Of a stretch of 38,657 nt of DNA, positions 1-38,657 are shown piece after piece (position 1 is the stretch's first letter; every line of letters starts with the position of its first letter). Below the pieces are notes generated by a model. That model was given only the letters and a program-made list of their open reading frames with translations. It searched no databases and was not told the DNA's origin. Both the position numbers and the translations under genes were made by a program. This DNA comes from Aureispira sp. CCB-QB1. GTDB taxonomy: Bacteria > Bacteroidota > Bacteroidia > Chitinophagales > Saprospiraceae. Location of the stretch: positions 1 to 38,657 of the forward strand of contig NZ_JHBV01000011.1 in the NCBI RefSeq assembly GCF_000724545.1, in the 5' to 3' direction.

Positions 1-75
1 ATTTACCTTGCTGCTAATAAAGCAGCTTTCAATGAACTCAATTTATTAAAGATGGGTAATCCATCTTTTGCGTAA
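1..75 (+). CDS. 3' end of a gene cut by the window edge
   Basis: Frame 1 is open from the first base and ends at a TAA at 73-75, giving 24 residues that end in KMGNPSFA. The composition (Ala, Asn, Leu, Lys) reads like a soluble protein tail. Too little is present to name it, and the open frame could be chance. Nothing recognisable as a strong terminator follows, only a 5-bp CCTAA/TTAGG hairpin at about 85-101. Confidence 0.4.
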   Translation: MYLAANKAAFNELNLLKMGNPSFA

Positions 76-598
76 CTTCAGTTCCTAATTAGTTTTTAGG
101 TGAAGCAGCTATATTGATAAATACTTAGATAAGGATTGTCAAGAGAAATGATACATGGCGCAACTTTATAGTTAGTATGTTAAGAGGAATATTTTTATGA
201 TAAAAAAAATAAGTATCTGGTAGATAGTAGACTACAACTTTGATGCTGCCTCTTTTTTTGAGCAAATAAAGAAAATAAGTAGCATTGAGCTTACAAATGT
301 TTAACAAAAAAAGGCTGTTTTTTTTAATAAAAAAGTTGTATATTCGCAGACCTCCCCCTGCCTAATTTGGGCAATTGTCCAAAAGCTTTCGTGTTGGCAA
401 TAACTATTTTTTTACTTGCACCCATCATTAAAAAAGCATCAGATAGTCTAGTCTGCTTTTTGTCTTGATAGTAAGAAAACTAAAAACAGTTTACGATATG
501 ATTTCTTTTGGTTCATACACTAAAACACTTTGTAACTAAGTTAACCAAAAAGTTAATAATCAATTCTTCTTATAAAACCAATCCATTCTTTTTTATTT
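76..598. other. Intergenic stretch, no supported gene
   Basis: AT-rich DNA upstream of the phosphatase gene. The short ORFs on both strands have low-complexity, implausible translations. A TATATTCG at 339-346 is one base off the Bacteroidota -7 element TAnnTTTG but has no convincing -33 partner and lies about 250 bases before the gene, so I do not call it as a promoter. Confidence 0.5.
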
Positions 599-2461
599 AT
601 GAAAATAGCACTAACAATTTGTTTATTTTGGGGAATTTGCCTGACAATACAAGCCCAATATCCGAACCAAAGTACCACTCGCTCAGGAGCACGTTCAAGT
701 TTAGCTCCATTTTATCATGGGGTTGCATCGGGAGATCCTCTTAGTGACGCTGTTATTATATGGACTAGAGTAACAACAACAGATACGATAGAAACAGTCA
801 AGTGGCGCATGGCTACAGATACGGCAATGGTGAATGTTATTGATTCGGGAACAGTAACAACCTCTAATGCCATAGATTATACAGTGAAGGTAGATGTTAC
901 AGGACTAATGCCAAATACATTTTATTATTATGAATTTGAAGCTGATGGCATGTTGTCTATTATAGGGAGAACAAAAACAGCACCAGTTGGAGATGTAGAT
1001 AGTTTAAGGTTTGCAGTCGTTTCGTGCGCCTCTTATGCACATGGGTATTTTAATGCATACGATAGAATCACAGAACGCAATGATGTGTCTGCTATTTTGC
1101 ATTTGGGGGATTATTACTATGAATATGGAGATGGTGAATACGGAAGCGATCGTACTTATCAGCCTGCTAATGAGATTATTAATTTGAGTGACTATAGAAT
1201 GCGCTTGTCTCATTACCGATTGGATAATTCACTGATGCGTTTGCATCAACAATATCCTTTTATTTGTGTCTGGGATGATCACGAGACTGCCAATAACTCT
1301 TGGTATGGGGGAGCTGGTAATCACGATGCAGGAGAAGGAAACTGGTTCAATAGAAAAGCGGAAGCGATCAAAGCTTACTACGAATGGATGCCATTGCGTA
1401 TGCCTGATCCAGCAGTTGATACACAAAGAATCTATAGAAAATTCCGTTATGGTGATCTTTTAGAATTGCATATGTTAGATACTCGTTTGCAAGGAAGAGA
1501 AGAACAAGGGTTTTCTAATGCTAATGCACCTGGACGTACTATACTGGGGGCAGATCAATTTAATTGGTTGTGTCATAATATGGATACCTCAACAGCACAA
1601 TGGCAAATTATAGGCCAACAAGTTATGATGGCTCCTTTTGATGTTAATCCATTTCCTTTTGGACAACAATATGGCAACGATGACCAATGGGATGCTTACG
1701 AAATCGAACGAACTAGCTTGTACGACTCTATTTTTGCCAATAATATTGAGAATGTCGTTGTTTTGACAGGAGATATTCATACTTCTTGGGCAAACGACCT
1801 TCCTACCAGTACTTACAATGGTTCTACAGGGGCAGGCTCAGCAGGGGTAGAGTTTGTGGTGACCAGCGTCACATCTCCAGGGTTACCTGCGGCACAAAGT
1901 GTTGGAGCAGCTGTCTTGCAAAGTTTAAACGATCATATGAAGTATATTGATTTGGCAGAGAAAGGGTATTATGTTTTGGATGTCAACAAAACACGTGCAC
2001 AAGCAGATTGGTACTATGTGGATAGAATTGATCAAATTAGCTCAGTAGAAAATTATGGTGCTTCTTGGAAAACAGATGATGGAACTCGCCATTTGAGCAA
2101 TGGTACGATTGCGGCTTTGCCAAGTGCTAGCCAAATTGGAGCGCCTGCACCTTATAATCCTAGAAATTGTATTACTTCTACGGCTGATGTTGAAGATACG
2201 TACGAAAATGTTTTGTTAAGCATTTACCCGAATCCTTTTACAGAACAAATTACCATTCAATATACGATTACCAAAGATGGTCCTGTAAAAATGTATTTGT
2301 TTGATGCCTTAGGAAGATCGTTGGCAACGCAAGACTTTGGAAATGTTGCTAGTGGTATACAACGAACGACTTTTAGTATAAATAATCTACTACCAGGAAG
2401 CTATGTCTTGGTGCTGGATATTAATGGAAAGAAAGAACAGCGTATTGTTGTAAAAAAATAA
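599..2461 (+). CDS. phoD: Secreted PhoD-family alkaline phosphatase with T9SS sorting domain
   Basis: 620 residues. A signal peptide (about 1-20, ending in QAQ) is followed by the PhoD N-terminal motif GVASGDP (41-47) and WTR. The metallophosphatase core has conserved Cys143, LHLGDYYYEYG with metal-ligand Asp171 and Tyr174, VWDDHE (225-229), and GDIHTSW (391-397). PhoD enzymes are phosphodiesterases/monoesterases that usually use calcium and iron and release phosphate outside the cytoplasm. Residues 538-620 form a separate C-terminal domain starting with a YPNPF motif and ending in a short basic tail. This is the type A sorting signal of the type IX secretion system, so the enzyme is probably exported across the outer membrane and attached or released there. 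The gene is monocistronic, closed by a strong hairpin at 2476. The family call is firm; substrate preference is inference. Confidence 0.93.
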   Translation: MKIALTICLFWGICLTIQAQYPNQSTTRSGARSSLAPFYHGVASGDPLSDAVIIWTRVTTTDTIETVKWRMATDTAMVNVIDSGTVTTSNAIDYTVKVDVTGLMPNTFYYYEFEADGMLSIIGRTKTAPVGDVDSLRFAVVSCASYAHGYFNAYDRITERNDVSAILHLGDYYYEYGDGEYGSDRTYQPANEIINLSDYRMRLSHYRLDNSLMRLHQQYPFICVWDDHETANNSWYGGAGNHDAGEGNWFNRKAEAIKAYYEWMPLRMPDPAVDTQRIYRKFRYGDLLELHMLDTRLQGREEQGFSNANAPGRTILGADQFNWLCHNMDTSTAQWQIIGQQVMMAPFDVNPFPFGQQYGNDDQWDAYEIERTSLYDSIFANNIENVVVLTGDIHTSWANDLPTSTYNGSTGAGSAGVEFVVTSVTSPGLPAAQSVGAAVLQSLNDHMKYIDLAEKGYYVLDVNKTRAQADWYYVDRIDQISSVENYGASWKTDDGTRHLSNGTIAALPSASQIGAPAPYNPRNCITSTADVEDTYENVLLSIYPNPFTEQITIQYTITKDGPVKMYLFDALGRSLATQDFGNVASGIQRTTFSINNLLPGSYVLVLDINGKKEQRIVVKK

Positions 2462-2475
2462 AACCATAGGTTGAG

Positions 2476-2532
2476 TCAATTGAAAATTTAAGGATTCATT
2501 CTCAGTGAAAAAATCTTTAAATTTTCAATTGA
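2476..2532. terminator. Bidirectional terminator between converging genes
   Basis: A 21-bp inverted repeat (2476-2496 with 2512-2532) with one G-U pair and a 15-base loop sits between two converging stop codons (2461 and 2539). A-rich and T-rich flanks allow it to serve both strands. Confidence 0.85.
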
Positions 2533-2538
2533 TATTTG

Positions 2539-3096
2539 TTATAACCCAAAATTTTGAACCCAATAACCTCCCCATTCACTACCTTCGACATAAATATATG
2601 CCAAGCCAATATATTTGGCTTCTTTATCTAGGATATTAGCACGATGCCCTTTGCTAGACATCCAATCACGCATGACTTGTTCGGGGGACTGATTGCCAAC
2701 AGCAATATTTTCTGCTCTTGAAAAAAGACTTCCTTTTAGAAAACGATCCATTCGTTCAAAAACAGAACAAACTTTCTTATATGACCCGTTGGTGCGTCGA
2801 TCTTTGGATTCATGGTCAAAGTAATTGTCTACAGCCATATCCATGGCGTGATAGCGAGCAGCATAGGTAAGTTGCTCATTTAATATTAATGGTTTTCGGT
2901 GTCGTTTGGCACGTTCTTTATTGACCAAAGCTAGCAACTCTTGTTCAAAGCTATTTTTAGAGGAACTGATTTTTTCATTTCCTGTTGGAATGCCTTTAAA
3001 GTCTTGGGCAGTTATTGATAAAGAAAAGGATAAACATAATCCTAATAATAAATATTTAGCAGCAGTAATTGGGAGATTGATTTGCTTGTTGTTCAT
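2539..3096 (-). CDS. Secreted CAP-domain (SCP/PR-1-like) protein
   Basis: 185 residues with an N-terminal signal peptide (hydrophobic stretch about 14-28, ending ITAQ). The CAP domain covers about 50-183: LVNKERAKRH helix, YHAMDM, FDHES, RAENIAVG, and SSKGHRANIL, with the two His and the Glu of the usual CAP pocket present. It ends in WVQNFG, typical of the last CAP strand. Bacterial CAP proteins are extracytoplasmic and many are of unknown role. The family is known to bind lipids or metals, and some members act on proteins or glycans. Convergent with phoD and divergent from the OmpA-family gene. I cannot assign a specific activity. Confidence 0.88.
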   Translation of the reverse strand: MNNKQINLPITAAKYLLLGLCLSFSLSITAQDFKGIPTGNEKISSSKNSFEQELLALVNKERAKRHRKPLILNEQLTYAARYHAMDMAVDNYFDHESKDRRTNGSYKKVCSVFERMDRFLKGSLFSRAENIAVGNQSPEQVMRDWMSSKGHRANILDKEAKYIGLAYIYVEGSEWGGYWVQNFGL

Positions 3097-3280
3097 TTTT
3101 CAAAACTTAATAAAGAGCCATAAAATTTGCTAAAGATAACTCTTAGCTACTGAAACTTGTTGTGTATATTAGATTAATATTTACTAATTTTATGCCAAGC
3201 TGTGGGAACAATTTGTTCTTACTAAAAATTCTCTATAAGTGACCTTTTGTTAGATTGTATTGAAGATATACCAAATAAAA

Positions 3281-4756
3281 ATGATGTATAATAAAACGAT
3301 ATTGAGCCTATTTTTTTTCTTGTACTGCTGTAGTATGCTTGTAGGGCAAGATATTCCAAACGCAGTTTTAGTTGGGTATATTTATGAGAGTAATAACCGA
3401 GGTTATCTCAATGAAGTAAAAGTAACTATAAGTTCTGAAGATAGTGTGCATCAATTAAAAACAATTACTGATGTACAGGGAAAGTTTGAAGTGAAAATTC
3501 CAATTATAAATGGAACGTATACAATAGAAGCTAAAAAATCAGCTTTTCAGACAGGAAGAACAACCATTACGACTCAAGGACGTCGAGCCAATGAAGGAAT
3601 ATTTACTAAGTTGGAGTTGTCTAGGTTGCCAGGGTATACATTAGATATGACTTTAACTGATTTGGTAGATGAAACAAATCCTGGAGCACCTGCATATGGG
3701 ATAGAAGGGGCTCACATCGAAATTTATAACAATACATTACAAAAAGAGGTGGTTAATATTGCGAAGCATCCTAGCCATCGAATTCAGTGCCATTTGGAGC
3801 AAGGGAATGAATACATTTTCTTGTTAAGAAAAGAGGGGTATTATGCTAAGCGAATGAGAGCAAATGTGAATGTAAATGGATGTATTCTCTGTATGGAGGG
3901 TTTTGGTACCGTTACGCCTAGTGTAACAGACAACTTAACCAAAGAGAATACTATGGGAACTTTGGGGACAAATGTTATGATGAAAAAAGTAGTCTTGAAT
4001 GAAAAGATGAAAATGGAAAATATTTACTACGATTTGGGAAAAGCAACGTTGCGTCCAGAGGCAAAACCTCAGTTAGATGAGTTGGCTCAAATGATGTATG
4101 ACAATCCTCAAATTGTAGTAGAACTAAGTGCGCATACAGACTCTAGAGGAAACAATCAAGCTAATATGGAACTATCGCAGCGTAGAGCAAATGCTGTTGT
4201 TAACTATATCAAAGCAAAAGTTCCTGTTCAAAAAAATCAAATAGAGGCAAAGGGGTATGGAGAAACACAACCTGTTAACTCTTGTGTTGACGGAGTCGAG
4301 TGTACTGAGGAATTGTATCAACAGAATCGAAGAACGGAATTGACCGTAATTGATATTTTAGCAGAAGATCCTATGCAGGTGCGTTCGTTATCATCTATGA
4401 TGCAAGAACGCAATTTTGATTTAATTTTGGAAGCCAATAATCAGGCGTATGCAGAAGGAGGAGCAACGACCGAACTGTACCATCGTTCTATGCCTTCGAA
4501 ACCTCAAACAATGAGTGCAGCATACAATGGGTACAAAATTCAGCTCTTAGACAAAAAAGGAGATTTATCTACGAATCACTTTTTGTTTTATGAGTTTGAT
4601 GTGATTTTTATTGACTTATTAAAAGAGCAACATTATGCTTTTTTGATAGGAGATTATGCCGATTATAAGACCGCCCAAGAGGCATTAGTAAATTATAAGC
4701 AACAGTTTCCAACAGCAAAAATTGTTGCTTATAAAAATGGTCTGAGAATACCGTAA
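3281..4756 (+). CDS. OmpA-family outer-membrane/peptidoglycan anchor with C-terminal SPOR-like region
   Basis: 491 residues from the ATG at 3281; an in-frame TTG at 3260 would only add seven polar residues ahead of the signal peptide. Order: signal peptide (about 1-21, ending LVGQ); a carboxypeptidase-regulatory-like beta-sandwich (VGYIYES...GKFEVKIP); a second repeat-like beta region; and an OmpA C-terminal domain (about 245-365) with the peptidoglycan-binding signature SAHTDSRGNN...LSQRRANAVVNYI and KGYGETQPV. The last ~75 residues (YKIQLLDKKGD...IVAYKNGLRIP) resemble a SPOR-type fold seen at the ends of other Bacteroidota OmpA proteins. It probably tethers the outer membrane to peptidoglycan. 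The OmpA call is firm and the SPOR-like call moderate. Confidence 0.88.
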   Translation: MMYNKTILSLFFFLYCCSMLVGQDIPNAVLVGYIYESNNRGYLNEVKVTISSEDSVHQLKTITDVQGKFEVKIPIINGTYTIEAKKSAFQTGRTTITTQGRRANEGIFTKLELSRLPGYTLDMTLTDLVDETNPGAPAYGIEGAHIEIYNNTLQKEVVNIAKHPSHRIQCHLEQGNEYIFLLRKEGYYAKRMRANVNVNGCILCMEGFGTVTPSVTDNLTKENTMGTLGTNVMMKKVVLNEKMKMENIYYDLGKATLRPEAKPQLDELAQMMYDNPQIVVELSAHTDSRGNNQANMELSQRRANAVVNYIKAKVPVQKNQIEAKGYGETQPVNSCVDGVECTEELYQQNRRTELTVIDILAEDPMQVRSLSSMMQERNFDLILEANNQAYAEGGATTELYHRSMPSKPQTMSAAYNGYKIQLLDKKGDLSTNHFLFYEFDVIFIDLLKEQHYAFLIGDYADYKTAQEALVNYKQQFPTAKIVAYKNGLRIP

Positions 4757-4773
4757 AATACACCACTGTACCC

Positions 4774-5280
4774 TCAATAATTTTGTTGGTAACGAATTAA
4801 AAATTGTTGAAAGGTGTCGGCAAGAAATGGGCGTTGCTCACTCAAGCGATGGTTGTCTTGAATTAAGTGTACCTTTGCATTGGTATGTTTGCCAAAACGA
4901 ATAGAATGTGAATAAGGAACTATTGTATCTTGCCAACCATGTATGATTTCAATGTTTGTTGTTGTGGGATGATAGTCTTGAATGGGGTAGTTGGGCAAAT
5001 AAAGTGCAGGACACATCAAAAATAGAGCGTCAACGGTACATTTTTGGGCAACAACAGTAGCCACATAACCTCCCATACTGGAACCTACTAAAATAAGGTT
5101 TTGAGTCGGTTGTCCTTCTATGAATTGAAGCAGCAGTTTGACCCGTTCGTTTACATTTTTGCAGTTGGTATAATCCATAGAATAGGTTTCAAAACCCATC
5201 TTTTGAGCGATGGATGATAGCAATTGGATCTTAGCTCCATGCGGTCCACTTTCTTTGCCGTGTGAAAATATAATAAACAT
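4774..5280 (-). CDS. Small alpha/beta hydrolase (YqiA/UPF0227-like)
   Basis: 168 residues, a compact alpha/beta-hydrolase fold without signal peptide. The oxyanion motif SHGKES is at 6-11, the nucleophile elbow GSSMG at 66-70 (Ser68), the acid Asp118 (GWQDTIVP), and the base His144 (DNHRL). This size and layout match YqiA-type esterases or Ser-hydrolases, cytoplasmic, natural substrate unknown. It lies 88 bases downstream of the cytidine deaminase gene on the same strand and may be co-transcribed with it. It converges with the OmpA-family gene with only 17 bases between stop codons and no hairpin there. Confidence 0.8.
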   Translation of the reverse strand: MFIIFSHGKESGPHGAKIQLLSSIAQKMGFETYSMDYTNCKNVNERVKLLLQFIEGQPTQNLILVGSSMGGYVATVVAQKCTVDALFLMCPALYLPNYPIQDYHPTTTNIEIIHGWQDTIVPYSHSIRFGKHTNAKVHLIQDNHRLSEQRPFLADTFQQFLIRYQQNY

Positions 5281-5368
5281 AATATCAATTCGTAGTTCGC
5301 AGTATGTATAGGGGCGTTCTTATTTGTTGTTTGTAATTCTCTTAGTTAGATAATGGAGGGATAAAAAG

Positions 5369-5866
5369 TTATAAGTAAGAAGCATCAAACAACAAGGGTA
5401 AAATATCTTTCACACTTTGTACAACATAAATCTCCCCAATGTCACCCTGCAAAATCAATCGAATATCAGATTGATGTCTGGTCTCATTTTCATAAATTAC
5501 TTGACGACAAGAGCCACAAGGAGGAATTGGTCGATCTATATTGCCTTTGGCACTAATAATGGTTATGGCAACAGCCTTAATAGCAATATTGGGATATTGT
5601 GCTGCCGCCGAAAAAACAGCGTTCCGTTCGCCACACATGGTGACAGGAAATGCGGCATTTTCTTGATTGTTGCCAATTACAATCGCCTCATTGTCCATCA
5701 AAACAGCTGCACCTACTTTAAAATTAGAATAAGGGGCATAAGCTCCTTTTGCCGCTTCTTTGGCTGTAGCCAATAATTGTGCATCTATCTCGCTCAATTC
5801 GGCAATAGATTTAGCAACTTCTATTTCAGATTGCAAAGTGATTTTTTTCATACTGATTTCTTTCAT
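5369..5866 (-). CDS. cdd: Cytidine deaminase
   Basis: 165 residues from the first ATG; a second ATG at 5851 (residue 6, MKKITL) is an equally good start. Converts cytidine and deoxycytidine to uridine and deoxyuridine in pyrimidine salvage. The family marks are YSNFKVGAA (46-54), the zinc/proton-shuttle motif MCGERNA (Cys78, Glu80) and PCGSCRQ (Cys117, Cys120). Three Cys zinc ligands are the tetrameric bacterial type, and the length fits that short class. Followed on the same strand by the small alpha/beta hydrolase. Confidence 0.93.
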   Translation of the reverse strand: MKEISMKKITLQSEIEVAKSIAELSEIDAQLLATAKEAAKGAYAPYSNFKVGAAVLMDNEAIVIGNNQENAAFPVTMCGERNAVFSAAAQYPNIAIKAVAITIISAKGNIDRPIPPCGSCRQVIYENETRHQSDIRLILQGDIGEIYVVQSVKDILPLLFDASYL

Positions 5867-5933
5867 TCCTTAGAATGTTACAAATGAATCGCAAAATATT
5901 CGTTTGGAATTATGGTTTTTTTAATAGTAAAAC

Positions 5934-5941
5934 TACATTTG
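5934..5941 (+). promoter_or_regulatory. Candidate -7 promoter element (TACATTTG)
   Basis: A perfect match to the Bacteroidota primary sigma -7 consensus TAnnTTTG, with a weak TATG (5911-5914) 19 bases upstream in the place of TTTG. It would start transcription about 130 bases before the saccharopine dehydrogenase gene. Confidence 0.45.
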
Positions 5942-6077
5942 TGTATAAAACAGTCCTAATAATAAAATAATAGCTTTTGGGGAAGTCAAGTCGGATAATT
6001 TTAACCAGACAAGAACCCTTTTTATAAAAGCAATAGCCTATAAACTTACAAAAGTTTATAATAAAAATAGTATAAAA

Positions 6078-7457
6078 ATGAAGAAGATATTGATTATTGG
6101 AGCAGGACGTTCTGCAACATCTCTTATCCAATACCTACTAAAACATGCAGCAGCACATAATTGGGAAATTACAGTAGCAGATGCAGACATAGCTTTGGCA
6201 GAAGAGAAGGTAAAAGGACATGATAAAGGAACAGTAGTGACATTTAATGCTTTAGATGCCGAAGAAAGGTTGCCTCATTTGGAAGCAGCAGATTTTGTTG
6301 TTTCTATGCTGCCTGCACATTTGCATATTCATGTTGCAAAAGATTGCTTGCGTTTGGGCAAGGATTTGGCAACAGCTTCTTATGTTTCTCCTGAGTTGAA
6401 AGAATTGCATGAAGAAGTAAAGGGGAAAGGACTAATTTTCTTGAATGAAATTGGTTTGGATCCTGGAATTGACCACATGTCCGCTATGCAGATGATTAAT
6501 AGTATCCGTGCCAAAGGTGGCAAAATTAGCGCATTCTATTCTTATGCAGGGGGATTGGTCGCTCCAGAAAGTGATACAAATCCTTGGCATTATAAATTTT
6601 CTTGGAACCCTCGAAATGTTGTTTTGGCAGGACAAGGTGTTTCTCAATATTTATACGAACATCGTTATCGCCATACTCCTTATCATAGATTGTTTAGCAA
6701 ATCGGACTTAGTTTATATTCCTACAATGGGGTGGTACGATGCTTATCCAAATAGAACATCTCTAAAATACAAGGATTCTTATGGTTTGGATGACATTCCA
6801 ACTATTATGCGTGGAACACTTCGCTACAAAGGATTTTGCAAAGCGTGGGATATTTTGGTGCGTTTAGGGTTGACAGATGATACTTATAAAATGGAATATT
6901 CGGATGACTTAACCTATCGCCAATGGGTGAGAAGTTATTTGTCACCAACTTTAGAACGAGTAGGGTACGGAACATTGAGAACTCAAATTGCCACGCTTTT
7001 TGATTTGAATATGGCTGACGAAGCTTTGGATAAACTAGAGTGGCTGGGGCTGTTTTCTGATGAAAAAATACCTTTAGATGAAGCGACTTCTGCGCAAATT
7101 TTGCAAGAATTATTAGAGCGTAAATGGAAATTAGAGCCTGAAGATAAGGATATGATTTTGATGCAACATGAGGTAGAGTATGAACTAGATCATCAGAAAA
7201 AACGCCATTTGTCTACGTTGATTTTCTATGGAGAAAACAGTTCTAACACGGCTATGTCTAAGTTGGTTGGTTTGCCTTTGGCAATTGGAGTAAAGAATAT
7301 TCTGCTAGGGAATATCACCTCAAAAGGTGTGTTAATTCCAATTACCCCAGAAATTTATGAGCCTGTTATGAAAGAATTGGAAGAACTTGGAGTTGGCTTT
7401 ACATCTATGGATGTAGACTTGGAGTCTTTTAATGAGTATTTCCCAAATGAAATGTAA
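6078..7457 (+). CDS. Saccharopine dehydrogenase family protein (LYS9-like)
   Basis: 459 residues. An N-terminal Rossmann fold with GAGRSA at 8-13 is followed by DADIALAEEK, the VVSMLPAHLH segment and NEIGLDPGIDHMSA, which are characteristic of glutamate-forming saccharopine dehydrogenases. The rest matches the large catalytic/insertion domain (SYAGGLVAPES, PWHYKFSWNPRNVV). Known enzymes interconvert saccharopine with glutamate and aminoadipate semialdehyde using NAD(P). In bacteria this can serve lysine degradation or biosynthesis, or a carboxynorspermidine-type reaction. No partner lysine-ketoglutarate reductase lies beside it, so direction and substrate are open. Cytoplasmic, apparently monocistronic. 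Confidence 0.87.
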   Translation: MKKILIIGAGRSATSLIQYLLKHAAAHNWEITVADADIALAEEKVKGHDKGTVVTFNALDAEERLPHLEAADFVVSMLPAHLHIHVAKDCLRLGKDLATASYVSPELKELHEEVKGKGLIFLNEIGLDPGIDHMSAMQMINSIRAKGGKISAFYSYAGGLVAPESDTNPWHYKFSWNPRNVVLAGQGVSQYLYEHRYRHTPYHRLFSKSDLVYIPTMGWYDAYPNRTSLKYKDSYGLDDIPTIMRGTLRYKGFCKAWDILVRLGLTDDTYKMEYSDDLTYRQWVRSYLSPTLERVGYGTLRTQIATLFDLNMADEALDKLEWLGLFSDEKIPLDEATSAQILQELLERKWKLEPEDKDMILMQHEVEYELDHQKKRHLSTLIFYGENSSNTAMSKLVGLPLAIGVKNILLGNITSKGVLIPITPEIYEPVMKELEELGVGFTSMDVDLESFNEYFPNEM

Positions 7458-7672
7458 GACTTGTTTGACTAGATGTTAATGGTATCTTTTATATTATTAA
7501 AAGGCATAAAATCAAAGAAGAACAAAACAAAGTATAGCGAGAAATTGTTTGGGCTAGGAATTTAGCGCAATGAAATTTTTTAGACACGCTCTCATTTATC
7601 GTTTTTTGATTACTCAAACTTTACCAAAATCTATGAGTTATCAAAGAGCTCTTATTATAAAAAAATAAAAAC

Positions 7673-8881
7673 ATGAAAGAGGCATATATTGTAGATGGTA
7701 TTCGTACGGCAATTGGAAATTTTTGTGGAACATTAGCACCTATTCGTACAGACGATTTAGGAGCTTTGGTGATCAAAGAACTCGTTAAGAGAAATCCAAA
7801 TATTCCTTTAGAAGCGTATGACGATGTCATTATGGGCTGTGCCAATCAGGCAGGGGAGGACAACCGAAATGTAGCTCGTATGTGTTTGTTGTTAGCAGGG
7901 TTGCCTTGGTCTGTTCCTGGCGAGACGGTTAATCGACTCTGTTCGTCTGGCATGTCGGCTATTATTCATGCCAACCGTGCTATCAAGGCTGGTGATGGTG
8001 ATTTGTTTATTTCAGGTGGAGTGGAGCATATGACACGTGGTCCATGGGTGATTTCTAAGGTGTCTAAGCCATTTGGTAGAGATGCACAAATGCACGATTC
8101 TAGTTTTGGATGGCGTTTTGTCAATCCCAAAATGAAAGAATTGTACGGGGTAGATGGAATGGGAGTAACGGCTGAAAATTTGGCAGAATTATATAATATC
8201 AATAGAATAGACCAAGATAAGTTTGCCTATTGGTCACAAATGAAAGCTACAAAAGCTCAAGAAAGTGGTCGTTTGGCAGAAGAAATTGTAGCGGTATCGA
8301 TTCCTCAAAGAAAGAAAGATCCTATTATTTTTGATCAAGACGAATTTATCAAGCCCAATACTTCTTTGGAAGTACTAGGAAAATTACGTACAGCGTTTAA
8401 AAAAGAAGGTGGAACTGTAACGGCTGGCAATGCATCGGGATTAAACGATGGTGCTGCTGCAACAATTATCGCTTCTGAAGATGCTGTAAAACAATACAAT
8501 TTAAAACCATTGGCAAGGATTGTATCTTCTGCTGTTGTTGGTGTAGAGCCTAGAATTATGGGCATAGGTCCTGTCAAAGCCTCTCAAAAAGCATTGGAAA
8601 AAGCAGGTTTGACCTTAGACGATATGGATATCATTGAATTGAATGAGGCCTTTGCTGCTCAAAGCTTGGCTTGTACACGTGCTTTAGGTTTGGCAGATGA
8701 TGATGCTCGTATTAATCCAAATGGTGGAGCCATTGCTATTGGTCATCCGCTAGGAGTTACAGGAACTCGTATCATGCACTCAGCAGCTTTAGAGTTACAA
8801 AAAACAGGTAAGCGTTATGCCTTGGTAACCATGTGTATTGGTGTTGGTCAAGGATATGCAACCATCATTGAAAAGGCTTAA
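7673..8881 (+). CDS. paaJ: Acetyl-CoA acyltransferase, probably 3-oxoadipyl-CoA thiolase (PaaJ/PcaF-like)
   Basis: 402 residues, full-length thiolase. Active-site nucleophile Cys90 in [12 protein letters not shown] (324-327), His358 in [11 protein letters not shown], and Cys388 in CIGVGQG. Family thiolases cleave 3-oxoacyl-CoA with CoA. PaaJ splits 3-oxoadipyl-CoA to succinyl-CoA and acetyl-CoA and also 3-oxo-5,6-dehydrosuberyl-CoA in phenylacetate breakdown. The paaJ reading rests mainly on the nearby paaZ and hydratase genes; a general beta-oxidation FadA-type role is the alternative. A strong terminator follows, so it is not in one transcript with paaZ unless there is read-through. Confidence 0.85.
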
Positions 8882-8922
8882 AAGGCTATGATGAAAAATG
8901 CTTTAGGGCATTCAAAATAGGC

Positions 8923-8966
8923 AAGTTGTAAGTTTAACAAGACGTTAGGCTTACAACTTTTTTTTT
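8923..8966 (+). terminator. Rho-independent terminator of the thiolase gene
   Basis: A 10-bp perfect stem (8923-8932 AAGTTGTAAG with 8950-8959) with a 17-base loop runs straight into a long T tract. Confidence 0.88.
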
Positions 8967-9115
8967 ATAAAAAAAGGGAATCTGCTTGCTCAATTGATTT
9001 GGGGTAATTGGGGGATTTTTATTTTTATTTGGTGGTTTTCTAAAAACTGTTCGACTTTAGTATGAATCTTGATATAAAACTATCAATCAATTATTCCAAA
9101 CATAAATTAGAAAGA

Positions 9116-9646
9116 ATGAAGTATATAATAATTGCTGGTCTTATAGGGTTATTTTCTGTGCAGAGTGTGGCACAAGATTGCTTGTATGAAAAAAATGAGG
9201 TAGATGCTTTTGATAATAAAGTAGAACGATTGACGGAAGCAATCGTTATTGCCCAAAAAGTTAAACGAGATGGCGCTTTGCCGCTGCGGAAGGTAATGGC
9301 ACAATTTCGACAAATTGGAGAGAAGCGATACTTTGTCTTAAAGTTCCCTGTGACAATGGTTATGTCTCCAACGTTTACAGATAACAATGCTCGGAATCAG
9401 CTAATTTTGTTGTTAGAAAATAAAGAAAAAATAAAATTACCATTGGCTGACCTGATGCGAAATGTAGAGGATAAGGTAGAGTTTCGTTATGCAACCGATT
9501 TTGTACTAAAAGAATCTACGATAGCTTTATTAAAACAATACAGAATTACAGATATACGTGTAGGGATGAAAAATAATACTTTTGATGTGCATCTTAGAGA
9601 GGGAGCCGCAGGAATGTTGATGGATGCTTTAGAATGTATCAAATAA
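9116..9646 (+). CDS. Small secreted protein of unknown function
   Basis: 176 residues from the ATG at 9116, which directly begins a clean signal peptide (MKYIIIAGLIGLFSVQSVAQ). An in-frame ATG at 9062 would add 18 polar residues in front of that signal and is less likely. The mature part (about 156 residues) alternates charged helices and beta strands (LTEAIVIAQKVKRDG, YFVLKFPVTMVMSP) and has a single Cys near the new N-terminus plus one near the C-terminus that could form a disulfide. I do not recognise a family. It is flanked by terminators on both sides and so is an independent unit between paaJ and paaZ. A periplasmic or surface role is inference. Confidence 0.75.
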   Translation: MKYIIIAGLIGLFSVQSVAQDCLYEKNEVDAFDNKVERLTEAIVIAQKVKRDGALPLRKVMAQFRQIGEKRYFVLKFPVTMVMSPTFTDNNARNQLILLLENKEKIKLPLADLMRNVEDKVEFRYATDFVLKESTIALLKQYRITDIRVGMKNNTFDVHLREGAAGMLMDALECIK

Positions 9647-9677
9647 GACGATTAATTGTATACTATATTTTTGAAGA

Positions 9678-9710
9678 AGGTAGATGCTTAAATGTGTCTA
9701 CCTTTTTTTT
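9678..9710 (+). terminator. Rho-independent terminator of the small secreted protein gene
   Basis: Stem AGGTAGA (9678-9684) with TCTACCT (9697-9703), 12-base loop, followed by eight T residues. Confidence 0.85.
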
Positions 9711-10041
9711 CTTTTTATATCAAAAAGAAGAATCGAACACCAATTAATTTTGCCTTTATCAAGATACTTTTTTTCTTTGTAAGGATTACTAGTATATTTG
9801 AGTAGGCAAACACAAATAACTAGTAAGGTTGGTTGATGCAATCCTTCGTGAGTGCTGTACAATTGATACAAAGATGTTTTTTGTTTTTGGGACAGCAAAG
9901 CAAAGAGTTAAGCGATAGCCGAGTTGGCTTGTGCTACCAGTACAAAGGAGCTGCTTATAAAATACTATGTAGTAGCAACAAAGCTAATCCACGAAGTATT
10001 ATTTATATACATAGAACTTACAATTAAAAACAAAATATAGT
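9711..10041. other. Intergenic leader region before paaZ
   Basis: No gene is supported. A TTG-initiated 64-codon frame (9833-10027) translates to a peptide without family features. The region presumably holds the paaZ promoter, but I see no clean TAnnTTTG element. Confidence 0.4.
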
Positions 10042-12117
10042 ATGGCTAATAAATTAGATAACTTCATCTTAGGTCAATGGACACCTTATGATGGCGATGG
10101 AATTATACAGCATAATGCAGTAACAGGTGCTGCTATATCCGCAGTGAATGGCGATGGAATGGACTTTGCTGCCATTTTGGATTACGGACGAAAAGTGGGA
10201 AATAGAAATTTGCGAACCATGACTTTCTTAGAGCGTGGTTTGATGCTTAAAAAGTTAGCCTTGTTCTTGCATAAAAAACGCAAAGAATATTATCCTATTA
10301 GTTATATGTCAGGTGCGACTAAAACAGATAGTTGGATTGATATAGATGGCGGGATAGGAACTTTATTTGCTTATGCAAGTTTAAGAAAAAAGTTTTCTGA
10401 CCAGCCTTATTATGTAGATGGAGAAATGGTGGGTTTATCTAAGGAAGGTAGTTTTGTTGGGCATCATATTATGGTTCCCAAAGCGGGCGTTGCGGTTCAC
10501 ATCAACGCATTTAACTTTCCTATTTGGGGAATGTTAGAAAAGTTAGCGGTTAATTTATTAGCAGGGATGCCAGCAGTTGTCAAGCCAGCTGAGCAAACAT
10601 CTTATTTGACACAAGTAATGGTCAAAGATATCATTGCTTCTGGAATTTTGCCAGAAGGAGCCTTGCAATTGGTTTGTGGTTCTGGAATTGGAATCTTAGA
10701 CACGGTCAATTCGCAAGATGTTGTTACTTTTACAGGATCTGCGCATACTGGGCGTATGTTGAAGGCATTGCCACATATTATTAATGAAGCTGTTACGTTC
10801 AATATGGAAGCGGATTCATTAAACTGTTCTGTACTAGGACCTGATGCAACACCAGATACGGAAGAGTTTCAACTATTTATTAAAGAGGTTCATCGTGAAA
10901 TGACTGTTAAGACGGGGCAGAAGTGTACTGCAATTCGCCGTATTATTGTCCCCGAAAACTTGGTGGAAGACGTGCAATTAGCTTTGAGTGCTCGATTGAA
11001 AAAAACAACCATTGGAGATCCTCAGGCTGAAGGCGTAAGAATGGGCTCTTTGGCAAGTCATGAACAGCTAAGTGAAGTATTAAAATCAGCTCAGTTATTA
11101 TCACAAGAAAACGAATTAGTCTATGGTAGTTTTGAGCGTGATTTTGAAGTAATTGGTGCAGATGTCAACAAAGGGGCTTTCTTGGCTCCAATGTTATTCT
11201 TAAATGACAATCCTTTCCAAAAAACAGAAGTACATAGCATTGAGGCTTTTGGTCCAATTAGTACCATTATGCCTTACAAAAATATAGAGGAAGCAGTAGA
11301 GCTGGCCAATATGGGAAAAGGTTCATTAGTTAGCTCAATTGCTACTTATGATGATACTATAGCTAGACAATATGTCTTAGGAGCAGCAACGCATCACGGT
11401 CGTATTCTGGTACTAAATAGAGAATCTGCTAAAGAGAGTACGGGGCATGGTTCTCCGATGCCTTTGATGGCACATGGTGGTCCTGGTCGTGCTGGTGGAG
11501 GTGAAGAAATGGGTGGTTTGCGTGGTGTAAAACATTATTTGCAACGCACTGCTATTCAAGGGACACCGACTACATTGACGCATTTGACAGGGGTTTATCA
11601 GTATGGAGCAAAAGGAATTGAGCATCCTGTACATCCATTCCGCAAGCACTTTGAAGAATTAAAGGTAGGCGAGCAATGGATTACAGCGAAACATACGGTA
11701 ACCGTAGCAGATATAGTCAACTTTGCCAATGTTAGCGGTGACCATTTCTATGCGCATACAGACGAAACTTCTTTGGATGGAACTATCTTTGAAGGTCGTG
11801 TGGCGCATGGCTATTGGGTACTAGCAAAAGCAGCAGGTTTGTTTGTAGAGGCAAAAAAAGGTCCTGTTTTGTTAAATTATGGCTTGGATGAATGTCGTTT
11901 TACAAAACCAGTGTATCCTGGGATGACAATTGGGGTTAAATTTACAGTAAAAGAGAAAGTAGATCAAGAAAAGAAAAGTGAAGATGATATCGCCAAAGGT
12001 ATTGTGAAATTTATGGTGGACGTTTATGATGAAACGGGAGAGACTTGTGCGTTAGCAACCATTTTAACGATGGTACGCAAACTAGATCAAGATGGCGAAG
12101 TGATTGCAGTGGATTAA
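10042..12117 (+). CDS. paaZ: Bifunctional PaaZ: oxepin-CoA hydrolase / 3-oxo-5,6-dehydrosuberyl-CoA semialdehyde dehydrogenase
   Basis: 691 residues. The N-terminal ~520 residues are an aldehyde dehydrogenase: INAFNFP (154-160), Glu256 in [10 protein letters not shown], and Cys295 in KTGQKCTA, the same positions as in E. coli PaaZ. The C-terminal ~150 residues are a MaoC/R-specific hydratase hot-dog domain with catalytic Asp567 and His572 in [11 protein letters not shown] and the FEGRVAHGY motif. The fused enzyme opens the oxepin-CoA ring of phenylacetyl-CoA catabolism and immediately oxidises the reactive semialdehyde with NADP. The full domain pair and both catalytic sites are intact. The enoyl-CoA hydratase gene follows after 79 bases without a hairpin, suggesting a paaZ-hydratase operon. 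The ring epoxidase genes paaABCDE are not in the window. Confidence 0.95.
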
Positions 12118-12196
12118 ACTTCTTTATTGTAACTTAGTATAGAAGTAATAAAATTAGTTTTATGAGCAATAATGTTGAATAAATAGATAATTAATA

Positions 12197-12979
12197 ATGG
12201 AAGATAAAAGAGAATTAGGCTCAGTAGAAGTGAGCATTGAAAATAAGGTGGCTACTATTGAATTTTTTCACCCTTCACACAACTCTCTCCCTGGTAAGTT
12301 GTTGGCAAAATTGGCAGATACGATTACCGAAGTAGGAAAAGATGATGAAGTAGTTGTTATTATTCTAAAAAGTAGCGGAGAACGTACATTCTGTGCAGGA
12401 GCTAGTTTCGATGAGTTGATTTCTATCAAAGATTTTGAGACAGGTCATGCCTTTTTTATGGGGTTTGCTAATGTTATCAATGCGTGTAGAAAATGTCCTA
12501 AACTTATTATAGGACGGGTACATGGAAAAGCTGTTGGTGGTGGTGTCGGCGTTGCCTCAGCTGTAGATTATTGTTATGCTACTCGATATGCTGCTGTAAA
12601 ATTGAGTGAATTGGCAATCGGAATTGGTCCTTTTGTTGTTGGTCCAGCGGTTGAACGCAAAGTTGGAACTTCTGCTTTTTCTCAAATGGCAATCAATGCA
12701 ACAGCTTGGTACTCGCCAGAATGGGCACAGCAGCAAGGCTTGTATGCTGACGTATCAGAAACAGTAGAGGAAATGGATACAAAGATATCTTTGTTAGCAA
12801 GCACATTGGCTAAGTCTAACCCAGAAGCACAGCAATTGTTGAAAAAAGTATTTTGGGAAGGAACGGAGCAATGGGACGATTTGTTGTCTGAACGTGCCGC
12901 TATGAGTGGTCGATTGGTTTTGTCTGATTTTACAGTTGAAGCAATCAATACTTTTAAGGCGAAAGTAAAACAAAAGTAA
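12197..12979 (+). CDS. Enoyl-CoA hydratase/isomerase family protein (PaaG/PaaF-like)
   Basis: 260 residues, crotonase fold. Oxyanion-hole elements are FCAGASFDEL and HGKAVGGGVG (110-118). By alignment to classical enoyl-CoA hydratase, the first catalytic Glu (GGGCE) is replaced by Gly118, while the second Glu is present as Glu138 in KLSELAIG exactly 20 residues later. One acidic residue is the pattern of isomerase-type crotonases rather than two-Glu hydratases. Next to paaZ, an isomerase like PaaG (epoxyphenylacetyl-CoA to oxepin-CoA) or a hydratase like PaaF are the obvious candidates; the missing Glu favours the former. Cytoplasmic; probably co-transcribed with paaZ. Confidence 0.82.
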   Translation: MEDKRELGSVEVSIENKVATIEFFHPSHNSLPGKLLAKLADTITEVGKDDEVVVIILKSSGERTFCAGASFDELISIKDFETGHAFFMGFANVINACRKCPKLIIGRVHGKAVGGGVGVASAVDYCYATRYAAVKLSELAIGIGPFVVGPAVERKVGTSAFSQMAINATAWYSPEWAQQQGLYADVSETVEEMDTKISLLASTLAKSNPEAQQLLKKVFWEGTEQWDDLLSERAAMSGRLVLSDFTVEAINTFKAKVKQK

Positions 12980-12999
12980 CGGATTGGTTATGATATTAA

Positions 13000-13036
13000 A
13001 AGCCCCCTAGCAAATGTTCAATTGGTTAGGGGGCTT
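13000..13036. terminator. Bidirectional terminator between converging genes
   Basis: A GC-rich 10-bp perfect stem, AAGCCCCCTA (13000-13009) with 13027-13036, with T-rich flanks on both sides, between the hydratase and DUF1772 stop codons. Confidence 0.88.
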
Positions 13037-13042
13037 GTTTGA

Positions 13043-13537
13043 TTATTTCAACCACAAAAAAACAGCAATTAACAAGAGTATAAAACTACTAAAAGAACTC
13101 CAAGTTCGATATAGATTGAACTGATTCCAAGGCTGCTCGATTTGGATTCTTAATTCATCCAAGACGTCAGGCGATAGAATTTCTAAATGGCTTTGATCTA
13201 GTATATTGTTGAGAGGAATATTGCCTAGAATAGTAACCAAAAACGTCCCGATAAAATAAAGAATTCCTGCACTTAAAATCAATCTAAATATATTGGGAGG
13301 AGCTGTTACATAGTTGAAGGCAATACTTAAAAGTAACATTGCAATAGGAGCTAAAAATGCTATATAAAATAAAGGGTTTAGAATGACTCGATTCATGGCT
13401 TGCAATGCTTTGAGGTATTCCAAAGAATTTAGTTTGCCAATGCCTGGTGTAACCGCATTGGTCCACGTAAAAAAAATCCCTGCCATAAAGCCAGTGCTAA
13501 GTACGGCTAGCAACAATAATAGTAATGAAAGTTTCAT
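13043..13537 (-). CDS. DUF1772 (anthrone oxygenase-like) membrane protein
   Basis: 164 residues with four hydrophobic helices (about 3-25, 55-76, 84-105 and 148-163). The conserved DUF1772 features are GFMAGIFFTWTNAVTPG near the N-terminus, QAMNRVILNPLF, NIPLNN, and the W-N-x-x-x-x-R-T segment before the last helix. Members are integral inner-membrane proteins of unknown activity, often induced beside transcription regulators and short-chain oxidoreductases. Here it is the last of three minus-strand genes (AraC regulator, NAD(P)-binding protein, this one), which fits that pattern. Confidence 0.83.
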   Translation of the reverse strand: MKLSLLLLLLAVLSTGFMAGIFFTWTNAVTPGIGKLNSLEYLKALQAMNRVILNPLFYIAFLAPIAMLLLSIAFNYVTAPPNIFRLILSAGILYFIGTFLVTILGNIPLNNILDQSHLEILSPDVLDELRIQIEQPWNQFNLYRTWSSFSSFILLLIAVFLWLK

Positions 13538-13672
13538 TGTTTTGTATTAGAATTAAGATTTTGCTTGAAAATTAAGTAAAGGTGCTTTACTCCAAAGCTT
13601 TATGAATAGTGCCTTTGAGAGAATTGACTGGTAGTATTTTGAAAGAAAAAAATTATAAAAAGCAACTAAACA

Positions 13673-14305
13673 CTAATAGGACAAACCTGGGGATTTAAAG
13701 AGATAATGGTTGCTGTATAGTTGTTGTAGTATGAAATGAGCAATATCAGCTCTAGAAATTTTTAACTTTAGAGAGCGATGGGAAGGAGAAAAACCATGTT
13801 GATAGTTTTTGGTTTGAGGACCATCGGTGAACGCTCCTGGTCGTACAATTGTCCAATTTAAGTTGCTCTGAGTGACGAAACGCTCTTGTTGTTGGTGATC
13901 TAGAAAAACAGGTTTTAAAAACCATCCAAACATGATGTATTTCCAAAAGAAATTCAAGTTGCTGTAGCTATTTCCTGCCCCTAATGTCGATTGGCAAATC
14001 AAGCGATTTACCCCTGTTTTTTCCATTGCTTGGATAATATGTTGAGTACCGATAGAGCGAACAACACTTTTTCTATTTGCTCCAGCACCTAGAACAACAA
14101 TAACAGCTTCTTTTCCTATTATGGCTTTTTCTACCGCTTCTTTGTGCAAAACATCTCCTTGTATTTTGTAAAGTTTGGGATGATCGAACTCGTTGAGTTT
14201 GCTAATATCTCTACTAAATGTGCTGACTTCATGCCCTTGTTCTAAAGCTTGTTGTATCAAATGCTTTCCAACCGTTCCTGAGGCTCCAAATATAATGACT
14301 TTCAT
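13673..14305 (-). CDS. NAD(P)-binding Rossmann-fold protein (atypical SDR / NAD(P)H-binding family)
   Basis: 210 residues. Starts with the nucleotide-binding motif IFGASGTVGKHL (GASGTVG at 7-13), followed by DVLHKEAVEKAI and VIVVLGAGANR, typical of atypical SDRs in the NmrA/BLVRB-like NAD(P)H-binding group. ICQSTLGAGNSYS and WTIVRPGAFTDGP match the later substrate-side segments. It lacks the YxxxK pair of classical SDRs, as this subgroup does. It could be a flavin/quinone reductase or a redox sensor. Located 103 bases downstream of the AraC gene and 135 upstream of DUF1772. Confidence 0.82.
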   Translation of the reverse strand: MKVIIFGASGTVGKHLIQQALEQGHEVSTFSRDISKLNEFDHPKLYKIQGDVLHKEAVEKAIIGKEAVIVVLGAGANRKSVVRSIGTQHIIQAMEKTGVNRLICQSTLGAGNSYSNLNFFWKYIMFGWFLKPVFLDHQQQERFVTQSNLNWTIVRPGAFTDGPQTKNYQHGFSPSHRSLKLKISRADIAHFILQQLYSNHYLFKSPGLSY

Positions 14306-14408
14306 GGCTAATTTTGTTTATGATTGTGTTTAAGTGAATTAGTAACACAAAGGTAGGCTAGCTAAATGCCAAAGAATAGAACAAAACCGACAAAGTATAA
14401 AGGGAAGA

Positions 14409-15191
14409 TTAGAATTGATTTTTTAGATAAAAAGAAGGGGTTTGACCAGTGTATTTTTTAAACGTTCGAATAAAATGAGATTGATCGGCAAAGCCACTAT
14501 CTAAGCCAACCTCTGTTAGTTTATCAAAATTTGAGGTGTGGAGCTGATTCAAGGAACATTGAAATTGTATAATTCGAGCAAATTGTTTGGGGCTTAGTCC
14601 TACTTCTGTTCTAAAATGGCGCTCAAAAGTCCGTTCAGTGAGATAAACTTGGTGCAAAATATCTTTGATTTTAATTTGACCTTTTTGTTGAATAATAATA
14701 CTAATAGCTTTTTGGATGCTATCATTTGGAGGAACGGCATGAGCATCAATTAATGCAGCTGCCAATTCAGTCAAAATTTGACTTTGAGTTTTTAGGCTGT
14801 TAGTTGCTTTGAGGCGTTGTAAATAGACAGAGGCATCTACTTGTTGGGTAGATAGTAAGTCATAACATTCATCGTTTAGGGTACGAGGGTTAATGTTTAG
14901 GAGGTATTTAGAAGCAAAAGGGTAGAGCTGAAGAACGATAAATCTATATGGACCTTGAACATCTAAGGAAACAGGGGCTATGGTTTGACCATATAAAAAC
15001 AATTCAGATAGTTTTTTCTTTTTGGGAAGTAAATAAAAGCCATTGGATGATTGTTGAAACATGATACCAGGGTAACCATCTGCATATAAGGGGATATGTG
15101 TATGAGCATTTTTAGCATTATTTTCTCCTTCCATAATACAATTAACAAAAGGCTTTAATTTATTGCTGACTTCGTAGTTTATTTTATTCAT
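14409..15191 (-). CDS. AraC-family transcriptional regulator
   Basis: 260 residues. The N-terminal half is a cupin-like sensor (HIPLYADGYPGIMFQ, GQTIAPVSLDVQGPYRFIVLQL) of the kind paired with an AraC domain in Bacteroidota. The C-terminal ~100 residues hold the double helix-turn-helix: IKDILHQVYLTERTFERHFR, then GLSPKQFARIIQFQ and the signature SGFADQSHFIRTFKKYTGQTP. It likely controls the two genes downstream on the same strand, and possibly itself. The inducer is unknown. Confidence 0.9.
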   Translation of the reverse strand: MNKINYEVSNKLKPFVNCIMEGENNAKNAHTHIPLYADGYPGIMFQQSSNGFYLLPKKKKLSELFLYGQTIAPVSLDVQGPYRFIVLQLYPFASKYLLNINPRTLNDECYDLLSTQQVDASVYLQRLKATNSLKTQSQILTELAAALIDAHAVPPNDSIQKAISIIIQQKGQIKIKDILHQVYLTERTFERHFRTEVGLSPKQFARIIQFQCSLNQLHTSNFDKLTEVGLDSGFADQSHFIRTFKKYTGQTPSFYLKNQF

Positions 15192-15963
15192 AAAGGAGAT
15201 AACGATTTGTAATTAAATCAATCTATTAAATTTCTTGCCTCTTTTGATACATAGAGTCAATTAGTGGTTAGCTTTTTTTATGAAGTAGATGACCTCATTA
15301 CTAAGTATAAAAATCTATAAAATATAAAAAAAAGGCAATAGAAGTAATTTGCTTAGAGAACTAAGTACTGTTTGCAAATAATTAACACTTTGTCAAAGAT
15401 TTGTGTTAAAAGTAGCAATGTATTTTAACAAAAAATCCTCCATGTTGCACCACGGATTCATAAGTTTTTGTTAACACGTAAAGTCTTAGGAAAAAGTTAA
15501 AATTTGCCTATAAACAAACTAATATAGCACATTGTTGCAGTGACAAAATAGAAGAACGATAAAATAGAAAAATGAGTAAGATTTAAAGCGAAAATTTGCA
15601 ATTATATGTTTTAAATAGCCTCTTAGCAAAAGCTTTTGAATAGCTTTTGGGGTTATTGTAATCTATTGATAATTAATTGAATAGAATTTAGTTTAGAGCT
15701 TGGTTTTAGATGGTGAGTTTGATTTTTTGGTTAGATTAAGTCTATATCTATTTGTTTTTTTGATAAATAGGATTAGGCAAAGAAACTACATGAAAATATG
15801 TACTAAGTTTCATAAGTTAAAGTAGAGTAGTAGTTTAAAAATATACTGGATTCTAAACAAAAAAAGATGTACTTTTGCGCTGTCTTAAGGTTAATGTAAT
15901 ACTAAGTTAACATTTAGACGAAACCAAAACTTCATTTTATTTAACCAACAAACTTCTAAAATT
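15192..15963. other. Long non-coding stretch between the AraC and lipoprotein genes
   Basis: About 770 bases with no supported gene on either strand and divergent genes at both ends. It contains a two-part hairpin at 15614-15657: outer AATAGCC/GGTTATT with one G-U pair, inner CAAAAGC (15627-15633) with GCTTTTG (15643-15649). It could hold an unseen small RNA or a long leader, but I cannot assign one. Confidence 0.45.
15870..15877 (+). promoter_or_regulatory. Candidate -7 promoter element (TACTTTTG) for the lipoprotein gene
   Basis: Exact TAnnTTTG match about 87 bases upstream of the lipoprotein ATG. No clear TTG is seen at -33, so this is a half-site call. Confidence 0.5.
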
Positions 15964-16473
15964 ATGAAGAAATTGACTTTAGCTGCTATCGTTATGATGG
16001 TAATAGCAGTACTAGGTACTTCTTGTACAAAAACTCAAACTGCTCCAGCTGAGCCAGGAACAGCAATGGTAACTCTTCACTTAGGTATCAACACAGATGA
16101 AACAAACGATACTACTTACAACGGTAGTGCAATGACTCAATATGAGAACGTTCCTGCTGGAACTGTTGTTAAATTTGTGGTAAACTCTGAGAAATTACAA
16201 GAGAATCCTGTTGCTGGATATTCTTATGACAAATTAACTTATGACGGTACTGTAGATGCTTCTGGTGATGTAGTAGTTGAGTTGCCAGCTATCGGAACTC
16301 CTTACGATGTAGATGTTAAATTCCCAGATTTGGAATTGGACGTTAGAAGAGAGCGTTTTAATACGGTAACAGGTAACGATGAAGTAATCACAGAGACTGA
16401 AATCTTCACGAAAGGAGATGAGGCTGTTTCTGTTTGGGATGGTGCTGTAATTATCCAAGAACACAACTATTAA
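15964..16473 (+). CDS. Putative lipoprotein of unknown function
   Basis: 169 residues. Lipobox LGTSC with Cys21 after a hydrophobic signal (MKKLTLAAIVMMVIAV). The mature part is beta-rich and acidic (VTLHLGINTDETNDTTY, VVKFVVNSEKL, YDVDVKFPDLELDVRRE), suggesting an Ig-like or lipocalin-like sandwich. No family recognised. It is followed at short distance by two outer-membrane barrel genes on the same strand; a hairpin at 16500 lies in between. Envelope role is inferred from lipidation and neighbours. Codon use looks like that of a well-expressed gene (many ACT/GTA/AAC codons, as in the following barrel gene). Confidence 0.8.
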   Translation: MKKLTLAAIVMMVIAVLGTSCTKTQTAPAEPGTAMVTLHLGINTDETNDTTYNGSAMTQYENVPAGTVVKFVVNSEKLQENPVAGYSYDKLTYDGTVDASGDVVVELPAIGTPYDVDVKFPDLELDVRRERFNTVTGNDEVITETEIFTKGDEAVSVWDGAVIIQEHNY

Positions 16474-16499
16474 AAAGAATCTTTTAGTTTATGTTAAAG

Positions 16500-16520
16500 A
16501 ACAAGGTTGCAAACTTTGTT
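16500..16520 (+). terminator. Hairpin between lipoprotein and first barrel gene
   Basis: A 9-bp stem AACAAGGTT/AACTTTGTT with one G-U pair and a 3-base loop, followed by a broken T-rich run. It may be a partial terminator that lowers expression of the barrel gene. Confidence 0.45.
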
Positions 16521-16588
16521 TCGCATTTTATTGGTTTTGTTGAATAGCAAGATCATAAAAAACACAAACTATCAAAAAAACTTATGTA

Positions 16589-17440
16589 ATGAAAAAAGTA
16601 TTATTATTAGTAGTATGTTCTTTCTTGTTTTTTGGTGCTAATGCACAAGATGAGCCACTAACAGGCAAAAAAGGACAACTAATTCTTCCTGAATCTGGTG
16701 ATATCGGATTGGGAGTTAACATGATTCCTTTCTTTAACTGGTTTGGAAACTCTTTTAACAATAATTCAAATAACCTATACGCTTCTTCTAACAAGTTTTT
16801 CAATGTATTTGGAAACTCTGTTATTATGGGGAAATACATGTTGTCAGAGAAAACAGCTGCTCGTGTACACTTTGGTTTTAACTTGAGTTCTGTGACAGAA
16901 AACCAATACGTTAGAGATAATTCTTCTAACAATCCAATGGATATGGTTTTGGATTCTAGAAAAGCAGATAACGGACACTATACATTAGCATTGGGTTACG
17001 AAATGAGAAGAGGTAAAGGTCGTATCCAAGGATACTATGGTCTTGATCTTATTTTGAGATTACAACAATCTACTGGATATATCTATTCTTATGGTAATGG
17101 ATATTCTAACGCTAACGTTGTTCCTACATCTTACGATTGGGGAACAAACATCAATGGTAACGAAAGAGTATTGACTGATGGATCAAGCACTACTTTTGGC
17201 GTTGGACTTAGAGGTTTTGTAGGAGTAGAATACTTCGTAGCACCTAAACTTTCTCTAGGAGTAGAGTTTGGATGGGGGCTTGCATTGAACTCTACATTTG
17301 AAAGAACAACTTCTTCTGAGTACTTTAATGTTACTACAGGTGAAGCAGGAATCAACAATACTACTACTGGCGCAACAACTGCATTTTCTGCTGGTGTTGA
17401 CAACATGAATGGTGCTGTATTTATGTTCTTTTATTTCTAA
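16589..17440 (+). CDS. Outer-membrane beta-barrel protein, tandem paralog 1
   Basis: 283 residues. Signal peptide ends in ANAQ (about 1-19). The mature protein has alternating amphipathic strands rich in Gly, Tyr and aromatic girdle residues (VFGNSVIMGKYMLSEKTAARV, GYEMRRGKGRIQGYYGLDL, FGVGLRGFVGVEYFVAP) and ends in Phe (VFMFFYF), the usual last residue of outer-membrane barrels. Closely related over its full length to the next gene. About 10-12 strands would fit the length. Substrate unknown; no SusC/TonB features. Closed by a strong terminator at 17472. Confidence 0.85.
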   Translation: MKKVLLLVVCSFLFFGANAQDEPLTGKKGQLILPESGDIGLGVNMIPFFNWFGNSFNNNSNNLYASSNKFFNVFGNSVIMGKYMLSEKTAARVHFGFNLSSVTENQYVRDNSSNNPMDMVLDSRKADNGHYTLALGYEMRRGKGRIQGYYGLDLILRLQQSTGYIYSYGNGYSNANVVPTSYDWGTNINGNERVLTDGSSTTFGVGLRGFVGVEYFVAPKLSLGVEFGWGLALNSTFERTTSSEYFNVTTGEAGINNTTTGATTAFSAGVDNMNGAVFMFFYF

Positions 17441-17471
17441 TAAAGAATATATACACTATAATAACATAACT

Positions 17472-17505
17472 AAAGAGGCTGTCTGAAAAGGGCAGCCTCT
17501 TTTTG
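17472..17505 (+). terminator. Rho-independent terminator after barrel paralog 1
   Basis: A 10-bp perfect stem, AAAGAGGCTG (17472-17481) with 17493-17502, 11-base loop, followed by a T run. Confidence 0.88.
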
Positions 17506-17602
17506 TATTTACTAGTTCAATTCTTAGTAATCATTTTTTTCCGATTACTTAATTCCCCAATACCATGCAATAATGAGATGTATTGCAACAAAAAAAATTA
17601 AA

Positions 17603-18550
17603 ATGAAAATAACAACTATATGTCTATTACTCTTCATTAGCTTTGTTCACCTTCAAGCTCAAGACGAACTTTTGACAAATGATAAAGGACAGGTTATTGT
17701 TCCCGAAAAAGGTGACATAGGTCTAGGAGTGAATATGATTCCTGTATTTTATTGGCTTGGAAATTCTTTTAATTCAACAGCTAATAACAATTACGCGAAC
17801 AACGATAAATTTTTTGCAGTTTTTGGCAATTCGGTACTGATTGGAAAATACATGTTGACAAATCAATCGGCACTAAGACTAGCTTGGGGTATTAATTTGG
17901 GGCATTCTGTCAAAGAACAATATATACAAGATGATGCCTCTAACGATCCTTCTACAATGGTAAAAGATAGTCGTACATTAAACTGGAGTCAAGCAAGCTT
18001 AGGATTGGGATATGAAATGCGAAAAGGCAAGGGCAGGTTACAAGGTTTTTGGGGAGGCGATATTCGTCTTACTTATAATCAAAGTAGTGATTATCGTTAT
18101 ACATATGGTAATGGTTACTCATTATCCAATCTTGTTCCTACCTCGTATGATTGGGGCACCAACTTAAATGGAAACAAAAGAACAATAGCTCATACGGGAT
18201 TGAATGCTTTTGGTGTTGGACTTAGAGGTTTTGTAGGTGCCGAATATTTTGTTGCACCCAAGGTTTGTATTGGAGCAGAGTTTGGATGGGGAGTAATGTA
18301 TCAGCATACATTGGCGACAACAATTTCTGAAGAGTACTTCAATGTTGTTAATCAGGAGGTTGCTGTTGAACATAATTATATTGCTGCAAAAAATGAAGTT
18401 ACGGCTGGCGTTGATAATTTTGATGGAACAATTTATTTAATGTTCTTTTTTAATACCAATGGTCAGGCTACGCCTCAAAAGAGCAGGGATAATGTTAATA
18501 AAACAGAAAAAAAGAGCAAAAAAAGTGTGCGCGGAAATAGTCGTTTTTAA
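17603..18550 (+). CDS. Outer-membrane beta-barrel protein, tandem paralog 2, with extra basic tail
   Basis: 315 residues from the ATG at 17603, which begins the signal peptide (MKITTICLLLFISFVHLQAQ); the in-frame ATG at 17573 would add ten basic residues ahead of it. It matches paralog 1 along its length, sharing GDIGLGVNMIP, NSFN, KYMLT, GYEMRKGKGR, VPTSYDWGTN, VGLRGFVG and EYFVAPK. Unlike paralog 1 it continues about 31 residues past the final aromatic strand (IYLMFFF) into a Lys/Ser/Asn-rich tail. That is odd because barrel recognition normally uses a terminal Phe; notably this tail also ends in Phe. The tail could be periplasmic. Function unknown. Confidence 0.83.
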   Translation: MKITTICLLLFISFVHLQAQDELLTNDKGQVIVPEKGDIGLGVNMIPVFYWLGNSFNSTANNNYANNDKFFAVFGNSVLIGKYMLTNQSALRLAWGINLGHSVKEQYIQDDASNDPSTMVKDSRTLNWSQASLGLGYEMRKGKGRLQGFWGGDIRLTYNQSSDYRYTYGNGYSLSNLVPTSYDWGTNLNGNKRTIAHTGLNAFGVGLRGFVGAEYFVAPKVCIGAEFGWGVMYQHTLATTISEEYFNVVNQEVAVEHNYIAAKNEVTAGVDNFDGTIYLMFFFNTNGQATPQKSRDNVNKTEKKSKKSVRGNSRF

Positions 18551-18659
18551 CAAAGAAAAGTTGGACTCTACTTCGTTGCTTGAGAATATTGATTATCAAA
18601 AATATAAACAATTTTAAAGCAAGAGTAGTTTGTGCAAAACACAGTATTAAGGGGCGTTT

Positions 18660-18702
18660 AAGTTGTTGGGGAGAATATTAATTTCTTCAACAACTTTTTT
18701 TA
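18660..18702 (+). terminator. Rho-independent terminator after barrel paralog 2
   Basis: Stem AAGTTGTTG (18660-18668) with CAACAACTT (18688-18696), then a T run. Confidence 0.8.
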
Positions 18703-18753
18703 TTGGTGTTCTTGTAGGCACAATTGTTGAATAGCAATTAAAAAAATTAAAAT

Positions 18754-20220
18754 ATGAACACCATAATTAAACACCTCTATACTGAATTACCTATCGCTAA
18801 CAAAAAACAAGTTTATCTTGATTTTCAGCAATCGCCCAAAATGTTGCTGTACTTAGATTTGCTAGAAGGCTCCCAAAAAATATCTACTCAAAAGGCCGTT
18901 GCAACAATTTATAAAGAGGAGCGGGAGCTTGTTGATGATAAAGTCTTAATCAATCGGTTTTATAAATTAAGGAGCAAATTACATTTATATTTGCTAAATC
19001 AAATAAAAGACCACCCCAATTCTTTAACAAAGGAAGAAAAAGAGTTGGCGTTTTTGCGGTTATTAGTTCTGAAAAATGAACACCAAGATGCCATGAAAAA
19101 GTTAAAAGTTCTAGAGCAAAAATGTTGGGACGATAATTTATTTGAGTTATTGCCAGAGGTGTTTCGATTAATCAAAAGCGCTATGCACGCTTATCAACCT
19201 AGCAATAGAGAAATTTTAGATTATATAAAAAAGGCAGATTTGGCAGCAGAGTTACTTTATAATTTACAGTGGTTTCAGAATCAAATTACTGGATTTAGTG
19301 CGAATTATTATACTGTAAATGATGATAAATCATTGCAAGATTATTATAAATCTACGATGAATAAAATGCGTAGAAAGTCAAAGGTATTCAAAGATTTTCC
19401 CAGATTTACACTAATATACCATTACACCGCTTTTTGTATTGGCTGCCAATTGGGAGCGGTAACAGCTGCTATTAGCAATATTTTGTCTCGCCATCTGAAC
19501 AAATTGCGGGAATTACTAGAACAGTACCCCAATATGCCGATGAATATTTATGTGCCTCACCACAGGCTTGCCAATTTGGATTTTACTTACTTACAGGAAG
19601 CCATGTATTGGTATAATCGGCAAAAACCTAAAAAAAGTTTTGCTTGTATTTTACAAAGTCGACAAATTAGAATGGAAAATCCGAATGTTTATTTTAAAAC
19701 AATGGAAGGAACATTAAATAATATTGTCTTGTGTTGTATGTATGCCAAAGAAGCGGAGGTAGCACTGGAGTATATTGAGATGATTAAAGAGTTTCAAATT
19801 TCTAATAATGCTGTTGAAGAAGACATTCCTTACTTTATCTACGAAGCTGCTAATTATGTGTCGGGGTATCCTACTATCAAGCATTCTGAACCAGATCGGT
19901 TGATAAAACTTTGTCAACGTTTTTTGCCAAAAATAGGAGAGGAGTTAACTTGGATGTATGAGACAGTTGGTGGCTTTTGTTTATTGTATGGTTTTTGGGA
20001 TGTATGTGAGGAACTTTTGACAAGCCGAGCTATTGTGAAAGATCAAATGATAAAAGAAGTAAGTGTATCACTCTTGGATTTATTGCAATTGGTCAAGGCG
20101 AAAAATCATCAAGGAATTAGAGAATTTATTTATACTATAAATCAGTTGATTAAAGAGAATAAGGCAGTTGCTGAAGTAAGTTACCTAAATTCTTTAAAAG
20201 AAATTGCCAATCATTTTTGA
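18754..20220 (+). CDS. Unrecognised, predicted all-helical cytoplasmic protein
   Basis: 488 residues, no signal peptide or membrane helix. The sequence is almost entirely helix-forming, with many Leu/Lys/Glu heptad-like stretches and paired helices that look like a degenerate TPR/alpha-solenoid (LRLLVLKNEHQDAMKKL, VLCCMYAKEAEVALEYIEMI). It contains a helix pair, VLEQKCWDDNLFELLPEVF, that resembles the first TPR helices of the CHAT proteins at the right of the window (LQEKCW..LDSVAIDIYEDIF). No catalytic motif seen. Monocistronic: terminator before it, about 470 bases of mostly empty DNA after it. I do not recognise a family; scaffold or protein-interaction role is a guess. Confidence 0.75.
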   Translation: MNTIIKHLYTELPIANKKQVYLDFQQSPKMLLYLDLLEGSQKISTQKAVATIYKEERELVDDKVLINRFYKLRSKLHLYLLNQIKDHPNSLTKEEKELAFLRLLVLKNEHQDAMKKLKVLEQKCWDDNLFELLPEVFRLIKSAMHAYQPSNREILDYIKKADLAAELLYNLQWFQNQITGFSANYYTVNDDKSLQDYYKSTMNKMRRKSKVFKDFPRFTLIYHYTAFCIGCQLGAVTAAISNILSRHLNKLRELLEQYPNMPMNIYVPHHRLANLDFTYLQEAMYWYNRQKPKKSFACILQSRQIRMENPNVYFKTMEGTLNNIVLCCMYAKEAEVALEYIEMIKEFQISNNAVEEDIPYFIYEAANYVSGYPTIKHSEPDRLIKLCQRFLPKIGEELTWMYETVGGFCLLYGFWDVCEELLTSRAIVKDQMIKEVSVSLLDLLQLVKAKNHQGIREFIYTINQLIKENKAVAEVSYLNSLKEIANHF

Positions 20221-20687
20221 TTATTATAATAAACCAACCACTATACTGAAGATGAAAAATTATAAAAAAATCATCTTGTATCAATTGATTTCGTAAAATT
20301 GCTAGTGCTTAGTTAGCTGCGCTGTTAAAATAGAGTATCGAGTAACGATAAATGTATTCCCAGTTTTTAAAATTTAAGTGGGGCTTTTAGCCATTCTATT
20401 TGTTTTATTCGTGTTCTAATAATACGGTTACCCAACTGTGAGCAACCTTGATGACAAATAAAATTCTTTTTAAAAAGCAAAAATAACTTTTGTGGCAGTG
20501 CCCTAAAGGGGGGGATCTGTTTTTTGTTGTGTGATTGTGCCCAAATAAGGCAATTTAAAATAATAGATAGGAATGCTATAAATAGGATTAACTTATGTTT
20601 TTTCTTCAAAAATTTATAGTTTAGCATTCGACTATTAATATAGAACCATATCATGAGGTTTTAGACATACAATTAAAAACAAAACAG
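20221..20687. other. Intergenic region before the CoA-transferase operon
   Basis: Holds the leader of the CoA-transferase genes and, on the minus strand, one doubtful short ORF listed separately. No clean promoter or terminator seen. Confidence 0.4.
20367..20627 (-). CDS. Possible short secreted basic peptide (doubtful)
   Basis: Reading from the ATG at 20627 gives 86 residues: a Lys-rich start, a hydrophobic stretch ([20 protein letters not shown]) that would pass as a signal peptide, then a short strongly basic region with two Cys (FICHQGC). A longer start at 20654 adds nine residues. There is no recognisable family, and it lies opposite the leader of the CoA-transferase genes, so it may be chance in AT-rich DNA. 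Confidence 0.25.
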
Positions 20688-21380
20688 ATGAATAAAGTAG
20701 TGGCAAATGCCGAAGAAGCAATTCAAGGAATTGAGGATAATATGACCTTAATGTTGGGAGGCTTTGGGTTGTGTGGTATTCCCGAAAACTGCATTACTGC
20801 TTTGGTAAAAGCAGGCGTAAAAGGACTTACTTGTATCTCCAATAATGCTGGTGTTGATGATTTTGGAATTGGCTTGATGCTGAAGCAACGCCAAGTTAAA
20901 AAAATGATGTCCTCGTATGTTGGTGAAAATGCAGAGTTTGAACGCCAATTGTTGAGTGGAGAATTAGAGGTCGATTTGATACCTCAAGGAACATTAGCAG
21001 AGCGTATACGTGCTGGTGGAGCGGGTATTCCTGCTTTTTATACAGCAACTGGTTTTGGAACAGAAGTAGCCGAAGGAAAAGATGTTAAGTATTTTGATGG
21101 ACGTCCTTATATCATGGAAACAGCTCTACATGCAGATTTTGCAATTGTAAAAGCATGGAAAGGAGATACTCATGGAAATCTAATTTTTAAAGGAACGGCA
21201 CGGAACTTTAACCCTATGATGGCTAGAGCTGGAAAGGTGACGATTGTAGAAGTAGAAGAGTTGTTAGAACCAGGGGAATTGGATCCTAATTATATTCATG
21301 TGCCTGGAGTATATGTACAACGAATCTTCAAAGGTGAAAACTACGAAAAACGTATTGAACAGCGTACGGTGAGAGGATAG
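20688..21380 (+). CDS. scoA: 3-oxoacid CoA-transferase subunit A
   Basis: 230 residues, complete. The CoA-binding region [13 protein letters not shown] (24-36) and [35 protein letters not shown] and [11 protein letters not shown] are diagnostic of the alpha subunit of succinyl-CoA:3-ketoacid CoA-transferase. With subunit B it moves CoA from succinyl-CoA to acetoacetate (ketone-body use) or acts on 3-oxoadipate. The first reading fits the nearby acetyl-CoA-producing genes; an oxoadipate role linked to the paa genes is possible. Followed after 56 bases by subunit B. Confidence 0.94.
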
Positions 21381-21436
21381 TGTAATTGAGATAGGATGAA
21401 AATAGTTGGATTTTCAAATTGACAAATCGAAAAAAA

Positions 21437-22099
21437 ATGGCTTTAGATAAAAATGGCATTGCCAAGCGCATTGCAAAAGAATTAGAAGATGGTTACTATG
21501 TAAATTTAGGAATAGGCATTCCTACTTTAGTAGCCAATTATATCCCTGAAGGAATTCAAGTGTTTCTTCAATCTGAAAATGGTTTGTTGGGAATGGGTCC
21601 TTTTCCAACAGAAGAAAACGTAGACGCAGATTTAATTAATGCAGGAAAACAAACCGTGACTACTTTGCCTGGGGCAGCTTTGTTTAGCTCTGCACAGAGC
21701 TTTGAAATGATTCGTGGTGGACATATAGATTTGACGGTTTTAGGAGCCATGGAAGTGGCTCAGAATGGAGACATAGCAAACTGGAAAATTCCTGGAAAAA
21801 TGGTGAAAGGAATGGGAGGAGCGATGGATTTGGTAGCAGCAGCACGCAATATTATCGTTGCGATGCAACATACCAATAGAAAAGGAGAATCAAAACTATT
21901 AAAGTCTTGTACTTTGCCTTTGACAGGGGTTAATTGTATCAAAAAAGTAGTTACTGATTTGGCAATGCTAGAAATCAAGGATGGTGCCTTTCATCTTTTA
22001 GAACGTGCTCCTGGTGTTTCGATAGAAGAAATTCAAGCAAAAACAGAAGGAAAATTGGTGATTCCAGAAGGTGGCGTACCCGAAATGGATATTGATTAA
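21437..22099 (+). CDS. scoB: 3-oxoacid CoA-transferase subunit B
   Basis: 220 residues from the ATG at 21437; an in-frame TTG at 21419 is not needed. The catalytic Glu47 lies in [12 protein letters not shown], the site that forms the glutamyl-CoA thioester. [49 protein letters not shown] and [14 protein letters not shown] are the classical beta-subunit blocks. Ends with [13 protein letters not shown]. Forms the heteromer with subunit A; same transcript, closed by the hairpin at 22114. Confidence 0.95.
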
Positions 22100-22113
22100 A
22101 AGAAAAGATAACT

Positions 22114-22140
22114 AGGTAGTTCTTTTAGAGCTACCTTTTT
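22114..22140 (+). terminator. Rho-independent terminator of the CoA-transferase operon
   Basis: A 9-bp stem with one G-U pair (22114-22122 with 22128-22136), 5-base loop, then T residues. Confidence 0.8.
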
Positions 22141-22335
22141 CAGTAGAAACTCTATTGAGTTGATTACAACAAGAAAAATAAAAACTATTACAGAAAAAAA
22201 CAGAGAGTTGTTTTGTCTTTGTATTAGAATCTATATCTTAGCAGCTGATAATCCACTTACTTAAAAATGTCTATACACAAGTTTGACACTGTTGTTAACT
22301 TGGTGACTTGGGCGGATGATCACGCAAAAAAACGC

Positions 22336-22358
22336 ACACTAATTTGTTATATTAGTGT
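22336..22358. promoter_or_regulatory. Perfect 8-bp inverted repeat upstream of pdhA
   Basis: ACACTAAT (22336-22343) and ATTAGTGT (22351-22358) flank a 7-base spacer, 45 bases before the pdhA ATG. The place and symmetry suit a dimeric repressor/activator site, or a small leader hairpin. No known operator recognised. Confidence 0.4.
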
Positions 22359-22402
22359 TATCTCAAAAACTAACTACTTATCAGATAAATTGTCATTAAG
22401 CT

Positions 22403-23416
22403 ATGGCTAAAAGAAAAACAACTAAGTCTAAAACGTTTTCAAAAGAAACTTATTTAGAATGGTATGAGTTGATGTTGCGCATTCGCAAATTTGAGGAACG
22501 TGCCAATTTGATGTATTTCCAAAAGAAAATTAGAGGATTTTTGCACCTATGTATTGGTCAAGAAGCCGTATATGCTGGTATGAAAACAGCAACTCGCCCA
22601 ACAGATGCTTGGATCACGGCTTACCGCCAACACGGAGCAGCAATGGCGAAAGGTGTTGATAGCAATTCTGCAATGGCTGAATTGTATGGAAAATATACAG
22701 GAAATGTAAAAGGAAAAGGAGGTTCAATGCACTTCTTTTCTGCCGAACATCGTTTTTATGGCGGTCACGGAATTGTAGGTGGTCAAATTGGTTTGGGAGC
22801 AGGGATTGCTTTTGCAGATAAGTACAAAGAAAACGATAATGTGACTTTTTGTATGTTTGGGGACGGTGCTTGTCGTCAAGGGATCTTGCACGAAACGTTT
22901 AATATGGCAATGACTTGGAAGTTACCTGTTGTGTTTATTTGTGAAAATAACTTTTACGCTATGGGAACTTCAGTAGAACGTACTTCTAACGTTACTGACA
23001 TCTATAAATTGGGTTTAGGGTATGATATGCCAAGCAAGCAAATTGATGGTATGAATGTAGAAGTTGTACACAATGAAATTGCCGCAGCAGCAGAACATTG
23101 TCGTTCTGGGAAAGGGCCAATATTCTTGGAAATTAGAACTTATCGCTACAAAGGTCACTCTATGTCTGACCCTGCTAAATATAGAACAAAGGAGGAAGAA
23201 AAAGAGTACAAAGACAAAGATCCTATCAATATTATCGAAGCAGCTTTGTTGAAGAAAAAGCACGCAACAGCAGAGGATATTGATAACATCAAAGCAAAAG
23301 TAAAAGAAGAAATTGATGCTGCCGTGAAATTTGCTGAGGAATCAGAATTTCCACCCGCAGAAGAAATTTATACCGATAATTATGAGCAACAAGATTATCC
23401 ATTCATTGTTGACTAA
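22403..23416 (+). CDS. pdhA: Pyruvate dehydrogenase E1 component, alpha subunit
   Basis: 337 residues, normal length for the heterotetrameric E1 alpha. HLCIGQEAVYAG, AYRQHGAAMAKG, KGKGGSMHFF and GGHGIVGGQI are E1 alpha blocks. The thiamine diphosphate motif runs from GDGA (153-156) to ENN (181-183), and the loop YRYKGHSMSDPAKYRTKEE follows. With E1 beta it decarboxylates pyruvate and passes the acetyl group to lipoyl-E2. The beta subunit gene is not next to it; a strong terminator follows directly, so alpha is expressed alone here. A branched-chain or acetoin E1 is less likely, since the sequence is of the pyruvate type. Confidence 0.92.
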   Translation: MAKRKTTKSKTFSKETYLEWYELMLRIRKFEERANLMYFQKKIRGFLHLCIGQEAVYAGMKTATRPTDAWITAYRQHGAAMAKGVDSNSAMAELYGKYTGNVKGKGGSMHFFSAEHRFYGGHGIVGGQIGLGAGIAFADKYKENDNVTFCMFGDGACRQGILHETFNMAMTWKLPVVFICENNFYAMGTSVERTSNVTDIYKLGLGYDMPSKQIDGMNVEVVHNEIAAAAEHCRSGKGPIFLEIRTYRYKGHSMSDPAKYRTKEEEKEYKDKDPINIIEAALLKKKHATAEDIDNIKAKVKEEIDAAVKFAEESEFPPAEEIYTDNYEQQDYPFIVD

Positions 23417-23462
23417 TCATCGCTTACTATTTGTTTAGTTTTTGCAAAAAATAAAGCATGAG

Positions 23463-23498
23463 AACCGATTGAGATGTTTAAATCTCAATCGGTTTTTT
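23463..23498 (+). terminator. Rho-independent terminator of pdhA
   Basis: A 13-bp perfect stem, AACCGATTGAGAT (23463-23475) with 23482-23494, 6-base loop, followed by six T residues. Confidence 0.92.
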
Positions 23499-23914
23499 AT
23501 TGTGTGCAGTTATGAACGTTCTAATTCATCTTAGTCACTATGTTTGTCTAGAAATATCAATGTTATTAGTTCGTTGATTAGCTTTGCTGTTACTCTGTGA
23601 ACAACTTATCTGTGCTACTAGCGCTTATTTAACAACTGTTGGATTTTAGAAGGCTGTTGATTTAACCAAGTTAGAAACATTGGCTATTTTTTTGAGACTC
23701 TCTTTTAGAGAAGAGATCAGCTGCTGTTTCAATAGTATTTTGTGTGATTTTTGAATGCTTTATAAAGCAAAAGTAGTAAAAGAAGCAAAAAATAGGCAGA
23801 CTTGTCTGTTTTGTTTGCCTTTGAGTAATTATGCATAAATATAGTTTAAGGGATAAAATTTAATATTAAGGGGAAATTTTGGGGTAAAAAAAATCAATAG
23901 GTCAAAACTTTGTT
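23499..23914. other. Intergenic stretch, no supported gene
   Basis: AT-rich, no gene on either strand. Only short imperfect inverted repeats are visible. Confidence 0.45.
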
Positions 23915-23922
23915 TATCTTTG
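23915..23922 (+). promoter_or_regulatory. Candidate -7 promoter element (TATCTTTG)
   Basis: Exact TAnnTTTG match 51 bases before the ATG at 23973. It argues against the in-frame TTG at 23910 as a start, since transcription would begin downstream of it. No good -33 TTG. Confidence 0.5.
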
Positions 23923-23972
23923 CACACAAATTTAATTTAAGAATAAGAGAACTTAGATACAGTAACACGATT

Positions 23973-24659
23973 ATGGCAAACGAAGAATATACTGAAATTC
24001 AGGATCTTACAGCAGATCAGTTAAAAGAAAAAGCAAATAACGTTTTTGAAGAAAATAAAACACTTATAGTAGGTGTTATAGGCGGACTGCTTATATTGAT
24101 AGTTGCGCTTTATGTGTATACTCAATTATATAAGAACCCTCGTGAAGCTTCAGCACAAGAGGAGCTATACAAGGCAAATATAGAAATGAAGCGCGATTCT
24201 TTTACGATTGCACTAAAAGGAAGAAATGTTCCTGGTCAAGCCAACAACTTTATTGGTTATGTCGGTATTATTCAAGATTATAGTGGTACTCCTGCTGCTA
24301 ACTTAGCACATTATTATGCTGGGCTTTCTTCTTTGAGAATTGGACAGCCTCAATTGGCTTTAGATTATCTTTCTAACTTTAGTGGAGAAGAATTGCTTCA
24401 AACACAAGCATACACAATGATGGGAGATGCTGCTTCTGAATTGAATGATTTTGATGCTGCTTTGGGATATTATAAGCAAGCTGCTAGCAATACAGAGAAC
24501 TTATCATTGGCTTTATATGCTAAGCACAAAGCAGGTCGTTTGATGGAGCATCAAAGCAATAAAGAAGAGGCTAAAAAATTCTATCAAGAAATTATGAATG
24601 CTGACCAACAAATAGGAGAAACATTGGGAGCAGATAAAGATTTGATTCGTTTAAAATAG
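23973..24659 (+). CDS. Membrane-anchored TPR protein (YfgM-like)
   Basis: 228 residues from the ATG at 23973. A polar N-terminus (about 30 residues) is followed by a single membrane helix (31-50) and a soluble region with tandem TPR-like helices (AHYYAGLSSLRIGQPQLALDYL, YTMMGDAASELNDFDAALGYYKQA, AKHKAGRLMEHQSNKEEAKKFY). This N-in, C-out arrangement is that of YfgM-type proteins, which in E. coli contact the Sec translocon and periplasmic chaperones. Whether the Bacteroidota protein does the same is inference. The gene has its own promoter and a strong terminator, so it is not strictly in an operon with ribH. Confidence 0.82.
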   Translation: MANEEYTEIQDLTADQLKEKANNVFEENKTLIVGVIGGLLILIVALYVYTQLYKNPREASAQEELYKANIEMKRDSFTIALKGRNVPGQANNFIGYVGIIQDYSGTPAANLAHYYAGLSSLRIGQPQLALDYLSNFSGEELLQTQAYTMMGDAASELNDFDAALGYYKQAASNTENLSLALYAKHKAGRLMEHQSNKEEAKKFYQEIMNADQQIGETLGADKDLIRLK

Positions 24660-24700
24660 TTCGCTAATTTAATCGTACTATTTCGAAAAATATAGAACCA

Positions 24701-24746
24701 AAAGGTAAGATTAGCTATTATAATTAGTGTTAATCTTACCTTTTTT
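24701..24746 (+). terminator. Rho-independent terminator of the TPR gene
   Basis: A 13-bp perfect stem, AAAGGTAAGATTA (24701-24713) with 24731-24743, followed by T residues. Confidence 0.9.
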
Positions 24747-24903
24747 ATTTGGGGCTATTTGAATTGCGATGGTTTGTTGGGATAAAGTTGTTGAGCAGTA
24801 GCCAATTTTATTCTAAATAAAACTATTGTCTAAAATAGTAGCAGCGCAGCTAACTATTACTAAAAATAATCAGTTGTATTAAACTATTAAAATATACCTA
24901 AGA

Positions 24904-25425
24904 ATGAGTAGCGCAGACAAAAATTTATCATCTTATGATGAGAGTACTTTACCATCCGCAGAGCAGTTAAAATTTGGAATTGTTGTTGCCGATTGGAACG
25001 AAAAAATTACCCACGCTTTGTACGAAGGGTGTTACGATACTTTGATAAAACATGGGGCGAAAGCTGAAAATATCCATACCATTCAAGTGCCAGGAACCTT
25101 TGAACTACCTCAAGGTGCCCGTATTCTTAATAAAAATAGAACGGTTGATGCTACAATTTGTATCGGTTGTGTCATCAAAGGAGAAACAAGCCACAATGAA
25201 TATATTAATATGTCTGTTGCTCAAGGGTTACAAAATATGGCAATAGCAACTAGTAAGCCTTTTATTTTTGGAGTACTAACACCAAATAGCATGGAACAAG
25301 CATTGGACCGAGCAGGAGGGAAGTATGGCAACAAGGGAGTCGAAGCTGCAGTAACTGCACTAAGAATGGCGGGACTAAGCTCTGAATTAGAAGGTGAAGG
25401 AAACTCTATCGGATTCGGCAAATAA
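24904..25425 (+). CDS. ribH: 6,7-dimethyl-8-ribityllumazine synthase
   Basis: 173 residues. Joins the pyrimidine intermediate and 3,4-dihydroxy-2-butanone 4-phosphate in the penultimate step of riboflavin synthesis. Conserved blocks are FGIVVADWNEKIT, VPGTFELPQGA, CIGCVIKGETSH with the catalytic His97, and GVLTPNSMEQALDRAGG, plus NKGVEAAVTALRM. The active-site segment reads GETSHNEY where most family members have an aromatic residue right after the His (GETxHFDY-like); the His is kept. Stand-alone location, away from other rib genes, as is common in Bacteroidota. Confidence 0.95.
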   Translation: MSSADKNLSSYDESTLPSAEQLKFGIVVADWNEKITHALYEGCYDTLIKHGAKAENIHTIQVPGTFELPQGARILNKNRTVDATICIGCVIKGETSHNEYINMSVAQGLQNMAIATSKPFIFGVLTPNSMEQALDRAGGKYGNKGVEAAVTALRMAGLSSELEGEGNSIGFGK

Positions 25426-25426
25426 A

Positions 25427-25446
25427 AAAGACTATTCTATGTCTTT
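25427..25446 (+). terminator. Weak hairpin after ribH
   Basis: AAAGAC (25427-25432) with GTCTTT (25441-25446), 8-base loop, a short stem without a clean T tract. Confidence 0.35.
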
Positions 25447-25524
25447 AATAATGAGCAGGTTTATTAAGTTGATCATCAGTTTAATAGAATTTTAAGGCAT
25501 TAATGTATATTAAAATTAGATTTC

Positions 25525-26388
25525 ATGAAACTAAGTGTTATAGATACAGGATATTTTAAATTAGATGGTGGTGCTATGTTTGGGGTGGTACCTAAGAGCT
25601 TGTGGTCAAAATTAGAGCAACCTGACGAACACAATTTGTGTACTTGGGCAATGCGTTGTTTGTTAGTAGAAACAGCCGACCGAAAAATTATCATTGATAC
25701 AGGAATCGGAAATAAACAATCTGAAAAATTCTTTTCACATTTTCACCCTCATGGTGATGCTACTTTGGTAAAGTCTTTGGCGAACAATGGCTTAACAGTA
25801 GATGATATTACAGACGTATTTTTGACACATTTACACTTTGATCACGTAGGAGGAGCTGTTTTGAAAGATGCAGCTGGGAAATTAATACCAACATTTCCAA
25901 ATGCTACCTATTGGACAAATCAACCACACTACGATTGGGCATTTACACCAAACGCGAGAGAAAAAGCTTCGTTCTTGAAAGAAAACTTTGTTCCTTTGAT
26001 GGAAGAAGGTATATTAAAAATGTTAGAAGCATTGCCCTATGACAAGGTGCTAGATTGGCTGCCTAACTTTGGAGTCGGCTATGCATATGGTCACACAGAA
26101 GCATTGATGACGCCTCGTATTCAGTATCAAGACCGAACCATTATTTATTGCGCAGATTTATTGCCTTCTCCAAGCCACATCAGCATGCCTTATGTGATGG
26201 GCTACGATGTACGTCCTTTGCAAACTTTAACTGAGAAAGAATGGTTTTTGAATAAAGCTGTAGAAGAACAACATATCTTGTTCTTCGAACATGCGCCAGA
26301 AATTGAAGCTTGTACCGTCAAGCGCAACGAAAAGGGGCGTATTGTAGCTGATAAAGTAGGTCGTTTAGCGGACTTTGTTCAATTGTAA
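25525..26388 (+). CDS. MBL-fold metallo-hydrolase (lactonase-like)
   Basis: 287 residues. The metal motif THLHFDHVGG (101-110; His102, His104, Asp106, His107), a further His in YGHTEALM, Asp in IIYCADLLPS and His in FFEHAPEIE complete the two-metal site of the beta-lactamase superfamily. IIIDTGIGNK precedes it. The overall layout is like AHL-lactonase/methyl-parathion-hydrolase type enzymes without signal peptide; hydrolysis of a lactone or ester is likely, exact substrate unknown. Its last 24 bases overlap the end of the pseudouridine synthase gene on the other strand. Confidence 0.88.
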   Translation: MKLSVIDTGYFKLDGGAMFGVVPKSLWSKLEQPDEHNLCTWAMRCLLVETADRKIIIDTGIGNKQSEKFFSHFHPHGDATLVKSLANNGLTVDDITDVFLTHLHFDHVGGAVLKDAAGKLIPTFPNATYWTNQPHYDWAFTPNAREKASFLKENFVPLMEEGILKMLEALPYDKVLDWLPNFGVGYAYGHTEALMTPRIQYQDRTIIYCADLLPSPSHISMPYVMGYDVRPLQTLTEKEWFLNKAVEEQHILFFEHAPEIEACTVKRNEKGRIVADKVGRLADFVQL

Positions 26389-26970
26389 AAGTTTATACAT
26401 TGTTGTTTTGTCTAAGGGACGGACTTCTCCTGGAACCATATCTTGTAGGCTTAAGTCAACAATTTTGGATCGAACTAGACGCAGTGTTGGGAAACCAACA
26501 CTTGCCGTCATTCGACGCACTTGCCTATTTTTACCTTCGATAAGACTAATCTGAAGCCAAGCCGTGGGAATTTCTTTTCGATAACGAATCGGTGGAGTAC
26601 GTTCTGGCAAATTAGGAACGGTATTTAATAAGTGTACTTTAGCTGGCTGCGTACGATATATTTTTTTCTTTAGTTTAATATCAACACCTTGATTTAATTG
26701 TTGAATAGCTTGCTTTGTAGGAATATTGTCAACTTGCACCCAATAGGTTCTCCAGTGTTTGTTTTTAGGATTCAACAGGGCATCTGTCAATTTTTTATCA
26801 TTGGTCAAAATTAACAAACCTTCGCTATCCTTGTCTAACCTTCCAACAGGATAAATATCTTTGTCAAAATCCATTTTCAAATCTGCTAATGTGAGATGAC
26901 TTTCGTGCTCTCTAGAAAATTGAGAAAGCATGCCAAAGGGTTTGTATATAATATAATATTGTGGCGTCAT
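26365..26970 (-). CDS. rRNA large-subunit pseudouridine synthase (RluE/RsuA family)
   Basis: 201 residues. Catalytic Asp46 lies in the family signature PVGRLDKDSEGLLILTND. Starts with YIIYKPFGMLSQF and ends with EGKNRQVRRMTASVGFPTLRLVR, the conserved C-terminal block. There is no S4 domain, as in RluE-like members that modify 23S rRNA. The ATG overlaps the TGA of the upstream TPR-CHAT gene by 4 bases (26967-26970), so translation is probably coupled to it. The 3' end overlaps the convergent MBL-fold gene by 24 bases. The association with a CHAT gene is unexpected for a housekeeping RNA enzyme. Confidence 0.9.
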   Translation of the reverse strand: MTPQYYIIYKPFGMLSQFSREHESHLTLADLKMDFDKDIYPVGRLDKDSEGLLILTNDKKLTDALLNPKNKHWRTYWVQVDNIPTKQAIQQLNQGVDIKLKKKIYRTQPAKVHLLNTVPNLPERTPPIRYRKEIPTAWLQISLIEGKNRQVRRMTASVGFPTLRLVRSKIVDLSLQDMVPGEVRPLDKTTMYKLLQLNKVR

Positions 26971-29900
26971 AGTACAGTTCTACTGCGTTTTTTGTACAAT
27001 AAAAAGCTAATGGACAATATTACTAAAAGAATAGCAATAGAACCAAAAAGCCAAGCATTATTGTAGGTTGGATTTAATTCAATAGGATTATAATTGCCAA
27101 TTTGAACAAAACAAGCCCACAAAGCAGGGTGGGTAGAAATGCCTGTGTGATTGCCCAAATAATCTAATTTAGCTTTTCGAATAGCCTCATCTTTATCCAT
27201 TCCAAGACTTAAGTTGGTATAAAATTTCTTAATCAAATAAGCACTAGAATAATCATTTAAGCTCCAAAGAGTAGAAAGAATACTAGGAACGCCCGCATAC
27301 ATAAAATCTCGACCAAGACTCAAAATGCCTTCTCCTGCTTGATATTGTCCAGTAGCTGTTTCACAGGCAGATAAGACAACCAAGTTCGCATTGAGGTCAA
27401 GTTGTTTGATTTCGTAAGCATATAAAATGTTATCTTCTTGATCATTACCATCTTCAGCAAATGCCAGCCCCGAAAAATCAGAGTAGTTGTTATCAACCAA
27501 ACCATGAACCGCAAAGTGCAAAATATCATAATCCGAAATTTCTTTCTTTAGTTGAGCTTCGGTAGCCAATTCACCTCCCCAAAAGCTCCCTTTGAAATGC
27601 CATTGTAAAAACTCAAGTTCTTTAGAAGCACCTGGTAGGTCTACCAAATGCTTGCGCAGAGTTTGTTCATATGGGTTTCTAGAAGAATGGAGAATTGGGT
27701 GAGCATAGCTAGGAGCAAAACCTAAAATTTGCCCTTGTTGGCTGTTTGGGGTTGGATTTTGACGTTCTATTAAGAGATCTGCCGAGTAATTATAACTGAT
27801 TTTATAATCTAGAAGCAAATAGGGTAGTTGACCATAATCAACTTGTTTGCTGGCTTGATTTCTTTCTGGTGCTACTTCTTGAGTCAAGAAGGTTTCAAAA
27901 GGCAGATAGCTTAAATGACCATCAGGAATAATAATTAGGCGTTGTTTAGAAGGAATTAGACTGTTTTGGAGATAAGTACCATAAAACTTATGCGCGCTCT
28001 CAATAAATTTATTGTAATAATTGGTGGGAGTTTGAGAGGTCGCATGAATGCTTACAAGCGTAGAACGAAAATTAGCAATGTCGGCTTGATAGGTATCTGA
28101 TTTTTGGATGGTGTTCACAAAGGCGGTATCCTTGCTAATGCTAAAGACATAAATGTTTTTAGTGCCTTCAAAATATTCGATTAGGATGGTTTGTTCATCT
28201 ATAGCTACTTGAACTTCTTGAATGCCAGTTGTTTTAAAGGTATGTTTTAGTTGGTAATAAAGGGGGTACTCAGATTCAAAATGATGCAATAGCTCAATAA
28301 GTTGGTGCTTGTATCCAAAAAGTGCGCTGTCTAAGGACTCCATTCGATCAAAATTATCACTCAACTTAGCATCCAAACGCTTTTTGGTAATATCGGCAAT
28401 GCATTTTTGTAAACTTTGCTCTTGTAGGATAAGATGATTTGGGATACTTCCTAAGTTAACTGCCTTTTGAGTTTGGAAGCCTTCTTGCAGTAGCATTGAT
28501 TTGCTACGTTCTGCCAACAAAAATGCTTCATTTAGATAGGCTTTTCGTTTTGTTTGTTGATAAAGCAGCAATGCAATTTGAATGGCTTGTTCAAAAACGG
28601 GGATGGCTCTATCAGTCAACCACCGTTGTTTGGATTTTTTATTTTTTATCCCTTTGCTAATGTACTCCATGGTTTCTGTGGCTAACCTGGCCGTTTGATG
28701 CAAATCACTTTGTGAAACTTGGGGGTATTTTTGAGCATAGAGTGTTCTAAGGTTGTCCATTTTATGCTCTAAAATATCTAAAAAGAGGTTCTTATCGGAT
28801 ATATCCGATAAGATAGGATTGGGAAAACCTTCTTGAGTAGATAAGTTTGGTGATAGGCTTTCTAGAGCTTTTTGGTTGTATTCTAATGCTTTTAGGTGAT
28901 TTTTTTCAGCTTTGGATATGGTGGCTAATAGTGTATAAGAAGATGAAACGATACTACCGTTAGTTCCATATTTTTCTATAGCATTCTTTAACCTTTTAGA
29001 AGCATAATGATTAGCTTGGTTTATATTTCCTTGATCAAGAAAATACAAACTATATCGTTGGTATGTCCCATGTATTCTATAATCATTACCTTGGTTAACT
29101 TTATAAGCTTGATTGATATAATAGATGGTGGAGTCACTTTGTTTTTTGATTCTATAGTAATTGGCTAGATGGTGACAAGCATTGATAAAGTCTTCTTGAG
29201 ATTCTAAATCTAAATGGTCTATTTCTATTAGAATATCTAATCCTTTGAGATACATATCTCTTTCTTGCGTTCTTTTTTTTTGAAAGCCATATGACGTACC
29301 GATATTAATCAATAGATAGGCAATTTTATTGGGATCTTTTGTTTGTGTTTGTAAAGTTAATGACAAAGCCGCTTGATAATAATCCATGGCACTTTCATAA
29401 TCATTTAATTGATCCAATACTACACCAAGATTGTTGTATTCGTATGCTAACATGTAATTAGATGCGACACCACTATTCTTATTATATTTAATCATCGTCA
29501 ATGAACTTTGTATAGCTTTTTCATATTTGCTAATACTAAAATAAACTAAAGTCTGTAGATTATATATATAAGGAATATAATAATTCCGAGGGCGCAATTT
29601 TTTTTCAATTAAGTTTTCTGTTTTTTGCAAGTACTCTAGGGCTAACGTAATTTGTTCACCGAAGTAATATTCAAATGCAATTTTAAGATTGAGGTTAGCC
29701 AATTGCATATACCGTTGCTGCTGAGTGTATAGCGAGACCGCTAAGGTGTAATATTTTTTCATAGAGTCAGGCTCTCCATAAAACAGATAATTATGTGCTA
29801 ATGCAGCATAATAAATCCCTAATATACTGCTATCTGCTTCTTGCTGTTTGCAACTGTCAATAAATGCTAAGGTATGGGCTAATCCTTGCATTTTTAAAAA

Positions 29901-30158
29901 ATGAACGTCAAAAATATCCTCATACAAATCAATAGCAACACTATCTAAGCCGACATCCCAACACCTTTGTTGCAATTGCTGGTACGTTTTGATAGCGGCA
30001 TTAAATCTTTCTTCATTTGCTTGTTGTTTCCCTTTTTTTACCAAACTATCCAATTCAGGAATGTTAAAGGTATATGCCTCTATAGGAGATTGAAATGCCC
30101 AAGAAGAAGTTGAAAATAAAACAAATAATAAAGATAAGTAGATTGGCAAAATCTTCAT
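26967..30158 (-). CDS. TPR-CHAT protein C (secreted, membrane-anchored caspase/separase-like)
   Basis: 1063 residues. Signal peptide at 1-22 (ends SSWAFQ). Tandem TPRs occupy about 30-480 (AIKTYQQLQQRCW, YEYNNLGVVLDQLNDYESAMDYY, ALEYNQKALESL), then a helical linker (EAFLLAERSKSML) and a CHAT domain from about 720. Catalytic His885 lies in LHFAVHGLVD and Cys932 in LVVLSACETATG; the segment GEGILSLGRDFMYAGVPSILSTLWSLND follows. One C-terminal membrane helix (about 1035-1055) precedes a basic tail KKRSRTVL, placing TPR and CHAT outside the cytoplasm. CHAT is a clan CD peptidase fold. Starts 38 bases after CHAT protein B on the same strand and overlaps the pseudouridine synthase gene by 4 bases. 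Substrate unknown. Confidence 0.9.
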   Translation of the reverse strand: MKILPIYLSLLFVLFSTSSWAFQSPIEAYTFNIPELDSLVKKGKQQANEERFNAAIKTYQQLQQRCWDVGLDSVAIDLYEDIFDVHFLKMQGLAHTLAFIDSCKQQEADSSILGIYYAALAHNYLFYGEPDSMKKYYTLAVSLYTQQQRYMQLANLNLKIAFEYYFGEQITLALEYLQKTENLIEKKLRPRNYYIPYIYNLQTLVYFSISKYEKAIQSSLTMIKYNKNSGVASNYMLAYEYNNLGVVLDQLNDYESAMDYYQAALSLTLQTQTKDPNKIAYLLINIGTSYGFQKKRTQERDMYLKGLDILIEIDHLDLESQEDFINACHHLANYYRIKKQSDSTIYYINQAYKVNQGNDYRIHGTYQRYSLYFLDQGNINQANHYASKRLKNAIEKYGTNGSIVSSSYTLLATISKAEKNHLKALEYNQKALESLSPNLSTQEGFPNPILSDISDKNLFLDILEHKMDNLRTLYAQKYPQVSQSDLHQTARLATETMEYISKGIKNKKSKQRWLTDRAIPVFEQAIQIALLLYQQTKRKAYLNEAFLLAERSKSMLLQEGFQTQKAVNLGSIPNHLILQEQSLQKCIADITKKRLDAKLSDNFDRMESLDSALFGYKHQLIELLHHFESEYPLYYQLKHTFKTTGIQEVQVAIDEQTILIEYFEGTKNIYVFSISKDTAFVNTIQKSDTYQADIANFRSTLVSIHATSQTPTNYYNKFIESAHKFYGTYLQNSLIPSKQRLIIIPDGHLSYLPFETFLTQEVAPERNQASKQVDYGQLPYLLLDYKISYNYSADLLIERQNPTPNSQQGQILGFAPSYAHPILHSSRNPYEQTLRKHLVDLPGASKELEFLQWHFKGSFWGGELATEAQLKKEISDYDILHFAVHGLVDNNYSDFSGLAFAEDGNDQEDNILYAYEIKQLDLNANLVVLSACETATGQYQAGEGILSLGRDFMYAGVPSILSTLWSLNDYSSAYLIKKFYTNLSLGMDKDEAIRKAKLDYLGNHTGISTHPALWACFVQIGNYNPIELNPTYNNAWLFGSIAILLVILSISFLLYKKRSRTVL

Positions 30159-30196
30159 ATAGAAAGCTTGGTTCGGTGCTTAAAGAAATAAGAAAA

Positions 30197-33100
30197 CTAT
30201 CGAGCTCTAAATTTAAAAAAGACAAAACTACTTAGAAGCAACAAGCCTCCAAAGACAGCCAAAGCAATATACCATGTCCGATAGCTTTTGTGAATAGGAA
30301 TGCTAGCGTAATCACCTACTTGCACAAAACAAGCCCACAAAGCAGGGTGAGTAGATAAGCCTTCATAATTATCCAAATAATAGAGTTTGGCCTGTTGAAT
30401 GGCTTCGTCCTTTTCCATGCCCAAGCTAAGGTTGGTGTAAAATTTCTCAATGATAATAGAACTAGAATAATCATTGAGACTCCACAAGGTCGTTAACATA
30501 CTAGGAACGCCCGCATACATAAAATCTCGTCCAATACTCAAAATGCCTTCTCCTAATTGATACTTTCCAATTCCTGTTTCACAAGCAGATAAAACTACCA
30601 AATCAGCATTTAAGCCCAACTGCTTGATCTCATACGTATACAAGATATTATCTTCCATTTTGTCGCCGTTTTCAGCCAAAGCTAAGCCCGAAAATTCAGG
30701 GTGTTTGGTATCAACTAAGCCATGAACTGCAAAGTGCAAGATGCTGTAATCTAAAGCTTTTTCTTTGAAAGCGGCTTCGGTTGCAGCACCATTGACCAAA
30801 AAGGTACCATCAAAAGACCATTTTAAAAAATCTAGTTCTCGAATGGCACCAGGAAGTTCTACCAGCTCTGTTCGAAGCTGTTTTTCATAAGGACTTCTCC
30901 ACTTGGGAGCGGTTTTGTTGGCATAGCTAGGAGCCAAAGCTAAGATACGACCATTTTTAGAAGTTTCTTTTTGAAGCAAATGTTCAATCCATAAGGTAGC
31001 AGAATAGTTGTAGTTAATTTTGTAATCTCTAATTAGATATGGGAGAGGAGCAAAATTGGCATTGCTATTGGATTGATTGATATCTAATGGAACTTCTTTG
31101 GTTAAAAAAGCTTCAAAAGGTAAATAGCTCAATCGCCCATCAGGAATGATAATCAATCGTTCTACAGAGGTATTTTGTAAGCTGTTTTTTAAAAATGTTA
31201 GATAGAATTGATGAGCTGTTTCAAGAAACTGGTTGTAACTTTTAGCCGTATTTTGAGCTGCTTCATCCAAACCAATTAAAATAGCTTGAAAATCGGCAAC
31301 ATCTTGGTGGTAAGAATCTGTTCTTGGAATCGTGTGTACGGTAGCTGTCTGCTTGGTAATGCTAAAGGCATAGATATTAGATACGCCTTCAAAATACTCA
31401 ATGAAAGCAGTCTTAGCATCCAGTTGATCTTGTACGGCTTTGATTCCTGTCGATTTGATGGTATATTTTAGTTTATAATATTCAGGATACTCCAATTCAA
31501 ATTGGTGCAATAACATCATAATTTGATCGGTATACTCAAAAATCAAACTGTCTTGAAAAGCCATCATAGCTTCATCCTTGGAGAGTGTAGCATCAAAATG
31601 CTTCTTTTTGGAATCTGATAATAGTTGATACAAAGCTCGCTCACGGTGAATCAGCTCTTGAGGGACTTTGCCAAGCGCAAAAGCCTCATTTTCTTGGAAA
31701 GTACTGATCATTAGCATTGATTTGCTGCGTTCTGCCAAGGCAAATGCTTCGCTTAGGTATTCCGTATTATTTGTTTTTTTATAGATGCTTAGTGCAATTT
31801 GTATGGCTTGCTCAAAAGCAGGAATGGCTTCTTCGTTTAACCAAGCTAATTGAGAAGCTCGACTTTTGATACTTCGATTGATGGATTCTATGGTTTGGGT
31901 AGCTAATTTGGCAGTTTGATATAGGATTTTTTCTGTAGCAATTGGATAATCTTGATTGTAAAGTATATTTAAATACTTCATTTTTTCGTATAAAATAGCT
32001 AGCAAAGTTGTTTTGTCAATTACGTGATCCAATCTAGGATTAGAAAGTCCGTCTTTGTCTGAGAATTCTGTACTTAGGGTACTTAATGCTTCTTGTAGAT
32101 ACTGAAAACCTTGGGTATAATGGCGTTTGGCAAAGGTCGTTCGAGCTAATAATAGATAACTTAGGCTAATTTGAAGATGTTTTGTTCCATAGATTTTTAG
32201 AGCTGCTTCTAACGATTTTTGACCGTACAGTTGTGCATTTTTGAAATCGTGTTTTCGAAAGAAATAATAACCATAATCTCTATACGTTATATTAATTCGA
32301 TAAGAATTATCATAATGAACTTCTAGTGCTTTATGAATATAATAAAGGACAGAGTCTTGGTCAGAGTAACAATCTACTAATAACTGGTAATTGTGAATTA
32401 AATTCTCTTGCAGGTTTTTGTTAAGGGTATCTGCCTTTTCAATCAAGGAGATAGATTGAAGAGCGTATTGTTTTGCTTTTGCTATTTTTCCTTGTTCTTG
32501 AAATATAGATGCTATATTATATAATACATGTGTAATTTCATTTGGGTCATCTATAGTTATGCTTTTTAGGATGCTTAGGGCTTTATGGTAATAGTTTAGT
32601 GCATTATTATTATCTTTGAAACCTTTGTATATAGCAGCAAGATTAACATAGTCATAGGCTAAAGTATAAGGAGTCATAGATTTATTATTTTTACTATGAC
32701 GAATGGTTTTAATCGCACTTTTAATTGCTGTTTCATATAGTCCTAACTCTCTATAGATAGCAGTTTGAGCTGGATATAACGCTGGAGTGTAGAGTTGTTG
32801 AGGGATTAGATAGTTTTTTTCAAAAAATTCTGCTTTGTTTAAATATACTTTTGCTATAGCTAAATGTTCTAAAAAAAAATACTCAATAGCTATATTGATA
32901 TTAAGGTTGGCGGCTTGCAAATACCGTTTTTGTTTATCATAAATAGAAATAGCTAGATCGTAATACTTTTCCATAGAATCTATCTCCCCATAAAACAAAT
33001 AAGCATGGGCAATAGCTCCATAATAAATCCCATTGATGCTACTATCGGTTTCTTGTTGATAACAGCTATCAATAAAAGCCAAAGTTTTATCCAAGGTTTG

Positions 33101-33373
33101 ATTATCGGATAAGATGCAAGCAGTGAAAATGTCCTCGTAAATATCAATGGCAACACTATCCAAGTGATATTCCCAACATTTTTCTTGTAGGGCTTGAAAG
33201 GCTTTTAATGCTTGATGAGGTAAACTATTGCTGACGTGTATTTCTGCATCCAATCTCAATTGGTTGAGTTCTGGAATGGAAAAAATATAAGGTGGTTGGG
33301 GCGACTGGAAGGCAAAACTAGTGTAACTAAAAAAAAAACAACAAAAGAAGATAGCTGTAAACCGATAACGCAT
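30197..33373 (-). CDS. TPR-CHAT protein B (secreted, membrane-anchored caspase/separase-like)
   Basis: 1058 residues with the same architecture as its two neighbours: signal peptide (about 1-22, ending SFAFQ), TPR half with the AYDYVNLAAIYKGFKDNNNALNYYHKAL unit, linker EAFALAERSKSML, and CHAT domain with His884 (LHFAVHGLVD) and Cys931 (VVLSACETGIG), 47 residues apart. C-terminal membrane helix about 1034-1053, tail KFRAR. Closer to protein C than to A (shared CW..LDSVAIDIYEDIF block). First gene of a B-C-pseudouridine-synthase operon; a TATATTTG element lies 83 bases upstream. The 113-residue beta-repeat gene lies upstream on the same strand. Confidence 0.9.
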   Translation of the reverse strand: MRYRFTAIFFCCFFFSYTSFAFQSPQPPYIFSIPELNQLRLDAEIHVSNSLPHQALKAFQALQEKCWEYHLDSVAIDIYEDIFTACILSDNQTLDKTLAFIDSCYQQETDSSINGIYYGAIAHAYLFYGEIDSMEKYYDLAISIYDKQKRYLQAANLNINIAIEYFFLEHLAIAKVYLNKAEFFEKNYLIPQQLYTPALYPAQTAIYRELGLYETAIKSAIKTIRHSKNNKSMTPYTLAYDYVNLAAIYKGFKDNNNALNYYHKALSILKSITIDDPNEITHVLYNIASIFQEQGKIAKAKQYALQSISLIEKADTLNKNLQENLIHNYQLLVDCYSDQDSVLYYIHKALEVHYDNSYRINITYRDYGYYFFRKHDFKNAQLYGQKSLEAALKIYGTKHLQISLSYLLLARTTFAKRHYTQGFQYLQEALSTLSTEFSDKDGLSNPRLDHVIDKTTLLAILYEKMKYLNILYNQDYPIATEKILYQTAKLATQTIESINRSIKSRASQLAWLNEEAIPAFEQAIQIALSIYKKTNNTEYLSEAFALAERSKSMLMISTFQENEAFALGKVPQELIHRERALYQLLSDSKKKHFDATLSKDEAMMAFQDSLIFEYTDQIMMLLHQFELEYPEYYKLKYTIKSTGIKAVQDQLDAKTAFIEYFEGVSNIYAFSITKQTATVHTIPRTDSYHQDVADFQAILIGLDEAAQNTAKSYNQFLETAHQFYLTFLKNSLQNTSVERLIIIPDGRLSYLPFEAFLTKEVPLDINQSNSNANFAPLPYLIRDYKINYNYSATLWIEHLLQKETSKNGRILALAPSYANKTAPKWRSPYEKQLRTELVELPGAIRELDFLKWSFDGTFLVNGAATEAAFKEKALDYSILHFAVHGLVDTKHPEFSGLALAENGDKMEDNILYTYEIKQLGLNADLVVLSACETGIGKYQLGEGILSIGRDFMYAGVPSMLTTLWSLNDYSSSIIIEKFYTNLSLGMEKDEAIQQAKLYYLDNYEGLSTHPALWACFVQVGDYASIPIHKSYRTWYIALAVFGGLLLLSSFVFFKFRAR

Positions 33374-33455
33374 AGTAAGTCACTTTTACTTAGATGAAAA
33401 GAAACAGGGAGAGCATTTGAATTTAGAATTCTATAACGGGAAGCTGTATTGTATA

Positions 33456-33463
33456 CAAATATA
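33456..33463 (-). promoter_or_regulatory. Candidate -7 element (TATATTTG) for TPR-CHAT gene B
   Basis: Read on the minus strand this is an exact TAnnTTTG, placed immediately downstream of the hairpin at 33463-33492 and about 83 bases before the CHAT B start. The last base of the hairpin is shared with it. No clear -33 TTG. Confidence 0.45.
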
Positions 33464-33492
33464 AAGCTATCTCTTGAAAAGGAGATAGCTTT
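33463..33492 (-). terminator. Hairpin between the small beta-repeat gene and CHAT gene B
   Basis: Perfect 11-bp stem AAAGCTATCTC/GAGATAGCTTT with an 8-base loop. On the minus strand it is followed by TTTATATTTG, not a clean T tract, so it may terminate only part of the transcripts. The stem is identical to the one at 37732-37761 in the same relative place of the other module. Confidence 0.7.
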
Positions 33493-33572
33493 GTATATTT
33501 ATTTTGATTTTTATTATTCTTAGTCAGGGAAAAATAGGATTGCTTTTTTTTAACAAACTATTTTTTTGAATT

Positions 33573-33914
33573 TTAAACCAAAACTTCAGCTTCTATCTGA
33601 ACGGCTTGGCTATAAGGGCTGCCAATGGTACCACCAGAACCATCTTTCATCGTTGCTGTCATTTCGTAAGTAAAATCTACAGGATCAGAGCTGAAATTCA
33701 AATTGTCATAAGAAAAAATTCGATCGTCTCCTTCCATCCTTTCAAAATAAAGAACAATATTTTCTGGTTCAGGGTTAGGCTGGTTTGGAATAGTAGGAAT
33801 GTATACTTGAACAGATTTTACAGACTTGCTATTGTCTTCTCCGACTACTACGGTAACCTTTGTTTGGTTAGAGCCTTTGCCAGTTTTTGCTTTCATGTTT
33901 CGTACGTAAGCCAT
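33573..33914 (-). CDS. Single-copy beta-repeat small protein, CHAT module 2
   Basis: 113 residues, no signal peptide or membrane helix. Begins MAYVRNMKAKTGKG, then alternates short beta strands (KVTVVVGEDNSKSVKSVQVYIP), a Pro/Asn-rich link (PNQPNPEPEN), FERMEGDDRIFSYDNLNFSS, FTYEMTATMKDGSGGTIGSP and a final acidic strand. The same order of elements occurs twice in the 224-residue protein at 37796. This suggests an Ig-like or similar sandwich. Family not recognised. It sits upstream of CHAT gene B, separated by a hairpin. Partner, substrate or regulator of the CHAT protein is inference from position. Confidence 0.8.
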   Translation of the reverse strand: MAYVRNMKAKTGKGSNQTKVTVVVGEDNSKSVKSVQVYIPTIPNQPNPEPENIVLYFERMEGDDRIFSYDNLNFSSDPVDFTYEMTATMKDGSGGTIGSPYSQAVQIEAEVLV

Positions 33915-34418
33915 AATTGTTTAAGTTTTCTATGTTTTTAAATGTGTTTTATTTGTTTAGTTCTTAGCTTTATTTTTTAGAACTAAGTGAAAAAATAAGG
34001 TTTGGAATCGATGTGTTTATGATCATAAAGCGACTCCAACTCTGTGAATAGAGTGGAGGTATTATCTGTGGATAAGGCACAAGAGAAGGTGCCAATGAGC
34101 ATATTGTCTCATTGAGTTTTAGTTGGGTACGAGTAGAGAAAATAAGTTGTTGTTGTATAATGGAGTGAAACAATGCACTGCTTGAGTTGAGTGATTGTTG
34201 ATTAACACACCAAAAATATTTCATCAACCATAACAACAAGGGAGTGTTATGATTCTCGTCTAGAAGAAACATAGGGGATATATTTGTATTACAAAACAGT
34301 TTCTAAAATCAATCTTTCCTAATATAAATAGTGGACGAAGGAGAAGATAAATTTTAGAAGTATTAAATTAAACAGGGAAACAGGCAACTTTAAATTAGGG
34401 GTTAAATTGCCTTATACA
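33915..34418. other. Intergenic region between the two CHAT modules
   Basis: About 500 bases. Near the right end lies the post-CHAT-A hairpin (listed separately). Near the left end is an 8-bp inverted repeat TTAGTTCT/AGAACTAA (33957-33964 with 33979-33986), about 45 bases before the small-gene start, possibly an operator. A 100-codon minus-strand frame (33970-34272) has no plausible protein features and I do not call it. Confidence 0.45.
34382..34412 (-). terminator. Hairpin after TPR-CHAT gene A
   Basis: AGGCAA/TTGCCT plus an inner TTTAA/TTAAA with one bulged base, 7 bases after the stop codon of CHAT gene A. The downstream T tract is poor, so this may be a weak terminator. Confidence 0.5.
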
Positions 34419-37400
34419 TTATTTCTGTTTTTTTAAGATAAGTAAAAAAAATGATATTAACAAAAATATAACAGTTCCTATTATATAATAGTTCCAATTT
34501 TTTTTATGATTTATTTTAATGCTAGAGTAGTCACCTACTTGAACAAAAGCAGCCCACATAAAGGGATGGGTATATTCATTAGGATAGTTGTCCAAATAAA
34601 ATAATTTGGCTTGACGAATGGCTTCATCTTTTTCCATCCCTTGGCTTAAATTGTGATAAAATTGTTCAATAATAGCAGCGCCAGATTGATCGTTCAAACT
34701 CCATAATGTCATCAACAAAGAGGGGGCGCCAGCATACATAAATCCACGACCAATACTAACGACTCCTTCACCACGTTGGTATTTGCCAATTCCTGTTTCA
34801 CAAGCACTCAAGACAACCAAGCCTGCTTGAAGCCCTAATTGTTTAATTTCATAGGCATACAAAAAATTATCTTCCTCTTTGCTTTGGTCTTCGGTTAATG
34901 CTAAGCCTGAATACTCTGGGTCTTTTTGATCCACCAAGCCATGCATGGCCAAATGTAAAATACCATGTTTAGGCGCAGATGTTTTGAATATCGTCTCATT
35001 GGCTTGTTGACCAATATAAAATTGACCAGCATATAATTCTTCCAATTTGCTGACTTCATTAACAGCACCAGGAAGCTCGATCAATGTTTTTCTCAATTCT
35101 ACTTCTCTTTTTTCACGCCAATTGGGCATTTCAGTAGGGGCGTAGGAAGGAGCCAATGCCAGAATATTGCCATTGATAATATTTTCTTTTTTAGCCTGTT
35201 GAGCCATTAGAAGCGTCCCTGAATAGTTGTAACTAACCTTATAATCACGCAGCAAATAAGGAAGGGTAGAAAAGTCAGCTCCTTGGTCGGTTCCTTGTTT
35301 TAATAGAGGCATTTCTTGAGTAATCAACACCTCAAATGGCAAATATCCCAACTGCCCGTCAGGGACAATAATCAATCTTTCTGCTGTTTCTTTAACGGCA
35401 TTTTGAATTAGTTTGGAATAAAAATAGTGCGATTTTTTGACAAATGCATTGTAGACAATGCCAGGTTGAGCGGTAAAAGCTTTGATGTCCATCAACGACT
35501 TCTGGAAGCTGAAAATATTTAATTTAAAATCTTCCTCTTTGGCAATGACTTCTACAGACACTCCTTTTTTGGTAATGGCAAAGGCGTAGATATCATTTTC
35601 TCCTTCAAAATACTCAATGAAGATAGTTTTAGGACTTAGGGCATCTTGGATATCTTGAACAGATGCCACAGAAGATTTCATTTTTAAAGTTTTATACTTA
35701 GGGTACTGCTCCTCTAAACTATGTTCTAGTAAATTTAAGTGGTGTTTACAGTCAAAAACAGCAGCTTCCATTTCTTTTTCTTTGGCTGTATTCCCCGCTG
35801 TTTTAGCTTCAAAACGTTGTTTTTCGGCATCTGCCAACGCTTCTTGCAGGTCATCCAATTTTTTTAACAAGCTATCAGGGATACCACCCAAACTAGAGGC
35901 AATCGCTCCTTGCATGGCATCAGCCATTAACATAGACTTACTACGTTCTGATAGCATAAATGCCTCGTTAATGTATTTTTCATCACCTGTTTTATTGGCA
36001 ACTTCCAAGGCAGAAGAAATAGCCGCTTCAAATAAAGGCAAAGCTTGTCGATTTAATGAACCTCGTTTAGAATTAACATCTTTCATCTTTCGGTTCATTT
36101 GCTCCAAGGCTTCTGCGGTCAATTTAGCCGTTCCAAAAACATCATCTCCTGTTACCAAAGGATCGCCTTGCTTGTAAAGTTGTTTAAGGATACTGAGTTT
36201 CCTTCTTAAGGTAGACAATAATTCTCCTTTGTTTAAAACATCTGCCAATTTAGGATTACTCACTCCTTTGGGATCCGAAAAATTTAAGCTAATGGCTTCT
36301 AATGCTTTTTGGGTATTGAACAGAGCTTCTTGGTAGTTGTTTTCGGCTATATTTATGTCACTTAGCGTGTTGTATGAAATATTTAAAATAGTATTTTTTT
36401 CACCATAGGCTTCTTTACTTTTCTGTATTGATTTTAAGGCATATTCTTTTGCTTTGCCAAATTCCTTTTGGGCTAGGGCAATTTGACTTAATATTTTATA
36501 TGTAGTAGATATTCTATAAGGATACTTTTGATTAACATTTTCAGCTTTTTGTAGATAAAATAATGCAGAGTCTAATTGGTTATCGTGTTGATAACAAATT
36601 GTTAGTTTATGATAGTTATTGATATAATCACCTAAAATATCTTTATTTTTTTCTTTGGAAGAATTAAGATAGGACAAAGATTTAAGAAATGCTTCTTTAG
36701 CTGCTTTGTAGTTATTTTGTGCATAGTATGTTGAAGCTATATTGTAAACTAAGCTAGCTGATTCTATTTTAGGATAATTATCAGAAGATTCGATTATATC
36801 TAGAGCCTTTAAGTAATAATCTAATGAATTATTATAATCTTTTAAAGAACTATAAATAGTAGCTAAATTGTTATATTCATAAGCTAAATCTAAGGGATAA
36901 GTAGATGGGGAGTTTTCTAAAGTGCTAATACTAATTAGATTACTAGTTAAAGCTTTATCAAATTTCCCCAAACCATAATAGATTGAAGTTTGAATATTAT
37001 AAATTTCAGGCAAATCTAAGTTTTGAGGCTTTAGTTTGTTTTCTAAGATTGCTTCTGCTTTTTTTAAAAAGAATCGTGCATTTTGTAAGTCATCTAATAT
37101 ATAAAATTCAAGAGCTAGGGTAGCATTTAAGTTTCCTTCTAATAAAAAACGTTGCTCTTTAGAATATAAATTGCAAGCTTTAGTGTAATATTGTTCAAAA
37201 GAATCTACTTCTCCATAATAAGTAAATAAATGGGCTAATGCACCATTATAAATTCCTTCAAAGTTGGGATTATTTTGTTCAAAATAGATGCTATCTATTT
37301 GGCTTTTCTTCTCCTTCATTTTTAAATCATCTCGAAGAATAATAACTGTTAATACTTCTTCATACAAATCAGTAGCCAATGAGTGTAAATTACGCTCAAT

Positions 37401-37604
37401 GCATTTCTTTTGAATTTGTTCATATTGCTGGATGGCTTTATCCCATAAGCCTTCATTCATTGATACATCTGCATTGTTCTTTTCTGCTTTAAGTTCAGCA
37501 GGAAGTTCTTCATGTTGAAAAGTTGGTTTTTGAAAAGAATAGATACCACTAATTAGCAACATAAAAAATAGAAAAGGAATATATGTTTTAAATATAGTGT
37601 TCAT
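34419..37604 (-). CDS. TPR-CHAT protein A (secreted, membrane-anchored caspase/separase-like)
   Basis: 1061 residues. Hydrophobic signal peptide (about 6-23, FLFFMLLISGIYSFQ). TPR half with units such as AYEYNNLATIYSSLKDYNNSLDYYLKALDII, linker EAFMLSERSKSML, a Lys/Glu-rich coiled segment (EALADAEKQRFEAKTAGNTA region), and the CHAT domain: His888 in LHLAMHGLVD, Cys935 in LVVLSACETGIG, then GRGFMYAGAPSLLMTLWSLND. Catalytic spacing is 47, as in B and C. C-terminal helix about 1038-1057 with tail KKQK. The more divergent of the three (no CW in the first TPR). Lies downstream of the 224-residue double beta-repeat gene, 191 bases away, and may have its own promoter in that gap. Substrate unknown. 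Confidence 0.9.
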   Translation of the reverse strand: MNTIFKTYIPFLFFMLLISGIYSFQKPTFQHEELPAELKAEKNNADVSMNEGLWDKAIQQYEQIQKKCIERNLHSLATDLYEEVLTVIILRDDLKMKEKKSQIDSIYFEQNNPNFEGIYNGALAHLFTYYGEVDSFEQYYTKACNLYSKEQRFLLEGNLNATLALEFYILDDLQNARFFLKKAEAILENKLKPQNLDLPEIYNIQTSIYYGLGKFDKALTSNLISISTLENSPSTYPLDLAYEYNNLATIYSSLKDYNNSLDYYLKALDIIESSDNYPKIESASLVYNIASTYYAQNNYKAAKEAFLKSLSYLNSSKEKNKDILGDYINNYHKLTICYQHDNQLDSALFYLQKAENVNQKYPYRISTTYKILSQIALAQKEFGKAKEYALKSIQKSKEAYGEKNTILNISYNTLSDINIAENNYQEALFNTQKALEAISLNFSDPKGVSNPKLADVLNKGELLSTLRRKLSILKQLYKQGDPLVTGDDVFGTAKLTAEALEQMNRKMKDVNSKRGSLNRQALPLFEAAISSALEVANKTGDEKYINEAFMLSERSKSMLMADAMQGAIASSLGGIPDSLLKKLDDLQEALADAEKQRFEAKTAGNTAKEKEMEAAVFDCKHHLNLLEHSLEEQYPKYKTLKMKSSVASVQDIQDALSPKTIFIEYFEGENDIYAFAITKKGVSVEVIAKEEDFKLNIFSFQKSLMDIKAFTAQPGIVYNAFVKKSHYFYSKLIQNAVKETAERLIIVPDGQLGYLPFEVLITQEMPLLKQGTDQGADFSTLPYLLRDYKVSYNYSGTLLMAQQAKKENIINGNILALAPSYAPTEMPNWREKREVELRKTLIELPGAVNEVSKLEELYAGQFYIGQQANETIFKTSAPKHGILHLAMHGLVDQKDPEYSGLALTEDQSKEEDNFLYAYEIKQLGLQAGLVVLSACETGIGKYQRGEGVVSIGRGFMYAGAPSLLMTLWSLNDQSGAAIIEQFYHNLSQGMEKDEAIRQAKLFYLDNYPNEYTHPFMWAAFVQVGDYSSIKINHKKNWNYYIIGTVIFLLISFFLLILKKQK

Positions 37605-37731
37605 AGAAGGAAATTTTGCAATGTCTTAGTCTGATTTTAAGAGAGGAAAATACGCAAAATAGTAAGAATGTTAAATTTTGGAGCAGTATTTCAATTATTT
37701 GACGGCAAAATATCTTTTTAGCTTCAAGAAA

Positions 37732-37761
37732 AAAGCTATCTCATCAATTAGAGATAGCTTT
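37732..37761 (-). terminator. Hairpin between the double beta-repeat gene and CHAT gene A
   Basis: Perfect 11-bp stem AAAGCTATCTC/GAGATAGCTTT, loop ATCAATTA, with a six-T tract on the minus strand. An outer CTTCAA/TTGAAG pair (37722-37727 with 37769-37774) extends it. Same stem as at 33463-33492. Confidence 0.78.
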
Positions 37762-37795
37762 TTATTATTTGAAGTAATAAAATAAAGAATTGAGA

Positions 37796-38470
37796 TTAAG
37801 CTTCCTCTTCAGGTATAGGTTGCACGACTACAATGTGTTCTGAAGCACCAATGGAAATACCTTCAGCATCTTTTAAATCAACAATTACGATATATTCTTC
37901 ATAAATAGCACTACTAGGATCATCAAAAGTCAAAGTATTATCTTTGAATACTTTTTTTCCACCATCGACCTTAGGATCAATTAAGGTTACTTCTGTAGGA
38001 ATAGGTTCTGGTCCAGAAAAATCTGAAAAAATAACCTCTACAGATGCGACTTTATTATCATGGTCACTTACAATTACTGTTTTAAGCCTAAAAAGATCAG
38101 GATTAGCCTTTCGTTGAGTAATAGTAACAGAACGTACAGTTATATCACCAGATGGTTCTACAGTTACTGTTTCTATTAGTGGTTCACCAATGGGTTCATT
38201 ATCTATATTTTTCATGACACTTGTCATTTTATAGGAAAAACCAGCGGCATTATCACTAAAAGTAAGATCGTTATAAACAAAGCGTTTAGTTTCACTTTTA
38301 AGTGTTGAAGCCATATTAGTTGGAGAAGGGGTAGGTTCTTCTGGAGTAATAGGTTCAATAGTAACATCAACGCTATGTACTACATCTTCAAAGTCATCGG
38401 CAACTATTGTGATAGCAGTAGATTCAGATGTTACACCTTGCTTTAATTTTTGACGACGAATAAAAGCCAT
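37796..38470 (-). CDS. Double-copy beta-repeat protein, CHAT module 1
   Basis: 224 residues, no signal peptide. Two copies of the repeat seen once in the 113-residue protein: copy 1 about 1-107 (MAFIRRQKLKQG, DDFEDVVHSVDVTIEP, RFVYNDLTFSDNAAGFSYKM, NEPIGEPLIETVTVEP) and copy 2 about 110-220 (HDNKVASVEVIFSDFSGPEP, VFKDNTLTFDD, YIVIVDLKDAEGISIGAS). The start MAF[IV]R is shared with MAYVR of the small partner. Acidic, beta-rich, Pro-rich links between strands. Family not recognised. Lies upstream of CHAT gene A with a hairpin in between. The gene is complete: the ATG is at 38470 with 187 bases of leader in the window. Confidence 0.8.
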   Translation of the reverse strand: MAFIRRQKLKQGVTSESTAITIVADDFEDVVHSVDVTIEPITPEEPTPSPTNMASTLKSETKRFVYNDLTFSDNAAGFSYKMTSVMKNIDNEPIGEPLIETVTVEPSGDITVRSVTITQRKANPDLFRLKTVIVSDHDNKVASVEVIFSDFSGPEPIPTEVTLIDPKVDGGKKVFKDNTLTFDDPSSAIYEEYIVIVDLKDAEGISIGASEHIVVVQPIPEEEA

Positions 38471-38657
38471 AATTTATTAGGGGTTTGTAAGGCAACGGGG
38501 ACGAAATGTATTGGTGTGTGTTCCTTGTTACCTATTCGTTAAATAAATAATTTAATTTTTTTCTTACATTTTGTAATTGGTTGTGTTGTTAAATGTATGA
38601 TGGAAGTTCATTGAAATAAAAGACAAAAATTTTAAACAAATGCCATTGATACTTAAG
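38471..38657. other. Leader region of CHAT module 1
   Basis: 187 bases up to the window edge. On the minus strand a TACATTTC-like stretch near 38496-38503 is one base off the TAnnTTTG element. Nothing else seen. Confidence 0.3.

Follow-up and report, generated by a model that had tools for sequence, protein, structure and literature searches.

The locus examined here raises the question of what small beta-rich proteins do when they are encoded beside caspase-like proteases of the TPR-CHAT type, and whether the two act together. The window (the whole stretch of DNA that was analyzed, 38,657 nt) is contig C11 of a 7.37-Mb Aureispira genome (G000) from the family Saprospiraceae. On its minus strand, the order is small gene 1, a hairpin, CHAT 1, small gene 2, a second hairpin, CHAT 2, CHAT 3, and an rsuA-like gene (Table 1). 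A sequence-only reading of this DNA had described the order small gene, hairpin, CHAT as occurring twice, with three CHAT genes in all, and this layout was borne out by ORF calls, profile matches, and the hairpins. The present analysis adds to that reading a polymorphism between strains, a contrast in leader and anchor between the two kinds of protein, and an insertion sequence at the end of the window. The same reading had proposed that the small genes encode one or two copies of the same domain, which also held: the 224-aa protein consists of two copies of the 113-aa domain, each sharing 28–36% identity with it.

Table 1. Features of the Aureispira locus in window coordinates, with identities to the same-species genome G100; Ig-like refers to a predicted fold.
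Feature	Coordinates	Strand	Description
Small Ig-like protein 1	37796..38470	-	224 aa, two tandem domains, without signal peptide
Small Ig-like protein 2	33573..33914	-	113 aa, one domain, without signal peptide
TPR-CHAT protease 1	34419..37604	-	1061 aa, signal-peptide-like start, C-terminal TM
TPR-CHAT protease 2	30197..33373	-	1058 aa, layout as CHAT 1
TPR-CHAT protease 3	26967..30158	-	1063 aa, layout as CHAT 1, without own small gene
rsuA-like pseudouridine synthase	26365..26970	-	Right flank, conserved (100% vs G100)
Terminator-like hairpin between small gene 1 and CHAT 1	37731..37762	-	T run after
Hairpin between small gene 2 and CHAT 2	33463..33492	-	Weak T run
Polymorphic block from small gene 1 through the spacer to codon ~350 of CHAT 1	36555..38470	-	61–79% vs G100
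Polymorphic part of CHAT 2, residues ~151–500, mostly TPR array	31874..32923	-	77–93% in 150-bp bins vs G100
Polymorphic patches of CHAT 3, residues ~151–250 and ~351–450	28809..29708	-	71–91% vs G100, 95–100% between
End of multi-copy insertion sequence	38579..38657	.	108 bp upstream of small gene 1

The proteases, the small proteins, and the spacers between their genes

All three large proteins matched the Pfam CHAT HMM (PF12770) with E-values of 8e-49 to 3e-53, in addition to TPR matches, and the profile match together with the His/Cys pair (H888/C935, invariant in the four aligned sequences) places them in the CHAT peptidase family. The intact His and Cys with an equal 47-residue spacing that had been read from the letters was confirmed for all three. 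Since 16 of the 22 other proteins from this genome in which both motifs were matched have the same spacing, it is not special to this cluster. Most of the CHAT proteins examined start with a signal-peptide-like sequence and carry a hydrophobic helix plus a basic tail at the other end, the exceptions being L058 and L059, which lack the end helix, and a few proteins with cut or unclear starts. Hydropathy of the 13 CHATs that belong to this cluster type agrees with a leader and an anchor (the start of the copy in G122 is cut by a contig end), and from these leader and anchor sequences we infer that the cluster CHATs are periplasmic and held in the inner membrane. An AlphaFold prediction of CHAT 1 (mean pLDDT 59.2) modeled the TPR array and not the CHAT domain. 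Searching with CHAT 1 resulted in 30 matching places in the window's genome, 27 of them with an E-value of 7e-62 or better, and among the matches listed in the open literature no described role was found for leader-bearing TPR-CHATs of Saprospiraceae. In G122, a TPR-CHAT query matched 69 places, sometimes several per gene, which is an extreme expansion. At two other loci of the window's genome, L054 (3093–4136) and L055 (6855–7922), a CHAT gene precedes a gene for a leader-bearing protein of ~350 aa; the two CHATs are related paralogs, the two leader-bearing proteins look alike by eye, and this is perhaps another CHAT-partner pair.

The small domain is predicted to be an Ig-like sandwich without a family name. 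An AlphaFold model based on a four-row alignment has seven strands (pLDDT 91.9, pTM 0.83), and sequence searches with Pfam, NCBIfam, PHROGs, PADLOC, and the PDB returned nothing credible. Isoflavone reductase was rejected as a relative, as its two PDB sequence matches (E 0.001–0.006) were partial and judged to be chance. When the model was compared with PDB structures, generic Ig-like folds and SoxY were retrieved, none at E ≤ 0.001, and a viral structure library yielded three matches (E 2e-4 to 1e-3, TM 0.39–0.50), namely an uncharacterized phage protein, an entry named as the N-terminal domain of a PhoD-like phosphatase, and one entry without a name. A hydrophobic leader was found in none of the 11 small proteins examined. 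An in-frame stop codon lies 6 nt before the ATG of small gene 1; such a stop is found 6–15 nt before the ATG in 8 of the 11 genes and at −66 and −105 in two others, and the remaining gene (in G001) is too close to a contig start for an upstream stop to be judged. Read by eye, the homolog in G039 has a lipoprotein-like leader and both homologs in G660 have signal-peptide-like starts. The window's genome has only two small genes, both at this locus, in a search to an E-value of 1.

A hairpin was present in all nine complete spacers that were folded, including the two in the window, and in one additional spacer cut by a contig end. Upstream of CHAT 1, the block at 37645–37679 (TTTAAC ... CGTATTTT) shows by eye few changes in G001, G003, and G100 and is possibly a promoter belonging to CHAT 1 itself; no counterpart was seen by eye before CHAT 2. 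In the leader of small gene 1, a AATAGGTAA-type element at 38527–38536 likewise shows by eye few changes in G003, G006, G100, and G122, the last of which belongs to another genus. The final 79 bases of the window are present at eight places in the genome, at least seven of which are contig ends, and the window's contig thus ends at a multi-copy insertion sequence, which near small gene 1 seems to be flanked by an 8-bp repeat. Given its position upstream of that gene, the insertion sequence may alter expression in this strain.

Distribution of the gene pair

Small-gene matches were obtained in seven of the nine genomes of the genus. Across the family, 10 of 398 genomes had such matches, namely these seven, G039, G122, and, marginally, G249. 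At the level of the class, matches came from 4 of 395 genomes, which comprise that of the window, two with marginal matches, and G660 (E 5e-18). All nine small genes from the genus whose downstream sequence could be read (two each in the window, G100, and G003, and one each in G001, G002, and G007) are located directly upstream of a CHAT gene on the same strand; contig ends truncate the loci of G006 and G122. The loci of the genus share flanking genes and therefore represent one ancestral arrangement, not nine independent cases. In G122, the small gene runs off one contig end and the cognate CHAT gene starts another contig in the matching orientation, so that the two are probably adjacent. This CHAT protein scored 800 bits, with the next best at 447, and the neighboring genes differ from those in Aureispira.

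The cluster CHATs form one clade (13 of 13, SH-aLRT 100) in a tree of 59 proteins, for which 79 rows were collected, 20 were dropped as not being CHAT proteins, and the contig-split copies of G006 and G122 were counted. The best CHAT score was at least 680 bits in the eight genomes with a leaderless small gene, at most 475 bits in the two genomes of the genus without one (G004 and G005), and 214 in G039, which has the lipoprotein-like homolog. G005 has an empty site, where the rsuA-like gene adjoins the 265-aa gene that flanks the cluster elsewhere; the cluster site was not found in G004. The pairing that had been suspected between small gene and CHAT is thus real, in that all eight genomes with a leaderless small protein hold this CHAT subclade. 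The sequence-only reading had also considered that the beta-repeat might be found widely without CHAT neighbors. This applies to 3 of the 12 readable genes (one in G039 and two in G660, both from other genera), which are all leader-bearing and have no CHAT gene on the stretch examined, and does not apply to the other 9. The locus L163 (G000:C12) in the window's genome holds PAAR-like, spike-like, tube-like, and sheath genes, named by eye except for the sheath, and this set resembles a contractile injection system.

Polymorphism between two strains

The polymorphism comparison was made between two conspecific genomes, that of the window and G100. The flanks of the cluster are 99–100% identical, including the side with the rsuA-like gene; in the upstream flank, 6.9 kb are reported at 100% and the last 617 bases at 98.9%. 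From the start of small gene 1 to about codon 350 of CHAT 1, the DNA identity is 61–71%, with 79% in the last 150-bp bin, after which CHAT 1 is 96% identical and then 99–100% identical from residue 400 on, catalytic domain included. The catalytic parts of all three CHAT proteins are 99–100% identical to those of G100. The small-1 proteins of the two strains share 52% identity, and the small-2 proteins share 94%, differing near the loop that joins strands 1 and 2 and at one further site. In module 2, the divergence peaks in small gene 2 and in CHAT 2, with 94–97% identity between them, which is itself below the background. Among 150-bp bins of the cluster CHAT genes, 17 of 63 fell below 93%, all within the first nine bins (450 codons), compared with 2 of 407 in 20 other CHAT orthologs (Fisher p 2.5e-14, for bins that are not independent). 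These controls were 20 of 26 loci of the window's own genome compared with G100, all except L054–L059, and have a median identity of 99.5% and a lowest identity of 98.0%. Both low control bins are in L049 (G000:C20, CHAT gene at 3910–6726 of the locus), where inner bins have identities of 0.85 and 0.92; this gene may be a second polymorphic CHAT. A 500-bp flank bin below 93% was found at 7 of the 20 control loci, indicating that there are other variable or rearranged spots in this genome pair.

The dS within the block is near saturation (about 0.8 to 2 where defined), and the block therefore has the appearance of an allele that was imported or has long been kept, as opposed to a product of recent mutation. 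As dN is lower than dS in every dN/dS window with both values defined and above zero, there is no sign of diversifying point selection. Mapped on the predicted structure, the variable residues of CHAT 1 show no clear preference for either helix of the TPR hairpins. Small gene 1 of the window is 82% identical over 674 nt to that of G006, which is another species, vs 66% over 458 nt to the conspecific allele, so that cassettes appear to be exchanged. Residues 1–350 of CHAT 1 have 61% amino acid identity with the conspecific protein and 60% with that of G003, and from residue 701 to the end the values are 100% and 75%, respectively. Gene conversion from a paralogous donor was considered, and no donor was found among the top matches listed from the loci examined. 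For CHAT 2 and CHAT 3, an assembly artifact is unlikely, because the patches are inside the contig and the genes stay open; for module 1, whose upstream side is broken by the insertion sequence, such an artifact is possible.

A candidate recognition locus and its alternatives

As judged from sequence comparison, our preferred reading, tentative and with a probability approaching even, is that this is a polymorphic recognition locus, in which the CHAT effector would be constant, the TPR sensor variable, and the Ig-like partner matched to that sensor. Each TPR-CHAT would be exported and remain attached to the inner membrane through its C-terminal helix, such that the TPR solenoid and the caspase-like domain face the periplasm. 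The N-terminal TPRs would be the variable part that reads the target and the CHAT half the constant effector, and the Ig-like protein would be the matched partner that binds the TPRs at the N-terminus and holds the protease or sets its state, which would be off when the two match and on with an unmatched or foreign ligand, presumably for recognition of self and non-self or of invaders. With such a matched partner, a small gene and an N-terminal cassette would be best inherited as a set; alleles would differ between lineages, with homologous recombination as the means of exchange. The location of small gene 1 inside the replaced block and its joint presence and absence with the CHAT gene point to the Ig-like protein as a partner of the TPR front. 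Of the roles of substrate, inhibitor, or sensor that had been offered for the small protein, that of sensor or partner fits, as small gene 1 and the N-terminus of CHAT 1 differ together between the strains, and those of substrate or active-site inhibitor fit less well, since the small protein has no export signal and the catalytic half is hardly changed. Without a signal peptide, the small protein would be expected to encounter a CHAT of the periplasm in one of two ways only: by analogy, it may either bind the CHAT before export, like a staphostatin, or leave by another route, like IdsD. Against the preferred reading, CHAT 3 is variable although it has no small gene of its own. In addition, the loci of the genus are orthologous, so the co-occurrence there may be one event. 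In a mirror-tree analysis of nine pairs (G122 was left out because its N-terminus is missing), small-protein distances correlated about equally with those of CHAT residues 25–350 (r 0.85) and 721–1030 (r 0.81), and this analysis was therefore rejected as a discriminator between the N- and C-terminal parts.

The TPR-CHAT of the type III-E CRISPR Craspase (Csx29) is similar in having a TPR array followed by a CHAT protease and a genetically linked partner, but it works with a crRNA-guided nuclease, whereas leaders, membrane anchors, and an Ig-like partner are found here. The partner of Craspase, gRAMP/Cas7-11 of type III-E, is a very large protein; no other ORF above 691 aa, and thus no such partner, was found within the window. 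In bacterial gasdermin systems, a pore-forming gasdermin is encoded adjacent to a protease; the small proteins here had no match in Pfam, NCBIfam, or PADLOC and their fold matches are Ig-like, which does not assign them to this type. The combination of a variable front part with an unchanging effector marks recognition proteins such as the myxobacterial kin receptor TraA, which resembles the cluster CHATs in having a hypervariable domain in a conserved exported protein and mosaic alleles (PMC3820747). TraA is a cell-surface protein with a PA14-like variable part (PMC3820747), whereas in the cluster CHATs it is a TPR array that varies, joined to a caspase-like domain. In the two strains compared, the locus does have a strain-variable putative recognition region in a conserved background, as in kin recognition.

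If the Ig-like protein were a cytoplasmic guard that blocks prematurely folded CHAT before export, the pair would resemble staphopain and staphostatin or the C10 proteases of Bacteroides with Bfi and Bti, in which a small beta protein is likewise encoded beside an exported cysteine protease (PMC3462683). The absence of a signal peptide, the small size, and the adjoining protease, which is probably exported, all agree with this arrangement; staphostatins are believed to work inside the cytoplasm, genes for staphostatin-like inhibitors adjoin those of C10 proteases in Bacteroides, and the leader-bearing homologs of G039 and G660 recall the leader-bearing Bti inhibitors (PMC3462683). However, those proteases are papain-like and their inhibitors have another fold (PMC3462683); here the model is a seven-strand sandwich with Ig-like folds and SoxY as best PDB matches and, judged by fold matches alone, not a lipocalin-like barrel. 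A guard should also track the catalytic domain, which is hardly changed while the small-1 proteins have diverged along with the TPR region, and a genome with about 27 strong CHAT matches has just the two small genes of this cluster, each separated from its CHAT gene by a hairpin. We consider this explanation unlikely. If the Ig-like protein were carried into the periplasm of neighboring cells, for example by a contractile injection system, and the TPR-CHAT there read whether it is self, this would account jointly for the variable receptor, the matched polymorphism, and the lack of a signal peptide. The logic would be analogous to that of Ids in Proteus, a two-protein identity system decided by a match, in which IdsD travels by a T6SS and must be bound by IdsE (PMC6682164). 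The window's genome does have a contractile-injection-system-like gene set, but the T6SS sheath VipB was found in none of the nine genomes. Phage_sheath_1 matched all nine, five of them over the cut-off, and the two that lack the module match below it; these genes have no linkage to the module, and a process of this kind appears quite improbable.

That the TPR array reads only invaders (a phage, bacteriocin, or prey molecule), with the small protein as a chaperone or stabilizer, would account for the variability of CHAT 3 in the absence of a partner gene. CHAT domains have been named as effectors of conflict systems in multicellular bacteria, where a variable sensor part is likewise combined with a CHAT effector (PMC10907252); those systems are diversified by retroelements (DGRs) (PMC10907252), whereas here long allelic blocks differ. 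PADLOC had no match for the three CHATs and two small proteins scanned, and the place of small gene 1 in the exchanged block is left unexplained, so we give the invader-only sensor a low probability, if not a negligible one. Finally, the region may simply be prone to recombination, with the small gene as a passenger and no functional link. One tract covers both genes of module 1, whose joint exchange may thus be due to tract length, and other variable spots exist in the genome pair. This does not fit well with the separate peaks in small gene 2 and CHAT 2, the joint absence of both genes in G005, the cognate pair among other neighbors in G122, or the 20 control CHAT genes that are nearly unaffected, and we regard the lack of a functional link as decidedly doubtful.

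A more specific version of the polymorphic recognition locus, which we consider rather unlikely, is bacterial allorecognition, in which an identity protein of Ig-like fold would be paired with a TPR receptor in the periplasm that has its own caspase-like executioner, and their matched alleles would be maintained and traded between species. Genomes of Saprospiraceae can hold tens of leader-bearing TPR-CHATs, and this locus singles out one CHAT clade with a linked partner, in which the polymorphism suggests a reading part as opposed to an acting part. Through allele swaps, the idea of a caspase-like sensor in the periplasm can be put to a direct test here, and the locus could connect relatives of caspases in bacteria with the recognition of self and non-self. 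If the allorecognition reading is true, the locus would be to bacteria, as far as its logic goes, what incompatibility genes are to fungi.
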